From the NCBI GenBank assembly GCA_017469545.1, contig JAFUGE010000005.1, positions 1-64,000 on the forward strand: a stretch of 64,000 bases of DNA, given 5' to 3'. The position numbers and the translations under genes were made by a program. Source of the DNA: Clostridia bacterium. Its GTDB lineage: Bacteria > Bacillota > Clostridia > TANB77 > UBA1234. The notes under the pieces were generated by a model, which worked only from the letters and a program-made list of their open reading frames with translations, made no database searches and was not told the origin of the DNA. How positions within the stretch are numbered: the first letter of the stretch is position 1; each line of letters begins with the position of its first letter. Of this stretch, positions 1-64,000 are shown piece after piece.

Positions 1-414
1 GAGGTAAAAGAAGTCTTCTTCTTTAATTCTTCGTACGAAGTTGACGAAGAAAATCCAAATTCAACCAATTATGCCAATATAGTGATTGAAGATCTTTATG
101 TATTTAAAAATGCATACTTGATCTCTGTGGAAAAAAATGTTTATCATACGCCTTCGAGATACTTCAATTTCTACAACAGCGATTTAGAATTAATCGATTC
201 TTTTAGAAGTGACTCCGCAAATATTTTTGCTATCAACGACGATAAAATCTACTTTTCTGTCTCACTTAACCCTAATGTGCCAAACGAGGAAAGCTATTCC
301 GTTGATAATTGGTACAGAGAAGATATTGAATTAAGCGAGGAGGATGGTGAGCTTTTGCAAACTATTCTAAACACAACAGAAAGAAATGCAAAATATGCTC
401 CAGTAAGTCAGTAA
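1..414 (+). CDS. C-terminal part of an unknown protein, cut by the window edge
   Basis: The frame is open from base 1 to a TAA stop at 412-414, so the gene starts outside the window. An internal GTG at 82 is possible but has no ribosome site in front of it, so I read this as a 5'-truncated gene. The visible 137 residues are acidic and rich in Asn, Tyr and Phe, with no membrane segment or motif I recognise. Short strand-like stretches such as YFNFYNSDLELIDSF and IFAINDDKIYFSV suggest a beta-rich or propeller-like fold, which is only an impression. A strong hairpin terminator follows at once. Function unknown. Confidence 0.7.
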   Translation, partial: EVKEVFFFNSSYEVDEENPNSTNYANIVIEDLYVFKNAYLISVEKNVYHTPSRYFNFYNSDLELIDSFRSDSANIFAINDDKIYFSVSLNPNVPNEESYSVDNWYREDIELSEEDGELLQTILNTTERNAKYAPVSQ

Positions 415-420
415 TCATAA

Positions 421-455
421 AAATCCCAGCCGCAAACGCGACTGGGATTCTATTT
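421..455 (+). terminator. Rho-independent terminator after the truncated first gene
   Basis: The arms AATCCCAG and CTGGGATT, extended by an imperfect CCGC/GCGA pairing, form a hairpin with an AAAC loop, followed by a T-rich run (CTATTTTATTC). It lies 7 nt after the stop codon. Confidence 0.8.
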
Positions 456-519
456 TATTCAATTGGAATAAATTTCTTTGTCTCGACCTTCTCTTGCTTC
501 TCCTTCGGGAAATCTAAGC

Positions 520-547
520 ATCCAAGGGGGACGGAGGAATTTGGATA
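520..547. repeat. Half copy of the CCAAGGGGGACGGAGGA palindrome
   Basis: The segment TCCAAGGGGGACGGAGGAA followed by TTGGATA matches one arm of the long perfect palindrome at 51745-51808. Here only one arm is present, so no long hairpin can form. Confidence 0.7.
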
Positions 548-580
548 GATTTTTCTTCCGTAATAATTTGTCAAAAACTC

Positions 581-609
581 TTGACAAGCGTCTCTTTTCG
601 AACTATAAT
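581..609 (+). promoter_or_regulatory. Sigma-A type promoter for tRNA-Lys
   Basis: TTGACA (581-586) and TATAAT (604-609), both perfect consensus, are separated by 17 bp and end 17 bp before the tRNA 5' end. Confidence 0.9.
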
Positions 610-625
610 AATTATCGTTGACGAC

Positions 626-701
626 GCACCACTAGCTCAGTTGGTAGAGCATCTGACTCTTAATCAGGTTGTCCGGGGTTCGAGCCCCCGGTGGTGCACC
701 A
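626..701 (+). tRNA. tRNA-Lys (anticodon CTT)
   Basis: The 7-bp acceptor stem GCACCAC/GTGGTGC, D-arm GCTCAGTTGGTAGAGC, anticodon loop CTCTTAA (anticodon CTT) and T-loop TTCGAGC are all visible, and the 3' CCA is encoded. It has its own promoter and terminator. A second lysine tRNA (TTT) lies at 29109-29184, so both lysine codons have a dedicated reader. Confidence 0.95.
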
Positions 702-712
702 AAAGCATACAG

Positions 713-748
713 CTGTAAGGATTTGATAATTTCCTTGCAGTTTTTTTT
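713..748 (+). terminator. Terminator of tRNA-Lys
   Basis: CTGTAAGGA pairs with TCCTTGCAG (one G-T pair), followed by eight T residues. Confidence 0.85.
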
Positions 749-905
749 GCCTTTTACAACTTTTTTACCTCTTTCATTTGCAATCATTAGCATTTCCTTT
801 CTTCCCCCTCAATATGCATTTTTATTCCGCCCGCCGTATATAAATAGATAGACAGCTTAAAAACTGGCAATACTAACTCTATATCACTTATCGGAGGAAT
901 GAAAA

Positions 906-2312
906 ATGAAGAAAAATTTTTCGCTTGCCTTTGCAATTATCACATTTGTCTTTGTCTTTCTTGCACTATATAATGTATATCTATTCGGCGACGATTATTA
1001 CTATATCACTTATTCGAAAGGACCGATGCAGGAATTCTGGGCCCACCACGTCGAACACTATACCCAAATCAATGGAAGAGCAATCGTGCATTTTCTAGTA
1101 TCTATTTTTCTATCTCAAAATCTCATATGGTGGAAACTATTTAACGCCTTGATGCTAGCGTCAATTGTGTACTTCGGCTCAAAAATAGCCTCCGAAAACA
1201 CGCTATATAGTGGGCTTGCATTTTTTCTGGGTGTTTGTTTGATTGGAATTAGCGTATCAAGGCAAAGCATTTACTGGCTAACTGGCTCTTTTAACTATGT
1301 GTACCCCGTTTTTCTCTTATTCGTCTTTTGGTATTTTCTGCTAAAATATCGTGAAAATCCAAAACACACTTGGCTTATGTGTATATTATCATTCCTTGCT
1401 GCCGCAACCGTTGAGCAAGGCGGTATGATGGCCTTTGGGCTATGCTTTTTGCTTGTCATAAGAGATTTCATTGTGAATAAAAAAGTAGATAAAAAGCAAA
1501 TCGCAATTTGGGTGTTTGCTTTATTTGGTGTCGCAACCGTTATCCTGTCGCCGGCCACCTTTGTAAGATTTAACCTAGAAAACCAAGAAGAATTGTCTTT
1601 CTTTGCAAAATCCATACACTTAATCAAATACCTGCTAAACTCCTATTTCTTTACCAAGTGGATGTTGCCGCTCAACATCGCATTTATCTTACTTGGCCTT
1701 ATGAAGTGTAAGAACCGCATCCTAAAAGTAATTATCTTTTTCAGCATTCCCGTCCTACTATACAGCGTTTATTTTATCACAGCCAGCTCCGTCTTTGATT
1801 TAGTAAAAGTGCTAGTAATCGCCTATTTGCTACTTTCCTATGCCATTATTTCTGCAACAGTCATACTAAGAGATTTGAAAACAAATACAATCACCTTTAC
1901 CATAGCAGAAATTCTACTCGTTGGTTCTCAAATAATGCTCGCCGTATCCAGCGTTTATGGCGACAGAAATTTATTGTTTGGCATTTTTATGCTAATACTG
2001 ATGGTTGCCTATCTAACCCAAGATATTCATTTAGCAGAATGGAATGCGAAAACTTGCATATCCGCCGCCACAACGCTACTCTTAGCATTTGTATCTTTAC
2101 GCAACCAGCTCACCATTATCAATGGATACCACGAATCACACAAAATAGAAGCACAAAACATTGAAAAAATAGAAAGCAACACCTCTAGAGAATTAGTCTT
2201 AGACACGCCCGACATCAACTACACCTGGTCAATGCCCTACGTCAGCGACTATCATAAGTACTATTACAAAATGTACTACAATCTAAAAAATGTTGATGTG
2301 ACGTGGAAATAA
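906..2312 (+). CDS. Polytopic membrane protein, DUF6056-like (GT-C fold type)
   Basis: A 468-residue protein made almost entirely of hydrophobic helices, with an N-terminal signal-anchor. Shortly after the first helix it carries FGDDYYYITY and, further on, NGRAIVHFL and YWLTGSFNYVYP. This arrangement (acidic pair in the first external loop, NGR, and tGsfNY before a run of helices) is what I associate with DUF6056 proteins, thought to resemble GT-C glycosyltransferases; the acidic pair would be the likely catalytic or metal site. The start ATG at 906 follows CGGAGGAATGAAA. The gene stands alone, separated from the ABC genes downstream by their promoter. The substrate cannot be read from the sequence, and another multi-pass polymer or sugar-handling family is possible. 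Confidence 0.6.
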   Translation: MKKNFSLAFAIITFVFVFLALYNVYLFGDDYYYITYSKGPMQEFWAHHVEHYTQINGRAIVHFLVSIFLSQNLIWWKLFNALMLASIVYFGSKIASENTLYSGLAFFLGVCLIGISVSRQSIYWLTGSFNYVYPVFLLFVFWYFLLKYRENPKHTWLMCILSFLAAATVEQGGMMAFGLCFLLVIRDFIVNKKVDKKQIAIWVFALFGVATVILSPATFVRFNLENQEELSFFAKSIHLIKYLLNSYFFTKWMLPLNIAFILLGLMKCKNRILKVIIFFSIPVLLYSVYFITASSVFDLVKVLVIAYLLLSYAIISATVILRDLKTNTITFTIAEILLVGSQIMLAVSSVYGDRNLLFGIFMLILMVAYLTQDIHLAEWNAKTCISAATTLLLAFVSLRNQLTIINGYHESHKIEAQNIEKIESNTSRELVLDTPDINYTWSMPYVSDYHKYYYKMYYNLKNVDVTWK

Positions 2313-2349
2313 TTCTCCGTGGCAGCAAAATACTTTTTGTCAACGCATC

Positions 2350-2378
2350 TTGAAAATGCCTCATTTTTTCGATATAAT
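2350..2378 (+). promoter_or_regulatory. Promoter for the ABC transporter operon
   Basis: TTGAAA (2350-2355) and TATAAT (2373-2378) with a 17-bp spacer, upstream of the AAAGGAG site for the ATPase gene. Confidence 0.7.
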
Positions 2379-2430
2379 AATAATCGAAATATTTTTAACA
2401 CATAATAATGGTGTTTAAAGGAGAATTTTT

Positions 2431-3159
2431 ATGTTAGAGTTTAAGAATGTAACGAAGCAGTTTGAGACAGTTACTGCTGTGAAGAATGTGTCTTTTACTG
2501 TGAATGATGGGGAGGTTCTTGGAATTGTGGGGCGAAACGGTTCTGGGAAGTCTACTATTTTTAGAATGATTTTAGATTTGATTGAGCCTACAGAGGGCGA
2601 AATTACATTCAATCATAACGAAATTACAACGAGTGTTTTGGATAGGTTTGGGTATTTGCCAGAGGAAGGCAGCCTTTTAAACCAGTATACCGTGCTGGAT
2701 ATTTGCGAGTATTACGCTTCTTTAAAGCTAATGCCCAAAAGCGAAATTTTGAAAAGTCTTAAGGAGTGGCTTGCCATTTTTCATATGGAAGATTTGCTGA
2801 CTATGAAAGTGAAAAAGCTTTCCAAAGGGAATCGTCAAAAAATTCAGTTTATTATTTCGGTTTTGCACAATCCTGATTTTATCATTTTGGACGAACCGTT
2901 TTCAGGACTGGATCCTGTGAGTGTGGAAGAATTGGAGAAAGCAATATTAACGCTAAAATCGCAAGGAAAAACCATCATTTTTTCTTCGCACATTATGAAT
3001 CACGTTGAAAACTTGTGTGACAAAATCCTGTTGATTAATCGCGGAGAAGCCTTGCTACAAGGCGATTTGCAAGAGGTTATTCGCAATTACAAAATCAATG
3101 GCGAGCCCGTCCATTCTCTCAATGATATCTTTATTGATAAGGTGGGTGAAGCGCTATGA
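2431..3159 (+). CDS. ABC transporter ATP-binding protein (NatA/DrrA-like)
   Basis: Cytoplasmic ATPase of 242 residues. Walker A GRNGSGKST lies near residues 34-42, the ABC signature LSKGN near 130, Walker B FIILDEP with the D-loop SGLDP near 150, and the switch histidine in SSHIM. It ends with the short C-terminal extension typical of NatA-like exporters. AAAGGAG precedes the ATG by 8 nt. Its stop codon overlaps the start of the permease gene by four bases (ATGA), so translation is coupled and the two proteins should form one transporter. NatA/NatB pairs are known as Na+ or drug exporters, but the substrate here is not evident. Confidence 0.93.
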   Translation: MLEFKNVTKQFETVTAVKNVSFTVNDGEVLGIVGRNGSGKSTIFRMILDLIEPTEGEITFNHNEITTSVLDRFGYLPEEGSLLNQYTVLDICEYYASLKLMPKSEILKSLKEWLAIFHMEDLLTMKVKKLSKGNRQKIQFIISVLHNPDFIILDEPFSGLDPVSVEELEKAILTLKSQGKTIIFSSHIMNHVENLCDKILLINRGEALLQGDLQEVIRNYKINGEPVHSLNDIFIDKVGEAL

Positions 3160-5363
3160 ATAATAGAAAAGTAAAAGAGATTATCAAATTTTCATTTTAT
3201 AAAGATTTGCAAAACAAGTGGTTTATTATTTTTAATGTTATTACGTTAGTTAGTATCCTAATCTTAATGAATTTTACTAAAATCTCTTCGTTATTGCACT
3301 TTGGAAATGAAGACGATATTTTTGAGATTGTTGTTTTAGATAATAGCAATTTAATCTATGGCAATGTTTCTTCAAAGCTATTGGAAAATGAGGGGTTTAG
3401 CGTTTCAAGGATTACAGAAAACACCTACACGGCAGACAATATTCCAGACGATTTTGTCATTATTGAAGCTACTCCGGACGAAGAAGAAATGATTCAATTT
3501 TCTGTCATTTCGAAAGAGGGAATTCAAGGTTCCAAATACGAAAAGCTACTAGAGGCTATGAGTTATGCCAGAAATATGATGTTTGCGGATAGGTATGGCA
3601 TTAGCGAAGAAGAGCTAGCTGTTTTTCAAAGCGATTTAAAAATTGATAGAGTCATGCTTTCAGTTGATGCAGAAGATTCGAATTCGAAAGAGTATGTGAA
3701 ACTTCTATCCTCTGCTTTAACTTACTTAATTGCGACGTTGATATTCTCAAAATTGTCAAATGAAATCGCGCAAGAAAAGCAGTCTAAATCAAGTGAATAT
3801 ATTTTAACAACCGTTTCTGCAAAAGAATATTTATTTGCAAAAATTTTTAGTAACGTTGCCATTGTCGTGATTCAGGGAATTTTGCTAATGATGTATTACT
3901 ACATCGCGATGCTATTATCAAGCGTTTTCACGATTGCCACAACAGATATTTCGCTTTCCGCTTCTGTACTTAGCAGTGCTCTTAGTATGGATATGGTTAT
4001 TTATATTTTGACTGTGATTTTATATAACATTTTAAATATTATTTTGCTTTGCATTATCCAAGCAACTTTAGCAGCCAAAACAGCCTCTACTTCCGAGGCA
4101 GGAAACACAATGTCCTTAGTATTGTTTATTATGGTAATCGCATATGTCGTTTCCTCTACTGTCATAGACCCTTACACAAAAGTAAATTCGCTACTTGCTA
4201 TTGCTTCTTGTTTGCCACTGCTTTCTGCATTTTTTATTCCTGCACTAATGGTAATTGGTCAATGCAGCATATGGCAAATTGCTCTTTCACTTATTTTATT
4301 AATTGTCTCTATTCCGTTTGCTTTTCATTTCTGTGCTAAGTTTTTTAAAAACGGAATTTTAGACTACACAAGATTGAAGAAGAAGCGCTCAGCCAGCGAA
4401 GATAAAGAAAAGAAGTTAGAAAAATATTTGGTAAAGAGAAAAATGAAAGAACTTGGTTTTGTGGTTGGCCTATCGATTTTAATTTATGTTGGCGTACAAA
4501 CCATATTCTCTCTAATAGGAAGCTTTACGCTTGGTACACTTTTCGAAAATATTTATACGGAAACAGAAATTTCATTAATTATGCAAGTGTTACTACAGGC
4601 GCTTTCTCTAGGCCTTGCTAGCATCTTTGTGTTAGCATATTGTAACAAACATAGCTTAACAGTTAGTCGACGAACTATGACGGTATCAAAATCAGAAAAA
4701 GTAAAAATTGTTTTGATTGCCTTGTTTTTAGTATTTGCTCTGCAAATCGTATTAAGCATATTACTATATCCAAGCTTAGGATTAGATTACGACATCACCG
4801 ATATGTTCGAAGTAACTAGCGAATCAAGCCTTTTGTCAAAATTAATGTTAGTATTTACCTTAGCTGTTACGCCAGCCCTATTTGAAGAACTATTCTTCAG
4901 AAAAGCAATGATTAATTTTACCTCACAGTACGGCAGGAAATTTGCATTAGTATTCTCCGCATTACTATTTGGAATTATCCATATGAACTTATCGCAAGGA
5001 TTATTTGCATTTATTATGGGATTAATTTTAGGCGGAATTTATTTATACACCGGCGATATAAAACTAACAATGCTAATTCACTTTTTAAACAATGGCTTTG
5101 CAGCGCTAGCAATGATATTGCCTGAAATTTGGATGGTTATTGTATCTATTATCTTGTTTGCTGTTTTAATTGCGGGATTTGTATTTTTCATACAAGCATT
5201 TGTAGAGAAAACTTCTAGAGCAAAAATATTATCCCTATGCAAGACAAAAGTATCTCTTAAGTCTCTAGAAAGATACAAGTATGTATTTGCCGACTACACC
5301 TTTGACATCTCTGCCATCCTTGTCGTTTTAATGAGTATCCTCACAGAACATTTATTAAGGTAA
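3156..5363 (+). CDS. ABC-2 type permease fused to a CPBP-family intramembrane protease
   Basis: A 735-residue membrane protein in two parts. Residues 1-410 look like a NatB-type ABC-2 permease: one N-terminal helix, a large outside domain (roughly 45-185), then a helix bundle. After a charged linker (about 400-425) comes a second bundle with the CPBP (Abi, Rce1-like) signature: EELFFRKA near residue 577, FGIIHMN near 606 and HFLNN near 643. These supply the paired Glu, Arg and two His expected at a glutamic intramembrane protease site. Known families place CPBP proteins in membrane proteolysis and bacteriocin self-immunity. The fusion to an export permease suggests that one polypeptide processes and exports a peptide, or protects against one; this is inference. 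Confidence 0.88.
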   Translation: MNNRKVKEIIKFSFYKDLQNKWFIIFNVITLVSILILMNFTKISSLLHFGNEDDIFEIVVLDNSNLIYGNVSSKLLENEGFSVSRITENTYTADNIPDDFVIIEATPDEEEMIQFSVISKEGIQGSKYEKLLEAMSYARNMMFADRYGISEEELAVFQSDLKIDRVMLSVDAEDSNSKEYVKLLSSALTYLIATLIFSKLSNEIAQEKQSKSSEYILTTVSAKEYLFAKIFSNVAIVVIQGILLMMYYYIAMLLSSVFTIATTDISLSASVLSSALSMDMVIYILTVILYNILNIILLCIIQATLAAKTASTSEAGNTMSLVLFIMVIAYVVSSTVIDPYTKVNSLLAIASCLPLLSAFFIPALMVIGQCSIWQIALSLILLIVSIPFAFHFCAKFFKNGILDYTRLKKKRSASEDKEKKLEKYLVKRKMKELGFVVGLSILIYVGVQTIFSLIGSFTLGTLFENIYTETEISLIMQVLLQALSLGLASIFVLAYCNKHSLTVSRRTMTVSKSEKVKIVLIALFLVFALQIVLSILLYPSLGLDYDITDMFEVTSESSLLSKLMLVFTLAVTPALFEELFFRKAMINFTSQYGRKFALVFSALLFGIIHMNLSQGLFAFIMGLILGGIYLYTGDIKLTMLIHFLNNGFAALAMILPEIWMVIVSIILFAVLIAGFVFFIQAFVEKTSRAKILSLCKTKVSLKSLERYKYVFADYTFDISAILVVLMSILTEHLLR

Positions 5364-5366
5364 AAA

Positions 5367-5410
5367 TTGGGGGCAAAGTATTGGGTTTTATCCCATTACT
5401 TTGCCCCCAA
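5367..5410. terminator. Bidirectional terminator between convergent genes
   Basis: A near-perfect stem joins TTGGGGGCAAAGTA with TACTTTGCCCCCAA and continues through TTGGG/CCCAT. On the minus strand it is followed by AATTTTTACC, so it best serves the 5487-7562 gene, but it also lies just after the permease stop codon. Confidence 0.85.
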
Positions 5411-5486
5411 AAGTATGAAGTCAATTATTATATTAATTTAATATCTTTTATCTGTCAAGAAAAAGGCGTTGACAAAAATCGACATT

Positions 5487-7562
5487 CTATTTTCCTCCGA
5501 ATAGTTTTTTAAACCAGTTTCCAATGATTTTAAATACGTTTACAATCTTCTCCCAAATCGTACTCTTTTCCTCTTCTGGCTCTAAATCGCCGTCACTGAC
5601 AAAGCTTGCCCCTTTGATGTCCTTTGATTTTAATAGTATTTGCACTGTTTCTGGCGCCTCGTTTTCACTAGAAGTAAATGAGACGATTTCCGCATCCGAG
5701 TTAATCTCAAAGATATTGGTCTCGTCTGAAATTTCGTCCAGACGATTTTTCGTGACGTTATATACCGTATTTTTCGACTGCTTGATGCTATTAGACTGAT
5801 TGGCGATGTTTTGCGTTTTGTTTAATAACTCTGTCATTCCGTCTGCCATATCGGTTGCCGCACTGTATAGTTCATTATCTAATATTTTCGTCATAGATTG
5901 TACGTGACTTAAAATATTTGTCGCGTGCGTATTGATTTCTTGTAGTTCGTTTGCTGCCTCGTTTAAGTGCGTTACTGCGTCTGCTACATTTTCTTTTTTC
6001 TCCAAATACTTCTCTAAATTTTCATTCGTGATTTTTAAAATTTCATTGATGGTGTCCACAGAGTTTTGCATTGCCTCGATGTCTTCTGGCAAATTTTTAG
6101 CATCTTTTGACAAGGAATTGATGTTTTCTTCTAATGTGTTTAAGTCTTTTTCTACTTTGCTCATACCAGACACTAAATTTTTGACGCCTGAAAGACCGCT
6201 TGATACACTGCCCTCTATGGATTCCATTTCAGACTGGATAGTCTGCAAATTCGTTTGAAGTGTTTTAGCAATCTTGGCATATTCTGCCGCCTGTGCTAAA
6301 TCTTCTGCTTGCTGCGCTTTGGCACCATACTCTGCCGCAAGTGCTGCAATCGCTTTTAGGCTTACTTCTATGTCAGATGTGTCTACGTTCTGGCCACTTG
6401 CTTGCGCTTTCAATACGGTTTCAGCAGATTTGATTAGGTCGCTCGTATCTCCTACTAATTTCTTAATGTCTTTCAAGTCGTCTGGCAAGTCTTCTGCAGC
6501 GTCTTCTAATCTCTCTAATGCTTCTGATACGTCTTCCAAATCCCCTATTAGCTTTGGCATTTTTTCTTGCAAATCACTGACCATTTGATTCACATCGTCT
6601 ACCGACGTTTGCAAATTTTCAATATCGTTAATAGCATTGGTCGTAATACGACTTAGCTCATTCAAATCTTTTGATAAATCTTCAATATTTTGATTTCTAC
6701 TTGCCGCTAATTCCTGAAGTTTATTACTTGCCGTCTTAATATTTTTTGCTCCACTAATTAGCTTTGCATTGGCACTGTTCATACTAGCCGTATTGTTTAG
6801 AAGAATATCCATGCTAGCATTTAGGCTATCGATAGCGTCTTCCAAATCTTTTTTATCCTCTGAGATTTCTGAAAGCTTATCAAATATTTCGCCTTGCAAA
6901 GGCACCATTGCAAACGTAATGCCATCCATACTAAAATTATTGCTGCCAATTTCTATTTCAAATGTTTTACTTTGTCCTGGCAAAGCAATGAGCATCAAGG
7001 TTTTGGTGTTACCCGTCAAAACTTCAATAGCATCTTTCGAATAAACACTAATGTATTCTGTCATATCATATGAAGACGTAATTTCTAGCATATATCGATT
7101 TCTAAAATATTCGTTAGCATTTTCATTTTCTGAAACATCAATCGTTATCTTCACAAGACCTTTCTCGCCCACTAAATCACTTGCGTTTTTATCTTCACCA
7201 TTTAATTTGTAGGAGATGTCTACATTCCAAGGAATGTTTTGCGAAGCCTCATTGGATAGCTTTCCCATATAGGAAAAATCACTTGTTCCCTCTGCAATAT
7301 TCCACTTGATAGCATTCTCTATCTTCTCCGACGTGTCGTGGTTTGTTAAGTTAGTCACCTCACTGTAGCTAGCATAATCTACAATTTCGCCGGCAGATAA
7401 TCCAGAAAATTTGTTATATACATTAATCAATTCTACACTTCCATATTCGTCTAAATTAACGTATACAATCTCACTTTTCTTTGCTAACTTCGCGCTTGCC
7501 AATGTAGAAGTGCTTATCCATAACATTGTGGAGGCAAGAATGATTGAAATACATTTTTTCAT
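5487..7562 (-). CDS. Secreted coiled-coil protein partnered with an MMPL exporter
   Basis: This 691-residue protein has a signal peptide (basic start, hydrophobic stretch, ALASAK-like cleavage region written STLASAK). A globular beta-rich domain follows to about residue 240, and then a very long heptad-rich coiled coil (about 240-600) of the kind seen in YhgE/Pip-like proteins. A short, lysine-rich hydrophobic tail (NWFKKLF) could touch the membrane. It starts 66 nt downstream of the MMPL stop on the same strand, so the two are almost certainly one operon. The likely role is a cell-surface or periplasm-equivalent adaptor of the RND pump, by analogy with similarly arranged gene pairs; I do not know its exact family. 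Confidence 0.75.
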   Translation of the reverse strand: MKKCISIILASTMLWISTSTLASAKLAKKSEIVYVNLDEYGSVELINVYNKFSGLSAGEIVDYASYSEVTNLTNHDTSEKIENAIKWNIAEGTSDFSYMGKLSNEASQNIPWNVDISYKLNGEDKNASDLVGEKGLVKITIDVSENENANEYFRNRYMLEITSSYDMTEYISVYSKDAIEVLTGNTKTLMLIALPGQSKTFEIEIGSNNFSMDGITFAMVPLQGEIFDKLSEISEDKKDLEDAIDSLNASMDILLNNTASMNSANAKLISGAKNIKTASNKLQELAASRNQNIEDLSKDLNELSRITTNAINDIENLQTSVDDVNQMVSDLQEKMPKLIGDLEDVSEALERLEDAAEDLPDDLKDIKKLVGDTSDLIKSAETVLKAQASGQNVDTSDIEVSLKAIAALAAEYGAKAQQAEDLAQAAEYAKIAKTLQTNLQTIQSEMESIEGSVSSGLSGVKNLVSGMSKVEKDLNTLEENINSLSKDAKNLPEDIEAMQNSVDTINEILKITNENLEKYLEKKENVADAVTHLNEAANELQEINTHATNILSHVQSMTKILDNELYSAATDMADGMTELLNKTQNIANQSNSIKQSKNTVYNVTKNRLDEISDETNIFEINSDAEIVSFTSSENEAPETVQILLKSKDIKGASFVSDGDLEPEEEKSTIWEKIVNVFKIIGNWFKKLFGGK

Positions 7563-7599
7563 TTTGATTTCCTTCTTTCTTTTATGTTGTGCCTGTTTG

Positions 7600-7625
7600 C
7601 GGGCAGCGTCATACGCTGCCCCTAC
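7600..7625 (-). repeat. Dispersed hairpin repeat, copy after the MMPL gene
   Basis: On the minus strand CTGTAGGGGCAGCGTATGACGCTGCCCGC begins 4 nt after the MMPL stop codon and fills most of the gap to the coiled-coil gene. The stem is GGGCAGCGT/ACGCTGCCC. Confidence 0.85.
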
Positions 7626-7628
7626 AGT

Positions 7629-9731
7629 TTATTTTCTCTTTCTTTTCTTCTTTAGAATTTCGATTCTTTGTTTGATTCTCGCTATCAAATGTTTTTTGAA
7701 AATCATTTTATCAAAAAGGACTAATAGTTGTGGTAGTAAAAATACAACTAAGATCACACTAATCAATGCGCCTCTTCCAATTAATTCTCCAATTTCTGAA
7801 ATGGCAGAGATAGAAGAGAAAAATTTGATAATGTATCCTGCGCTAATCAAGATTCCTCCTGATGTTAAAATAGCAGGAATAGATTTCATTAGTGTTTCTT
7901 TGGCCGACTCTTTTGCCTCTTTCGTTTTTCTTGCTTCCAAATAATTGTTTGTTACAAGGATGGCATAGTCAATTGTTGCACCAAGCTCGATAGAGCTTAC
8001 AATCAAATATCCCATAAAAATTAATGATGTATCTTGATAATACGGCATCGCCATATTAATAAATATACCGAGTTCAATGACGATTACCAATAAAATAGAA
8101 ACCGTAAAACTTCTAAACGTAAATAACAAGATTACGGCGATTGCCAATATTGAAACCATATTGACTCTGTTGTAGTCTGATTCAATGACGTTTTTCATAT
8201 CGATGGTAACGGGAATCGTTCCTGTTAGTTTATAATTTTCGTCATAATATTTTTCCGCAATCTCTACAATTTCGTTATACGTCTCTGTCGCCAAATCACT
8301 CTCACTACTCGTTTTGCTATAAATAATAATTCTTGTATAATTATCACTTTCAAATTTTCGATAAAGCTCTTGATCGATAAACGAATATGGAATACCCTCT
8401 GGAACATTAGCTACTAGTGCCTGCACTTTTGATACGGCATTCATATTCTCTATTTCGCCTACCATCTCTTTTTGCTTGACATAGTCTCCCTTTGGTATTA
8501 GCAAAACCATTGGATTACTTCTGCCAAACTTTTCTACAATGGCCTTTTCGTCTAGGTTTGCTTTTGTGCCCTCGCCGCTTCCAAACGCGCTAACCCCATA
8601 CAAAAACTGATTTTGCTTTTGCGCCACAAAGGATGGCACCGCAATTAAAAGGACGATAACAATAATCAAATATTTGAATCTTCCAATATTCGCACTAAAC
8701 TTTTCAAACGTCGGAAGAAATGCTTTGTGCCTTGTTTTTTCAATCAATTTATCAAATCGTAAAATCAAATACGGCATTAAGAAAATAACGCACAATAAGC
8801 TAAACACAATTCCTTTAGAAAATACAAAACCAATATCCTTGCCAATTCCAAAGTCCATAAATGCAAGCGCAATAAATCCCACAATCGTCGTAAGCGAGCT
8901 AGACAATATCGAAGTAATAGAATTCTTAAGTGCATTTTTCATTGCCACGGCTACATCGTCCGTCTTCTTTTTCTCGCTTTCAAATTGATGTAGCATAAAA
9001 ACAGAATAGTCCATCGAAACGGCAAATTGTAGCGCCGCCGAAATACTAAACGTTAAAAATGATACGGAATCAAAAATGACATTCGTGCCAAAATTATAGA
9101 CAATCGAAGTTGCAATTACTGTAATAAACAAAAGTGGCGATGTCCAAGAGTCTGTTGTTAATAGCAATATGACAATCGCAAGTGGCACTAGAAATAGCAT
9201 AATCGTAACCATTTCGCTGCTAAGACTATCCTGCGCCGACTTCGTGTCTAGCCCAGAGCCCATCATATTTGAATCCTCTGGAATAATACTCCAAATTTCT
9301 TCAATGGCCTTATTCGTTTTTAAAGAATAGTCGTCTTCTTCAAACATAACTTCAAAAAGCGCACTGCCATCTTTATAATACTTTGCCAAATCCTCTTCGT
9401 CGATAAAGCTTTCCGGCTGGTAAACATCGTAGTCGTCGTCAAGCCAAACTACCATATCCACGCCATCCACGGCCTCAATTTGGTTCTTATATTCCTTTGC
9501 CTGAGGAAGCGTCACGTCATTTACCATTACCCTGGCAATGGACTGCATTCCAAACTCCTCTTCCACCACATCTAGTGCATCCTTAGATGGAAATGTATTC
9601 GGAATATATTTTGATAAATCATAATTAATTTTTACTCTCGGGATTAGTAGGAGCGATATCACAAAGAATACCAAGAAGAAAATCCCTATCTTTCTCCTAT
9701 GTGTCACAACAAAATGAGCTAACTTTTCCAT
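7629..9731 (-). CDS. MMPL/RND superfamily exporter
   Basis: A 700-residue membrane protein with the internal duplication of RND pumps: helix 1 (residues about 13-32), a large outside domain containing DLSKYIPNTFPSKDALDVVE, and a bundle of five helices. A second outside domain and a second bundle follow. The motif GATIDYAILVTNNYLEA in the second half and AVSMDYSVFMLHQFE in the first are the paired D-Y sites of MMPL/HpnN-type proteins, where Asp relays protons. Such pumps move lipids or hydrophobic compounds. The start follows GAAAGTGTGATTT, a weak ribosome site, but the N-terminus looks complete. A consensus promoter lies upstream, and the secreted coiled-coil partner is encoded directly downstream. 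Confidence 0.9.
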   Translation of the reverse strand: MEKLAHFVVTHRRKIGIFFLVFFVISLLLIPRVKINYDLSKYIPNTFPSKDALDVVEEEFGMQSIARVMVNDVTLPQAKEYKNQIEAVDGVDMVVWLDDDYDVYQPESFIDEEDLAKYYKDGSALFEVMFEEDDYSLKTNKAIEEIWSIIPEDSNMMGSGLDTKSAQDSLSSEMVTIMLFLVPLAIVILLLTTDSWTSPLLFITVIATSIVYNFGTNVIFDSVSFLTFSISAALQFAVSMDYSVFMLHQFESEKKKTDDVAVAMKNALKNSITSILSSSLTTIVGFIALAFMDFGIGKDIGFVFSKGIVFSLLCVIFLMPYLILRFDKLIEKTRHKAFLPTFEKFSANIGRFKYLIIVIVLLIAVPSFVAQKQNQFLYGVSAFGSGEGTKANLDEKAIVEKFGRSNPMVLLIPKGDYVKQKEMVGEIENMNAVSKVQALVANVPEGIPYSFIDQELYRKFESDNYTRIIIYSKTSSESDLATETYNEIVEIAEKYYDENYKLTGTIPVTIDMKNVIESDYNRVNMVSILAIAVILLFTFRSFTVSILLVIVIELGIFINMAMPYYQDTSLIFMGYLIVSSIELGATIDYAILVTNNYLEARKTKEAKESAKETLMKSIPAILTSGGILISAGYIIKFFSSISAISEIGELIGRGALISVILVVFLLPQLLVLFDKMIFKKHLIARIKQRIEILKKKRKRK

Positions 9732-9780
9732 AAATCACACTTTCTATTTCTTAAAAATAAATCAAAATTCACTATTTAAT

Positions 9781-9809
9781 ATTATAGTACCGTATGTAAA
9801 ATTTGTCAA
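9781..9809 (-). promoter_or_regulatory. Promoter for the MMPL operon
   Basis: On the minus strand TTGACA (9809-9804) and TATAAT (9786-9781), both perfect, are spaced by 17 bp. Confidence 0.88.
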
Positions 9810-9852
9810 TAATAAATTGCAATTCATTTTTAATTTTCGCCATTTATTTCAA

Positions 9853-9880
9853 TTGCTTTTTCGTATCAATCCGCTATAAT
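9853..9880 (+). promoter_or_regulatory. Promoter for the YARHG-protein gene
   Basis: TTGCTT (9853-9858) and TATAAT (9875-9880) with a 16-bp spacer, 22 bp before the start codon. It diverges from the MMPL promoter. Confidence 0.7.
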
Positions 9881-9901
9881 GGAGTTAAGGGGGGAAATGA
9901 T

Positions 9902-11599
9902 ATGTCAAACGAAAAAATATTTACAAAAGGAGTCCTTATCTTTTTGGCCATATTTGCCTGCATCGCGCTAGGCATAACTGCTGCACTAGTCGTTTTAAAA
10001 AAGTCAACCACCACGCCGGAAAAGCCTTCTAATCCTAGCAAATTAGAAATTGACTATCGACTAGGAGTAACTGACTCAACGGAAAAATATCCATTAAACA
10101 ACCTGGAAACTACCGAAATAATGCACAATGAGGGTGGCAGAGTCTATCTTTCTCAATATGCTAACCCTTACAAGCTAAGCGTTTCGTACTACACCATTGA
10201 TGGACTAAAAAATAAAGAAGTTGAGAATAAAATTAATGAAAGAATTAAGGAAGAAGCTTTCAAATTAGTGCCAACAGAAGAAGCTGACACGAAATCTGTT
10301 AGCTGCTATGTATCAGGGAATTTTTCCAATATTCTATCGCTAAACTTCTCTTCTAGCTACAATACCAAAAAGGGTGATAATGACTATGATTATCATTCTG
10401 GAAAAAGCTCCGCTATTACTTTTGATTTAAACACTGGAGATACTATCGCATTAAAAGATTGCTTTGTGGATAATGTGAATATCAATGTCATTCTTAATAA
10501 TGCAGCATATAAATCGCTTGCTTGGGACGAAAAATATATGTGGGGCACTTGGAATGAGGAAACCGACGAATACGAAGAACCTGTCGATAGAAGAGATTTG
10601 GAAGATAGAGTCTTTGCCTTTATGCATACTGTAAGCAAAGGCAACTATACCTTTTATGTGAATGACTATGGAATCAATGTACAGACGGATGGCGCATGGG
10701 CAAGTATTGACTTCGACGATTGCTATGATAAAATTGCTATCTTTAAAAGATATTTAACCAAAGACAGCATCTTTACAGACAAATACAACTTGGCCTCGGA
10801 AGTCTATTATGGCATTCCTTATATGAGCAAAAATATCGACGAACCAGCGCAAAACTTAATCACCGTAAACGAGCTATACTACGAGGATTGGGAAGACGAG
10901 CAAATCATTGACGAACTTGTCAAAAGCAGATTAGAGGCAGACAAAAAATACGCAAGTAAAAATCCTGATACAGAAATATTGGAAATATTAACAAACGGCT
11001 ACTACAGCTGGGACTTTTACGACAAGATATGGGAAGAATACTATAGGCAGAACAACTATAGCCTAGATGGCCGCGGTATTGCCATTTTAAGAGTAGAAAT
11101 TCCAAAAAACTACTATGATAGCAACGATATCCGTGCAAGATTTTTTGAAGTATTAAGAAGTGGATTCAATTCTATGGCGGGCGAAGTCTTATATGCATCA
11201 ATCGATTTCTTCCAAACATTAAAAGAAGAAAATAGCTCTATTATGTTTGTTTCAAGTACAAAAGGAAATATTTATGGATTCGACCGAGACGAGGAGACTT
11301 GGGAAAGATACAACACACGTTTAATCGCGCAAGACTACGATATGCTAGAAAGCAGCAGTAAACTTTTAAGCGCAGAGGATTTGGCAGGCTTAGATACAGA
11401 CGAATTAAACAAAGCTTATAACGAAATCTTTGCAAGACACGGCCACGACTTCGACTCCAAAGACTTAAAAGAATACTTCTGGGGATTTTTGTGGTATGCC
11501 CCAGAACCAGGCAAAAAGGTAACATTAGAGGAATTAAGCGACATAGAAAGAAAAAATATAGAAACAATTAGGGCACGAATTAATGAATTGAAACAATAA
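9902..11599 (+). CDS. Membrane-anchored DUF4163/DUF3298-like protein with C-terminal YARHG domain
   Basis: I place the start at ATG 9902 (preceded by AAGGGGGGAAATGAT) rather than at an upstream non-ATG codon in the same frame, because it gives a 565-residue protein with a proper signal anchor (residues about 10-32). After a Pro/Ser linker, residues about 70-260 resemble the DUF4163 plus DUF3298 pair found in RsiV and PdaC (SYYTIDGLKNKEVENKIN, then TFDLNTGDTIALKDCF). The C-terminus carries a YARHG domain (NEIFARHGHDF, then YFWGFLWYAP), common in cell-envelope proteins. The protein should sit outside the membrane. Role unknown; envelope sensing or wall binding is plausible from the domains. Confidence 0.75.
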   Translation: MSNEKIFTKGVLIFLAIFACIALGITAALVVLKKSTTTPEKPSNPSKLEIDYRLGVTDSTEKYPLNNLETTEIMHNEGGRVYLSQYANPYKLSVSYYTIDGLKNKEVENKINERIKEEAFKLVPTEEADTKSVSCYVSGNFSNILSLNFSSSYNTKKGDNDYDYHSGKSSAITFDLNTGDTIALKDCFVDNVNINVILNNAAYKSLAWDEKYMWGTWNEETDEYEEPVDRRDLEDRVFAFMHTVSKGNYTFYVNDYGINVQTDGAWASIDFDDCYDKIAIFKRYLTKDSIFTDKYNLASEVYYGIPYMSKNIDEPAQNLITVNELYYEDWEDEQIIDELVKSRLEADKKYASKNPDTEILEILTNGYYSWDFYDKIWEEYYRQNNYSLDGRGIAILRVEIPKNYYDSNDIRARFFEVLRSGFNSMAGEVLYASIDFFQTLKEENSSIMFVSSTKGNIYGFDRDEETWERYNTRLIAQDYDMLESSSKLLSAEDLAGLDTDELNKAYNEIFARHGHDFDSKDLKEYFWGFLWYAPEPGKKVTLEELSDIERKNIETIRARINELKQ

Positions 11600-11628
11600 T
11601 TAAAGTACCTCATTTTGTCGCATCATAC

Positions 11629-11662
11629 AAAGAGAGACTTGAAAAAAACAAGTCTCTCTTTC
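11629..11662. terminator. Bidirectional terminator
   Basis: Perfect 12-bp stem AAAGAGAGACTT/AAGTCTCTCTTT with a GAAAAAAAC loop, 30 nt after the YARHG gene. Confidence 0.85.
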
Positions 11663-11664
11663 CA

Positions 11665-11790
11665 TTATTCGTTATTGCTGCCGAAAAGGTTTTTAAGGAT
11701 ATCGTCAATATCAACTTTCGTATCCTCGCCGGCTTCACCGTCAATGCCTTCCGCTTTCGCAAGTTCCTCCTCCTTTACAGTCGCATAGCA
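11665..11790 (-). pseudogene. Probable 3' remnant of a lost gene
   Basis: On the minus strand an open frame without a start codon encodes an acidic tail ending DIDDILKNLFGSNNE and TAA. It is bounded upstream by a stop and has no ATG, GTG or TTG near a ribosome site. The purposeful-looking acidic composition and the terminator just after its stop suggest the 3' end of a deleted gene. The parent family is not recognisable. The rest of the gap to 11963 holds nothing else that I can support. Confidence 0.35.
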
Positions 11791-11963
11791 TCATAGTTCA
11801 TTTACTAAAAAGGATAGGAAAACCTATCACTAATCAGTCATAGGAAATAAAAATATCTTCTCCGAATGGAATTATATCACAAATGTTTTGAAATGCAAAC
11901 ATAATGTTTTGAGAGCTCTTGGTATTGCTTATTTGTGAAATAATGGAACAAGAGGTGATAATC

Positions 11964-12146
11964 TTGTTTGAAATATCAAAATACAAAGATAGCAATGTAA
12001 AATTATCAATACGATTATCAGAAAGCATAGACAATACGCTTAGGAGAATAGCGGAAGTAGAAAATATGAGCTTTAACAACGTACTTGTTAGTTGCATAAA
12101 GTATGCTTTGGATAATTCTGATTTATCAAAATATGATAAAAAATAA
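11964..12146 (+). CDS. Small ribbon-helix-helix (Arc/CopG-like) protein
   Basis: The best start is TTG 11964, 6 nt after AAGAGGTGATAATC; earlier codons in frame have no ribosome site. The 60-residue product has a short strand with alternating residues (VKLSIRLSE) and two helices (SIDNTLRRIAEVENMS and FNNVLVSCIKYALDN), the layout of an RHH DNA-binding dimer. Such proteins often repress their own promoter or act as antitoxins. No toxin gene overlaps it; the next gene is convergent and unknown. A hairpin follows at once. Confidence 0.6.
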   Translation: MFEISKYKDSNVKLSIRLSESIDNTLRRIAEVENMSFNNVLVSCIKYALDNSDLSKYDKK

Positions 12147-12178
12147 GGTAGAACTACTTGAAATAGCTCTACCTTACT
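12145..12178. terminator. Hairpin between convergent genes
   Basis: AAGGTAGA and TCTACCTT pair around a 15-nt loop between the RHH gene and the convergent 12182-12685 gene. T-runs are weak, so confidence is moderate. Confidence 0.5.
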
Positions 12179-12181
12179 GCA

Positions 12182-12685
12182 TTAAATTTTATTAACAAGT
12201 CTTTGGAGTGAAAAACCATATGACATTTCACCATTATAATATTCACCAATGTTTCCCGCTAGACTGCTTAAATCTGTATTACTCATTAATAATTGATTGT
12301 AAATTGGTGTTAATTTCCATACACAAATTTCTAAATTGTTTTTCCATTTAATGCTTTTCAAAATGTAAGTTAATTGTTTGAAATTAATTTTTTTAATTTT
12401 TTTATCATGAATATTCAATTCACTATATCCGTAATATATTAAAATAGAGGTTATTCCTATTTGAAACTGCCCTAAGGTAAGGTTTTTAATTTCAATTTTA
12501 AAAAAAATATTTAAAATAATATTAAAAAACAGAAAAATATATTCTAAAGATCTAAACAATTTATTTCTATAGTAATTTTCAATAATATAAATTCCTTTTA
12601 TTATTTTTACAAATTTATCATCTATACTTATATTTTCTATATCTGACAGTTTCTTTTTTGATATGTGCATTGAAGGACTCTTCAT
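12182..12685 (-). CDS. Hypothetical protein, very AT-rich
   Basis: A 167-residue basic protein with one clear hydrophobic stretch (YIFLFFNIILNIFF, residues about 49-62) and an Ile/Lys/Asn-rich composition markedly unlike the neighbours at 15-25 kb. No ribosome site as strong as those of resident genes is seen. It follows the 12708-13124 gene by 22 nt on the same strand, so the two may be cotranscribed. I do not recognise the family. Composition and the broken gene next to it suggest imported DNA. Confidence 0.5.
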   Translation of the reverse strand: MKSPSMHISKKKLSDIENISIDDKFVKIIKGIYIIENYYRNKLFRSLEYIFLFFNIILNIFFKIEIKNLTLGQFQIGITSILIYYGYSELNIHDKKIKKINFKQLTYILKSIKWKNNLEICVWKLTPIYNQLLMSNTDLSSLAGNIGEYYNGEMSYGFSLQRLVNKI

Positions 12686-12707
12686 TTATTACATTCCTAT
12701 TTCATAA

Positions 12708-13124
12708 TTAAAATTCTAATAATTTATTGATATATCCAGTTACATCATCTAATTGTTCTGAAATATTGTATTTAAGATTTTTAAGCTCAGTCTGGAACTC
12801 ATATTTATCTGTAAGATTTAAAATTTTTGCATCTTCAGAAGACTGAATAGCTATAAAATATTTTTCATCATTATCATTAAGATATGTGAAGAAAAATAAA
12901 TGTCCCCCTTGGAATCTAGTAATAAAAGAATCTGACAATTCTAAACCATTTTTTGTTTCTTTTTCAGGTTTATAATATGTGCTATCAAAAGCACCATACT
13001 TATTGACAAACTCCTTTAACATAATATACTGTTTTGCATATATATCTATAGTTGGCTTTATTCTATGCCATTCTACCTTTTTATCCATTGTTAAATGAAT
13101 AACTTTTTCAATTATTTGCTTCAA
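12708..13124 (-). CDS. Hypothetical protein starting inside a broken AlbA_2 gene
   Basis: A 138-residue protein with likely start TTG at 13124, which overlaps the last codons of the truncated AlbA_2 reading frame by 17 nt. It is hydrophilic, with aromatic strand-like segments (HLFFFTYLNDNDEKYFIAIQ) and helical ends. I recognise no domain. The position suggests either a gene joined to the AlbA_2 gene by a deletion, or translation coupled to it. AT-rich like its neighbours. Confidence 0.5.
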   Translation of the reverse strand: MKQIIEKVIHLTMDKKVEWHRIKPTIDIYAKQYIMLKEFVNKYGAFDSTYYKPEKETKNGLELSDSFITRFQGGHLFFFTYLNDNDEKYFIAIQSSEDAKILNLTDKYEFQTELKNLKYNISEQLDDVTGYINKLLEF

Positions 13125-13631
13125 AAGTTTTCTCGTTAACAGTTAAACCATTAATGGCAAATAGATTTTTGAGTATTTTAAAGCTTAATTTAGGATTACT
13201 TGCTTCTTCTTCTATTATTAAATCAGGTTCACCAGTTTTATTTATCATTTCAGCAAGTAATTTAGGCGTTACTTTTTTATCTTCGTCATAAGACCTAATA
13301 TAGTATTTTTCAAATGTAGAATATGGTGCGTTTTTCCCTTTGGTAACTACTTTTATAACTTTTAAATTTTCATAATACTCAACAGAAATGGTGGGTATAA
13401 CTTGCGGTTTGATTCCTTCACTTATTTTACGAGATACATCTCTAACGGTACTATCAGTTATGTCTTTTTGCCCAATTACGTCACCATTATTCTTTACGCC
13501 GAAATATAGTATACCTTCTCCATGTTTATTCAGCATTGCGACTAAAGAAACAACTCCTTCATTTAATTCACTTGTACTTTTTTAAACTCTATAGTTTCAC
13601 TTTCACTACCAATGTTTATCATATACATCAT
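13108..13631 (-). pseudogene. Frameshifted and truncated AlbA_2 (Schlafen-like) domain gene
   Basis: The minus strand carries ATG 13631 (after AAAGGA) and reads MMYMINIGSESETIEFKK, then shifts frame. The next frame continues STSELNEGVVSLVAMLNKHG, followed by ILYFGVKNNGDVIGQ, the standard AlbA_2 start with its ESETIEFKKS and GxLYFGVKNDG signatures. The break sits in a run of six A residues (GAGTTTAAAAAAGT); one extra A would restore a single frame. The product also stops at NEKTFEANN, where family members normally continue into a C-terminal regulatory region. The gene is therefore damaged twice. AlbA_2 proteins bind nucleic acid and often act as regulators or in defence. A shorter protein could still be made from ATG 13536. 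Confidence 0.75.
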
Positions 13632-14015
13632 TCCTTTACAATATGAGTATAGCAGTTTATATTATATTTAGCAATTTAATCTTACTTTATTCTTACTTAA
13701 ACTTCTTTGCTTAATTTTGCAGACACCGTCTGCAAAATTTTAAAAATCTTAAAAATTGCAACATAATGCTGCATTTTTTGAAATTTGCAACGCTCCGTTG
13801 CAAATTTGATTTACTTATTTTTAGCCCTACTTTTATTCACGTTTCCCTGATTTCTGCATTGTGGACCACAATATTCAAATTTAACATTAGTAGAAAAAAA
13901 GAATGATTGGTTTTAATCCCATATTATTAAGTTCTTTTATATAAACGTTATCTACCAAAAATTCATTTGATAAGTTAAAAGAATCATACTTTCCGATTTT
14001 GGCGTAATATAGTGC
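13632..14015. other. Gene-free AT-rich spacer with three perfect palindromes
   Basis: No coding frame with a ribosome site is seen. It contains TTTTGCAGAC-acc-GTCTGCAAAA (13716-13738), AAATTTGCAACG-ctc-CGTTGCAAATTT (13783-13809) and ATTGTGG-a-CCACAAT (13858-13872). None is followed by a clear T-run, so they are not ordinary terminators. Confidence 0.6.
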
Positions 14016-14405
14016 CTATTTCGAAATAACGTCTCCACTTGCAACATCATTTCTTCCAATTCCTTGCAAAAGTAAGCCAACATTGTCTCCAACGTTTGCT
14101 ACATCCAATAGTTTTCTAAACATCTCCACACCAAGCACTCTCGTCTTTTTCTGCTTTCCTGTACTATTATTCTTGATATAGACCTCATCGCCTACTCGAA
14201 TCTGCCCTACTCCGACTCTTCCAGTAACAATCGTGCCTCTGCCAGTTATGGTAAAAACATCTTCAACCACTAGCTCAAAATCCTTGTTATCACCATCTGT
14301 ACTATATGTTTGAGAAAAAGTCTCCTCCTTTTTAGGCTTTTTTCCGTACTCTTTAATCACTTCTCCTGAATTTTTATTACCACTCAAAAAATCAAATAAT
14401 CCCAT
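14016..14405 (-). CDS. Stand-alone EF-Tu domain II-like protein
   Basis: A 129-residue protein. The first 40 residues are polar (MGLFDFLSG, then a Lys/Glu-rich linker). Residues about 42-128 match translation-factor domain [56 protein letters not shown] and [18 protein letters not shown], all very close to EF-Tu. The GTPase domain and domain III are absent. Domain II normally binds the aminoacyl-tRNA end and contacts the ribosome, so a regulator or scavenged fragment is possible. It has its own promoter and ribosome site (AGAGAGGACGTTTTGA), which argues that it is a functional gene. Confidence 0.85.
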
Positions 14406-14428
14406 TCAAAACGTCCTCTCTTTATTAG

Positions 14429-14457
14429 ATTATACCATAAATGTACTTGAATATCAA
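14429..14457 (-). promoter_or_regulatory. Promoter for the EF-Tu domain II-like gene
   Basis: On the minus strand TTGATA (14457-14452) and TATAAT (14434-14429) with a 17-bp spacer. Confidence 0.7.
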
Positions 14458-14479
14458 AGAAAAACATATAGAACCCGTT

Positions 14480-14636
14480 TTCGAATCCTCCCATCCCCTG
14501 CGAAAATATAGCATCGAGAAAAGTTGTTAGTGAGCAAATTGCCGTAAAAAGCCCGCGTTTACAAGGGCTTAGGCAATGCGAACGATACTTTTCTCGAAAC
14601 AAGGAGGAGCAGCGGTATGGCGTACCGACTTTTTTG
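14480..14636 (+). ncRNA. Candidate structured non-coding RNA with its own terminator
   Basis: Nested pairings are visible: TCCTCC (14486-14491) with GGAGGA (14603-14608); TCGAGAAAAGT (14514-14524) with ACTTTTCTCGA (14587-14597); ATTGCC (14538-14543) with GGCAAT (14572-14577); AAGCCC (14549-14554) with GGGCTT (14565-14570). A closing hairpin CGGTA-tggcg-TACCG followed by ACTTTTTTG (to 14636) gives a plus-strand terminator. There is no open frame with a ribosome site. A rod with a bulged centre recalls 6S RNA, but I cannot assign a family. The plus-strand promoter is not clear. Confidence 0.45.
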
Positions 14637-14637
14637 A

Positions 14638-14670
14638 ACAAAAAAAGTCGCAAGCCATAATAGCTTGCGA
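14638..14670 (-). terminator. Terminator of the tRNA-His/tRNA-Gln operon
   Basis: TCGCAAGC and GCTTGCGA form an 8-bp stem; on the minus strand it is followed by CTTTTTTTG. Confidence 0.9.
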
Positions 14671-14675
14671 CGACG

Positions 14676-14751
14676 TGGCTGGGCTGGGAGGATTCGAACC
14701 GCCGAGATGCCAGAGTCAAAGTCTGGTGCCTTACCGCTTGGCTACAGCCCA
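14676..14751 (-). tRNA. tRNA-Gln (anticodon TTG)
   Basis: Acceptor stem TGGGCTG/CAGCCCA, anticodon loop CTTTGAC (TTG), T-loop TTCGAAT, discriminator G and encoded CCA. It is second in a two-tRNA operon and 11 nt from tRNA-His. Confidence 0.93.
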
Positions 14752-14762
14752 ATGTATATAGA

Positions 14763-14840
14763 TGGGGTGAAAGATGGGACTCGAACCCACGACCTCCAGG
14801 GCCACAACCTGGCGCTCTAACCAACTGAGCTACATCCACC
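14763..14840 (-). tRNA. tRNA-His (anticodon GTG)
   Basis: Anticodon loop TTGTGGC (GTG). The extra 5' G (position -1) faces discriminator C73, the histidine identity pair. CCA is encoded. The acceptor stem has one T-T mismatch near its base. Confidence 0.93.
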
Positions 14841-14866
14841 ATTTGCACTCCATCAAATGCCTTATT

Positions 14867-14895
14867 ATTGTACAATATTTTTTGTTTATTGTCAA
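14867..14895 (-). promoter_or_regulatory. Promoter of the tRNA-His/tRNA-Gln operon
   Basis: On the minus strand TTGACA (14895-14890), a 17-bp spacer and TACAAT (14872-14867). Confidence 0.9.
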
Positions 14896-14913
14896 TCATT
14901 TTACGCAATTTTT

Positions 14914-14939
14914 GTGCGGGTTGCATTACGCAACCCGCA
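14914..14939. repeat. Hairpin after lysS, possible variant of the dispersed repeat
   Basis: TGCGGGTTGC-attA-CGCAACCCGCA forms a strong stem 11 nt after the lysS stop codon. It has no T-run, and lies where dispersed hairpin copies usually lie, but with a different stem sequence. Confidence 0.45.
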
Positions 14940-14950
14940 AATGGTATCAT

Positions 14951-16990
14951 TTAACAAATTCTCGTTCCTTCTGGCACCATATCGTCTACGAAAATCACTT
15001 TGCATCCGCAAGCATTGTTTGTGCCCGCAATTAGCATTCCCTCTGAATTTACTCCCGTAATACGCGTAGGCTCTAAGTTTGCCACTACGATAATCTTCTT
15101 TCCTACTAGGTCTTCTGGTTTGTAGTATTTCTTAATCGAAGAAACAATCACTCTTTCTTTCAAGCCGTCAAATAACGTAATCTTATAACAACTATGAGAC
15201 TTCCTAATCTCTTGACATTTCAATACTTTGCAAACTCTCAAGTCTAGCAAGTCAAATTGCTCTTTCGTAATTTGCGGACGTACTTCCTCGACTGGATCTG
15301 GGTCGCCATAAACAATTTCTTCTTCCCCTGCGTGTAGTGCCTTTTCGGCCTCTTCTGCTTTTCTTCTTTCTATCTCCACTTCTTCTTCTGTTTGAGAATA
15401 TGAGAAATCTAGAAGTCCCACGTAAGACGCGCTATCTACGGCACTTAAGAACAAGTATAGCCTTGGCCCTTTCTCTTTATCCATGATTAATTTATAAACA
15501 TTTTTAAAGAAATTGCCCTGAATGCCTTTCAATTCCTTATCCGTTACTTCTGCTTTTAGGCTTCTTTTTGGAATGTCGTAAAGCTCTGTGTTTAACTCTT
15601 CCATTGTGTATCCGCCGGCCTTAATGTAATCGTGTAGCATCTTAATTTGCTCTTTTTCTTCTTCCGACAATGTATTGTACACATCAAAATTACGCGTATC
15701 GCGAAGCCTGTTTACCTGCTCTGGCGCACAATTTTCAAGCCAATATTTTGCTCTATCAAGACGCGACTTGAAGTCTTCGTACTTGTAGTTTAATCCGATT
15801 TTTTCAAACATTGTCTCTAGCATTGGCACGTTAAAGTTCACGATAGAACCAAGCTGTACTAGAAGTGACATCGAAACCGTGCTTAATTTCTTTTCTGGCT
15901 CAATCAAAGCATACTCGTAAATCTCTCTGTTATGCTCGTCTAGTTTGCCCTCCAAATAGTCGTTGTATCCTTTATCAAATTCAAAGTATTGCCTCAAAAT
16001 CACATCGTCGAAGCAAAAATCAAAGGTACGCGTTGGCTCAACCTTCGAATATAGCCATAAAACAACGTCTGGCTCGTATAATTTTAGGATAGCTCCCGGA
16101 GTAAGGTTAAGTCCCGAAGAACCTGACATTTTTCCCGTTAAGCCTTTAATTCCAATAAACTCATAACCCTGGAAGAATGGCGCGTCATAATCAAATATCT
16201 TTTTCGAGATAATTTTACTTGTCTCATAGCTTCCGCCAGGCGCTGCGTGGTCTTTTCCGCCAGGCTCAAAATCAACGCCCTCATAAAGCCATCTCATTGG
16301 CCAGTCTATTTTCCATGCAAGCTTACAGTCGTGGTCTTTCTCAAAATCGAACTCGCCTTTATGACCGCACTTACATTCATATGTTGCATGAATGCAGTCT
16401 TCACTTAATGAAGTAATCGTCGTGGTATCGCGATGGCACTCTGGGCAATATATGCTGACTGGATAATAGTTTTCTCTATCTTCCTCAGAAAGCTCTTGCG
16501 TCTTGAAAGAAGCCAAAATATCAAAGATTTCATATCTCTTTTTTAATGACTCGATAATGTACTTCGTGTACTTTCCGTCTCGATACATTTGCGCTTGATG
16601 GCGATAGTCCATATCAAGCTTGAATGGCTCCACTGCCTCTTCGAATTCTTTCTCGAAATATTCCGCATATGTTTTTGCTTCTCCACCAAAAGGATTTGGT
16701 ACGTCTACATATGGCGCCCCAATATACTTTTCGTAGGCCCCCTCTGGATCAACAGCTTGTACATTGACAGGCACTTTTCTCATTCTATCATATTCGTCCC
16801 ATGAGAATAGTAGCTTTGCTTTCTTCCCTTTCTTACGAAGTGCTTTTACTACCATTAGCGAAGTAGCAATATCTCTAAAATTTCCAATATGAATGCTTCC
16901 TGATGGCGAAATACCCGCAGCGCATACATATTCTTCTTTATCTGGTCTTCTTGCGATAATTTGATCTGCAATTTTTTCTGCCCAAAACAT
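14951..16990 (-). CDS. lysS: Class I lysyl-tRNA synthetase with C-terminal tRNA-binding domain
   Basis: Charges tRNA-Lys with lysine in the cytoplasm. The class I Rossmann fold is shown by [11 protein letters not shown] (HIGH motif, about residue 28 of the chosen start) and [10 protein letters not shown] (KMSKS-type loop). A zinc-knuckle-like set CPECH/CKCGH lies in the insert. This is the archaeal-type LysRS, unrelated to the class II enzyme of most bacteria. Residues about 570-679 form a Trbp111/EMAPII-type domain ([16 protein letters not shown], then [21 protein letters not shown]), as in MetG. I place the start at ATG 16990, which follows AAGGAGTGAGTAAAAAT; an upstream ATG at 17017 has no ribosome site. 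A hairpin repeat separates it from the vanW-like gene upstream. Confidence 0.93.
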
Positions 16991-17082
16991 ATTTTTACTC
17001 ACTCCTTCATGTATCATGTTTTATTTAAAACTATATCACTTTTTATCTCACATTTCCACACTTTTTTGATATTTAAAAATAT

Positions 17083-17109
17083 CGGGCGGCGTGATACGCC
17101 GCCCCTACA
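17083..17109 (-). repeat. Dispersed hairpin repeat after the VanW gene (GGCGGCGT variant)
   Basis: On the minus strand TTGTAGGGGCGGCGTATCACGCCGCCCG begins directly after the stop codon. Relative to the usual copy both stem arms are changed together (GCAGCGT to GCGGCGT and ACGCTGC to ACGCCGC), a compensating change. Confidence 0.85.
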
Positions 17110-17110
17110 A

Positions 17111-18787
17111 TTATTGTGCATATGGACTTTCTGGGCTGTCCCATCCTGTAGGAAGCGATGGTGTTGTTGGATTTTCCGGCGTCGGCTCCTGCGTAGGTTC
17201 TACTACTGCTGGGGTTTCCACTTTCTTTGTTCCTACTTTTACAATTTTGCTTGTTTGCTTATAGCTATCTTTTGACACTAACGTGTTTGAAATTTCATTG
17301 CCATTTGCATCTTTTAATATCTTGTAAGTCTCTGAAACATAGCCATTTAAAGGAGATTGCACTACTTGCGTCTTGCCCTCTTCTAACGTAGGGTCGTTCT
17401 CTGTTACCGTTGTATATGGAATTGTCTTTAAAATGACTGATTTAATTTCTACTTTTGGGTCGTCTGCTTCTTTGATGCCATAAATTGTCGCCGTACAAAT
17501 TCCATTTTTAACAATTGTTTCAATCTTGATTGGCGTTTTTCTGTTATTTTTAAATTTAAAATCAATCGAGCCATATACGACCGTTGCATCTCTTCCCGGC
17601 TCAACATAGCCAGTATGCATCATATGCGCTGCTCTTTGCGTTACTTCTAAGTTTGAAAGTAATACAGAATTGTATAGCGTGCTTGAAACTTGGCAAATTC
17701 CTCCACCCAAGCCGTCTACTACTTTTCCGCCCTCAAATACATGGGCCTCTTTAAATCCGTTTTTGACTGTTCTTTCTCCCACAACCTTATTGTATGAAAA
17801 TTCTTCGTCTGGATATAGGATGGTTCCATTAATGTTTCTTGCTGCCACTTCCAAGTTATTGGCTCTATTTGTATAGTATCTATCATACTTTGTTTGATAG
17901 GTAGCCAATACATCTTTGAATAACACGTTATTTAAGTCCGCTGATTTTACAGTAGGTTCAACTGAAATCATAGCAATTTCCATCGTTTCGCCGTCTGCTA
18001 ACTCTGCATATTTTTGCACTGCCGCCTCTTTATCGAAATAAGAACCATAAACCTCTTGTGTATACTCAAATCCGTCCTCTGTGCTGTACGAAGCATCAAC
18101 CTTTTCCACATAAGTCTCTTCATATAGCTTGTCAAAATCAATTCTTTCTGGCATAGCTACTTCAACTGGAATCTCAATTGTTGTATTTTCGCCATTCAAG
18201 TTAGCATATATTAGGTTTTCTAGCTCTGTTTCTTTGATTCTTTTCCCTTCTTGGCCTTTTTCTATCACAATCTTGTTACCATCAATCGTATATGTATCAT
18301 TCTTTACTGTTGCCCCAACATCTTCGCGGATAGCACTTACCACTTCTTGGAACTTCGACTCGTCAATCGTAGAGCCAATATTAACATCATATTTTTTATT
18401 GAAGTGACTAAATAGGACAGTATAGTTATCGGCAATTAAGTTGCCCGTTCTTCCATATTGATAAGCATTGTCTATCAATCCATTTGGATATGAAACACCC
18501 AAATCCTCGCCCGTTATCGTTTTAGCATAATCGCCTAAGCTTAGCTCAATTTGGCCATTCTTAATGCTATTTAACTGCTCATTTAGTTTATCAGTCGCCT
18601 CTTCTTTCGTTAATCCGCCAACATCAAGCCCGTTAACAGACACTCCTTTTAAAATTTTATTACTTGTTTTATTTGCAATTCCAAAACTTACTGAAACAAT
18701 AATTAGTAATGCTAGTAAAATGCAAAAAACAAGCGCTAATCCCTTAGCTCTTTGCTCATTTTTTCTTGAATATAAAATTTGATTCAT
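17111..18787 (-). CDS. VanW family wall protein with peptidoglycan-binding and G5-like domains
   Basis: A 558-residue membrane-anchored exported protein. After a cytoplasmic start of about 15 residues and one helix (16-37) come two PG-binding-4 type repeats (from VNGLDVGGLTKEEATDKL and the region near residues 180-300). The VanW domain (FSYNKVVGERTVKNGFKEA, GGGICQVSSTLYNSVL) follows, then a G5-like module (about 455-520) and a Pro/Thr-rich tail. VanW proteins accompany some vancomycin-resistance clusters, but stand-alone members like this are common wall proteins in Bacillota and do not imply resistance. Its promoter is not obvious. The XRE gene upstream is on the same strand, with a 120-nt gap. 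Confidence 0.9.
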   Translation of the reverse strand: MNQILYSRKNEQRAKGLALVFCILLALLIIVSVSFGIANKTSNKILKGVSVNGLDVGGLTKEEATDKLNEQLNSIKNGQIELSLGDYAKTITGEDLGVSYPNGLIDNAYQYGRTGNLIADNYTVLFSHFNKKYDVNIGSTIDESKFQEVVSAIREDVGATVKNDTYTIDGNKIVIEKGQEGKRIKETELENLIYANLNGENTTIEIPVEVAMPERIDFDKLYEETYVEKVDASYSTEDGFEYTQEVYGSYFDKEAAVQKYAELADGETMEIAMISVEPTVKSADLNNVLFKDVLATYQTKYDRYYTNRANNLEVAARNINGTILYPDEEFSYNKVVGERTVKNGFKEAHVFEGGKVVDGLGGGICQVSSTLYNSVLLSNLEVTQRAAHMMHTGYVEPGRDATVVYGSIDFKFKNNRKTPIKIETIVKNGICTATIYGIKEADDPKVEIKSVILKTIPYTTVTENDPTLEEGKTQVVQSPLNGYVSETYKILKDANGNEISNTLVSKDSYKQTSKIVKVGTKKVETPAVVEPTQEPTPENPTTPSLPTGWDSPESPYAQ

Positions 18788-18907
18788 ACCAATTTCACCT
18801 TTCTCTTAACATCACATAATTATTTTACCACATGTTTCTACAAAATACAACAAAAAAATAGGAATAAATGCCCAAATTCTCATTCTTTAATATCTATTCG
18901 GATTCTT

Positions 18908-19096
18908 CTAATTAAAGAACACTTCCTCCACACTTCTATCAAGGGCTGTCGCGATTTTATTTAGGACATTCATTGACGGATTATTCCTCGATCCATTCTC
19001 CAAATGGCACAAATACCCGACTGAAATATTCGTAAGAGCTGATAATTGCTTTAACGTAAGTTTTTTCTCTTTTCTATACATTTTCATTCTATTCAT
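18908..19096 (-). CDS. Small XRE-family transcriptional regulator
   Basis: A 62-residue helix-turn-helix protein: helices LTLKQLSALTNISVGYLCHLEN and the following NGSRNNPSMNVLNKIATALD are the classic Cro/C1 HTH (SM00530) with little else. Start ATG 19096 lies 8 nt after GAGGAGGTACAAAGG. It is transcribed away from the XRE-S24 gene at 19262, and the shared 165-bp gap probably contains operators for both. A repressor of its own or the neighbouring promoter is likely. Confidence 0.85.
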   Translation of the reverse strand: MNRMKMYRKEKKLTLKQLSALTNISVGYLCHLENGSRNNPSMNVLNKIATALDRSVEEVFFN

Positions 19097-19193
19097 TTTC
19101 CTTTGTACCTCCTCTTACTTGCCTTACGGACAAATTTTATCACTAATTAGCCTTTGGGTCAATGGATTTTTGGCAAAAAAACAATTTTACTGC

Positions 19194-19222
19194 TAGACAA
19201 AATCAAAATCTTTGTATATAAT
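19194..19222 (+). promoter_or_regulatory. Promoter for the XRE-S24 regulator
   Basis: TAGACA (19194-19199) and TATAAT (19217-19222) with a 17-bp spacer, in the gap between divergent regulators. Confidence 0.75.
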
Positions 19223-19261
19223 AGATTCAGAAAAAGAAACTGTAGGAGGGAATGATTTAAT

Positions 19262-19831
19262 ATGGTTGGAAAAATAATACGTCAAGAAAGAATAAAACAA
19301 AAGGTAAAATCAAAAGATTTAGCGGCTGCAGCAGGTGTTGACACAGGACATCTTTCTCACATTGAGAAAGGAATTCGTAATCCTAGCAAAACAATTCTAG
19401 CAAAAATTTGTGAGGAATTAAATTTATCATATCAGTTTATGCTAAACATTTCTCAAAATGCGGTTGACGAAGATTCAGAAGCATACGATGTTACAAGCAA
19501 TGTGCCATACGATAAAGTTTTGTATGCTGAAAACTTTAAATTGATGGATTGTCCAAAAGGAGTATCTGGCGCTTCTTTCATTACAAAAATGAAAGATGAG
19601 TCTATGGCGCCAGACATCAAGAAAGGCGCAGTTTTGTACGTGCACTACACTTCTGTGATTAATCCTGGAGACATTTGTCTAGTGATGTACAATGGCGAAG
19701 CTCTTGTAAGAAAAGTCAATATGGACGAGAAACACTTTACTTTATCTGCTGTTAGCAAAGAAGTAAAAGACATTGTCGTTTCTGTTGACGACCAAAACTT
19801 CAATATTGTTGGAACCATTATTCTTTCATAA
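19262..19831 (+). CDS. XRE HTH plus S24 peptidase regulator (LexA/CI-like)
   Basis: A 189-residue two-domain protein. Residues 3-60 form an XRE HTH (RQERIKQKVKSKDLAAAAGV, then HLSHIEKG). Residues about 90-189 form a LexA/UmuD-type S24 domain with the nucleophile Ser in DESMAPDIKKG and the general-base Lys in GEALVRKV. This is the architecture of phage CI repressors and stress regulators that inactivate themselves by RecA-stimulated cleavage; whether this one cleaves is not shown by sequence. Start follows AGGAGGGAATGATTTAAT. Its immediate downstream neighbour is a carbohydrate-binding-module protein, not a phage gene, so a chromosomal regulator is more likely than a prophage remnant. Confidence 0.9.
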   Translation: MVGKIIRQERIKQKVKSKDLAAAAGVDTGHLSHIEKGIRNPSKTILAKICEELNLSYQFMLNISQNAVDEDSEAYDVTSNVPYDKVLYAENFKLMDCPKGVSGASFITKMKDESMAPDIKKGAVLYVHYTSVINPGDICLVMYNGEALVRKVNMDEKHFTLSAVSKEVKDIVVSVDDQNFNIVGTIILS

Positions 19832-19913
19832 AAAATTGAAAAAAATATTGATTATTTAAAACATTAATAATATAATTGTTGTAACAAAAGATAAAATTTA
19901 AGGAGTGAATGGT

Positions 19914-20375
19914 ATGACAACGCAAAGTACTTTATTTTTCGAGACAGATAATTTGATAGAAGGAAAGACAGTGAAGCTTACATACAACGGTACTTTAGCA
20001 CAAAATGGTGCAAATGAAATTTATGTACATTTTGGATTTGGATTGCTTTGGAACAACTTACAAGAAATAAAATTAGATAAAGTGGACGATCATTTCGAAA
20101 CAGAAATTACGCTAACTTCTTGTGAAGATATTAATTTCTGTTTTAGAGACGAAAATAATAATTGGGATAATAATGATACGAAGAATTATTCAGCCCCAAT
20201 TACGAAAGAAGAAGTAACAGTTGTAAAGCTTGAAAATACTGCTATTGAAGTTCCAAGACTAAAGAAATCATATTTGATTGCAAAGAAAATTAAAATTGCT
20301 TTTTATAAAACAATTTCTTTCCTATCAAAGGCATTCACTGGCGAATGGAAAAAGAAAAAAGTAGAAAATAATTAA
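19914..20375 (+). CDS. Small cytoplasmic protein with CBM25/53-like starch-binding module
   Basis: Start ATG 19914 sits 8 nt after AAGGAG; an in-frame GTG at 19905 overlaps that site and is less likely. The 153-residue product has no signal peptide. Residues about 10-105 look like a CBM25/CBM53-type module: GKTVKLTYNGTLAQNGANEI, YVHFGFGLLWNNLQEI, and FCFRDENNNWDNND. The lysine-rich tail (KKIKIAFYKTISFLSKAF) is amphipathic and could bind a membrane. Related cytoplasmic CBM proteins are frequent in clostridia and may bind glycogen; the role here is unproven. A strong terminator follows. Confidence 0.65.
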   Translation: MTTQSTLFFETDNLIEGKTVKLTYNGTLAQNGANEIYVHFGFGLLWNNLQEIKLDKVDDHFETEITLTSCEDINFCFRDENNNWDNNDTKNYSAPITKEEVTVVKLENTAIEVPRLKKSYLIAKKIKIAFYKTISFLSKAFTGEWKKKKVENN

Positions 20376-20380
20376 TGGAT

Positions 20381-20408
20381 AGCGGACTTAAAGAGGTCCG
20401 CTGTTTTT
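20381..20408 (+). terminator. Terminator after the CBM gene
   Basis: AGCGGAC and GTCCGCT pair around TTAAAGAG, followed by GTTTTTAAA. Confidence 0.85.
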
Positions 20409-20419
20409 AAAATGTGTCG

Positions 20420-20446
20420 CGGGCAGCTTTACATAGCTGCCCTGCA
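20420..20446 (+). repeat. Dispersed hairpin repeat (divergent copy)
   Basis: CGGGCAGCTTTACATAGCTGCCCTGCA: stem GGGCAGCT/AGCTGCCC. It lies before the SDR gene and is in the less common orientation relative to the upstream gene. Confidence 0.7.
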
Positions 20447-20470
20447 ATGATATTTGGGAGGGTATGAAGT

Positions 20471-21193
20471 ATGAAAAACGTATTAATTACAGGTGGCTCA
20501 AGAGGCATCGGCAGAAAAATGGTATACAAGTTTGCAGAGGCTGGTTACAATGTCATTTTAAATTATAATCAATCAGAAGTTTCGGCAGTAGAAATACAAA
20601 GGGAATTCAAAAATGTAAAAGCGTTTCGCGCAGATGTTTCTAATCGTGAAGAAGTGCAAGAAATGTTTGAGTTTGCTAGGAAGAAGTTTAAGGATGGCAT
20701 TGATATTTTAATTAATAATGCAGGCGTTTCTTGTACAGGATTGTTGCAAGACGTTACAATGGAAGAATGGAATAATTTAATGGCAGTTAATTTGAATGGC
20801 GTATTTTACTGTACACAAGAAGTTTTGCCCGATATGATTGCCAAGCATTCTGGAAAGATTATCAATATTTCTTCAATTTGGGGAATGGTTGGCGCTGCTA
20901 ATGAAGTGGCTTACTCTACTTCTAAGGCCGCGATTATTGGTATGACAAAGGCTCTTGCTAAAGAAGTTGGCCCAAGCCACATCAATGTCAATTGCATTGC
21001 GCCAGGCATTGTTATGACGGATATGGTAAGCGAATACACACTAGAAGAATTTGATGCGATTAGAGAGCAAATTCCTCTTGGCAAAATTGGTTCCACAGAG
21101 GATGTCGCAAATTTGGCACTTTATTTAGCTAGCGACGCTGGCAACTATATCACAGGGCAAGTCATTTCTCCAAATGGTGGATGGGTTATATAA
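20471..21193 (+). CDS. fabG: Short-chain dehydrogenase/reductase, FabG-like
   Basis: A 240-residue NAD(P)H-dependent Rossmann-fold enzyme. TGGSRGIGRKM (residues 6-16) is the cofactor loop, NNAGVS near 83-88 the structural motif, and Ser in ISSIWG with YSTSK (near 150) completes the Ser-Tyr-Lys triad. APGIVMTDM follows. It resembles 3-oxoacyl-ACP reductase FabG most, which reduces the beta-keto group in fatty-acid elongation, but no other fab genes are adjacent, so it may reduce another substrate. Start ATG follows GGGAGGGTATGAAGT. It converges with the Mg2+ ATPase gene, with a hairpin repeat between them. Confidence 0.85.
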   Translation: MKNVLITGGSRGIGRKMVYKFAEAGYNVILNYNQSEVSAVEIQREFKNVKAFRADVSNREEVQEMFEFARKKFKDGIDILINNAGVSCTGLLQDVTMEEWNNLMAVNLNGVFYCTQEVLPDMIAKHSGKIINISSIWGMVGAANEVAYSTSKAAIIGMTKALAKEVGPSHINVNCIAPGIVMTDMVSEYTLEEFDAIREQIPLGKIGSTEDVANLALYLASDAGNYITGQVISPNGGWVI

Positions 21194-21201
21194 AACATAA
21201 A

Positions 21202-21228
21202 CGGGCAGCGTATTACGCTGCCCCTACA
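21202..21228 (-). repeat. Dispersed hairpin repeat between convergent genes
   Basis: CGGGCAGCGTATTACGCTGCC followed by CCTACA. On the minus strand TGTAGGGG begins 2-3 nt after the stop of the Mg2+ ATPase gene. Confidence 0.88.
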
Positions 21229-21230
21229 TT

Positions 21231-23849
21231 TTACAACCATTCTCCATTTTTCTTAATATAAATTCTCTTGTAAATTTGAATGAATCCAATATACACTAGC
21301 ATTAATACTGCAATCCAAAGCAAATATTGATATGGCAATCTGCTCAAATCAAATGCAGTCGCAATATTCGTAAAGGAAATTAGAATGGCAATTAGCACAA
21401 TCGAAAACGTCGAAATCAGTAATTGCTTTGAAGATTTACTCTCCACAAATGGTATTTTATCCGTCCTAATCATATGAATAATCAGCGTTTGCGAAAGAAT
21501 GCCGAAAACAAACCAGCCGCTCTGGAATAGTATCGCTTTCTCCAAAATATTATATTGAAATACAAACCACAATACAGCAAAGCATAAAATATCTAGCACA
21601 GTACTAATTATTCCAAACGCAAACATAAACTTCTTAATCCCTTTGGTATTCCACGTCTTCGGCTTTTTGATATATTCACTATCCACATTATCAAATGGCA
21701 TTCCAATTTGCGCCAAATCGTTTAACAAGTTTTGTATCAAAATGTGCACTGGTAGCATTGGCAAGAACGGCAAGAATAGACTGGCAATAATCACCGATAG
21801 CATATTACCAAAGTTGCCGCTAGCCGCCATTTTAATATACTTTAACAGATTGGTAAAAGTCTTTCTACCCGTAATAACGCCCTCTTCTAAAACATTCAAA
21901 TCTTTTTCAAGCAAAATAATATCCGCCGTCTCTTTTGCAATGTCAACCGCTGTATCGACTGAAATTCCTACGTCTGCCTGCTTTAGTGGTGGACTATCAT
22001 TGATACCATCTCCCATATAGCCTACGGTATTGCCATTTTCTTGGTACAACCTTACAATTCTTTGTTTCTGCAGTGGCGACAATTTCGAATATAGACGACA
22101 TGTCTTTACTTGTTCTTTTAACTCTTCGTCACTAAGCTCTTCTATTTGCTTGCCCGTTAATCGATTCTCTACAGCAATTCCTAATTTGTTGCAAACATTA
22201 ACAGCAACTCCCTCACTATCTCCTGTCAAAACCACTGTCTCTACTCCGTGAGACTCTAGCGCCGCGATGGCCTGCTTGGCGCTTTCCTTTGGCGGATCCA
22301 AAAATGCCACAAATCCGATTAACACCATATTACTTTCGTCTTGCACACCGAATGTTTCCACGTCGTGAATTTCATTCTTCTGCGCCACAGCAACAACTCT
22401 CAAGCCCTCATTGTTGTTTCTCTCATAAACTTCATACGCTTTTTTTCTTAATTCGTCCGTAAATTCTACTGCCGTTCCGTCCAAATCAATAAAGGAGCAA
22501 ATCGACATAATCTCGTCAACCGCGCCTTTCGTAATCAATTGGCGCTTCCCATTTTCGTCTCGTAAAACGACACTCATTCTTCTTCTAGTAAAGTCAAATG
22601 GAATTTCGTCTTCTCTTACGTACTTTTCTTTCAAAATATTGAGATTTTCTTTTTCCGCTCTCGCAATGATAGCTACATCAATCAAATTTTTAAGCCCCGT
22701 TTGGAAATAGCTATTTAAAAACGCGTGCCTCAAAATTCTCAAGCTTTCATTGCCTAGTACATCCATATATCTTTCTAACACAATTTCGTCTTCCGTTAGT
22801 GTACCCGTCTTATCTGTACATAAAATATTCATTTGCCCAAACGTTTGAATCGCGCTAAGTCTCTTCACGATCGTCTTCTTTTTAGACATCTCCACAGCGC
22901 CTTTGGCAAGCGTCGAAGTCGTAATCACTGGAAGCATTTCCGGCGTTAGTCCAACGGCAATCGTAATCGCAAAAATAAGCGACGACCAAAAATCATTTTT
23001 CGTTAAAACATTGCTAATCAATATAATTGGCACCATTACTAGCATAAATCTAATCAGTAGCATACTAATATCGTCAATACCTTTTTCAAAGCTGTTCTTC
23101 TCGTTCACACTATACATTGACTTCGCCATACTGCCAAAATACGTATCGTTTCCCGTTGTTAGCACTACGGCCGTGGCACTGCCGCTGACTACGTTCGTGC
23201 CCATAAACCCAATGTTAGAAAGTTCTGTAATATCCTCGTCACTCTTGCAATAACTAAATTTCTCTACCGGATTGGACTCGCCTGTAAGAGATGCCTGGTC
23301 TATGAATAAGTCTTTCGTCTCAAAAAATCTCACGTCCCCCGGGATCATATCTCCTGACGATAACTTCACAATATCACCAGGCACAATCTCTTCCACATCT
23401 ACGGTCGATTGCACTTCGTCTCGGATGACCTCCATCTTGTTGTTAATCATTTTCTTTAGCTTCTTCGCCGCATTGTCGGACTTCATTTGCTCTCTTAAAG
23501 AAATAATCGCAGAAATGAAAACCGTGCTAATAATCAAAATAAAAGTGGCATAGTCTTTTTCACTAGCAAGCACGACGTCCGTCACAAAAGTAATCGCAGC
23601 CACAATCAGCAAAACAATATTAAACGGATTGACAATCGCTTCTTTTAATTGATGCAATAGCGTATTTTCATTCTCTATCTCGACGGTATTCCTACCGTAC
23701 TCTTCCAGCCTGTCGTCAACATCTACAATACTCACTCCGGCATACGAAGTGTTTAAGTTCTCAAACAAATCTTCTAGTGGCAATTTGCTATTTTCTCTCA
23801 AACTCATTTCAACATTTTTTTGTTTCTCTTTCAAAGTTTCTTTTTTCAC
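21231..23849 (-). CDS. mgtA: Mg2+-importing P-type ATPase (P3B, MgtA/MgtB-like)
   Basis: I choose GTG 23849, 7 nt after GACGAGGGGGCGG, giving 872 residues, the family's usual length; an upstream ATG lacks a ribosome site. Visible: phosphorylation site DKTGTLTEDE, TGES in the actuator domain, the hinge GDGINDSPPLKQADVGIS, and helices of the membrane domain including LTPEMLPVI. The LTPEMLP motif is the ion-site signature that sets Mg2+ importers apart from Ca2+ or Na+ pumps. No Mg2+ riboswitch was visible in the short gap upstream, and the DUF421 gene lies immediately upstream on the same strand. Confidence 0.92.
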   Translation of the reverse strand: MKKETLKEKQKNVEMSLRENSKLPLEDLFENLNTSYAGVSIVDVDDRLEEYGRNTVEIENENTLLHQLKEAIVNPFNIVLLIVAAITFVTDVVLASEKDYATFILIISTVFISAIISLREQMKSDNAAKKLKKMINNKMEVIRDEVQSTVDVEEIVPGDIVKLSSGDMIPGDVRFFETKDLFIDQASLTGESNPVEKFSYCKSDEDITELSNIGFMGTNVVSGSATAVVLTTGNDTYFGSMAKSMYSVNEKNSFEKGIDDISMLLIRFMLVMVPIILISNVLTKNDFWSSLIFAITIAVGLTPEMLPVITTSTLAKGAVEMSKKKTIVKRLSAIQTFGQMNILCTDKTGTLTEDEIVLERYMDVLGNESLRILRHAFLNSYFQTGLKNLIDVAIIARAEKENLNILKEKYVREDEIPFDFTRRRMSVVLRDENGKRQLITKGAVDEIMSICSFIDLDGTAVEFTDELRKKAYEVYERNNNEGLRVVAVAQKNEIHDVETFGVQDESNMVLIGFVAFLDPPKESAKQAIAALESHGVETVVLTGDSEGVAVNVCNKLGIAVENRLTGKQIEELSDEELKEQVKTCRLYSKLSPLQKQRIVRLYQENGNTVGYMGDGINDSPPLKQADVGISVDTAVDIAKETADIILLEKDLNVLEEGVITGRKTFTNLLKYIKMAASGNFGNMLSVIIASLFLPFLPMLPVHILIQNLLNDLAQIGMPFDNVDSEYIKKPKTWNTKGIKKFMFAFGIISTVLDILCFAVLWFVFQYNILEKAILFQSGWFVFGILSQTLIIHMIRTDKIPFVESKSSKQLLISTFSIVLIAILISFTNIATAFDLSRLPYQYLLWIAVLMLVYIGFIQIYKRIYIKKNGEWL

Positions 23850-23898
23850 GTTATCCGCCCCCTCGTCTTGCAAACCTATTTCGCCCTTATCATAACAC

Positions 23899-23932
23899 AA
23901 AAGCAAGCAATTATCAAACAATTACTTGCTTT
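23899..23932. terminator. Hairpin between the DUF421 and mgtA genes
   Basis: AAAGCAAG pairs with TTGCTTT, extended by ATT/AAT, around ATCAAAC. The T-run on the minus strand is short (CTTTTG), so it may only partly terminate. Confidence 0.5.
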
Positions 23933-23938
23933 AAAAAG

Positions 23939-24628
23939 TTATTTCACATTATTGTTCGTCAAATATACTGATAAGTTTCCTTCATTGTCAAGCGTCGCTA
24001 AAAATATGTGATTGATTTTCGTAATCCCTTGTTTTTTCAGCATTTTATCCAACCACTTTCTATCATATCCAAGCTCCTTCAAATTATATTCCATCACTTT
24101 TCCATCTAATACGAGCTCTGTTGTAATATCTTCGTCCTTTGGCTTGATGCTCATATCACTAGGGTTTAAAGGCCTTTTATCCGCATACGGCAAAAAACTA
24201 ATCTTTCCATTCTCCTCCAATAGCGCAGTTTTCACATCACTCAGCTGAAAAAATCCATTCGTTCTACACTGCACTAAAAACTCATTCAAATCAATCTTTG
24301 CCTTTTTAAAATTCTCTTTAAACAACGTGCCATTATCATATAAAATCAATGTTTTACCAGACAAAAACGGCCTTAACTTCACAAATCGATTATTCAAAAA
24401 TGACATTCCCAAGGTCACAAAAGCATACACAATCATTGCCACCAAAGGCTGCACAAAATTATCTTCCAGCGAAGTCGCCATTTCTGCCGCAATAGAGCCT
24501 ATCGTAATGCTAATGATATAGTCAAAAATGCTTAATTGCGACATTTCTCTTTGCCCCATAATTTTAGTCAAAATAAATAAAACCGTCATAGAGCCCAGCG
24601 ATAAAGCGATAATCCTTAAGATTTCCAT
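23939..24628 (-). CDS. DUF421 (YetF-like) membrane protein
   Basis: A 229-residue protein with three N-terminal helices, including MGQREMSQLSIFDYIISITI, the clearest DUF421 signature, and IGSIAAEMA. A cytosolic or exposed alpha/beta domain follows (residues about 85-229), with KTLILYDNGTLFKENFKKAK and FLVQCRTNGFFQLSDVKTA. YetF-like proteins are widespread in Bacillus and clostridia; their biochemical role is not settled. Start ATG follows GGGAGAAGAGG. The gene lies directly upstream of the Mg2+ ATPase and may share its transcript. Confidence 0.88.
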   Translation of the reverse strand: MEILRIIALSLGSMTVLFILTKIMGQREMSQLSIFDYIISITIGSIAAEMATSLEDNFVQPLVAMIVYAFVTLGMSFLNNRFVKLRPFLSGKTLILYDNGTLFKENFKKAKIDLNEFLVQCRTNGFFQLSDVKTALLEENGKISFLPYADKRPLNPSDMSIKPKDEDITTELVLDGKVMEYNLKELGYDRKWLDKMLKKQGITKINHIFLATLDNEGNLSVYLTNNNVK

Positions 24629-24682
24629 CCTCTTCTCCCAAAACTTTTTTATTTATTTTTACCATTTATCGTAAAGATATAC

Positions 24683-24707
24683 AAAAATGGCGCCTATCAC
24701 AGCGCCA
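24683..24707 (-). terminator. Terminator after the PCC-domain gene
   Basis: TGGCGC-tgtgatag-GCGCCA on the minus strand, followed by TTTTTGT. Confidence 0.85.
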
Positions 24708-24724
24708 CTTCAAATCCATTTTTC

Positions 24725-25144
24725 TTAAAACTGAAATAGGTTCAATCCAATTTCCTCGTCAAAATATCTATCCACTCTTCCGTCAATGATATTAATAACC
24801 ATTTCGCAAGTCGCACTCACTACGGCTCTATTCAAATGTCCGCCAAAAACCTCTCCTTTGTCATTGCCAGCGCTCATATGAATATGCGTATAAAATGCGT
24901 CATTCATTGTATTAATCGTTCCCGTCAAAGAAACAATTTCAAAATTGCCACTAAATTCATTCGCATAATACTTCTTCTCTTCCGTCTTAAAAACACCAAC
25001 CGTAAAATCATTCGTGGCCCCCAAAGCATTGACATTGGCAAGTTTAATGTCCTCCTTTAGCGCAATTTCCTTAATGCTTTCTAAAATCTCCTCTCCCTTA
25101 TCAATCCTCGCAACAATCGTATTTCCAGATCTTCTATACTCCAT
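24725..25144 (-). CDS. PCC (DUF296/AT-hook-like) domain protein
   Basis: Start ATG 25144 lies after AAGGAGGTTTTTAAA; an earlier ATG at 25162 overlaps that site. The 139-residue protein is a single PCC/DUF296 domain: residues 6-40 (NTIVARIDKGEEILESIKEI), a glycine-rich turn (ANVNALGATNDFTVGVF), then HIHMSAGNDKGEVFGGHLN, which holds the conserved His cluster and GGHL. Bacterial members form trimers; they often occur singly, and their ligand or metal is not settled. A DNA-binding role is known for plant relatives with an AT-hook, which is absent here. Confidence 0.88.
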   Translation of the reverse strand: MEYRRSGNTIVARIDKGEEILESIKEIALKEDIKLANVNALGATNDFTVGVFKTEEKKYYANEFSGNFEIVSLTGTINTMNDAFYTHIHMSAGNDKGEVFGGHLNRAVVSATCEMVINIIDGRVDRYFDEEIGLNLFQF

Positions 25145-25202
25145 TTTAAAAACCTCCTTCATTTTCTGCCACTATCCTATCACAAAAACGTTCTCTCGAC
25201 AA

Positions 25203-25775
25203 TCAAAAATATGTTTTCTTATCCGTAATGATTTTCTGCATTTTCACATCGGTATCGCTTGCTGGGATTACAGCATTTTCAAGCATTTGCTCGTCAAAAC
25301 ATATTGCAATCGTTTTGAAACTTGTGCCCCATAAAAATCGGTCATAAAATCCCTTGCCAAAGCCTAGCCTATTTTTCTCCGTATCAAAACAAACCCCTGG
25401 CACAATGGCCAAATCAATTTCACTTTTACTTACTAAGTTTTTCACATTTTCTGCTGGTTCTTCCACCCCAAACTCACTTTTGACTAACGCCTCGTTTACA
25501 TCGCTTATCCTATAAAACTGAAGCTCATTTTCCACCACCCTCGGCAATAGAACCACTTTGCCATTAGCAAGGGAATATTTGATTAAATCTGTCGTATCCA
25601 CTTCAGAAGGAAGACTCTTATACAAGGCTACCACCTTGGCTTCTTCGAACGACTCGTCACAAATCACTTTTTCAAAAATTAGCTTGGACTTTTCATTCTT
25701 CTTAGCAATATGATTTCTCATAGCAATATACTTGCTTCTCAATTCTTGCTTTGTCATATTTATCATTTTCTTCAT
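25203..25775 (-). CDS. 5-formyltetrahydrofolate cyclo-ligase
   Basis: Converts 5-formyl-THF to 5,10-methenyl-THF with ATP. The 190-residue length fits the family. Visible: N-terminal KQELRSKYIAMRNHI with the early basic residues, VALYKSLPSEVDT, and the hallmark nucleotide/folate loop RLGFGKGFYDRFL near residue 143. IPASDTDVKM near the C-terminus is also conserved. The gene symbol varies between species (ygfA, fau, yqgN), so I leave it blank. It stands between the frameshifted flavodoxin gene and the PCC gene, on the same strand as both. Confidence 0.93.
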   Translation of the reverse strand: MKKMINMTKQELRSKYIAMRNHIAKKNEKSKLIFEKVICDESFEEAKVVALYKSLPSEVDTTDLIKYSLANGKVVLLPRVVENELQFYRISDVNEALVKSEFGVEEPAENVKNLVSKSEIDLAIVPGVCFDTEKNRLGFGKGFYDRFLWGTSFKTIAICFDEQMLENAVIPASDTDVKMQKIITDKKTYF

Positions 25776-25789
25776 AATTCATAATCCTT

Positions 25790-26333
25790 CTAAATCCAAT
25801 TTTCTATTTTATTTCTTGATGATTTCACTTGCGAACCTGTAATGGCGATTCCTGACGTTACATTTGCACCAATACATATATCTTTTAATTGATTAGGTAT
25901 GCTAGATAAGCCAGAGCCCTCGTGTGTTACAAATGGTCTAATAATTTTTCCTGTATAATCTAATCCTTTTAAAGCTGTAAATAATTCCTCTGGCATCCCA
26001 CCCCAATAGACAGGAGAACCCACATAAATTACTTCATAAAGAGATAGATCCGGAACGCTTTCTTTAATGGGTGCTATTCCGTGTTCTCGTTCTTACCTTT
26101 GCTTCTTCTATACAAGTCCTATAATCCTCTGAATATTTTTCTAAAGGCTCTACTTTAAAAATATCAGCTCCAGTTATCTCTTGAATAAATTCAGCAATCA
26201 CTTCAGTATTGCCTTTATCAATATATTTCATTGCTCCGCCAAAGTAGTTTTCGTCTGCTCTTGAAAAGTAAATGATGATACTTTTCTTGTTTTTGTAGTT
26301 CTCCTTATTTCCTCCAAATAACCCCATTTTCAA
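25790..26333 (-). pseudogene. Flavodoxin gene with a single frameshift
   Basis: The first frame (from ATG 26333, after AGGAGGTAATTG) reads KSIIIYFSRADENYFGGAM, a flavodoxin FMN-loop start, through EPLEKYSEDYRTCIEEAKVRT. At about 26085-26095 one base too many throws it out of frame. The next frame continues HGIAPIKESVPDLSLYEVI, then YVGSPVYWGGMPEELFTAL, then a normal flavodoxin end (residues to ENWI). Dropping one base around GAACGAGAACACGG joins the halves into one protein of about 180 residues. It is either a recent pseudogene or a sequence error. Family: flavodoxin-like electron carriers or NAD(P)H-linked partners. Confidence 0.8.
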
Positions 26334-26350
26334 TTACCTCCTAAATTGTA

Positions 26351-26406
26351 ATTTAGACACAGGGACGTCCATTAAAAGTTCAACCTGGACAAACAATGGA
26401 CGTCCC
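26351..26406. repeat. GGGACGTCC inverted repeat (left copy)
   Basis: AGGGACGTCCATT and AATGGACGTCCCC face each other around a 25-nt loop containing GTTCAACCTGGACAAAC. A related palindrome lies at 27332-27361 on the other side of the DUF5131 gene. Confidence 0.75.
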
Positions 26407-26411
26407 CAAGT

Positions 26412-27230
26412 TCATTTGCATTTTCCACACCATTTACACCCATTACAGCTGAATCTTCTTTTACATGTTCTACACTTTGCCTGAATTTTAATTTCCCCTT
26501 CTACTTGTGGAATTTGTAGTTTTGACTTTAGTGCCATAACCTTCTGATATGCTTTCGGTATGTTATATGTTTTATTATCTTTTATAAAAACATTTCCTGT
26601 GCCACAAAAATTAAAATTGATATTATTTTTAAGACACTCTTTATACAGTCTTTCAACCCATTCAAAGTGCAATGGTCTATTTCCGTCATAGTTTTCGCCG
26701 TCTACTAACACCATTTCAAAACATCCTGATGCTAAGTATTTATCTAATGTTATTTCAGAAATCATTGGAGCACACATTATCCCTTTGTGCTTAAACGGCA
26801 AATCTATCAAAATAGGCAATCTTTCGTCTGCTCTTTTTTGATTTTCTGTTGTAAATACCATAATTACATTTTCCCATCCATCTCCCCAATCATTTGGTAA
26901 ATTATTTGCTACTCTTTCTGCTCTTTTTGTTTGAAGCCAAAAAGTAACATCTGATCGAGTTCTAATCATGTTCCATACTTCTTCTCGCCACTCGTCTGCT
27001 TCTTTCAAGAAAAAATCTGATGTCATACAAACCATTACTGTCGAACCGCTTGGAATCACATACTCTCCATCTCTATGTTTCTTTAATGGTAAATTAAAAT
27101 TTGTTTTTACTTTATATATTTCACTTCCATCTTTTTCTCTTTGAGCATCCAAGTAATACATATAACAATGCTCACAGCCCTCACTATACTTGCTGCATCC
27201 GTGCCAAGGATTCCAAATAATATCCAACAT
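26412..27230 (-). CDS. DUF5131 (phage Gp37/Gp68-like) family protein
   Basis: Start ATG 27230 follows GTGAGGTAGATATC. The 272-residue protein begins IIWNPWHGCSKYSEGCEHCY, a compact cysteine cluster (Cys at about 10, 17, 20) that in this family resembles a radical SAM iron-sulfur site. TFWLQTKRAERVANNLP, VVENQ-like VFTTENQKRADERLP and APMISEITLD follow. The C-terminus has a second cysteine set (CRTCKRRFSCNGC, then KWCGKC), which may bind zinc or a cluster. The family occurs in phages and bacterial islands; its activity is not established. It is flanked on both sides by GGGACGTCC palindromes, which suggests it moves as a unit. Confidence 0.8.
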   Translation of the reverse strand: MLDIIWNPWHGCSKYSEGCEHCYMYYLDAQREKDGSEIYKVKTNFNLPLKKHRDGEYVIPSGSTVMVCMTSDFFLKEADEWREEVWNMIRTRSDVTFWLQTKRAERVANNLPNDWGDGWENVIMVFTTENQKRADERLPILIDLPFKHKGIMCAPMISEITLDKYLASGCFEMVLVDGENYDGNRPLHFEWVERLYKECLKNNINFNFCGTGNVFIKDNKTYNIPKAYQKVMALKSKLQIPQVEGEIKIQAKCRTCKRRFSCNGCKWCGKCK

Positions 27231-27331
27231 GATATCTACCTCACAAATCACATTCATTGAAAACAATAAATTTATTATATCAATATTTCAATATGTGAGC
27301 AATGGGCAGTTTCTTTAAATGCTTTTTCTTT

Positions 27332-27361
27332 TTGGACATAGGGACGTCCCAAAGTCCAATT
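27332..27361. repeat. GGGACGTCCC palindrome (right copy)
   Basis: TTGGAC-ata-GGGACGTCCC-aaa-GTCCAA: a central perfect palindrome inside a second inverted repeat. It is related to the element at 26351-26406. Confidence 0.8.
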
Positions 27362-27367
27362 TAATTA

Positions 27368-27395
27368 TTGACAAATTAGCAATATATGATATAAT
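27368..27395 (+). promoter_or_regulatory. Promoter for the RNase H-winged helix gene
   Basis: TTGACA (27368-27373) and TATAAT (27390-27395) with a 16-bp spacer. Confidence 0.85.
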
Positions 27396-27441
27396 ACTAT
27401 TATTAACTGTTTGTTAGATAAAATAGCTTAGGAGGAATCAT

Positions 27442-28164
27442 ATGAAAAAAGATAGTATTTATACCATTTTTACAGATGCAAGCTTTGATGCCACAACTAA
27501 TTTTAGTACATATTCTATTGTAGTAATGAAAGACAGTATAACTGAAAAAATCATTTCTAAAAAAAGTAGAATTAAAATGACTAATCCTACTGAATGCGAA
27601 ATCTTTGCAATCTATCAAGCTATTAACCTGATTTTGAGTAATTACATAGATAAAAATAAAATTCAAAAATTTAGAATCAATACTGACTGTACTGCCGCAA
27701 GGAATTTTTATTTAGAAAGCAGTACACCCCAAACAACTTTTCTTAATTATTCCGAGCTATATTTTTCAATGAAAAATGTTTATAAAACAATTTGCAGCAA
27801 ATTAGCTAAAAGCTGCTCTAGTTTTAAAATTAAATGGATTCCAAGAGAAAGTAATGCCATTGCCCATAATCACTCTTATTCTGCATTTCGAAAACTAAAA
27901 GCCTTTCATGAAAGAAACGATTTGTTAGTGATAGATCAAAAAACTTTTTTCAATATACTTATGAAATTTGATAAGGCTCATATTCGTATTATGATGTTTT
28001 TATATAATACCTCTAATGAACAAAAAATAATCCATATGACACAAAAACAAATGGCAACATCCTTGAATATGTCACTTCCATCACTCAACAAATGTATCAA
28101 GAATTTCATAGCTTTCAATATTCTTCAAAAAGTACAAAATGGGAAATACGCGATTTTAATGTAA
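27442..28164 (+). CDS. RNase H-fold protein fused to a C-terminal winged helix
   Basis: A 240-residue cytoplasmic protein with ATG after TAGGAGGAATCAT. Residues 5-150 follow the RNase HI order: IFTDASFD (Asp12), a Glu-bearing helix NPTECEIFAIYQAI (Glu51), INTDCTAARNF (Asp82), and RESNAIAHNHSYSAF, where a His (about 142) stands where RNase HI has its fourth Asp. Residues about 165-240 are helical and resemble a winged helix (MTQKQMATSLNMSLPSLNKC, then FIAFNILQKVQNGKYAIL), as in plasmid replication initiators or MarR-type readers. I know no standard family with this pairing. It could process RNA-DNA hybrids at a bound site, or be an inactive binder; both are inference. Confidence 0.65.
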   Translation: MKKDSIYTIFTDASFDATTNFSTYSIVVMKDSITEKIISKKSRIKMTNPTECEIFAIYQAINLILSNYIDKNKIQKFRINTDCTAARNFYLESSTPQTTFLNYSELYFSMKNVYKTICSKLAKSCSSFKIKWIPRESNAIAHNHSYSAFRKLKAFHERNDLLVIDQKTFFNILMKFDKAHIRIMMFLYNTSNEQKIIHMTQKQMATSLNMSLPSLNKCIKNFIAFNILQKVQNGKYAILM

Positions 28165-28166
28165 CG

Positions 28167-28288
28167 TCAATTTTGAAAAAATATGTGTTAAGCACTTTTC
28201 AAAGGGTGCTGCCCCAACTATTGAGAAAGAACCACTAAATGAGCTTTTGATGGACAACCAAAAGTTTAAAAAGAATTATCATTTGTGA
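28167..28288 (+). pseudogene. Possible 3' remnant of a gene before the HNH gene
   Basis: An open frame without a start codon encodes SKGAAPTIEKEPLNELLMDN and then QKFKKNYHL and TGA, ending just before the HNH ribosome site. The sequence looks protein-like but I recognise no family. It may be the tail of a gene replaced when the HNH gene or its neighbour arrived. Confidence 0.3.
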
Positions 28289-28299
28289 GGTGACTAACT

Positions 28300-28695
28300 A
28301 TGCATTATTGTTTGAATTGTAATTCTATATTAAAAAACAAAAGTAAAAAATATTGTTCTAACAAATGTCAGAAAGAATATGAATATAAGGATTATATTAG
28401 AATGTGGAAAGCTGGCAAAGTTTCTGGTATGCGTGGAAAATATCAATTATCAATGCACATTAGAAAATATATTTTTGAAAAGTATAATAGCCAATGTTCA
28501 ATCTGCGGATGGAGTAAAATCAACCCATATACAAAAATGCTTCCCTTAGAGATAGAACATAAAGATGGAGATTTTGAAAATAATTCTGAGGATAATTTAA
28601 TTCTCTTATGCCCTAATTGTCATTCGCTGACTTCAACTTATAAAGGAGCTAATGTAAATCACGGAAGAAAAGCAAGGAAAAAGTATAGCATTTGA
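28300..28695 (+). CDS. Free-standing HNH endonuclease
   Basis: A 131-residue protein. An N-terminal zinc-knuckle (CLNCNSILKNKSKKYCSNKC) is followed by a helical linker and the HNH core (residues about 63-120): CSICGW, EIEHKDGDFENNSEDNLILL, CPNCHSL. This gives the metal-site His pair, the central Asn and four zinc Cys expected of an active nuclease. ATG follows GTGAGGTGACTAACT. It faces the intron-bearing tRNA-Thr gene across a shared terminator, only 36 nt away. HNH nucleases of this size serve as homing enzymes, phage nucleases or restriction parts; the neighbour makes a homing link worth testing. Confidence 0.85.
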   Translation: MHYCLNCNSILKNKSKKYCSNKCQKEYEYKDYIRMWKAGKVSGMRGKYQLSMHIRKYIFEKYNSQCSICGWSKINPYTKMLPLEIEHKDGDFENNSEDNLILLCPNCHSLTSTYKGANVNHGRKARKKYSI

Positions 28696-28701
28696 TAACG
28701 A

Positions 28702-28731
28702 AAAAAGCTGTAAGGTTAACTTACAGCTTTT

Positions 28732-28732
<1 letters not shown>
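28702..28732. terminator. Bidirectional terminator between the HNH gene and the tRNA operon
   Basis: Perfect 13-bp stem AAAAAGCTGTAAG/CTTACAGCTTTTT with loop GTTAA gives a T-run in both directions. Confidence 0.9.
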
Positions 28733-29016
<284 letters not shown>

Positions 29017-29028
29017 ATATTAAAATAA

Positions 29029-29103
29029 TGGTGACCCGTAGGAGAGTCGAACTCCTCACTCCGCCGTGAAAGGGCGATGTCTTAACCGATTGACCAACGG
29101 GCC
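29029..29103 (-). tRNA. tRNA-Glu (anticodon TTC)
   Basis: Acceptor GGCCCGT/ACGGGTC (one G-T pair), anticodon loop CTTTCAC (TTC), T-loop TTCGACT and encoded CCA. It lies between tRNA-Lys and tRNA-Thr in one operon. Confidence 0.93.
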
Positions 29104-29108
29104 TAAAG

Positions 29109-29184
29109 TGGTGAGCTATCCGCGATTCGAACGCGGGACAACTTGATTAAAAGTCAAGTGCTCTGCCAACTGAGCTAATAGCCC
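29109..29184 (-). tRNA. tRNA-Lys (anticodon TTT)
   Basis: Acceptor GGGCTAT/ATAGCTC (with a G-T pair), anticodon loop CTTTTAA (TTT), T-loop TTCGAAT and encoded CCA. First gene of the tRNA operon. Confidence 0.95.
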
Positions 29185-29213
29185 ACGTAGTTGCGTTTCA
29201 CAACTGCTTTTAT

Positions 29214-29242
29214 ATGTTACAACATTTTAAGCCATATGTCAA
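29214..29242 (-). promoter_or_regulatory. Promoter of the Lys-Glu-Thr tRNA operon
   Basis: On the minus strand TTGACA (29242-29237), a 17-bp spacer and TAACAT (29219-29214). Confidence 0.85.
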
Positions 29243-29258
29243 CAAATTTTTGAAAAAA

Positions 29259-29717
29259 TTAATAAATTTTTAGATACCTTGCCTTCTCGTATGAATACGT
29301 GCGAAGTGGTCTATCTTTGGAGTCTACTGTGTGCGCACAAATCAATATTTCGTCTCCCTGTATTTCCGTCACGATAAGGCAATGGCCATATATTCCGCTT
29401 CCAAAGCTAAGTTGGATAACGTCGCCAATTTCCAATTCTTCTCTTGCAATTTCGCGTCCTCGTGGGCCCTCGTACTGATTGGCAATCAAAAATTCGTACA
29501 AGTATTTTACCCCCGTCCAAGACGGCGATTTTCGATTGGCGTTTTCGTAATACCAGCCATACTCCCTGTAATTCATTTGTGGGATTCCGGCATACAGGCA
29601 TTGTGAGACAAAGTTGGTGCAGTCCCCGCCTAAATAATCATAGTTGTAATAGGCAGGATTTCTGGAAAGTGCCCACTTTCTGGCATATGAAACTGCCGCT
29701 TCTCTGTTATATCGCAT
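29259..29717 (-). CDS. Amidase_6 domain protein (Cys-His peptidase type)
   Basis: A 152-residue protein consisting only of an Amidase_6 (PF12671-like) domain. The start MRYNREAAVSYARKWAL and GGDCTNFVSQCLYAGIP carry the catalytic Cys (about residue 33), and GHCLIVTEIQGDEI supplies the His (about 111). The fold is NlpC/P60-like, and these enzymes cleave amide bonds, often in cell-wall peptides. No signal peptide is present, so either it acts inside the cell or leaves by another route. ATG follows GGATGGGTGATATTTT. It is alone, between the tRNA operon and a DUF1858 gene. Confidence 0.88.
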   Translation of the reverse strand: MRYNREAAVSYARKWALSRNPAYYNYDYLGGDCTNFVSQCLYAGIPQMNYREYGWYYENANRKSPSWTGVKYLYEFLIANQYEGPRGREIAREELEIGDVIQLSFGSGIYGHCLIVTEIQGDEILICAHTVDSKDRPLRTYSYEKARYLKIY

Positions 29718-29766
29718 AAAATATCACCCATCCTATTTTATGCAATACAGAAGCATATGTTATTAT

Positions 29767-29790
29767 AGGGTCGCATACTATGCGCCCCAC
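29767..29790 (-). repeat. Hairpin repeat variant (GGTCGCATA)
   Basis: GGGTCGCATACTATGCGCCCC forms a stem (GGGTCGCATA/TATGCGCCC with one mismatch). It directly adjoins a standard copy of the dispersed hairpin, giving two in a row. Confidence 0.55.
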
Positions 29791-29814
29791 GGGCGGCATA
29801 TTACGCTGCCCCTG
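29790..29814 (-). repeat. Dispersed hairpin repeat after the DUF1858 gene
   Basis: On the minus strand TTGCAGGGGCAGCGTAATATGCCGCCCG begins 3-4 nt after the stop codon. One stem pair is mismatched. Confidence 0.75.
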
Positions 29815-29818
29815 CAAT

Positions 29819-30001
29819 TTATTTATTTAATTGTTCCAAAACTTCGTCCACATCGATTCCGTGTACTGCGCAAGCCTCTTCTAAGCTTTCGCCTGCTGAA
29901 GCTGGGCATCCAATGCAGTGCATTCCTGCTTCTGTTAAGATTTCGATTGCTTCTGGTTTTGCCTCTAATATTTCAAAAATTAGCATATCTTTTGTTATCA
30001 C
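29819..30001 (-). CDS. DUF1858 redox-disulfide domain protein
   Basis: A 60-residue protein starting GTG 30001, 9 nt after GCGAGGTGAAACATA. It is a single DUF1858 domain: DMLIFEILEAKPEAIEILTE, then GMHCIGCPASAGESLEEACA. It has the CxxC pair and a third Cys typical of proteins found with hybrid-cluster or other redox enzymes. A small cytoplasmic thiol carrier or cluster helper is likely; no partner enzyme is encoded next to it. Confidence 0.9.
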   Translation of the reverse strand: MITKDMLIFEILEAKPEAIEILTEAGMHCIGCPASAGESLEEACAVHGIDVDEVLEQLNK

Positions 30002-30065
30002 TATGTTTCACCTCGCTTTTGTCGAATTTTGTCACTCGATTTTTTGAAAAATTTTTAAAAAATAC

Positions 30066-30093
30066 TAGACAAATCAAAAATCGATGTTATAAT
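30066..30093 (+). promoter_or_regulatory. Promoter of the VirD4-VirB2-VirB6-VirB3 operon
   Basis: TAGACA (30066-30071) and TATAAT (30088-30093) with a 16-bp spacer, 22 bp before the first start codon. Confidence 0.75.
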
Positions 30094-30115
30094 CACATCA
30101 AAAGGTGGTGATAAA

Positions 30116-30352
30116 ATGAAATTGTCACGATACTACCTTTTCTTAATTTTGGTTTTGCCTATGATATCTATTATTTTGAATTCTGTATTAACAATTCCCA
30201 CATTAACGAAAATATTCTTTTACTCATTACTTGCTCATACAGTAATTGCTTTATATACGATATATTCGCTTTATGAAATAAGCGTGCTTCACGAAAAGCA
30301 AGGCTCGAAGCTAACCCTAAGTAAAGGTAAAATTACATCCGATTGGAGATGA
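30116..30352 (+). CDS. Small two-helix membrane protein opening the T4SS-like operon
   Basis: ATG follows AAAGGTGGTGATAAA. The 78-residue product has two hydrophobic helices (YYLFLILVLPMISIILNSV and IFFYSLLAHTVIALYTIYSL) and a short basic tail. Its stop overlaps the start of the VirD4-like gene (ATGA), so the two are translated together. This is the position in which a small membrane partner of the coupling protein could be expected, but I know no family for it. Confidence 0.75.
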   Translation: MKLSRYYLFLILVLPMISIILNSVLTIPTLTKIFFYSLLAHTVIALYTIYSLYEISVLHEKQGSKLTLSKGKITSDWR

Positions 30353-32034
30353 TAACCATCAAAATTCCAAAAGTATTATACTACAAGATTCCATTTATTG
30401 CAATAACTGTTGTTGTAGTCTTACTCTTCCAGCTAATTACATTTTCAAAACTATATCGACTACAAGAAATCTCATTTCAGTTCTTGGATAAGCCAATGAC
30501 AGTAGAGGCCTGGCTATGGTCCTACATAAAAAGCTTTTATCTATTAACAGTTATTATTTCTTGGATTTTTATTTCTTATACTTTCCATAAAAATTTCCCC
30601 ATTCCACAAGACAAAAAAATCGAGAAACAAAGCGAAGAGGGCATTCATTTAAACATTGGTACGAATATGTCTACGAATCTTCCCGTCATCATTCCCGAAA
30701 AAGGGCTTTACCAGAACATCTTTATTACTGGCACGATTGGGACAGGCAAAACCTCGTCGGCGATGTATCCCTTTGTCAATCAGCTATTAAAGCAAAACTT
30801 AGGAATGCTAATTCTCGATGTCAAAGGTAATTTTTATTCGAAAGTATTAGAACTAAATCAAATTTATCATAGGAATGTCATTGTATTAGAGCTAAACGGC
30901 AAATACACTTACAATCCTTTAGATAAACCAAATCTTAAGCCATCTATTTTGGCTAATCGCCTTAGAACCATACTTACATTATTCTCTAACCAACAAGTGA
31001 CAGACACTTATTGGCTAGACAAAGTCGAAAGCTTTCTGACGGAGTGTATCAAGCTCTGCAGGCTTTACAATGATAATTATGTGACATTCATTGAACTGCA
31101 TAAGTTAATTAATTCTCCCTCCTATCTTCAAGAAAAGTTTTCCATTGTAAAGCAAAATTTCTTATCAAATCTGTATAACACCCAACAGATTCACGATTTG
31201 AATTCTTGCTTGGACTTTTTTCAAAATGAATATAAGACGCTCGACCCCAAAGTGCTGTCTATTATTCAATCTGAAGTTACCCGAATCACTCAATTATTCG
31301 TGAACGACTATGAAATAAGTACTGCCTTTTGTCCCCCAAAAGATCAAATCAGTTTTAAAGGATTTGAGGGATTAGGAAACGATATTGTGGTTCTCAATAT
31401 GAATGTAGCTCAGTACAGAAATCTGGCGAAAGTTATCGCTACATATCTGAAGCTGGATTTCCAATCTGAGGTTTTAATGCGATTAGCCGATTCTCATAAA
31501 ATTTATCCTGTGGCATTTTTGTGTGACGAATATCACGAATATGCTACGGAAAATGACGCGAATTTCTTTTCTCAAAGTCGTGAGGCCCAATGTATTAATA
31601 TTGTCTCAACGCAAAGTTATACATCGCTTCTGAATGCTGTGAAAAACGAGGCCGCCGCGAAAGTCATTATCCAAAGTCTTGTAAACAAGATTTGGTTTCG
31701 CGCCGACGATATTTATACAATTGAAGAGGCTCAGAAACAGCTTGGGAAAGAAGATAAAGTGAAAATTTCTCGTAGCCTTTCCGAAAATGCCAAGGAAACA
31801 AAATACAATTATATTTTAAAAACGTTTAAGTCGGACAACTCTAGTTTGTCTGAAAGTATTAGTACACAAATTCAGCACGATTTTATCTACGATTTCAACA
31901 CATTTTCCAGGGAGTTAAAAACTTTTGAGGCCATCTGTTTTATTTCTACTGGTTCTGAGATTTTATCTCCGCAAATCGTTAGATTAAATCCGATTCACGC
32001 AAATACACCCATTATGAAAGGAAGATTTATATGA
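30349..32034 (+). CDS. VirD4/TraG-type coupling ATPase
   Basis: I choose ATG 30349 (overlapping the previous stop) over an in-frame TTG six bases earlier. The 561-residue protein has two N-terminal helices (about 8-28 and 55-80), then an ATPase core with Walker A GTIGTGKTSSA (near 128-138), LGMLILDVKGNF, and Walker B VAFLCDEYHEYA with STQSYTS after it. This is the layout of type IV coupling proteins, which pass DNA or protein substrates to the secretion channel. The usual all-alpha domain is replaced by a mid-length insert (residues about 210-300). No relaxase or oriT is near. Confidence 0.9.
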   Translation: MITIKIPKVLYYKIPFIAITVVVVLLFQLITFSKLYRLQEISFQFLDKPMTVEAWLWSYIKSFYLLTVIISWIFISYTFHKNFPIPQDKKIEKQSEEGIHLNIGTNMSTNLPVIIPEKGLYQNIFITGTIGTGKTSSAMYPFVNQLLKQNLGMLILDVKGNFYSKVLELNQIYHRNVIVLELNGKYTYNPLDKPNLKPSILANRLRTILTLFSNQQVTDTYWLDKVESFLTECIKLCRLYNDNYVTFIELHKLINSPSYLQEKFSIVKQNFLSNLYNTQQIHDLNSCLDFFQNEYKTLDPKVLSIIQSEVTRITQLFVNDYEISTAFCPPKDQISFKGFEGLGNDIVVLNMNVAQYRNLAKVIATYLKLDFQSEVLMRLADSHKIYPVAFLCDEYHEYATENDANFFSQSREAQCINIVSTQSYTSLLNAVKNEAAAKVIIQSLVNKIWFRADDIYTIEEAQKQLGKEDKVKISRSLSENAKETKYNYILKTFKSDNSSLSESISTQIQHDFIYDFNTFSRELKTFEAICFISTGSEILSPQIVRLNPIHANTPIMKGRFI

Positions 32035-32348
32035 TTAAAAAAATAGTTATTTTTTCGTTTGTTTTTATGATGTTACTTTCCAGTGTGGCCTTTTGTGCCA
32101 GTGACCCAAAATTAGTGACAACCATCAATAACGGCCTTACCAAGATCAAAGGATGGATTGTAAAGATTTCCACTCCTGCTGCTGCCGTTGCCATTGGTAC
32201 AGGCGTTTTAATGAAGAAGTTTAGCTTTGGCGACGAAGAGAGAATTGTCACAGGAAAAAAATTAATTAAAAGTACGCTCTTTTCTTATGCCTTTATTCTT
32301 AGCGTCGACTTAATTTTAACGGCTATTTCTACACTAGCAAAAGGGTAG
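32031..32348 (+). CDS. VirB2/TrbC-like pilin subunit
   Basis: A 105-residue protein with a signal peptide (IVIFSFVFMMLLSSVAFCAS) and two further hydrophobic helices joined by a short basic loop (ISTPAAAVAIGTGVLMKKFS, then the end helix SYAFILSVDLILTAIS). The pattern of cleaved leader plus two short helices fits VirB2/TrbC pilins. Its start overlaps the VirD4 gene by four bases (ATGA). Confidence 0.75.
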   Translation: MIKKIVIFSFVFMMLLSSVAFCASDPKLVTTINNGLTKIKGWIVKISTPAAAVAIGTGVLMKKFSFGDEERIVTGKKLIKSTLFSYAFILSVDLILTAISTLAKG

Positions 32349-32358
32349 GTGTTTTTAG

Positions 32359-33258
32359 ATGGAAGAAGAAATCGCTATCCAAGAGATAGATATCGGAAGT
32401 GTCATTATCGACACCATCAATAACTTATGCCAAAGCCTTTTCTCGTCCATTAATAAAGATATTTTTCCACTACTTGACAAAGTGGTGTTTATTAAAAAGG
32501 ATATTGCGACGAGTCATTTAGAGCGCATTCTTGGCACAGACCCTAAAACAGGGCTATTGGTGCTGGCAAACGCTTTGCTGGCAGCCTTTGTTATCTACTA
32601 TAGTGTTAGGCTATTTATGAGTAGCTATTCTGGCGAGGGAGTAGAGTCGCCACATAAATTCTTCTTAAGGCTATTTCTTGTTGCGATTTTTATGAATTTT
32701 TCTCTGACTATTTGCACGTATATCATTGGCGCAACTTCTGACATCACAACGTTTATCTGCTCCTTAGGGAAAAATATATTTGGAAAAGGTGTGGAAGTTT
32801 CTTTTTCAAGTTTAATGGATACTTTCGCTTTTCAAGCGGGCGATAAAGTCAATGTTTTTTCCCTTAATGGAATTTTATCTGGAATGCTCTCTATCTCCTC
32901 CTTTACCCTGATTGTCAGCTTTGCGCTAAGGTATATTGTGATTAAAGTGCTCATTTTACTATCCCCTTTTGCTATTTTATGCTTAATTAATCAGCCGACG
33001 ACGGGCCTTTTTAAAAGTTGGTTCAAATGCTTTTTGTCGCTCCTTCTTTTGCAGATATTTATTTCTTTGGTTTTGCTACTATCTTACGCTATTATCAAAG
33101 AGACAAATGTCAGTCCATTTAGGGAATTGCTGCTAGTTGGCACGATTATGGCACTACTGAAATCAAACGAATATGTCAGAGAATTGATGGGAGGCCTGAA
33201 TATCACGTCCAACTTTAGCACAGGAATGGCCGGCCTAAAATCTATGTTTACGAGGTAA
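32359..33258 (+). CDS. VirB6/TrbL-like polytopic channel protein
   Basis: A 299-residue protein with an N-terminal amphipathic region and several helices (LLVLANALLAAFVIYYSVRL, FLRLFLVAIFMNFSLTICTY, FTLIVSFALRYIVIKVLILL and others). It keeps a central polar stretch (residues about 125-170), typical of VirB6/TrbL inner-membrane channel proteins. GTAGGTGTTTTTAG precedes ATG. It sits between the VirB2- and VirB3-like genes, the normal neighbourhood for this subunit. Confidence 0.75.
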   Translation: MEEEIAIQEIDIGSVIIDTINNLCQSLFSSINKDIFPLLDKVVFIKKDIATSHLERILGTDPKTGLLVLANALLAAFVIYYSVRLFMSSYSGEGVESPHKFFLRLFLVAIFMNFSLTICTYIIGATSDITTFICSLGKNIFGKGVEVSFSSLMDTFAFQAGDKVNVFSLNGILSGMLSISSFTLIVSFALRYIVIKVLILLSPFAILCLINQPTTGLFKSWFKCFLSLLLLQIFISLVLLLSYAIIKETNVSPFRELLLVGTIMALLKSNEYVRELMGGLNITSNFSTGMAGLKSMFTR

Positions 33259-33261
33259 TCT

Positions 33262-33552
33262 ATGAAAAAATACATTTTCCCAACGAATTACAAATACGCT
33301 AATAAATTTCTCGGCATCATTGAATACCGAGTACTATTGCCTCTTTCGATTTATGCTGGCATTATCTTTTTAGTGCTATATTTATGCAAAGTCAGTTTTT
33401 TCTGGGGCACCGGAATTTTTATCGTGCTCGTCCTGCCACCCGTGATTCTGCTAGGAGTTGGCGTCGGCGGCGAGAGCGTAGTGCCATTTTTAATGAGCAT
33501 TTATAAGTTCAAGAAAAACGCAAAGGTCTATTTATATAATCGAAGAAAATAA
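33262..33552 (+). CDS. VirB3/PrgI-like membrane protein
   Basis: A 96-residue protein: short polar N-terminus (FPTNYKYANKFLGIIEYR), two close hydrophobic helices (about 27-47 and 52-73), then a basic tail (FKKNAKVYLYNRRK). This is the VirB3/PrgI pattern. In conjugation systems VirB3 is encoded next to or fused with VirB4. Here the VirB4 genes are 12-14 kb away in a different operon. Follows the VirB6-like gene by 3 nt. Confidence 0.8.
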   Translation: MKKYIFPTNYKYANKFLGIIEYRVLLPLSIYAGIIFLVLYLCKVSFFWGTGIFIVLVLPPVILLGVGVGGESVVPFLMSIYKFKKNAKVYLYNRRK

Positions 33553-33554
33553 TG

Positions 33555-33582
33555 CCGTAGGGGCAGCGTATCACGCTGCCCG
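33555..33582 (+). repeat. Dispersed hairpin repeat closing the T4SS-like operon
   Basis: CCGTAGGGGCAGCGTATCACG followed by CTGCCCG, starting 2 nt after the VirB3-like stop codon and reading in the same direction as the gene. Confidence 0.88.
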
Positions 33583-33701
33583 CCACAAAAGAATTTCAAA
33601 ATTGAAAATTTATAAAAAATCCATTGCAAAATCCTCCAAAAAAATATATGATTTATGGTACAGAAAACAATCTATCAAAAATGGCAAATGGAGGGCTAAA
33701 A

Positions 33702-34676
33702 ATGACTTTTGAACAAAATTTATCAATGCTTTTTTCCGATTTAAACATTCCAGAAGTATTCATTAGTGAATATATGTGTAACGCCAATGGCGATTATGTA
33801 AAAATATATTTATACTGCCTATTTTTGTGCAAATATGGCAGTGAAGTCTCTCCACTTGACTTATCCAAGAGGCTTTGTCTTCCACTTAAAACCGTGGAAC
33901 AAGGCTTAAAATACTGGGAAGAAAACCATGTTCTTGTAAAGCAGCAATCTACTTACACTTTGGCAGACTTAAAGAAAGTAGAAGTAGAAAAGCTTTACAA
34001 GCCAAAGCTTACGTCTTCTGTTGAAGATGCGATCGAAGCAAATACCAAAAATGTAATGCGCAACCAAATTATCAATACCATCAACAATACCTTTTTCCAG
34101 GGCGTTATGTCTCCTGCTTGGTATACCGATATTGATAATCTGTTTACGAAATATCAGTTTGACGAGCACGTGATGTACTCTCTTTTCAAATATTGCTTCG
34201 ACCGTCAAGCACTTCACAAAAAGTATTTGTATGCTGTTGCAGAGGGCTGGGCTTCCAATAATATCAAAACGGCGGACGACTTAGACAAGTATTATACAGA
34301 ATATGAAAAAGTATCTCAAATCAAGAAAACAATTGGCAAAAAATTGGGCTTAAGTAGAAAGCTTTCTCAATACGAAGACTCGTATGTCGACAAATGGGTA
34401 ATCGAATATGGCTATCCGATGGAGGCTATTGAGCTTGCACTAAAGAAGACGACTTCGAAAACAAATCCAAGCTTTGATTACATTGACAAAATTATTACCA
34501 ATTGGCACGAAAGAAATCTATCTACTGTGGACGATATCAGTGCTTTCTTGAAGGAGCAAAAACAAAAGCAAAAAGAAATCAAAGTAATGGAAACCGGAAA
34601 ACCAAGTATTCCAAAATATTCTGACACGCAAACGAATCAGTACAACGATTTGACTAAGTTCTACGCGAATGTATAG
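33702..34676 (+). CDS. DnaD-domain replication protein
   Basis: Start ATG 33702 follows AAATGGAGGGCTAAAA; codons further upstream have no ribosome site. The 324-residue protein has an N-terminal winged helix (residues about 10-95, with LDLSKRLCLPLKTVEQGLKY) and two C-terminal DnaD/DnaB_2 domains. The last has the YxxxIxxxW signature as FDYIDKIITNWHERN. DnaD-like proteins help load the replicative helicase in Bacillota. It directly precedes the dnaI-like gene, the usual pair. Confidence 0.88.
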   Translation: MTFEQNLSMLFSDLNIPEVFISEYMCNANGDYVKIYLYCLFLCKYGSEVSPLDLSKRLCLPLKTVEQGLKYWEENHVLVKQQSTYTLADLKKVEVEKLYKPKLTSSVEDAIEANTKNVMRNQIINTINNTFFQGVMSPAWYTDIDNLFTKYQFDEHVMYSLFKYCFDRQALHKKYLYAVAEGWASNNIKTADDLDKYYTEYEKVSQIKKTIGKKLGLSRKLSQYEDSYVDKWVIEYGYPMEAIELALKKTTSKTNPSFDYIDKIITNWHERNLSTVDDISAFLKEQKQKQKEIKVMETGKPSIPKYSDTQTNQYNDLTKFYANV

Positions 34677-34691
34677 AAAGGTGTTTTTAAT

Positions 34692-35687
34692 ATGTTTTCA
34701 GACGTATACAAAACCATAGAACGCAAATATGAAGACAAAAGAAATCTTGCTTTTAGAAACTACGCCATCGCCAAAGAAAAGGCTTACGCCAAAAATCCTA
34801 GGCTTGCAGAAATCGACAAGGAAATCACGATGCTAGGCATCAAAAGTTCCAAGGCTGCACTAACGACTAATAGCGCTGCGCTAGCTACTCTAAAAGAAGA
34901 ATTAGAAATTAATATTAATTTGTTAAAGCAGGAAAAAGAGGCCATTTTAAGCGCTATGAATACTACGTTAGAAGTTGCGTATCAATGCGAAAAATGCAAA
35001 GACACAGGCTATATCCTTACGGAGACAGGCAGTGAAATGTGTAGCTGCTTAAAGCAAGAGCTTTTAAACGAATCTTATAACAAATCCAATTTGTTTAGGC
35101 TTAAAAATGATACTTTCGAGAAATTTAACCTAACTCTTTTTTCCGACGAGGCAAATCTTGAAAAATATGGTGTTAGTATTTCTCCTAGACAAAATATGGA
35201 AAAAATCTATCAATTGTCAATGGAGTTTATCCAAAACTTTGAAAGTCCAGAACAGAAAAATCTGCTATTTACTGGCACTCCAGGCATTGGAAAAACATTT
35301 CTATCTAGTTGTATTGCAAATGCTGTTTTAGAAAAAGGCTATACTGTGCTATACCAAACCTCTCCGCTGCTATTCGACTTGATTTTTGAAAATAAGTACG
35401 GTAATAATAAATCCGTTGGCTCTAAAGAGTTTTACGACAGTATTTTAAGTGCCAATTTGCTAGTCATTGACGATCTTGGTACTGAAAACTTAACAGCAGC
35501 AAGATTTTCCGAGTTGTTTAATTTATTAAACGCCAGATTGTTAAAACCTGATGTCAAAACAATTATTTCAACGAATTTATCTCTTGAAGATTTGGCTAAG
35601 ACGTATGACGACCGAATTTTGTCACGTCTCATTGGCAATTATAACATCTGCCGCTTCTTCGGCGAAGACATACGATTAAAAAAGTAA
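34692..35687 (+). CDS. dnaI: DnaC/DnaI-type helicase loader ATPase
   Basis: A 331-residue AAA+ protein. Residues about 75-125 carry a zinc site (CEKCKDTGYI, then CSCLKQ). The ATPase core has Walker A GTPGIGKTF (near 194-202), Walker B LLVIDDLGTE and sensor STNLSLEDL. This is the DnaI helicase loader, or a DnaC-like relative, which places the replicative helicase on DNA with DnaD. The N-terminal 75 residues form a coiled coil rather than the standard DnaI N-domain. ATG follows GAAAGGTGTTTTTAAT, 15 nt after the DnaD gene. Confidence 0.9.
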   Translation: MFSDVYKTIERKYEDKRNLAFRNYAIAKEKAYAKNPRLAEIDKEITMLGIKSSKAALTTNSAALATLKEELEININLLKQEKEAILSAMNTTLEVAYQCEKCKDTGYILTETGSEMCSCLKQELLNESYNKSNLFRLKNDTFEKFNLTLFSDEANLEKYGVSISPRQNMEKIYQLSMEFIQNFESPEQKNLLFTGTPGIGKTFLSSCIANAVLEKGYTVLYQTSPLLFDLIFENKYGNNKSVGSKEFYDSILSANLLVIDDLGTENLTAARFSELFNLLNARLLKPDVKTIISTNLSLEDLAKTYDDRILSRLIGNYNICRFFGEDIRLKK

Positions 35688-35691
35688 AAAT

Positions 35692-35720
35692 GCTGGCGTC
35701 TTATGGGCGCCAGTTTTTTA
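35692..35720 (+). terminator. Terminator after dnaI
   Basis: CTGGCGTC pairs with GGCGCCAG (one G-T pair) and is followed by TTTTTTATC. Confidence 0.88.
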
Positions 35721-35726
35721 TCTTTC

Positions 35727-35909
35727 TTATATGTTTTCCACAAATTTCATTATTCTTTCCGCCTCTTTCTCACTAATTCTCCCCGCCATCTTAGCAAGTC
35801 CAATAAAAGCAAAAATATTCTCATACGTCGTAAATTTACTGATATTGTTTTTCTTCTCATAAATGTAATTTTCTATTTCTTCCTGTATATAAGCTGGTAT
35901 CTCCATCAT
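35727..35909 (-). CDS. Small hypothetical acidic/helical protein
   Basis: A protein of 59 or 60 residues; two adjacent ATG codons follow GAGGGAG, and the second gives better spacing. It is helical (PAYIQEEIENYIYEKKNNIS, then FIGLAKMAGRISEKEAERIM). The short helix-turn-helix-like end LAKMAGRISEKEAERIM is only a resemblance. It converges with dnaI and shares its terminator region. Function unknown. Confidence 0.65.
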   Translation of the reverse strand: MMEIPAYIQEEIENYIYEKKNNISKFTTYENIFAFIGLAKMAGRISEKEAERIMKFVENI

Positions 35910-36022
35910 ACTCCCTCATTTTAACCATACAATTTTAGCATTTTTATCATAACATATTCTACACTATTTGTGGAAGTATAATTCGAAAATTTATCGATAA
36001 AATTCTTGTAGGAGGGATATGT

Positions 36023-36247
36023 ATGATTCATTCCAAATATGATAAGAGATATAAAGAAATTGGCAGAAAAATTGCAAAATATAGAAGTGAACAAGGATAT
36101 ATTCAGGAGACTTTTGCAAACGCACTAGGCGTAAGCTATAGCTATATTGCGCAAATTGAAGCACCTAATCAAGCAAAACGTATGTCCCTAGAATTATTAT
36201 TTGAAATCGCCGAATTGCTCAATATTGATGTTAAAGATTTGCTTTAA
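36023..36247 (+). CDS. Small XRE-family regulator
   Basis: A 74-residue Cro/C1-type HTH: KIAKYRSEQGYIQETFANAL, then GVSYSYIAQIEAPNQAKRMS and ELLFEIAELLNID. ATG follows GTAGGAGGGATATGT. A HipA-like kinase gene is encoded 0.7 kb away on the other strand, with two small unknown genes between; a HipB-like role is possible but the genes are not in one operon. Confidence 0.85.
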   Translation: MIHSKYDKRYKEIGRKIAKYRSEQGYIQETFANALGVSYSYIAQIEAPNQAKRMSLELLFEIAELLNIDVKDLL

Positions 36248-36284
36248 AAATTGTCTGATAGTAAAATTATGATATCCTTTTCCA

Positions 36285-36323
36285 TATCAAAAAAGAAGTT
36301 TCAAAAACGAAACTTCTTTTTTG
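36285..36323. terminator. Bidirectional terminator
   Basis: Perfect 17-bp stem ATCAAAAAAGAAGTTTC/GAAACTTCTTTTTTGAT with an AAAAAC loop, between convergent genes. Confidence 0.9.
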
Positions 36324-36327
36324 ATTT

Positions 36328-36609
36328 TTACTCGGTAATCGCCTCGTAATTTTGAATCAGCCTTTGGATGGCCATCTTCAGCATATCCACAGCTAAAGAA
36401 TCTTTAAGACTGGGATTATCCCATCTTACCTCACAGGATAATGCAGAAGAGTAGCCCTCTTTCTTGCGGTCAAATATTTTGAAGCCTTTGAACTCCAATT
36501 CTTTGATCTGAACGGGTTCCAGTTTTACCCGGGCGGAAGTGTATCCGCTCATAGCGGCATATGCCAATGTCCCGTAAATGCTGTCCTTTGCTCCTACCGC
36601 TTTCTCCAT
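36328..36609 (-). CDS. Unknown protein, second gene before the terminator
   Basis: Start ATG 36609 follows AAAAGGGAGGATTTCAC; an in-frame codon at 36636 lies inside the previous gene and has no ribosome site. The 93-residue product (MEKAVGAKDSIYGTLAYAAM, then SARVKLEPVQIKELEFKGFK) is soluble and mixed alpha/beta. Codon and base use are visibly richer in G and C than neighbouring genes, which suggests transfer. It follows the 36626-36865 gene and probably shares its promoter. I recognise no family. Confidence 0.6.
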   Translation of the reverse strand: MEKAVGAKDSIYGTLAYAAMSGYTSARVKLEPVQIKELEFKGFKIFDRKKEGYSSALSCEVRWDNPSLKDSLAVDMLKMAIQRLIQNYEAITE

Positions 36610-36625
36610 GTGAAATCCTCCCTTT

Positions 36626-36865
36626 TTAATAAGCAATCAGCTTATAGTCGTCCGTCTCAAAACTTTCTGCATTCTTTTCTAGTCTCACTTTGAAAAAAGG
36701 AATACTTTCTGCTTCCACATCTTTCTTTAACATATCAAAAATCGGGAAGCTGTTTCCAACATCAGCGATTACTGCCTTGTTAGCAGTATAATGATAGCCC
36801 TTTTCGCTTACCTCCAAATCCCCAATATGGAAATCCAGAAACATCACTTTGTACTTTTTGCTCAT
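36626..36865 (-). CDS. Unknown 79-residue protein, first gene of a two-gene unit
   Basis: ATG 36865 follows AAGGAGGAGCAA. The product begins KYKVMFLDFHIGDLEVSEKG and YHYTANKAVIADV and is mixed alpha/beta. It has a perfect promoter upstream. The first 30 residues loosely recall the N-terminal (HipN-like) subdomain of HipA proteins, and a HipA-like kinase lies just upstream on the same strand; this comparison is tentative. Composition is richer in G and C than the surroundings. Confidence 0.6.
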   Translation of the reverse strand: MSKKYKVMFLDFHIGDLEVSEKGYHYTANKAVIADVGNSFPIFDMLKKDVEAESIPFFKVRLEKNAESFETDDYKLIAY

Positions 36866-36925
36866 TTGCTCCTCCTTATTCGTCGTAATACAACAAATAC
36901 CTTAAAACATATTCAAACAGGTAAT

Positions 36926-36954
36926 ATTATATCACTGAATTCAATTTATGTCAA
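36926..36954 (-). promoter_or_regulatory. Promoter for the two small genes after the HipA-like gene
   Basis: On the minus strand TTGACA (36954-36949) and TATAAT (36931-36926), both perfect, with a 17-bp spacer. The -35 begins within 12 bp of the HipA-like stop codon. Confidence 0.9.
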
Positions 36955-36963
36955 CTCCATTGT

Positions 36964-37965
36964 TTAAAAATCCATCTCTTCCCCGTCTCCCGGCATATAC
37001 AAATCTAATCCCAAACACTGCTCAATTTCTTTTTTTCGCCTCTCAAAAGCATAAACCGCCGTATCTCTAAACACACTCGGAATACTTGCGCCAATATGTT
37101 CCTCCACATTCTTAATGGCCTGCACTACATCTAACTTTTTCGTTAATTGAATCGCATATTCCTCTACATCCTCGTCCATTCCAATGACTTCCTCAAAAAG
37201 ATTTTGATAGTGGCAAGGCACTTTTTCCATTCCTTCATATTTTGGTGCTATTTTAGGCGCCTGCGCGTCTACAAACCCATAAAAAAGCCTAGAGTCCTGC
37301 AAATACTCCCTCAAATCTGCTTCTCTTGTTTCAAGCATCAAAGAAAACTCGTTATCGTATAACGGTGCAAGCACAATCTCTTTCTTGCCATCCTTCATTC
37401 TTTCGATAAAACTAATATTCTCTGTATGCCTATCTGTCCCTATCGTTATCACATCAAAAACCATTAATTTCATAACCGAACGAAGTAAAACATACTTGTC
37501 TGCTTTCGACATATCCGTGTGATTTCTCAAATAATCCGCAAGATTTTCAAAAACAAAATCCAATCCTGTTATTTCTGGTGCACTATCATTTTCGATTTCT
37601 TCGTCGCCAATATACTCTCTTAAAGAATGTAATTGCTCTCCTTCGCGATTTACCTTTTCTGAAATCACACCACAAAAGCCCTTATATTTGATTAAATCTA
37701 CCTTTGCTACCTCAAATCCAGCCTGTTTTGCAAGTTCCGAAGTAATCATTTCCGCATAACAAGTGCCCACCAAATTCGTATTCTCTTCCACCGTCTTTAA
37801 TAACACGGTACTATCTCCAAGGTGTAACCAAATTTTCTCCCTACTTTCGGTGCCCCTTACTTCTCTTCTCGGCGAAAACTGCTCCATCCCCTCTTCCTTT
37901 GCAATTCTATCAAAATCAATAAATCCATCCGCATCTCTAAAACGCTCCAAATCCTCTAAATTCAT
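36964..37965 (-). CDS. HipA-like Ser/Thr kinase domain protein
   Basis: A 333-residue cytoplasmic protein. Visible: an ATP-loop region (DSTVLLKTVEENTNLVGTCY), FCGVISEKVNREGEQLHSLR at the hinge, the catalytic loop IGTDRHTENISFI (Asp, His and Asn in place) near residue 180, and the metal site LAPLYDNEFSLM near residue 202. This is the C-terminal fold of HipA kinases without the usual HipN domain. HipA phosphorylates glutamyl-tRNA synthetase in E. coli; the target here is unknown. ATG follows AAAGGAGAAAACA. No overlapping HTH antitoxin gene is present, unlike in hipBA operons. Confidence 0.8.
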   Translation of the reverse strand: MNLEDLERFRDADGFIDFDRIAKEEGMEQFSPRREVRGTESREKIWLHLGDSTVLLKTVEENTNLVGTCYAEMITSELAKQAGFEVAKVDLIKYKGFCGVISEKVNREGEQLHSLREYIGDEEIENDSAPEITGLDFVFENLADYLRNHTDMSKADKYVLLRSVMKLMVFDVITIGTDRHTENISFIERMKDGKKEIVLAPLYDNEFSLMLETREADLREYLQDSRLFYGFVDAQAPKIAPKYEGMEKVPCHYQNLFEEVIGMDEDVEEYAIQLTKKLDVVQAIKNVEEHIGASIPSVFRDTAVYAFERRKKEIEQCLGLDLYMPGDGEEMDF

Positions 37966-37993
37966 TGTTTTCTCCTTTATATGTATACGTATG

Positions 37994-38020
37994 CGGGCAG
38001 CGTATTACGCTGCCCCTACA
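37994..38020 (-). repeat. Dispersed hairpin repeat after gyrA
   Basis: On the minus strand TGTAGGGGCAGCGTAATACG followed by CTGCCCG, 4 nt after the gyrA stop codon. Confidence 0.88.
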
Positions 38021-38024
38021 TAGT

Positions 38025-40466
38025 TTATTCTGAAATTTCGTTTTCGTCTTCTGGAGACACCTTTGCAATGCTTACTACTTTTCCGCCGTCTCCAGAGCGC
38101 ATTAACGTTACACCTTGCGTTGACCTTCCAAGAACGCTTATCTCCTCGACATCTAGTCTAATCACGATGCCCGTATCTGTAATTAACATTACATCGTCGT
38201 CTTCCTTTACTACTTTGATTCCCACAAGCTTTCCTGTCTTTTGCGTCGTCTTATAAGTAATCACGCCTCTTCCTGCTCTTGCTTGCACTCTATATTCCTC
38301 AAGCTCCGTTCTCTTACCAAAACCATTTTCTGTAATAGCTAACAAGTAAGCCTTCTTATCGTAAATTGGTTCCATTCCAACAACATAATCGCCGTCGTCT
38401 AATTTGATACCAATCACTCCTTGAGAAACTCTGCCAACAGCTCTTACGTCTTTTTCATTAAAGGTAATTGCAATGCCCTCGTACGTTACCATCACGATAT
38501 CTCTTTCGCCGTCTGTAAGTCTCACGTCAATTAGCTCGTCTTCGTCTCTTAACGCGATAGCTTGTAAGCCAGACTTTCTGCCATTGCTGTATTCCATCAA
38601 ATTCGTCTTCTTGATAATACCCTCTTTTGTCGCCATTAATAAGTATTGGCCCTCGGCAAAATTATCAATTGGAATCACGGCCGTAACTCTTTCTTCTCCG
38701 TCTAATTGTAATAAGTTTACAATCGCTGTTCCCTTTGCATTTCTGCCCGCTTCTGGCACTTCATAGCCCTTTAGTCGATATACTTTGCCTTTGTTCGTGA
38801 AGAACATCAATGTACTGTGCGTCGAAGAAGTAAAGATTTGCTCTACGAAGTCTTGCTCCCTCGTCTGCATTCCTGTAACGCCTCTACCGCCCCTCTTTTG
38901 TGCACGATACGTGTCCACTGGCATTCTCTTAATATAGCCGTAGTGAGTCAAAGTAATAATCGTATTTTCCTCTTTGATTAAATCCTCTGTCTCAATTTCG
39001 TCTTCGCCGGCAATGATTTGCGTTCTTCTCTCGTCGCCGTATTTCTCCTTCATTTCTATTAATTCGTTTTTCACGATGTCACAAACAAGTTTCTCGCTCG
39101 CCAAAATAGCCCTATACTCCTCAATTTGCTTCATTAAGTTAGCATACTCTTCTTCAATCTTCTCTCTTTGCAAGCCTGATAGCGTTCTTAATCTCATTTC
39201 CAAAATTGCATTCGCTTGGATTTCTGTAAGATTAAACCTCTTCATTAATCTTTCTGCTGCGTCGTCATAAGCTGCTCTAATGATAGCAATGACTTCGTCG
39301 ATGTAATCAAGCGCTATTTTTAAGCCCTCTAAGATGTGTGCTCTTGCCAAAGCCTTGTCCAAATCAAACTGCGTTCTTCTTACAATAACCGTCTTTCTGT
39401 GGTCGATGTAATGCTCTAGCATTTGACGTAATGTTAATATCTTTGGCTCGCCATTCACTAGGGCTAGCATAATCGCGCCAAACGTATCTTGCATTTGCGT
39501 ATTCTTAAGCAATTGGTTTAAAACCACTTTCGCATTGGCATCTCTCTTTAGTTCAATCACGATTCTCATACCATCACGGTCTGACTCGTCTCTGATATCC
39601 GAAATGCCCTCAATTCTCTTATCTTTTACTAAATCCGCAATATTTTCAATCAATCTTGCTTTATTGACTTGGTAAGGAAGTTCTGTGACAATAATACGAT
39701 ATCTGCCATTTCCGTGCTCCTCAATCTCTGTTTTCGCACGGACAATAATTCTGCCCCTACCCGTCTTGTAGGCGCTCTTAATGCCCTCTCTTCCTACAAT
39801 AATGCCTCCTGTAGGGAAGTCCGGGCCTTTTACTGTCGCAATTAATTCGTCGTCCGTTACATTATCTTCGTCAATCAATTTTACAATGGCATTGACTACT
39901 TCTGTCAAGTTGTGTGGTGGCACATTCGTCGCCATACCAACGGCAATACCGCTTGAACCATTAATTAATAAACTAGGAATTTTAGCCGGCAAAACCGTAG
40001 GCTCTTGCAACTTTTCGTCGTAGTTCGGCATAAAATCTACCGTATTTTTATCAATATCTGCCATCATTTCCACTGCAATTTTAGGCATCTTTGCCTCTGT
40101 GTACCTCATAGCCGCAGCGCCATCACCATCGACACTACCAAAGTTACCGTGGCCATTAACAAGCGGATATCTAAGGGAGAAATCCTGCGCCATTCTAACC
40201 AAAGCATCATAAACAGACGCGTCGCCGTGTGGATGGTATTTACCTAAAACGTCACCAACAATATACGCAGACTTTCTGAAAGTTTTATCTGGCGTCAAGC
40301 CTAACTGATCCATTGAGTACAAAATTCTTCTATGTACTGGTTTTAAGCCATCTCTTACATCTGGAAGTGCTCTTTGCACAATAACGCTCATTGCGTAATC
40401 AATGTAAGATTTCTTCATCTCCTTTTCTATGTCAACTGGAATTACTATCTTTGCATTTTCTTCCAT
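38025..40466 (-). CDS. gyrA: DNA gyrase subunit A
   Basis: Start ATG 40466 follows GGAGAAGAAAAA; an upstream ATG at 40511 has no such site. At 813 residues it has the N-terminal cleavage domain with MRYTEAKM (active-site Tyr), and the six-bladed C-terminal domain with a clear GyrA-box ([10 protein letters not shown]) that wraps DNA. This box separates GyrA from ParC. The quinolone-site region reads [15 protein letters not shown]: Ala occupies the position of E. coli Ser83, while Asp87 is kept. It makes negative supercoils with GyrB, which is not in this window. Confidence 0.96.
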
Positions 40467-40627
40467 TTTTTCTTCTCCAATCATTCGTATTTCGTGCTTT
40501 TTCACACACATAAATTATACTAAAACGCCCTTGCAAATGCAAGAAAAAAAAGGAAAAAAATCGCTTGAAAAACAGGCATATCATTTTATTTGGATACCAT
40601 TTTTTGATAAAACCGGAAAACATTTTG

Positions 40628-40656
40628 TTGACAAATTATGTATACTATGCTATAAT
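40628..40656 (+). promoter_or_regulatory. Strong promoter for the small ORF at 40712
   Basis: TTGACA (40628-40633) and TATAAT (40651-40656), perfect consensus with a 17-bp spacer. The gyrA gene diverges from here. Confidence 0.9.
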
Positions 40657-40711
40657 TTACTTGTTGGTGATAAATAAAAACAAGTGATAATAATAAAGGG
40701 GTGAATATACA

Positions 40712-40876
40712 TTGAATAAAAGTAATTCTATGGAAGCAAATCAAGCTTTAGAAATTAGAAAAGTAGCAATAGCAAAGAAATACACCAAAAGTATCGCTAT
40801 TACGATTATCTGTTTTTCAGTGTTATCATTCGCCTTTACTGCTGGATATATGGGCACGTTCCTACTATTCAAGTAG
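40712..40876 (+). CDS. 54-residue single-helix membrane protein
   Basis: TTG 40712 follows AAAGGGGTGAATATACA. The product is polar and basic at first (NKSNSMEANQALEIRKVAIA) and then one membrane helix (IAITIICFSVLSFAFTAGYM), ending in FLLFK. A perfect promoter precedes it and a strong terminator follows, so it is likely to be a real, well-expressed small gene. No family recognised. Confidence 0.7.
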   Translation: MNKSNSMEANQALEIRKVAIAKKYTKSIAITIICFSVLSFAFTAGYMGTFLLFK

Positions 40877-40890
40877 TATTAATATCTCTT

Positions 40891-40907
40891 GGCGAGCACG
40901 TCTCGCC
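40891..40907. repeat. Small hairpin, possible dispersed-repeat variant
   Basis: GGCGAG-cacgt-CTCGCC directly before the terminator. Confidence 0.35.
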
Positions 40908-40922
40908 CTAAAATCCTCTTTC

Positions 40923-40948
40923 CGGCCTCCAAAGGCCGTTTTTTTATT
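40923..40948 (+). terminator. Terminator of the small membrane-protein gene
   Basis: CGGCCT-ccaa-AGGCCG followed by TTTTTTT. Confidence 0.92.
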
Positions 40949-40952
40949 TTTC

Positions 40953-41651
40953 TTATGCCATTTTTTCACAGACTTCTTGTTCGACGGGAGTTAGTTCAAT
41001 CACGCCTTTGTTTTTCATTAGCTCATACTGGTTGACGGTGCTTCTTGCTCTATTAATCGTGTTTTCAATGAGCATTACTTTATCCAAATCTGTTTTAATC
41101 GATTTAATTTGTTTTGCCATTTCTTTTTCGTCGTTTTTGCTGCGTGCTTCGTCAAATTTATCGCATTTTTTGTCGAGTCTATCTATCGTGTTCTTTTGTT
41201 TTACCATAACATCTTTTAACGCACTGTCTAAGCTATCTCCTAGTAATAAATCTTTACTTGATTTGATTAATTTTCTGGCGTCTGCCGGAATAACTTTGAT
41301 AAAATCAATGCCAATATCAATCGCAGCAGAAAGCCCTTTTTTCAAATCACCTGCCCTAAGTGCCTCCAAGATTTGCTTGGCGCTGTTAAATGTTGAATTG
41401 TTTAATCCAATGGCTTTCGCGCCTATTCTTAATGCCGCTTCCACGGCCTGAGCTCCCGCGGTTTTTAGTTCTCCTTTCCTTGCCTCTGATTTGATTAGGC
41501 TTTTGTACTCGTCCGCAATGTCTACTTGTTCAATTCCTTTGTCAACAGCATTGGAAAATGCGTTTGACACCTCCGTGACAATATTTTGGTTCTCCTTTGT
41601 CATTTCTAATTCTAGACCCTTGTCTAGTTCCAATGTTAATGCTTGTTCCAT
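40953..41651 (-). CDS. Unknown helical protein downstream of the Tad operon
   Basis: A 232-residue soluble, almost wholly helical protein; ATG follows AAAGGAGGAAAATTT. The N-terminal half contains small-residue-rich amphipathic helices (TAGAQAVEAALRIGAKAIGL and LKKGLSAAIDIGIDFIKVIP) and the C-terminal half a charged coiled coil (about 150-205). No motif recognised. It is transcribed in the same direction as the Tad genes but separated from them by a 206-bp repeat region. Confidence 0.65.
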   Translation of the reverse strand: MEQALTLELDKGLELEMTKENQNIVTEVSNAFSNAVDKGIEQVDIADEYKSLIKSEARKGELKTAGAQAVEAALRIGAKAIGLNNSTFNSAKQILEALRAGDLKKGLSAAIDIGIDFIKVIPADARKLIKSSKDLLLGDSLDSALKDVMVKQKNTIDRLDKKCDKFDEARSKNDEKEMAKQIKSIKTDLDKVMLIENTINRARSTVNQYELMKNKGVIELTPVEQEVCEKMA

Positions 41652-41677
41652 AAATTTTCCTCCTTTAATTTATTTTT

Positions 41678-41704
41678 CGGGCAGCGTCATACGCTGCCCC
41701 TACA
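41678..41704 (-). repeat. Dispersed hairpin repeat before the 40953-41651 gene
   Basis: CGGGCAGCGTCATACGCTGCC followed by CCTACA; on the minus strand it starts with TGTAGGGG. Confidence 0.85.
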
Positions 41705-41705
41705 A

Positions 41706-41884
41706 TCAATAATCCATTTTTTCACGTGATGCAATTGTAGGGGGCGCGTAGCACGCGATCCGCAAAATTTCCCATTTTTGTTCAATAATCCATTTTTTCA
41801 CGTGGTACGATTGTAGGGGGCGCGTAGCACGCGACCCGCAAAAAATTCCCATTTTATTCAATAATCTAATTTTTTCACGTGGTG
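41706..41884. repeat. Tandem 76-bp repeats that include the end of the tadB gene
   Basis: Two near-identical 76-bp units (41706-41781 and 41782-41857) are followed by the first part of a third unit (41858-41884), which is the last codons and stop of the TadB gene. Each unit carries TCAATAATC, TTTTTTCACGTG and a hairpin (GTAGGGGGCGCGTAGCACGCG). So the 3' end of the gene plus a repeat-bearing spacer has been copied twice in tandem. In these units the hairpin faces the other way from most copies. Confidence 0.9.
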
Positions 41885-42790
41885 TGAGAGCAACAATAAA
41901 AGCCACATACTGATAAAATTCCAATACAAAATCACTGTGCCAACGAAGCTGTTTTTCATAATCCTATAATTTTCATAGCTACTATTGATAAACGTAAAAT
42001 ACACAAACAAGTCCAGTGCAATCAAAATAAGTAGCACCAGTCTTGCGCCTCGCGTCTCCTGCATTCTTGCCGCTTTTTCTTTTTGCATTTCGTCAATCGT
42101 CTCGTAATTTTTGCGAATTAGCTCACTAAAATTACCGCCATACAAATAGCAATACTGTATATGATTTAACAAATCCAAAAAGCTTTTGATATGAATTTTT
42201 TCTTTCAAATGCTCCATCGCAATTTCAAACTTAATACCACGATTAATCTCTAGCAAAAACTTATCAATGTAGGATTGCAGTGGCTCAATCACTTTCACTT
42301 CCTGAAATGCATAAATAATATCATTATTAATCCTGGTATAATTCTTTAGCTGTAGCAAAAAGTTCAGCAGCACTTTTTCAATCTTCTGCTCCTTGTAACT
42401 AGCAATACTGGAAAGAATCACTATCGGCAAAATGAGCGCTGGCAAGGAGATAATGAATGATAAAAGCGGAATCTCAAAGATGTTTTTGATTATCATATAT
42501 ACGCCCACAAAGCTAAGCACGCACGAAAGTAGTATCGTAATGGGATTAATGAGTATGTTCCTGCTTAGCGAAGCCCTATCAATCAAGATATTGATTTTAT
42601 GGAAAACATTTAGTTTTGTATTCAGTTTTACTTTCTTGTTTTTCTCGTAATAACGAAGTAGCTCTGCGTAATACTCGTCATTTTTTACCATAATGTAGTT
42701 GTTGATTTTAGAGAAAAATTTTTTGTCCACGATACGCTTGGCAAGTTCATACGATAACAATCCAACAGCTAAAAACAAAATTACATTCAC
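41858..42790 (-). CDS. tadB: TadB-like type II secretion F-domain membrane protein
   Basis: I choose GTG 42790 (after GAGAGGTG), overlapping the TadA stop by four bases (GTGA). The 310-residue protein has an N-terminal helix, two helices near residues 80-125 (ILLSCVLSFVGVYMIIKNIF and ISLPALILPIVILSSIASYK), and a cytosolic F-domain with AFQEVKVIEPLQSYIDKFLLE. Two C-terminal helices follow. TadB and TadC form the platform in the inner membrane on which the TadA motor acts. The last gene of the VirB4-TadZ-TadA-TadB operon. Confidence 0.85.
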   Translation of the reverse strand: MNVILFLAVGLLSYELAKRIVDKKFFSKINNYIMVKNDEYYAELLRYYEKNKKVKLNTKLNVFHKINILIDRASLSRNILINPITILLSCVLSFVGVYMIIKNIFEIPLLSFIISLPALILPIVILSSIASYKEQKIEKVLLNFLLQLKNYTRINNDIIYAFQEVKVIEPLQSYIDKFLLEINRGIKFEIAMEHLKEKIHIKSFLDLLNHIQYCYLYGGNFSELIRKNYETIDEMQKEKAARMQETRGARLVLLILIALDLFVYFTFINSSYENYRIMKNSFVGTVILYWNFISMWLLLLLSHHVKKLDY

Positions 42791-44073
42791 GCAAAACACC
42801 TCTCTATCTCTTCTCGATGAATCTCAATTTTTCTCTTGACGGTTCCGATAGGCTCATTGATTTTTCTGAATTTTCCAATCGATTTTCCGTTTTCGATTTT
42901 CTCTACATCAAATGCAAAAAGAGGATTGTACTCGATTTTCTCTGTCTCTTTGTTGTATATCACTTCCGCAATCTCTTGCACTTTAAAATTGCTCATATAA
43001 ATGACTAAATCTAGTGAACTAGATAATAGCTTCGTCAAATACTCGTTGCTATACATCTGCGCTTTGGTATCTCTTTTCATAAGGGTGACGAGTCTATCTA
43101 CTGTGCTCTCGCTGCTATCTGCGTGTACAGTGGCATACCCTCTATGTCCTGTCGAAACAGCATCAAAGAAAACCATTGCCTCAGCGCCTTTTAATTCGCC
43201 AATGACAATCACATCATTCGACATGACAAGGGAATGGGCCGTTAGCATTGCAAGCGTGATATTCTTATTCTCTGCCCTGTTGCTCAAAATTTCTCTTTGA
43301 ATCAAATTCGGATGGGTGCTATATAGCTCCGCCGTCTCCTCGTTGGCGGTAATGGATAAATCCTCTGGAATTTTATTAATGAGGGTCCTCATAAGCGTTG
43401 TCTTCCCGCTTCCGCCTTTGCCACTAATCACGATATTGCATCCTGCAATCATTGCCTGTACTAGAAATTGGTAGATATCTACGTTAATCATTTCGGCCGA
43501 ACTCATTAATAGTTCCTCGATGCTTTGTATCCCGTTTGGCCTATGGATACGAATGACTAAATTGGGATTGTTCACGTTTACCGGCTCAATGCCCGCTTCA
43601 ATTCTTAAGTTGTTTTTCCTATCACTCACAATCACAATCGGCACTTCATTAGAAATTTTGCCCCTATTTTTTAGCACACAATAGCGCACAAAATTCAAAT
43701 AATCATTCTCGTCCTCAAAGCTCTCATTCGTTCTTTGCCACCTGCCATTTTTCTTAATAAAAATGCAGTTATACTTGGTCACTCTTATATCACTCACCGC
43801 AATATCGTCGATATATTTTTGCAAAATGTGATACCCAAAAAGTCTGTTAATGATGGCATTGATTGTCGGCTCTGTATTCATATTCGAGTACTCTTTGTAC
43901 ACTTTTTCGCGCACGATATTTTCTACCATTTCTTTATTCATATCAATATCACTTAAGTATTCCGAGTAGTTACGAATTAAGTATCCAATGATGTCGCTAA
44001 TGACTTTATCTTTATTAACTTCTTGCTTGTCTTGCTTTTCTTCTGCCTTTGTTTTTAATGGATTAATTAGCAT
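42787..44073 (-). CDS. tadA: TadA/CpaF-family secretion ATPase
   Basis: A 428-residue cytoplasmic motor. Residues 1-120 form the N-terminal domain; Walker A GKGGSGKTTL lies near 219-228, followed by the Asp-box region (EETAELY), Walker B VIVIGELKGAEA (Glu in place) and the His-box GYATVHADS. The layout is that of CpaF/TadA ATPases of Tad pili, related to VirB11. ATG follows GGAGGTGCCAA and the start overlaps the TadZ gene by 11 bases. It would drive assembly or retraction of the pilus. Confidence 0.93.
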   Translation of the reverse strand: MLINPLKTKAEEKQDKQEVNKDKVISDIIGYLIRNYSEYLSDIDMNKEMVENIVREKVYKEYSNMNTEPTINAIINRLFGYHILQKYIDDIAVSDIRVTKYNCIFIKKNGRWQRTNESFEDENDYLNFVRYCVLKNRGKISNEVPIVIVSDRKNNLRIEAGIEPVNVNNPNLVIRIHRPNGIQSIEELLMSSAEMINVDIYQFLVQAMIAGCNIVISGKGGSGKTTLMRTLINKIPEDLSITANEETAELYSTHPNLIQREILSNRAENKNITLAMLTAHSLVMSNDVIVIGELKGAEAMVFFDAVSTGHRGYATVHADSSESTVDRLVTLMKRDTKAQMYSNEYLTKLLSSSLDLVIYMSNFKVQEIAEVIYNKETEKIEYNPLFAFDVEKIENGKSIGKFRKINEPIGTVKRKIEIHREEIERCFA

Positions 44074-45322
44074 TTGGCACCTCCTTTAACACAGCATTTT
44101 CTTTGCCTACCTTATTCTTAATTAGGCCCCTAATCATTTCGATTTTTTCGGCAAAAGATTGCTTTGGAATGAAGTGAATATTGGCAAGAATTCTTTCATA
44201 CTCCGCGTCGTCATTGTTTTTGATCACGCCCGCCAACTTCATATTTTCCAATATTTTTTCTATTAGCTCCACTTCGATTCCGTTTGCTTCGCTCTTTCTC
44301 ACAACCAGCTGAATTTTTTCTTTCCACACGCGCCAAACGTTTAAGAAAACATTCAGCAACTGCGTGGATTTCTTGAGACAAATGTAGGAATTTTCTGTCA
44401 CAAATAATACACGGTTTGCCTCTTGCAATGCCCATTTCGTCGAATCCAAGAAAATATTACTGCTCGTATCGAAAATGATAAAATCATATTTTTCTTTGGC
44501 GGCGCTTAAAATTTTCTGATAATACTCTTCTTTTAAAACATTCTGGCAGTAGTGAAGTGAGACATTGCCGGTTAATACATCCACCCCTTTTTCAGATACC
44601 ACAAGCTCGTCTAGCACATTGGTATCAAAACGATTTTTCGCAATCAAGTCTACCGCATAATTTAGTCCACATTTTTTATCCTCGTCCATTAACAAATCCA
44701 CATTTTGTGGAACTTTGTTAATATGCATGATTTCGTCGATGTTTCCATTTAACGTATCCAAATCTATGAGCAAAATTTTCGCATCACTTTTTTGTGATAA
44801 TTTCTTTGCTAAATTCACGGCAAACGTAGACTTGCCAGAGCCATTCGTGCCAGAAATAGCAATCACTTCCTGCTTTTGCACTTTCGTGATGTACGACACT
44901 TTTATCTCAGACTCTGCTTTATCATAGCTATTGTCCACCGTCTCACGCACTAATTGCCTGGCAATCGGTTCCTCTCTGTCAATCGCATCAATTACATCCG
45001 AAATCTCCACATCGCAATCATACAAAATATCATACACACCCATATTCGCAAGCAATCGTTGCGTCTCGGTATCCATTTCGTCCGTAATCACAATGATTCT
45101 CGCCACACTATTTTTCCTTTTTATTCTTCCAATGAAATCGCAAAAATCGTCCTGCCCTTGTAGTAAACCACTCACCACAATCGCATCCACGCTTTCCTCT
45201 TCCAATACATCTACTACAGCATCTTGGTAAAACAAATCCTCCTCTATCACATCGTATTTTTCATATCTTCTTAATTCGTTGTTTAGCGCTGGATTCCCCA
45301 AAGCTGTTAAAACCCTCTTCAT
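44063..45322 (-). CDS. tadZ: TadZ/CpaE-like ATPase with receiver-like N-domain
   Basis: A 419-residue protein. Residues 1-125 resemble a response-regulator receiver (DAIVVSGLLQGQDD, IIVITDEMDTETQRLLANMG). Residues 150-400 form a MinD/ParA-type P-loop ATPase: SGTNGSGKSTFAVNLAKKL has the P-loop with an Asn-Gly start rather than the ParA KGGVGKT signature Lys. ILLIDLDTLNGNIDEIM and DFIIFDTSS complete it. TadZ places the pilus machinery at its cellular site. GAGGGGGAAGATATAA precedes ATG. The VirB4 stop codon adjoins its start. Confidence 0.9.
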   Translation of the reverse strand: MKRVLTALGNPALNNELRRYEKYDVIEEDLFYQDAVVDVLEEESVDAIVVSGLLQGQDDFCDFIGRIKRKNSVARIIVITDEMDTETQRLLANMGVYDILYDCDVEISDVIDAIDREEPIARQLVRETVDNSYDKAESEIKVSYITKVQKQEVIAISGTNGSGKSTFAVNLAKKLSQKSDAKILLIDLDTLNGNIDEIMHINKVPQNVDLLMDEDKKCGLNYAVDLIAKNRFDTNVLDELVVSEKGVDVLTGNVSLHYCQNVLKEEYYQKILSAAKEKYDFIIFDTSSNIFLDSTKWALQEANRVLFVTENSYICLKKSTQLLNVFLNVWRVWKEKIQLVVRKSEANGIEVELIEKILENMKLAGVIKNNDDAEYERILANIHFIPKQSFAEKIEMIRGLIKNKVGKENAVLKEVPNAN

Positions 45323-47161
45323 TTATATCTTCCCCCTCATTTCCAAATCTTTTCGATCTGTCGTTATAATGTCGTGCTCCTTTTTCGAAGCCTCCACTTT
45401 TACCATTAAATGGCTCTTATCTGCGTGTAGCAAACACGTCCCTCTCTCCATGTTTTTGAGTCTGTAGCATTCTTCTTCCGATAGCGACGCAATTTCTTTC
45501 ATGCTATTGATGGCATTTTGTTCTATTTGAAACATACACTTAATGCTGGAATTATTCATAATGCCTTTGCCAAATTTTCCATCTTGCAAACTTAGAAAAT
45601 CATTCACGTCTTGCGTAATGGCCGTTGCAGCCCCACCATATTTTCTAATCGTTTTAAATATTTTAAAAACAAAATTTGCCGTCTCCTCGTTATTGGCAAT
45701 CAGCCTCCACGCCTCGTCGAAATACAAAATCTTTTTCTGCGCCCTCTCTTCTTTAATCTTATCCCAGAAAAAGTCTGTCACCACAAACATCACTGGCGCC
45801 AAGGCATTTTCTTCGATGTCATAAATATCCGCAATCACCAGCTTGTTCGACAAATCCACATTCGTATGTTGGTTTAAAAATTTCAAGCTTCCACTTAACA
45901 TTGGCTTTAGTAATGCGGCCAAGCGTTTCGCCTTTTTATCTTTTTTCAAAATCGCATACAAATCAGAAATAGTTGGCATTTCACTACTATCCCTAAATTT
46001 TCTCTTTTCTAAAAAACTGCCATTGTCACTCCCGACAAACAAAGAGTTGTCGTCGAACGTAATCCCCTTTTCGGCGTAGCACTCCACAATTTTTTCTTCT
46101 AATAATGCTTCCTCTTCTACAGACATATCGCCAAGCAGCATTTGAAAGAAAATCTTTAGCTTGCCCAGCTTGTTTCTCAAATAGCCCATACTGGCCGTGT
46201 CGTCGTTACTCGATTTTCGAATATCCATGATATTAATACTATTTTCGCCGCCAAATTGAATGAGTGTTCCGCCTAGCTTCTCGCAAAGGCCTACATACTC
46301 ACGGTCTGGGTCAATAATATATTGGTTAATATTCAAATATCGATTTCTCGCAATCATGAGTTTCACAAAATATGATTTGCCAGAGCCGCTCGTCCCTAAA
46401 ATGCACATATTCGCATTGCGATACTTTTCCGTCTCAAAACGGTCCACCATTACAAGCGAATGATTGGAATCATTAATGCCAATGACTACACCATTTTCGT
46501 CACACAGCTCATTCGAAATAAACGGATACGTACTCACCAAGCCACTTGTCAAAACATTTCTTGCCGTCACTTCTTTTAAGTCCTTATGATTTTGCATTAG
46601 CGGCATCGCCGACAAAAACGCCTGCTCCTCGCGAAAGGCCGCTCTTCTTGAAGTCAGGCCAATTCCCGCCAACACTCCTTCTAGCTTTTGTAAATCAAAC
46701 TCTAACTCTTCTTTGGAATTCGCATACACGACAATGTATGTATAGAGATAATAAAATTCCTCGCCACCAAGCTGCAACTGCTTTCTAATATACTTCGCGT
46801 CTTGATAACTACTCCCCATCACATCAATATCTGTCTGATTTTCATTTGTCACTCGCATATTCGCGCCCGTATTTCCAATGTTGTACGTTAACTCTTTAAT
46901 GACCTCATAACTGTTCTTCTTCTCGTAAAACATGGAAATCTGCAAATCTAAATCAAGCGACACGCATGTCTTTAGAAAAGCATCGTGCATTTCTTTGCTG
47001 TAATCTACTACTAGCAGCGCACTTGCAAAATAATCGTCTATCGCAATATACTTTGGATTAGTCATATCAAGATAAGATGGGCAAATAGAATCCAAAACGG
47101 TATTTTTCCCACCACTGATAATAGAAATATCCTCCTGTCTTTTGCTAGAAATAAAGCTCAT
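45323..47161 (-). CDS. VirB4-type ATPase, C-terminal (motor) part
   Basis: A 612-residue protein beginning with the middle domain of VirB4/TraE (PSYLDMTNPKYIAIDDYFAS, GNTGANMRVTNENQTDIDVM). The ATPase core follows, with Walker A GTSGSGKSYFVKLM (near residue 253), the DPDREY motif after it, Walker B KKILYFDEAWRLI (near 450) and ITQDVNDFL. The N-terminal domain is encoded by the overlapping gene before it (ATGA overlap at 47158-47161). VirB4 powers type IV secretion; here it is read with tadZ, tadA and tadB as one operon. Confidence 0.93.
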   Translation of the reverse strand: MSFISSKRQEDISIISGGKNTVLDSICPSYLDMTNPKYIAIDDYFASALLVVDYSKEMHDAFLKTCVSLDLDLQISMFYEKKNSYEVIKELTYNIGNTGANMRVTNENQTDIDVMGSSYQDAKYIRKQLQLGGEEFYYLYTYIVVYANSKEELEFDLQKLEGVLAGIGLTSRRAAFREEQAFLSAMPLMQNHKDLKEVTARNVLTSGLVSTYPFISNELCDENGVVIGINDSNHSLVMVDRFETEKYRNANMCILGTSGSGKSYFVKLMIARNRYLNINQYIIDPDREYVGLCEKLGGTLIQFGGENSINIMDIRKSSNDDTASMGYLRNKLGKLKIFFQMLLGDMSVEEEALLEEKIVECYAEKGITFDDNSLFVGSDNGSFLEKRKFRDSSEMPTISDLYAILKKDKKAKRLAALLKPMLSGSLKFLNQHTNVDLSNKLVIADIYDIEENALAPVMFVVTDFFWDKIKEERAQKKILYFDEAWRLIANNEETANFVFKIFKTIRKYGGAATAITQDVNDFLSLQDGKFGKGIMNNSSIKCMFQIEQNAINSMKEIASLSEEECYRLKNMERGTCLLHADKSHLMVKVEASKKEHDIITTDRKDLEMRGKI

Positions 47162-47688
47162 ATCTTTATCCTTTCTAGCCCCCTAAGTCTCCTATTGAAA
47201 CAATTCTTCATAATGAAAATAATTTTATCTGTCGTACATTCCTGTACAAAGTTACCACAGGCCGCAAGCCCCTCTCGCACTTTCGAAACATTCTCTTCTA
47301 TATGATTGTCACCCTTAATAACAAGATAGAATTTACGTGAAACATTTCTCTTCGAAGAAGTAACTTCTTGCACAAAACGAATATAATCTTCTGCCATTTC
47401 CTTTAAGCAATCTTCCTCTTCTCTAAGCCTCTTCACCCTTAAGAAGTGCTTAGAAACATCTGTAATTTGAGACTGCATAACAATTTGCATATCAAAATTA
47501 CAAGACTTCAAAAAGCGCTTATAGCTCTCTAAAATCGCCTCTCGCTCAAACTCGGATTTTAGTTCAAAATTAATCGGCTCCACTTCCAAAATTTTTAAAA
47601 AAGTCCCATCTTTCATAAATACTTTGTTCTGCCCAATATCTTGAAACGGCATCCAGTCTTGCACAGAAAAGGCCTCTTGTTTTTTCAT
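47158..47688 (-). CDS. VirB4 N-terminal domain as a separate protein
   Basis: The most likely start is ATG 47688 (MKKQEAF), although AAGGTGGTG lies about 16 nt before it, a long spacing; the reading frame is open upstream to 47739. The 176-residue product has FQDIGQNKVFMKDGTFLKIL, EVEPINFELKSEFEREAIL and a strand-helix pattern typical of the first domain of VirB4/TraE proteins (CagE_TrbE_VirB N-part). It ends in a four-base overlap with the motor gene, so the two halves are made side by side. Confidence 0.75.
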   Translation of the reverse strand: MKKQEAFSVQDWMPFQDIGQNKVFMKDGTFLKILEVEPINFELKSEFEREAILESYKRFLKSCNFDMQIVMQSQITDVSKHFLRVKRLREEEDCLKEMAEDYIRFVQEVTSSKRNVSRKFYLVIKGDNHIEENVSKVREGLAACGNFVQECTTDKIIFIMKNCFNRRLRGLERIKI

Positions 47689-47742
47689 ATTAATTATTTT
47701 TATCACCACCTTTTTCGCCATTACGAATTGTATTAACATCTT

Positions 47743-47770
47743 GCGGGCAGCGTGGTACGCTGCCCCTACA
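47743..47770 (-). repeat. Dispersed hairpin repeat before the VirB4-Tad operon
   Basis: GCGGGCAGCGTGGTACGCTGC followed by CCCTACA. On the minus strand it begins TGTAGGGG and lies between the surface-protein terminator and the VirB4 N-domain gene. Confidence 0.85.
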
Positions 47771-47804
47771 ATGTCGCCCCGACGGGCAGACAGATGTTAC
47801 ACAA

Positions 47805-47846
47805 CAAAAAAGGACGCAAACTTCCCGTAGAGAAGTTAACGCCCCC
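47805..47846 (-). terminator. Terminator of the prepilin-like surface-protein gene
   Basis: On the minus strand GGGCGTTAACTTC pairs with GAAGTTTGCGTCC (with G-T pairs), followed by TTTTTTG. Confidence 0.88.
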
Positions 47847-47906
47847 TTGTTAACTATGACTATCATAATACGTTTTTATGAAAAAGTCAATATTATTTTT
47901 TAAATC

Positions 47907-50291
47907 TTATTTATTAATGTACTCTAATGCTGGTAGTGTTTTATCATAAGTGATATACACGCCGTCTGTCGTTGTTGTATAATTACCTCCTGCCTTTCCA
48001 GAAGCACCCAAGTAGTCGCTGAATCTGACATTATTTAGTAAGCCTTCTGTAAAAGTTGCGTCCGCTGTAATCTTCGCCGTCCAATTGATACCATCACTTG
48101 ATGTTGCTCTGGCCTGCTTTGTTCCAGTAGTCGTAATGATTTCTACTAATGGACCTTGTGAAAGCTCCTTGTCCGATACTATCGTTACCGTGATTTCTGC
48201 TCCTGTATTGACATATAGCTCGTCAATTGCGCCAGTAGTCTTATTTCTCATAGTTCTCGTAATTAGCTCTGGTGCAATATCGTCAACTTCAAAGTAAATA
48301 CTGCTCTTTACAACCTCTGTTGTTACATTGCCAACCGCATCTCTAACACCTTGATTTACCCATAAATAATATCTGCCTTTTACTCCTGAAGGTGTATCCA
48401 CTTCCACAGTAACATTCTGGCCAGAAGTTGTCGTTTGAGTTGATCTCCAAATAGTAGGAGTTACGCCCTCCAACGCCCAAGCATATTGTATGATTGTACC
48501 ATTTGCAATTCCAGCCTTTTCGTCCCTTACTCTTATCGTCGCGGTATGTGATGTCTTTGCTTGTGTTGTATTGGTGCCCTCAATCGTAACGGTTGGTGGA
48601 GTCTTATCGATATTCGTAACGTTGATTGTTGTCACTGTATTGCTACTGTTTGGTGTAGGTGTTCTCTTATCCACAATCTTGGCTAGTATGACGGTGTTCT
48701 CCTCCCCTGTTACTTCAATAGGAGTACTGTAGTCTTGCCAATCTGTTGATACGCCATCAATCTTATAAACAATTTTCAACTCATTAATTGCTACCTGTGG
48801 CAAACTTAATGTTGGCAATTTCAAAGTTACATTAACGCTTCCACTTGTTACTCTTTCTACATCAAGCGAATAGTCTATTAGGCTTTCTGGAACTTGATAT
48901 GTTCTCGCAGTGATTCTTCCATCCGTGTAGTTGTTATTCTTGTCTATCGCTCTTACGATAATGGTATAGTCTCGATTATGTACCAAATTTTCATACTTGT
49001 ATGTAGCCACCGTAGAATTTGTACCTACAGTCACTTCATTCCAATTCGTTCCGCCATCTATTGAAAATGCATATTTTGCGATACCAACACCGCCGGCATT
49101 ATCCTCTGTTTCTGCCTCTATTTCTAATTGGTGTGTCGTCCTCGTGATTACCACAATGTCCCCATCGTCAAATGCTAGTGGAGGCGTGTAATCCATCATT
49201 TTTCCGCAGACATCACACATGCTGTCGTGATTATTATCTACGTGATTTTCTTTTAAAATTTCGTCGCCACAAATATCACAATTCTTCCAGTGTGTTCCTC
49301 TGTCGCTATGCCATCCATCGTCCTCGTGAATTTCGTCATAATCGCACAAAATACAGTAAGCTCTGTGATGTGTCTCGTCGATGTTTTCATTCTTAATCGT
49401 ATGTTCTGTTGGCGCTGACTCCCAACCACAAATATAACAAATTTCATGATGGTATCCATTGCCAACCGTGGTTGCATCTCTAGGAATAGAAACATAATTC
49501 TTTGTGTGGCTTTCTTCTTCTTTCTTTGTGCCGCATCCTCTCTTACATTCAATCCAGTGTTTTACAGCATCGTATGTGTATCCAGCGCCTTCAAAGTCGT
49601 GTCCTAATGCTGGAGCAAATTCTTTGCCACATCTTCTACAATAACTTGCCTGTGTACAAGTTGCCTCAACAATATCGTGTCCCAAAGGATCACCCAATGT
49701 CTCTCCACAAATCCTACAAGTAGCAGGTTCTTCACAAGTTGCAACAATCCAGATATGTTCATGTGTAGAAGGAACTTCCAAATCATATGTATTTTTAATA
49801 TCAACCAAATAAGCACTTCCCGTGATGTACTCTACTAGCGCAACCGGAGAATATTCTTCGCCAGCATTCATGTCGTCAAAACTAGAAATTAAATATTTGT
49901 CATATTTATCAACATCTTGCAATCCCAATCCCTTAGCACTTTCCGCATCTAGGACGAACCAAAGTGGTGTCAAGCCATCTAGTTCGGTAGCTATCTTTGT
50001 TTTTTCGTCCTCAAAGTTCTCAGGTAAATTTCTAAAATTAGAACTGTTGATATCCGATTCATTAAAAATAGCACTACCTGTATAATAGCTTTGCGCATCC
50101 ACATTATAATCATTCTGTCTTCGATAAGCCGCTTCGGAAATACTCGCTACCAAAGCTTCCTTCTCCGCTTCTCTACTTTGCGTGATATATCGATACCCTG
50201 CTGTTACAGCAATCGCAGAAAGGATTATGATTGAAACAATTACCACTACCAAGGATATCATTGAAATACCTTTGTTATTTTTCTTATCCAT
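47907..50291 (-). CDS. Large surface protein with prepilin-like start, cysteine repeats and Ig/FN3-like domains
   Basis: ATG 50291 follows GAGGAGAACGAGT. The 794-residue protein starts DKKNNKGISMISLVVVIVSI, which resembles a type IV prepilin leader (short basic leader, Gly, then a long helix) but has Ser where pilins have Glu5. Residues about 190-370 hold repeated CxxC motifs with His (CRICGETLGDPLGHD, CRRCGKEFAPALGHD, CYICGW, CDICGD, CDVCGK), probably zinc-binding or disulfide-linked. FN3-like and bacterial Ig-like domains then fill residues about 380-790 (VTNIDKTPPTVTIEGTNTTQ). Likely an exposed adhesin or pseudopilin tip. Its partner gene lies directly upstream. Confidence 0.8.
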   Translation of the reverse strand: MDKKNNKGISMISLVVVIVSIIILSAIAVTAGYRYITQSREAEKEALVASISEAAYRRQNDYNVDAQSYYTGSAIFNESDINSSNFRNLPENFEDEKTKIATELDGLTPLWFVLDAESAKGLGLQDVDKYDKYLISSFDDMNAGEEYSPVALVEYITGSAYLVDIKNTYDLEVPSTHEHIWIVATCEEPATCRICGETLGDPLGHDIVEATCTQASYCRRCGKEFAPALGHDFEGAGYTYDAVKHWIECKRGCGTKKEEESHTKNYVSIPRDATTVGNGYHHEICYICGWESAPTEHTIKNENIDETHHRAYCILCDYDEIHEDDGWHSDRGTHWKNCDICGDEILKENHVDNNHDSMCDVCGKMMDYTPPLAFDDGDIVVITRTTHQLEIEAETEDNAGGVGIAKYAFSIDGGTNWNEVTVGTNSTVATYKYENLVHNRDYTIIVRAIDKNNNYTDGRITARTYQVPESLIDYSLDVERVTSGSVNVTLKLPTLSLPQVAINELKIVYKIDGVSTDWQDYSTPIEVTGEENTVILAKIVDKRTPTPNSSNTVTTINVTNIDKTPPTVTIEGTNTTQAKTSHTATIRVRDEKAGIANGTIIQYAWALEGVTPTIWRSTQTTTSGQNVTVEVDTPSGVKGRYYLWVNQGVRDAVGNVTTEVVKSSIYFEVDDIAPELITRTMRNKTTGAIDELYVNTGAEITVTIVSDKELSQGPLVEIITTTGTKQARATSSDGINWTAKITADATFTEGLLNNVRFSDYLGASGKAGGNYTTTTDGVYITYDKTLPALEYINK

Positions 50292-50308
50292 ACTCGTTCT
50301 CCTCACTA

Positions 50309-50794
50309 TTAACTACGTTTTTCTATGCTAATGGAGTAAGCCTCTGCATAATCTAATGGGATTTCTGCATTCAGCTTAGAGACTCCTTTAGGTGAAACTA
50401 TTCCAATGTATCCATTTGCACTCACAATAAGATTTCCAGCTTGATCAAGCAATGTCATTTTTAATGCTATGTCTTCTTTCTGCTCTTCCGTCTCATTGGT
50501 TACATCCGCTTTGATAAAAGTCTTCCCATTATAGTAACTAATTTGAATATTATCAATCTTTAGTCCTTCAATGGTAAAAGAAGCTTCTTTCATTTTTTTA
50601 CTAATATTAGTCTTCGTCCCATCTTCTTCTACCTTTACAGTAGGTTCACTTTGACTTATTACGTGTTCTTTATCTCCTGGATTGTCCACATCTACTGTCT
50701 CATTCTTGCTAAGGAAAGCAACTGTAGCAACTATCACAGCTAAAATTAGTATCACTACAATAGCTATAATCATTGCACTCTTCTTGTTATCCAT
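50309..50794 (-). CDS. Membrane-anchored FxLYD-like lipoprotein-type protein
   Basis: ATG 50794 follows AGGAGGAATGAGG. The 161-residue product has one N-terminal helix (SAMIIAIVVILILAVIVATV) and an acidic linker. A beta-rich domain follows (FTIEGLKIDNIQISYYNGKT, IKADVTNETEEQKEDIALKM, LLDQAGNLIVSANGYIG), with the pattern of FxLYD domains that sit outside the membrane. The stop lies 17 nt before the start of the large surface protein, so they form an operon. Confidence 0.75.
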   Translation of the reverse strand: MDNKKSAMIIAIVVILILAVIVATVAFLSKNETVDVDNPGDKEHVISQSEPTVKVEEDGTKTNISKKMKEASFTIEGLKIDNIQISYYNGKTFIKADVTNETEEQKEDIALKMTLLDQAGNLIVSANGYIGIVSPKGVSKLNAEIPLDYAEAYSISIEKRS

Positions 50795-50926
50795 CCTCAT
50801 TCCTCCTATGTTATAGTTACCTACTTTTATTTTACTATATAATAGGTAGTATTGTAAATAAGTATCGAATTTTGTAACAAAAATTTAATATTTCATAAAA
50901 AATGGCAAAAGAATGTTGACACTAAA

Positions 50927-50951
50927 AAAGACGCCTATAAAAAGGCGCCAC
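50927..50951 (-). terminator. Terminator after tatD
   Basis: On the minus strand TGGCGCC-tttttata-GGCGTC (one G-T pair) followed by TTTTTTA. Confidence 0.8.
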
Positions 50952-50958
50952 AATCAAT

Positions 50959-51720
50959 TTATTTAATTCCATAAAATTTCATTGCATTTTGATAGGTTGC
51001 TTCTGCAATTTCTTCTAATGTTGTTTCTCTTAAATCAGCAATTTTTCGCGCCGTATTGATAATCAGTGACGGGTCGTTTCTTGTGCCTCGAAATGGTTCT
51101 GGCGCTAAGTACGGGCTATCTGTCTCAATGAGAAGCTTATCTTGCGGCACCATTTTTGCCACCTCCAAAAGCCCTCTAGCATTCTTAAACGTAACCGTCC
51201 CCGCAAGCGAAATATAGCCGCCAAGCTTTAGCACTTCTTTTGCAATCTCGCTGCTCGAAGAAAAACAGTGCATGACAAAGCCTTTTTCAATCGGATTTTC
51301 TTTTAAAATTTTTAGCATATCCATATCTGCGTCCCTGCTATGGATGGAAACCGGCAAGCCAAGCTCATTTGCAATTTTGATCTGCTCGATAAAATATTTC
51401 GCTTGAGGCTCTTTTCTCGTCGTCTCATAATGATAATCAAGCCCAATCTCGCCAATCGCAACCACTTTCTCGTCTTTGGCTAGTTTACTTACAAACGATA
51501 AATCAATTTCCCCATTACACTCGTCTGGATGGGCACCAACCGTCGCATATAGTCCGTCATATTGCTTAGCAATCGCCAAGGCCTCCTCTGACGTATGCTC
51601 ACTATAGCCAATCACAACCGTCTTTTCCACTCCACTATCAAAGCACCTCTGAATCACTGCATCCCTATCTTCTTGAAACGCCACATCATTAAAATGCGCG
51701 TGCGAATCAAATAATCGCAT
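50959..51720 (-). CDS. tatD: TatD-family metal-dependent DNase
   Basis: A 253-residue TIM-barrel hydrolase. FDSHAHFND carries the metal-binding HxH (residues 6-8), IGEIGLDYHYE the bridging Glu, SIHSRDADMD a His, VMHCFS a second His and ETDSPYLAP the final Asp. These are the full set for a two-metal TatD nuclease with 3'-5' DNase activity. ATG follows AGGAGGATGAAAG. It is 106 nt downstream of metG, with a perfect palindrome between; the metG-tatD order is common in Bacillota. Confidence 0.95.
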   Translation of the reverse strand: MRLFDSHAHFNDVAFQEDRDAVIQRCFDSGVEKTVVIGYSEHTSEEALAIAKQYDGLYATVGAHPDECNGEIDLSFVSKLAKDEKVVAIGEIGLDYHYETTRKEPQAKYFIEQIKIANELGLPVSIHSRDADMDMLKILKENPIEKGFVMHCFSSSSEIAKEVLKLGGYISLAGTVTFKNARGLLEVAKMVPQDKLLIETDSPYLAPEPFRGTRNDPSLIINTARKIADLRETTLEEIAEATYQNAMKFYGIK

Positions 51721-51744
51721 CTTTCATCCTCCTTATAAACATTT

Positions 51745-51808
51745 TATCCAAGGGGGACGGAGGAAAATGGATAAAAAATTATCCATTTTCCTCCGTCCCC
51801 CTTGGATA
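51745..51808. repeat. 64-bp perfect palindrome between tatD and metG
   Basis: The arms TATCCAAGGGGGACGGAGGA and the rest (AAATGGATAA) match their inverse for 30 bases around a 4-nt loop. A half copy lies at 520-547. Such length without mismatch is unusual for a terminator and suggests a recent mobile element. Confidence 0.88.
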
Positions 51809-51826
51809 TCCCCCTACAGATAAATT

Positions 51827-53743
<1,917 letters not shown>

Positions 53744-53851
53744 TCACATAATATATGTATTTTACCACAACTTCCTCACAAAATCCACTATTTTTGTAAC
53801 GTTTTTTGTATTGGGTGCATATTATTAATTAGATTTTATGGAGGTGGTTTG

Positions 53852-54010
53852 ATGGATAGCCAAATGATGCTTCAAATGCTTAGTGGTATGCTCGACAAAA
53901 TGAGCGATAAGGAATTGGAAAGTACGCTTCAGCAAGTGAAAACCTTAGTCAGTCCGCAAGATTACGCAAAAATTAATGAGTTAATCGCCGAAAAGCGTCA
54001 AAAGAGATAA
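53852..54010 (+). CDS. Small protein of 52 residues
   Basis: ATG 53852 follows GGAGGTGGTTTG. The product is Met-rich and helical (MMLQMLSGMLDKMSDKELES, then TLQQVKTLVSPQDYAKINEL) and ends in basic residues. It opens a plus-strand group of three small genes. The length and Met content are like some small spore-associated or helper proteins of clostridia, but I make no assignment. Confidence 0.7.
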   Translation: MDSQMMLQMLSGMLDKMSDKELESTLQQVKTLVSPQDYAKINELIAEKRQKR

Positions 54011-54032
54011 ACTTAAATTGAAGTTAAAAAAT

Positions 54033-54060
54033 AGGGGCAGCATTACTTTCACGCTGCCCA
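54033..54060 (+). repeat. Dispersed hairpin repeat between small genes
   Basis: TAGGGGCAGCATTACTTTCACG followed by CTGCCCA: a divergent copy with a longer loop, 22 nt after the stop of the first small gene, in the standard orientation. Confidence 0.75.
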
Positions 54061-54083
54061 CATAAAGGGAGGGGATTTCTAAT

Positions 54084-54455
54084 ATGGATGCTGATCTTAT
54101 GAAAATGCTTACCGATAAGTTGGGAGGGGATCCGTCTAAAATCAATTCCATTTTCACGATGATGCAAGCCTCAAATGCAGCATCCAACCATGCTGCCGAT
54201 AACTCTTCCACTACTTCAGAAACTTCCGATACCGCTGCAAATCCAGATATGCCCGATATCGAAACCATTATGAAGATTAAAAAAGTGATGGACAGTATGA
54301 AAGCTAGTTCCAATGACCCTAGTGTGAATCTTCTTTCCTCGCTAAAGCCGTATTTGCGCGACGAAAAGAAGTCTAAGGTCGACCAATATATTAAAATGTT
54401 AAGTATGGGGAAAGCCATCTCCAGCCTTAACGACTTGGGTGGTGACCCGAAGTGA
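54084..54455 (+). CDS. Unknown 123-residue protein
   Basis: ATG follows GGGAGGGGATTTCTAAT. It begins MDADLMKMLTDKLGGDPSKI and has a Ser/Thr/Asn/Ala-rich low-complexity centre (about 32-60). The conserved-looking tail is VNLLSSLKPYLRDEKKSKVD followed by QYIKMLSMGKAI. Proteins with the tail LLxxLKPYLxxEKxxKxDxx are common in clostridia, but I know no function. Its stop overlaps the GTG start of the next small gene. Confidence 0.7.
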   Translation: MDADLMKMLTDKLGGDPSKINSIFTMMQASNAASNHAADNSSTTSETSDTAANPDMPDIETIMKIKKVMDSMKASSNDPSVNLLSSLKPYLRDEKKSKVDQYIKMLSMGKAISSLNDLGGDPK

Positions 54456-54604
54456 ATGATACCCTAAATCCTGCCAGTCACGCGCTTCACGAGCTATTCG
54501 AGGAGGACAATATTTTACTGATTATGATTATCCTCTTTCTTTATACCCAAGGCGTAGAAGATATGATGCTCTACCTCGTCCTTGTGATGTTAATCATAAA
54601 CTAG
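54452..54604 (+). CDS. Small membrane protein of 50 residues
   Basis: GTG 54452 overlaps the previous stop (GTGA), with GGTGGTG upstream. The product starts NDTLNPASHALHELFEEDNI and continues as a hydrophobic helix (LLIMIIILF-type, written ILLIMIILFLYTQ), then VEDMMLYLVLVMLIIN. It ends in an 11-nt overlap with the convergent gene at 54594. The overlap start and helix make it likely real. No family recognised. Confidence 0.65.
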   Translation: MNDTLNPASHALHELFEEDNILLIMIILFLYTQGVEDMMLYLVLVMLIIN

Positions 54605-55094
54605 AGGCAATCTTTGCACTTTTATATTCCGGGAAGATTTCCTCTTTTTTGTGTAATCCGCCTGTATTAAAGACGTAATCGTGCTTTTCCAAAATATTGT
54701 AAAGCATCGTATTCGTATCAAACACTTCATAGCAATTAATAATCGTACAATCCTGATACAAATTGACTAGATTTTTCTCTAAATACTGGTTAATTTCTTC
54801 TATAAATTCATACGTGCCTTGCACAATGATCGTAGCAGGCGTGCACTCCTCTCTTATCTCCATAACGAGATTTTCATTAAGCCACGTAATGTCGTTTAGT
54901 CCGTTTTCATTTTCAAATTTGATATTGATTTTATCGACTAATTCTCTTAATCCTTTTTCTAATTTATCTTGAGATATAAATATAATTTTATTTTTCTTCT
55001 TTAGTTCATCTTTCAAATAAGGCAATAGTGCTGCAAATAAGTGCCATTCACTTACATAAAAATTACAAGCTCTTACTGTTTTTCTCTCTTGCAT
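54594..55094 (-). CDS. MEDS-like (methanogen/methylotroph DcmR sensory) domain protein
   Basis: ATG 55094 follows AAAGGAGGAAAATCAAAA. The 166-residue protein resembles a MEDS/DcmR-type sensory domain: VRACNFYVSEWHLFAALLPY (the usual His/Cys-bearing start), LKDELKKKNKIIFISQDKLE, and the C-terminal strand TIINCYEVFDT. These domains bind a ligand in regulators and anti-sigma-like proteins. Here there is no attached output domain. The resemblance is moderate. Confidence 0.55.
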   Translation of the reverse strand: MQERKTVRACNFYVSEWHLFAALLPYLKDELKKKNKIIFISQDKLEKGLRELVDKINIKFENENGLNDITWLNENLVMEIREECTPATIIVQGTYEFIEEINQYLEKNLVNLYQDCTIINCYEVFDTNTMLYNILEKHDYVFNTGGLHKKEEIFPEYKSAKIASSL

Positions 55095-55227
55095 TTTTGA
55101 TTTTCCTCCTTTGTTCTTCTATATGGAAAATATTACCATATTTCATTTTGCTTGTCAACCATTTTATTCCAATTTTGTATAAAATTTCTTACGGATGGTT
55201 ATAATTTGGCTGAGGTGAAATGAAATT

Positions 55228-55368
55228 ATGAAATATAAAAAATTGGTTCTTTGTCTTTTGTTTTGGTGGGCTTTGATGTTCCCCCAGTTTAATCTTTTAC
55301 CAGAAAATATCGATAGCTCGGACAACATAGAAATCCACTTTTGGCTATACGACACGTTTGCGAAATAA
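55228..55368 (+). CDS. Small exported or anchored protein of 46 residues
   Basis: ATG 55228 follows GAGGTGAAATGAAATT. The product is KYKKLVLCLLFWWALMFPQF, which is a signal-anchor, then a short acidic tail (NLLPENIDSSDNIEIHFWLY). It directly precedes the murA promoter on the same strand. No family recognised; the ribosome site and layout support a real gene. Confidence 0.55.
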   Translation: MKYKKLVLCLLFWWALMFPQFNLLPENIDSSDNIEIHFWLYDTFAK

Positions 55369-55374
55369 TTTTTC

Positions 55375-55403
55375 TTGTCAATTATTACACTTTATGATAT
55401 ATT
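55375..55403 (+). promoter_or_regulatory. Promoter of the murA-walJ operon
   Basis: TTGTCA (55375-55380) and TATATT (55398-55403) with a 17-bp spacer. Confidence 0.75.
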
Positions 55404-55439
55404 GTATGAGCAATCCATAATACAAAGGAGTATTATTAT

Positions 55440-56705
55440 ATGGAAAAATTAATCGTAGAGGGCGGAAGGCCTTTAAAAGGGACGGTTAGCATTAGTGGAG
55501 CCAAAAACGCCGCTGTGGCTATTTTGCCTGCAACCGTTTTGATTAACGGAAAATGTACTATCGAAAATTTACCAAATATTAGTGATATCAATCTATGTTG
55601 TGAAATTTTAAAAAGTATTGGTGCAGAAATCAACTTTTTATCACAAAATTCGATTGAGATTGACACATCAAAAATTAATAAAACTTCTATCGCGCCAGAT
55701 ATTACTGGAAAATTTAGAGCTTCTTACTACTTTATCGGCTCACTACTTAGTAGATTCCATAAAGCACAAGTAGGAAGTCCCGGCGGCTGCAATTTAGGCA
55801 CAAGGCCTATCGACCAGCATATCAAAGGTTTTGAAGCGTTAGGTGCCGTAGTCGATACAGAGGGCGGAAACATTACAGCAAATGGAGAAAACTTGGCCGG
55901 CGGAAATGTGTATTTTGACGTCGTTAGCGTGGGCGCTACCATTAATATCATGCTTGCAGCGACTTTATGCGAGGGCACAACTGTTATTGAAAACGCTGCG
56001 AAAGAGCCACATGTCGTTGACGTTGCAAACTTCTTAAATACAATGGGGGCAAACATTAGAGGCGCTGGAACAGACGTGATTAGGGTTACAGGCGTGAAAG
56101 AATTAAAAGGTGGAAAAACATATTCTATCGTGCCAGACCAAATCGAGGCTGGAACCTTTATGATTGCGGCTGCCGCAACGAAAGGCGATGTTACGATTAC
56201 CAACTGTATTACGACGCACTTAAGTCCAATCTCTGCTAAGCTAGAAGAAATGGGCGTTACTGTAGAAGAAAATGACGATGGCGATGCCATTAGAGTATCT
56301 TGCGATAAACGTACGAAAAAGGCTTCTATTAAAACAATGCCATATCCAGGTTTTCCTACGGATATGCAGCCACAGTTTGGCGTTTTGCTAGCACTTTCAG
56401 AGGGTACAGGATACATCACAGAGGGAATTTGGGATTCTAGATTCCAGTATACTAACGAGCTTAACAAAATGGGCGCTAACATTACTGTAAACGGCAAAAC
56501 CGCTGTATTCGAAGGAGTAGAGTCTTTAACAGGATGCCAAGTTGCTTCTTCTGACTTAAGAGCTGGCGCAGCACTAATCATTGCAGGGCTAGCTGCCAAA
56601 GGCACCACAGAAGTATTGGGTATCGAACATATTGATAGAGGTTATGAACATATTGAAAATAAATTTAATGCTTTAGGAGCAAAAATCACAAGAGAGAAAA
56701 TTTGA
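55440..56705 (+). CDS. murA: UDP-N-acetylglucosamine 1-carboxyvinyltransferase
   Basis: A 421-residue enzyme that transfers enolpyruvate from PEP to UDP-GlcNAc, the first committed step of peptidoglycan synthesis. The N-terminus KLIVEGGRPLKGTVSISGAK, the active-site loop PGGCNLGTRPIDQHI (Cys near residue 117, the fosfomycin target) and RAGAALIIAGLAAKG near the C-terminus are all conserved. ATG follows AAAGGAGTATTATTAT. It is followed by the WalJ-like gene 9 nt on, so they form an operon. Confidence 0.97.
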   Translation: MEKLIVEGGRPLKGTVSISGAKNAAVAILPATVLINGKCTIENLPNISDINLCCEILKSIGAEINFLSQNSIEIDTSKINKTSIAPDITGKFRASYYFIGSLLSRFHKAQVGSPGGCNLGTRPIDQHIKGFEALGAVVDTEGGNITANGENLAGGNVYFDVVSVGATINIMLAATLCEGTTVIENAAKEPHVVDVANFLNTMGANIRGAGTDVIRVTGVKELKGGKTYSIVPDQIEAGTFMIAAAATKGDVTITNCITTHLSPISAKLEEMGVTVEENDDGDAIRVSCDKRTKKASIKTMPYPGFPTDMQPQFGVLLALSEGTGYITEGIWDSRFQYTNELNKMGANITVNGKTAVFEGVESLTGCQVASSDLRAGAALIIAGLAAKGTTEVLGIEHIDRGYEHIENKFNALGAKITREKI

Positions 56706-56714
56706 GGTGTACAT

Positions 56715-57500
56715 ATGATTAACTTTTGCAATTTATATAGTGGCAGTACGGGAAATTGTACTTTTGTATCTTCTGACACTACCAACATTTTGATAGACGC
56801 TGGCGTTAGCTGTCAGAAAATTTCCAAAGCCCTTTCAGAGCTTGATGTAGGCCTTGAAAATATCGACGCGATTTTGATTACGCACGAACATATCGACCAC
56901 ACAAAAGGAATTACGACAATTTCTAAGAAATACAACATTCCTATTTATGCAACTTCGAAAACCTGGGATGCTATGAAAAGCCTAGAGGCAAACGAAGCTT
57001 GCAAGGAATTCTTTGTAGCAAACGAGGAATTCCATATTGGAGATTTAAAAGTGATGCCGTTTAGTATTCCTCACGATGCTGCAGACCCTTGCGCTTTCAG
57101 TATTTATAATGAAAGCAAAAAGGTAACCGTCGCCACTGATATGGGGCACGTGACTTCGGAAATATTGCAGCAAATGGAAGATAGCAATATCCTACTTTTG
57201 GAGTCTAACTACGATAGAGAGACGCTCAATTGCGGGCCATACCCGTATTTCTTAAAGAAAAGAATTGCCGGAGAATTTGGCCATCTTTCCAATGAAATGG
57301 CAAGCAAAGCAATTGCCCATCTTTCTAAAAAAGGCGTACAAAACTTTGTGCTTGGACATTTAAGCAAAGAAAACAACTTCCCAGAACTAGCTTACCAAAC
57401 TGTCTTAAATGAATTAAACACCAATCATATAGACGTTGCAAAATATCATTTATCTGTCGCAAACAGAGATAAAATAGACAATTTAATTCAATTAGCATAA
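56715..57500 (+). CDS. walJ: WalJ/YycJ-like metallo-beta-lactamase fold hydrolase
   Basis: A 261-residue cytoplasmic hydrolase. The start NFCNLYSGSTGNCTFVSSDT, ITHEHIDHTKG with the metal-binding HxHxDH at residues about 55-60, IPHDAADPCAFSI and VATDMGHVT, and FGHLSNEMA/VLGHLSKENN near the end complete the metal set. YycJ/WalJ proteins are linked to the WalRK wall system in Bacillus, and the fold is nuclease-like. The murA-walJ-rlmH order here resembles the walJ-rlmH neighbourhood known from Bacillota. Confidence 0.9.
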   Translation: MINFCNLYSGSTGNCTFVSSDTTNILIDAGVSCQKISKALSELDVGLENIDAILITHEHIDHTKGITTISKKYNIPIYATSKTWDAMKSLEANEACKEFFVANEEFHIGDLKVMPFSIPHDAADPCAFSIYNESKKVTVATDMGHVTSEILQQMEDSNILLLESNYDRETLNCGPYPYFLKKRIAGEFGHLSNEMASKAIAHLSKKGVQNFVLGHLSKENNFPELAYQTVLNELNTNHIDVAKYHLSVANRDKIDNLIQLA

Positions 57501-57512
57501 CATACATATATT

Positions 57513-57539
57513 CGGGCAGCGTGATACGCTGCCCCTACA
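57513..57539 (+). repeat. Dispersed hairpin repeat between walJ and rlmH
   Basis: CGGGCAGCGTGATACGCTGCC followed by CCTACA. It is in the less common orientation relative to the upstream gene. Confidence 0.88.
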
Positions 57540-57571
57540 TTTTTTCATTTTTCATAGCAAGGAGAAAATCA

Positions 57572-58051
57572 ATGAACATCAAAATTTTATGTGTAGGAAA
57601 AGTCAAGGAATCTGCTATTAGCGAAGCAATTAATGAATATGCCAAACGCATTTCAAAATATGCAAACTTTGAAATCATAGAAGTAAGCGACGAAGTCATT
57701 CCTGCTAATCCTTCTGAAAAGGACATCGAAAACATCAAACGCCTAGAGGCCGATAAACTTCGCAAGCACATCAAATCTTCCGACTATACGATTGCCCTAG
57801 ACCTAAGAGGAACACAGCTTACTTCTGAGGAACTGGCCGAAAAAATTCAAAACATTACCGTAAATGGATATAGTACCATTAACTTTATCATTGGCGGCAC
57901 TGCGGGATTAGATAGCGAACTAGTAAAAAATTGCCACTATCGCTTAAGCTTTTCTAAGCTTACGTTCCCCCATCAGTTAATCCGTCTGTTTTTGTCAGAG
58001 CAAATCTTCCGCTCTTTCAAAATAATCAACAACGAAAAGTACCACTGGTAA
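57572..58051 (+). CDS. rlmH: 23S rRNA (pseudouridine1915-N3)-methyltransferase
   Basis: Start ATG 57572 follows AAGGAGAAAATCA; the frame is open upstream through the hairpin repeat, but the 159-residue product is exactly the family length. It is a SPOUT-fold methyltransferase that modifies pseudouridine 1915 of 23S rRNA. Conserved: KILCVGKVKESAISEAINEY, ALDLRGTQLTSEELA, FIIGGTAGLDSELV and LTFPHQLIRLFLSEQIFRSF, with the C-terminal YHW that holds the catalytic Tyr. It converges with the Tad genes. Confidence 0.96.
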   Translation: MNIKILCVGKVKESAISEAINEYAKRISKYANFEIIEVSDEVIPANPSEKDIENIKRLEADKLRKHIKSSDYTIALDLRGTQLTSEELAEKIQNITVNGYSTINFIIGGTAGLDSELVKNCHYRLSFSKLTFPHQLIRLFLSEQIFRSFKIINNEKYHW

Positions 58052-58053
58052 TG

Positions 58054-58443
58054 TTAACGTTTGCTCACAGAGACTCGATTGATTTCCATTGGTACGATTT
58101 GCTCTTCCAAAAATGGAAGCTGCAATCGATAATCATAGGCAACATTTAGATAAATTTGATTTCCATAGGGCTGCACGCTGGACGTGCAGTCTACTTGAAT
58201 CTTTTCTTTTTCAAACCCCTGCTTTGCTAGCTCCGTAATCAAATTCTGCTTTTCCTTTTTCGTCAGATAACCATACTCCTCCATCACAAAAACATATTTG
58301 ATGCAAGTGCTTGATAATTTTTCATACCAAATATACGGCACCAAAATTTTAACAGCAAGCACAATGAGTGCCGCCACAAGCATCATTCCAATCGCAATAA
58401 TGACCGGTGTGGTTATGATAGAGCTTCCTTTTTCACTTTTCAT
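58054..58443 (-). CDS. TadE/G-like pseudopilin-type protein (short)
   Basis: A 129-residue protein; ATG follows AAAGGAGGCAACA. It begins KSEKGSSIITTPVIIAIGMM, a basic leader followed by a long hydrophobic helix, with Gly-Ser-Ser near the cleavage point, then an outside alpha/beta domain with two Cys-bearing segments (SSTCIKYVFVMEEYGYLTKK and VDCTSSVQPYGNQIYLNVAY). This fits TadE-like minor pilins. Last gene of the 58-64 kb Tad operon. Confidence 0.7.
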   Translation of the reverse strand: MKSEKGSSIITTPVIIAIGMMLVAALIVLAVKILVPYIWYEKLSSTCIKYVFVMEEYGYLTKKEKQNLITELAKQGFEKEKIQVDCTSSVQPYGNQIYLNVAYDYRLQLPFLEEQIVPMEINRVSVSKR

Positions 58444-58456
58444 TGTTGCCTCCTTT

Positions 58457-58942
58457 TTATTGTTTTAACATATTCAAATTCACATCTTCATGTATCTGAA
58501 ACTCAAATATTTTTTCTAAAAAATCACGCAAAATAATTGGCTTTATTTTTACTTTGAGCGTCATATGCAGTACGGTGTCGTCCGTTTTTTCCTTGGTAAA
58601 TGCATCTTTCTGGCCCTTGGTATAAATCTTGCATTCCTCAAGTGTCACTTTCGAAATTAATTTATCACGATTGGATAAATTCTCGTCCAAATCATAACTT
58701 GCTCTTAAGTTTTTCTCCAGTTCCTTCTGATATGTTTTCGCATCATAGCTAAAATTCCCCGTATTGGCTTTGTTTTTATTCACAGCAATGATGCCACTTT
58801 TCGCAATCGAATACACATCCAGTTTAAAATTGTATAATACGTTATTGACGTGTGACATAAAAATCGCTGCCACAAAAATTAAAATTGTTAAAAAGGTAGC
58901 AACAAAGATACTGAAAATAATTAATACATTTCCTTTTTCCAT
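58457..58942 (-). CDS. TadE/TadG-like minor pilin
   Basis: A 161-residue protein: MEKGNVLIIFSIFVATFLTI is a Gly-preceded hydrophobic helix like that of TadE/TadG, followed by an exposed domain (FKLDVYSIAKSGIIAVNKNK, VTLEECKIYTKGQKDAF and LKVKIKPIILRDFLEKIFEF). The first 30 residues include no Glu5. ATG follows AGGAAAATCGAAA. It is separated by 13 nt from the previous gene, so cotranscription is nearly certain. Confidence 0.72.
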   Translation of the reverse strand: MEKGNVLIIFSIFVATFLTILIFVAAIFMSHVNNVLYNFKLDVYSIAKSGIIAVNKNKANTGNFSYDAKTYQKELEKNLRASYDLDENLSNRDKLISKVTLEECKIYTKGQKDAFTKEKTDDTVLHMTLKVKIKPIILRDFLEKIFEFQIHEDVNLNMLKQ

Positions 58943-58955
58943 TTTCGATTTTCCT

Positions 58956-60611
58956 TTATTTGATATATGGCGTTAAGTCTCTGTTGTATAACGTATCCCA
59001 TCTCTCAAAAACATCTAGCGATACACTCTTCGTGCGCACGCCCTCACTTGAATATGCCTTGATTACGACGCCATACGGATTCGTTTTTCTCGTAAACAAT
59101 TGGCTCTCGTCAATACTAAAAGCGTCCCTGGAAATTTCGCGAAGGCTGCTCCACGAATGAAATGTCTGCTTTGTTTTGTATGGAATGACGTAGTAATATT
59201 TGAAATAAGATTTTTCCTCTCGCGTCTTATAAGGATTGATTCTTACTTTTTGTTGATATGCTGCCTTCAATTTTGCTAAACTTGTATATCTTGTACTAAC
59301 ACCTCTACTTCTTGGATCTGTCCACTCAAATTTCTCTGTTAAATCGTCTAGTGTCACAATCGAAGCATCCCCTGAAAATTCTAACGTAATGTAATCTGCA
59401 TTGCTCGTCTCCACTTCGATTGCCAGTACTTGTCCCGCGCAGATAAATGCGGAATTCGTTTTCCTCACGATTTTCAGCGGAACGATCTTGCCATTCTCCT
59501 GCCTTCCCAAATCAATGCTATCAATATGTGGCGGAATGGCATCCATTTCATAATTTCTATTTTCTCTTTTCACTTCTAGCTTGTTTTCTTCGCTTTCTTC
59601 TATGCCTTCGACTTTAATGTGAATGATTTTTGTATTTGTATCTACCAGCGCACCATCCACGGTAAATTCCGTCAGTAATAACGAATTGCAAGAGACTTCT
59701 AATTCGATATTCGCCTGGTTTGGATAATCACTTTTACGAACCACGATATAACTTTGCTTCGAAACAGAAAGTGCTTTTGCCGCCTCTACGGAGTCTACTT
59801 GACTATCGTTTACTTCCACTTCTGCATAAATTCTTTTCACATGCTCCGCTTTGGCAAAATCCGTAAGATTGACTACCTCCGTTCCATACTCCACAGGAAT
59901 TAAAATGCTCTCTTCGTCTTCTGCGATAGTGTATGCTTCTCCCTCTGGAAAATAAAGTTTAGCCGACAATGCCGCATCTGCCGCCATCGGTGGTACAATA
60001 AAATTCGCTGCCCACTCTTGATTGTTCCTGTCATATCTTCTCGTATAAATATTGCCATTCGTTTTCCATGTAGCATAATTTTCTATTTTCGCTTTATCAA
60101 ATCCAATATCCGCAGCCGTCAAATCATACACAATCTGATTACGGGTAAGTTTTGCCGTCTGCATATAAATCTTTTGCTCTTCATAACGATACATTTGTAC
60201 GTCATTCCAGGAATCCTCTGCCTCTGCTAGTGGAACATATCTCCACTCCGTTGGCGGTGTTGGTGGCTCTATATCTACTGGAAATTGGTGATTATGAATA
60301 AATTCACCTGAAACGTTGTAGCCTAAAACCCAGTATTCTCCGCGGGTTCCAGTTCCCTGCCAAATGCCACCATTCTTTGTCCATTTGCCATCAGATACAT
60401 CCTTCCATCTTTGCGTAGACGGAATCATTAATGGACTTCCATAAACAAATTGGTTGTATGCTTGATATATTTCTTCATTTAACACATATCCACCTTTGCC
60501 TGATTTTTCGATTCCCATCACGTCAACCATGTATTCAAAGCTTTTCGAATAAGCAAAAACGATACTATTTACTCCTAATAAAATCATTATTAAAAAAATA
60601 AATTTCTTCAT
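58956..60611 (-). CDS. Large exported protein in the Tad operon
   Basis: A 551-residue protein with a signal peptide (FIFLIMILLGVNSIVFAYS). It has a repeat-like N-terminal part (WRYVPLAEAEDSWNDVQMYR and similar) and beta-rich domains, with many aromatic and charged residues in between. It contains no membrane helix after the signal peptide, so it is exported. I cannot place it in a family; a pilus-associated adhesin or assembly factor is likely from context. ATG follows AAGGAGGACAA. Confidence 0.7.
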   Translation of the reverse strand: MKKFIFLIMILLGVNSIVFAYSKSFEYMVDVMGIEKSGKGGYVLNEEIYQAYNQFVYGSPLMIPSTQRWKDVSDGKWTKNGGIWQGTGTRGEYWVLGYNVSGEFIHNHQFPVDIEPPTPPTEWRYVPLAEAEDSWNDVQMYRYEEQKIYMQTAKLTRNQIVYDLTAADIGFDKAKIENYATWKTNGNIYTRRYDRNNQEWAANFIVPPMAADAALSAKLYFPEGEAYTIAEDEESILIPVEYGTEVVNLTDFAKAEHVKRIYAEVEVNDSQVDSVEAAKALSVSKQSYIVVRKSDYPNQANIELEVSCNSLLLTEFTVDGALVDTNTKIIHIKVEGIEESEENKLEVKRENRNYEMDAIPPHIDSIDLGRQENGKIVPLKIVRKTNSAFICAGQVLAIEVETSNADYITLEFSGDASIVTLDDLTEKFEWTDPRSRGVSTRYTSLAKLKAAYQQKVRINPYKTREEKSYFKYYYVIPYKTKQTFHSWSSLREISRDAFSIDESQLFTRKTNPYGVVIKAYSSEGVRTKSVSLDVFERWDTLYNRDLTPYIK

Positions 60612-60632
60612 TTGTCCTCCTTAGGGGGCTAT

Positions 60633-60662
60633 ATAGAGGGAGATTAAGGGCTCTCCCTCTAT
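60633..60662 (-). other. Intercistronic hairpin
   Basis: ATAGAGGGAGA pairs with TCTCCCTCTAT around TTAAGGGC. Without a T-run on the minus strand it may be a processing site or stabiliser. It partly overlaps the leader of the 58956-60611 gene. Confidence 0.6.
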
Positions 60663-60678
60663 GTAGTTGTATTATTGG

Positions 60679-60700
60679 TTGAAGGTTTTTAAGCCTTCAA
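60679..60700 (-). other. Second intercistronic hairpin
   Basis: TTGAAGG pairs with CCTTCAA around TTTTTAAG, a few bases after the SLH-gene stop codon. Like the neighbouring hairpin it has no proper T-run on the minus strand. Confidence 0.55.
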
Positions 60701-60708
60701 AATTGAAA

Positions 60709-64000: not shown

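Follow-up and report, generated by a model that had tools for sequence, protein, structure and literature searches.

Two operons in the window, the whole stretch of 64,000 nucleotides of clostridial DNA analysed here, very probably encode one chromosomally fixed, domesticated type IV secretion system (T4SS) that lacks a relaxase of its own, as judged from two relaxase families. The best explanation of the whole, with a probability of about 0.55, is a relaxase-free T4SS of the monoderm type whose job is most likely the contact-dependent movement of DNA between kin. The order carrying the locus, whose members are uncultured gut bacteria, is probably GTDB TANB77. According to PMC12857230 and PMC12102498, the functions of Gram-positive T4SSs are known almost solely from conjugation by mobile elements, with the Patescibacteria as the stated exception. 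The present locus adds a second case that is fixed in the chromosome and has no recognised relaxase; it includes a pilin and a coupling protein and is passed on vertically throughout an order of common gut bacteria, which shows that domestication also occurs outside epibionts and archaea.

The VirD4 and VirB4 operons

The first operon occupies 30116-33552. In the list of open reading frames its genes all lie on the plus strand, overlapping or separated by short gaps.

30066-30093, plus strand: promoter-like site TAGACA-16-TATAAT with an extended -10, 11/12 consensus; promoter-like sites in the region are no commoner than in shuffles
30116-30352, plus strand: orf78, first gene of the operon, a small membrane protein of 78 aa that recurs immediately 5' of VirD4
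30343-32034, plus strand: VirD4-type coupling ATPase, 563 aa, with intact Walker A and B and an inserted all-alpha domain
32031-32348, plus strand: VirB2-like pilin (PF18895, E=1e-5, 25.8 bits, just below the cut-off of 26.6)
32359-33258, plus strand: VirB6/TrbL-like channel protein (PF04610, 29.4 bits, above the cut-off of 25.9)
33262-33552, plus strand: VirB3/PrgI-like protein (hhalign 86%, E=5e-6, to a PrgI-like family)
33669-34676, plus strand: dnaD, context, by profile match
34692-35687, plus strand: dnaI, context, by IstB/DnaA-type AAA matches and its place after dnaD
35692-35714, plus strand: terminator-like hairpin 3' of dnaI, with a 10-bp stem and a T tail

Profile matches, fold comparison and synteny confirm the VirD4-VirB2-VirB6-VirB3 operon followed by dnaD-dnaI that the first-pass annotation had described. 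VirD4 matches PF10412 (E=1e-10) and TraG-D_C (E=4e-5), both over the cut-off, and has no match to the CD1115 model. A sequence search of VirD4 against the PDB gave no match, and the fold search alone is informative: the best alignments of the VirD4 model are to T4SS coupling ATPases, namely the DotL complex (6sz9; Z 20.4, 3.7 A, 313 residues), Cag-beta and TrwB (Z 16.8). No relatives of VirD4 were found in viral contigs. The PADLOC matches of VirB4 and VirD4 were set aside as generic HerA-type ATPase matches. VirB2 homologues across the order have 39-72% identity. VirB3 has no usable match in Pfam and NCBIfam searches, and one member of the PrgI-like family to which it aligns matches PF12666 at 1.8e-4, below cut-off. 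Weak matches to orf78 lie near VirD4 in two genomes (G307 and G477).

dnaD probably shares the operon's transcript; a terminator-like site was sought in the VirB3-dnaD interval and none was found. Genes for tRNA-Glu/Lys lie 0.9 kb upstream of the operon. An Amidase_6 gene at 29259-29717 was considered as VirB1 and rejected because the operons of relatives have no adjacent homologue. Neither a VirB8-like protein nor a VirB1-like cell-wall hydrolase recurs beside either operon in the genomes compared.

The second operon lies close to gyrA and groups VirB4 with a TadZ/ParA-like ATPase, TadA, TadB and orf232.

47158-47739, minus strand: TrsD-like protein, the N-terminal part of VirB4 as a gene of its own (NF041427 TrsD, 8e-9; NF045971 model positions 2-133)
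45323-47161, minus strand: VirB4 ATPase, CD1110-like (NF045971, 2.9e-85)
44063-45322, minus strand: TadZ/ParA-like ATPase, retained by many genomes without TadA
42787-44073, minus strand: TadA secretion ATPase, also VirB11-like, optional within the order
41858-42799, minus strand: TadB-like platform protein (PF00482, 25.5 bits, over the cut-off)
40953-41651, minus strand: orf232, conserved soluble helical protein (AlphaFold model, pLDDT 85.6)

The best match of VirB4, NF045971 (CD1110), is nearly full length and scores 287 bits, below the cut-off of 325. In a comparison with plasmid VirB4 proteins, the second-best match, which is also the best annotated, is in Vescimonas pMM35_02. Foldseek found nothing similar to the confident orf232 model at E<0.001, and its VIA-align matches are at the helical-bundle background. 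A VirB3 homologue immediately precedes the VirB4 genes in two genomes (G013 and G021), which speaks for the VirB3 assignment; together with the gene content, this bears out the earlier view that the two operons make up one T4SS.

Conservation and mobilisation genes

Conservation was followed in a first comparison of 23 genomes, a later set of 80 named loci, and module counts over 57 genomes. At dnaD, the arrangement is retained by 20-23 of the first 23 genomes, depending on the gene; almost every sampled genome from four families shows it, as do dozens of named MAGs. The complete VirD4-VirB2-VirB6-VirB3-DnaD set is present in 57 of the 80 named loci, many of the others being short contigs, and so the arrangement is not due to chance. 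In the VirD4 and VirB4 trees, the families f1, f3, f4 and f5 form one group each, and the changes over all groups are at the minimum. With trees that match families and fixed synteny, the distribution is neither patchy nor horizontal.

The T4SS genes are under purifying selection in close pairs. In the closest pair dN/dS is 0.10 for VirD4, 0.07 for VirB2 and 0.05 for VirB6, and 0.13 for DnaI in the same pair. Only the closest pairs were relied on, since saturation in AT-rich DNA pushes up the median dN/dS over all pairs (0.30-0.49); the shortness and variability of VirB3 and orf78 preclude a judgement on these two.

The modules are lost separately in some genomes. VirD4 is kept in 43 of the 57 genomes and is lost in one subclade (G037, G039, G041, G043 and G045), where VirB6 and VirB3 remain and VirB2, VirB4 and TadZ are mostly retained, a pattern consistent with a role as a pilus or in uptake in that subclade. 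Two genomes (G022 and G032) have VirD4-VirB6 with no VirB4 of this type seen, and other VirB4 types are scattered among relatives. These natural losses of single modules (Tad, VirD4, VirB4) provide a ready comparative experiment on the purpose of each part.

The genome-wide relaxase search covered PF03432 and PF02486, and both are absent; inspection of the window ORFs by eye revealed neither a relaxase nor an integrase. The direct repeats found do not look att-like, and the synteny makes att sites unlikely. Given that neither type of plasmid DNA-cutting gene is present, the machine has probably been repurposed to act between neighbouring cells. The suggestion of a domesticated locus is borne out by the order-wide synteny with dnaD-dnaI and gyrA, the family-following trees and the absence of the two relaxase families.

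Tad genes and alternative readings

Further Tad genes lie near the end of the window.

58054-58942, minus strand: two TadE/TadF-like pseudopilin genes, identified by their location
58956-62314, minus strand: orf551, an SLH-domain protein and a 106-aa protein of the Tad operon
62295-63083, minus strand: CpaB/RcpC (PF16976, 29.5 bits, over the cut-off)
63093-63296, minus strand: Flp-like prepilin (PF16982, 6e-5, under the cut-off)
63325-64000, continuing to 64164 past the window, minus strand: TadC-like (PF00482, under the cut-off)

A Tad pilus set of TadA, TadB, TadC, TadZ, CpaB and Flp prepilin is thus present, with Flp and TadC under their Pfam cut-offs. Over the 57 genomes, the presence of TadA/TadC is uncorrelated with that of VirD4 or VirB6; TadA accompanies TadC in 25 of 26 cases and the two are lost together, while 18 genomes keep VirD4, VirB6 and VirB4 without TadA, making Tad an optional, separable partner. 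T4SS and Tad genes are contiguous in one cluster in two other lineages, G442 and G206, the latter with a TcpA-type T4SS, and the partnership therefore looks real and recurrent. The hybrid of T4SS and Tad proposed earlier accordingly stands as an association, with TadZ, TadA and TadB in the VirB4 operon, but not as a fixed union. An obligate hybrid, in which TadA would serve as the VirB11 of the T4SS, is improbable. It draws on the shared VirB4-TadZ-TadA-TadB operon, on the higher score of TadA with the VirB11 model (150 bits) than with the TadA model (117 bits), and on the G442 and G206 clusters; it is weakened by the 18 genomes without TadA, by the tracking of TadA with TadC rather than VirB6, and by a genome of another family (G017) that has TadA-TadB-TadC and no VirB4 of this type.

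Delivery of effectors or toxins against neighbouring bacteria or a host, with VirD4 recruiting proteins, is unlikely. In its favour, the VirD4 model is nearest to the protein recruiters DotL and Cag-beta, as well as to TrwB, relaxases of both tested families are absent, and a protein-secreting T4SS has been reported in Streptococcus suis (PMC12857230). However, a fold match cannot separate DNA from protein coupling, the recurring neighbour families besides T4SS/Tad, housekeeping and regulatory genes include no effector-immunity-like pair, and one subclade has lost VirD4 while the remainder stays. That subclade, the good conservation of VirB2 and the adhesive pili known from T4SSs without VirD4 (PMC12857230) would suit a system that only builds a VirB2 pilus, for attachment or cell contact, with no translocation in most species, yet this is quite unlikely with VirD4 present in 43 of 57 genomes and under purifying selection. 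A platform used in trans by transient relaxase-bearing plasmids or mobilisable elements is very unlikely; such elements could make use of a functional T4SS that has its coupling protein, and VirB4 of other types occurs sporadically in relatives, but the genome has no PF03432 or PF02486 relaxase and order-wide conservation requires a benefit to the host itself. An ordinary integrative conjugative element or its remnant has hardly any probability left and is ruled out by synteny and trees. The cassette order does resemble conjugative clusters, tRNA genes lie nearby, and outside the order the cassette has relatives that look mobile or decayed: G307 has VirD4 fused to M23 and a fragment of VirB4, and parA/parB-like genes adjoin the cassettes of G442 and G477. 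These relatives also count in favour of the preferred reading of a domesticated T4SS. Against this, site, neighbours and descent are constant across four families, and the reading frames are intact in a window without a visible integrase and in a genome without a tested relaxase.

Proposed function and related systems

Movement of DNA, the candidate substrate, has somewhat less than an even chance of being the job of the system; protein is the less likely cargo between touching kin cells, and a job other than DNA, protein, adhesion or help in trans takes a small share. DNA uptake, which the first-pass annotation had also considered, is not supported, since the genome encodes an ordinary ComEC, the usual DNA-uptake channel, elsewhere and the export-side coupling protein VirD4 is usually kept. 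In the reading preferred here, that of a relaxase-free T4SS moving DNA between kin, the translocon in the membrane would consist of VirB3, VirB6 and VirB4, the last together with the TrsD-like protein that supplies its N-terminal part, VirB2 would form a short pilus or line the channel, and VirD4 would pass the cytoplasmic substrate into the translocon. The TadZ/ParA-like ATPase may position the machine or its substrate, and orf232 may be a cytosolic part specific to the lineage. Where its genes are kept, the Tad pilus would pull cells together, with the T4SS independent of it. Kin cells in contact might then exchange chromosomal fragments, by analogy with archaeal Ced/Ted and Ups pili. Should the system move DNA, gut bacteria would have a route for exchanging genes that has so far been overlooked.

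The known systems closest to this one are the Patescibacteria T4SS and archaeal Ced/Ted. As described in PMC12102498, the Patescibacteria systems are chromosomal, mostly relaxase-less and of monoderm type, lie near replication genes, and have a separate TrsD, PrgI and VirB2-like pilins. The present locus shares the chromosomal site, the closeness to replication genes, the separate TrsD, the PrgI-like protein, the pilin (25.8 bits against a cut-off of 26.6) and the absence of the two relaxase families. The Patescibacteria systems differ in phylum and in that their coupling gene seldom lies close to virB4; no link to Tad is reported in the sections consulted. Ced/Ted are domesticated VirB2-VirB6-VirB4 sets fixed across orders with no relaxase known; contact is made by separate type IV pili, Ups, and Ted loci carry ParA/MinD-like ATPases (PMC9905601). 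They are archaeal and VirD4 is not named in the set, and DNA import by Ced is experimentally shown (PMC9905601). A wider proposal, tentative and rather doubtful, is that the system is a bacterial counterpart of Ced and Ups, in which an order of gut Clostridia exchanges kin chromosomal DNA through domesticated conjugation machinery with Tad as an optional grappling device, and that T4SS-Tad partnerships arose repeatedly in Bacillota with unrelated T4SS types. Searches of open-licence papers found neither an account of the system in TANB77 nor one of a Clostridia-wide domesticated T4SS.

The VirB3, VirB6 and pilin genes, and a VirB4 nearest to the same family, also resemble the CD1110/Tn1549-type conjugative T4SS of Bacillota (MPF_FATA). 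Unlike that type, the present system has no PF03432/PF02486 relaxase and no linked cell-wall peptidase, its coupling protein is TrwB/DotL-like and unmatched by the CD1115 model, VirB3, the TrsD part and VirB4 each have a gene of their own, and the locus is chromosomal and vertically inherited. T4SS ATPases are combined with a type IV/Tad pilus in IncI R64/TP114 and PAPI-1 (PMC12857230, PMC9045228) and in the Cutibacterium acnes tad plasmid (PMC5696575), but these are mobile, whereas the T4SS here is chromosomal and survives loss of the pilus. The TadZ, TadA, TadB, TadC, CpaB, Flp-like and pseudopilin-like genes are those of a Tad/Flp pilus. They depart from it in that TadZ and TadA-TadB are in the VirB4 operon, and TadZ persists in many genomes after the loss of TadA and TadB.

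The operon beside dnaD and its partners

The VirD4-VirB2-VirB6-VirB3 operon proposed in the first-pass annotation is real. It consists of five genes on one strand, followed by dnaD and dnaI, and its partner genes lie in two further operons.

30066-30093, promoter-like site, 5' of the first operon gene
30116-33552, genes for a 78-aa small membrane protein, VirD4, VirB2, VirB6 and VirB3, in that order
35692-35714, terminator-like hairpin, 3' of dnaI
47739-40953, minus strand, partner operon: TrsD-like part, VirB4, TadZ/ParA-like ATPase, TadA, TadB, orf232
58054-64164, Tad operon: CpaB, Flp-like, TadC, pseudopilin-like and SLH genes

Since no terminator-like site was found between VirB3 and dnaD, the promoter-like site in front and the hairpin after dnaI suggest that dnaD-dnaI may share a transcript with the type IV secretion system (T4SS) genes. 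Pfam recognises VirD4 and VirB6, and VirB2 marginally. VirB3 is not recognised by Pfam, and its family profile matches a PrgI-like family; in two family f2 genomes (G013 and G021) its homologue lies directly 5' of the VirB4 genes. The predicted structure of VirD4, poorly modelled in its C-terminal third, has a P-loop domain with an inserted helical domain and two N-terminal helices. Its best structural alignments are to DotL, Cag-beta and TrwB, indicating that VirD4 is a T4SS coupling ATPase. On a Vescimonas plasmid, VirB4 of the same kind is accompanied by a CD1115-type coupling protein, but the window VirD4 is not matched by the CD1115-type model. An RNase H-like domain is fused to a RepL/Crp-type winged helix at 27442-28164, an unusual combination.

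In the partner operon, the TrsD-like gene (193 aa) corresponds to the N-terminal part of VirB4, and CD1110 is the family nearest to VirB4 (E=3e-85, with a score somewhat below the curated cut-off). TadA (42787-44073) fits the NCBIfam VirB11 model better (150 bits) than the TadA model (117 bits), with both scores below cut-off. Just upstream of this operon, a 799-aa protein (47907-50306) begins like a type IV prepilin and continues with cysteine-rich and repeat regions; it is possibly an adhesive pilin.

Conservation and descent

UBA1234 is a family in the order TANB77 (PMC12270094), which is probably the order sampled here. By presence sets read off search tables that covered 57 genomes of the order, 43 have a VirD4 relative, 49 have VirB6 and about 50 have VirB4 of the window type, the last count leaning on context for two divergent cases. 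Among 23 genomes studied in detail, VirB6 and VirB3 are present in all, DnaD and DnaI in 22, VirD4 in 21 and VirB2 in 20. The check for conservation in the lineage bears the operon out, with the full VirD4-VirB2-VirB6-VirB3-DnaD set in 57 of the 80 named loci, all from uncultured MAGs, mostly of animal guts. The families separate with the minimum possible number of changes in the VirD4 and VirB4 trees; in the VirB6 tree f1 alone is paraphyletic, at the base. The closest pairs are under purifying selection.

The locus is not an integrative element. The gene order beside dnaD is constant over families f1, f3, f4 and f5, even where VirD4 identity from one family to another falls to ~35-50%; relaxases of the two families searched for genome-wide, PF03432 and PF02486, are absent; and no integrase is seen within the window. 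The annotation had named a relaxase and integrase just outside the window, or lack of the operon in close relatives, as signs of an ordinary integrative element; neither turned up in these searches.

Five genomes (G037, G039, G041, G043 and G045) form a single clade in the VirB6 tree and lack VirD4, while retaining VirB6 and VirB3, and VirB2 in four of the five. At least in this clade, then, what is left of the machine is of use even when the coupling protein is missing, which has parallels in the VirD4-less systems already known.

The Tad association

The annotation had also proposed a T4SS-Tad hybrid; the association recurs outside the order but is not obligatory within it. TadA and TadC come and go together (25 genomes in common, of 26 each), and their presence is uncorrelated with VirD4 or VirB6. 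Tad is optional in the order, since 18 genomes have VirD4, VirB6 and VirB4 without TadA (TadC is also missing in all except G005), G013 and G021 carry VirB4 and Tad genes at separate places, and G017 has Tad genes without VirB4 of the window type. Many TadA-less genomes retain TadZ beside VirB4, usually with an intact P-loop, suggesting that TadZ serves the T4SS. In two TadA-less genomes (G014, locus L033, and G036, locus L065) the TadZ P-loop is lost and VirB4 retained.

G442, from a different class of the phylum, has both sets in a single cluster (L195/L197, G442:C9) beside parA/parB-like genes, in the order parB-VirD4-VirB2-VirB6-C39 peptidase-VirB3-VirB4-TadZ/ParA-TadA-TadB-TadC-pseudopilins-prepilin peptidase-SLH, with small and divergent genes named by position. 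In G477 (L194, G477:C23) the T4SS half of a similar cluster is visible, also with parA/parB-like genes. G206 (L199/L215, G206:C7 823000-852000) has a different T4SS, of the TcpA type, with a VirB8-like protein and an M23 peptidase, its parts named from reading of the sequences, directly followed by TadZ-TadA-TadC-CpaB-SLH; a tyrosine integrase lies nearby. The G206 VirB4 is remote from that of the window (56 bits) and its TadA is the top-scoring single match outside the order, whereas G442 has the opposite pattern, so the two associations look independent. VirB4, TcpC and tad genes are likewise found on a Cutibacterium acnes plasmid (PMC5696575). The recurrence argues for cooperation of a Tad pilus with a T4SS in cell contact, by analogy with the type IV pili that aid cell contact for IncI plasmids and PAPI-1 (PMC12857230).

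Function and related systems

The best reading is a domesticated conjugation machine. VirD4 would deliver a cytoplasmic substrate to a channel formed and energised by VirB4-VirB3-VirB6, with VirB2 as its lining or extension; TadZ/ParA would position the machine, and Tad pili, where retained, would bring cells together. The T4SS may instead deliver protein, or may be a pilus only. DNA is the favoured substrate, on the grounds of descent from conjugation machinery, of the precedent set by Ced/Ted and its ParA-like ATPases (PMC9905601), and of the linkage to replication genes, the last being weak evidence. The genome encodes ComEC, so uptake of free DNA need not go through the T4SS.

Relaxase-free chromosomal T4SSs are already known from Patescibacteria and from Ced/Ted, the archaeal DNA-exchange systems, and the window T4SS is of the same kind. 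New here are the Clostridia host, the TrwB/DotL-like coupling protein, VirB3, TrsD and VirB4 as three genes, the split between one operon at dnaD and another at gyrA, and the optional Tad module. No earlier description of this system was found in the open-licence literature.

A 24-nt palindromic repeat, TAGGGGCAGCGTATCACGCTGCCC, has eight mostly intergenic sites in the window (7601, 17084, 21200, 33558, 37992, 41679, 47745 and 57514), where chance would produce none; one copy falls between VirB3 and dnaD. The same genome has a second T4SS-like cluster outside the window (L053 1-20000 and L152; contig C3, 72000-108000). It encodes several VirB2-like pilins, one protein each resembling PrgI and TrsD, a further VirB4 and a number of very large VirB6-like proteins, with neither VirD4 nor relaxase within the stretch examined. 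Full-length VirB4 of this type is present in at least 38 of the 57 relatives, counted by eye.
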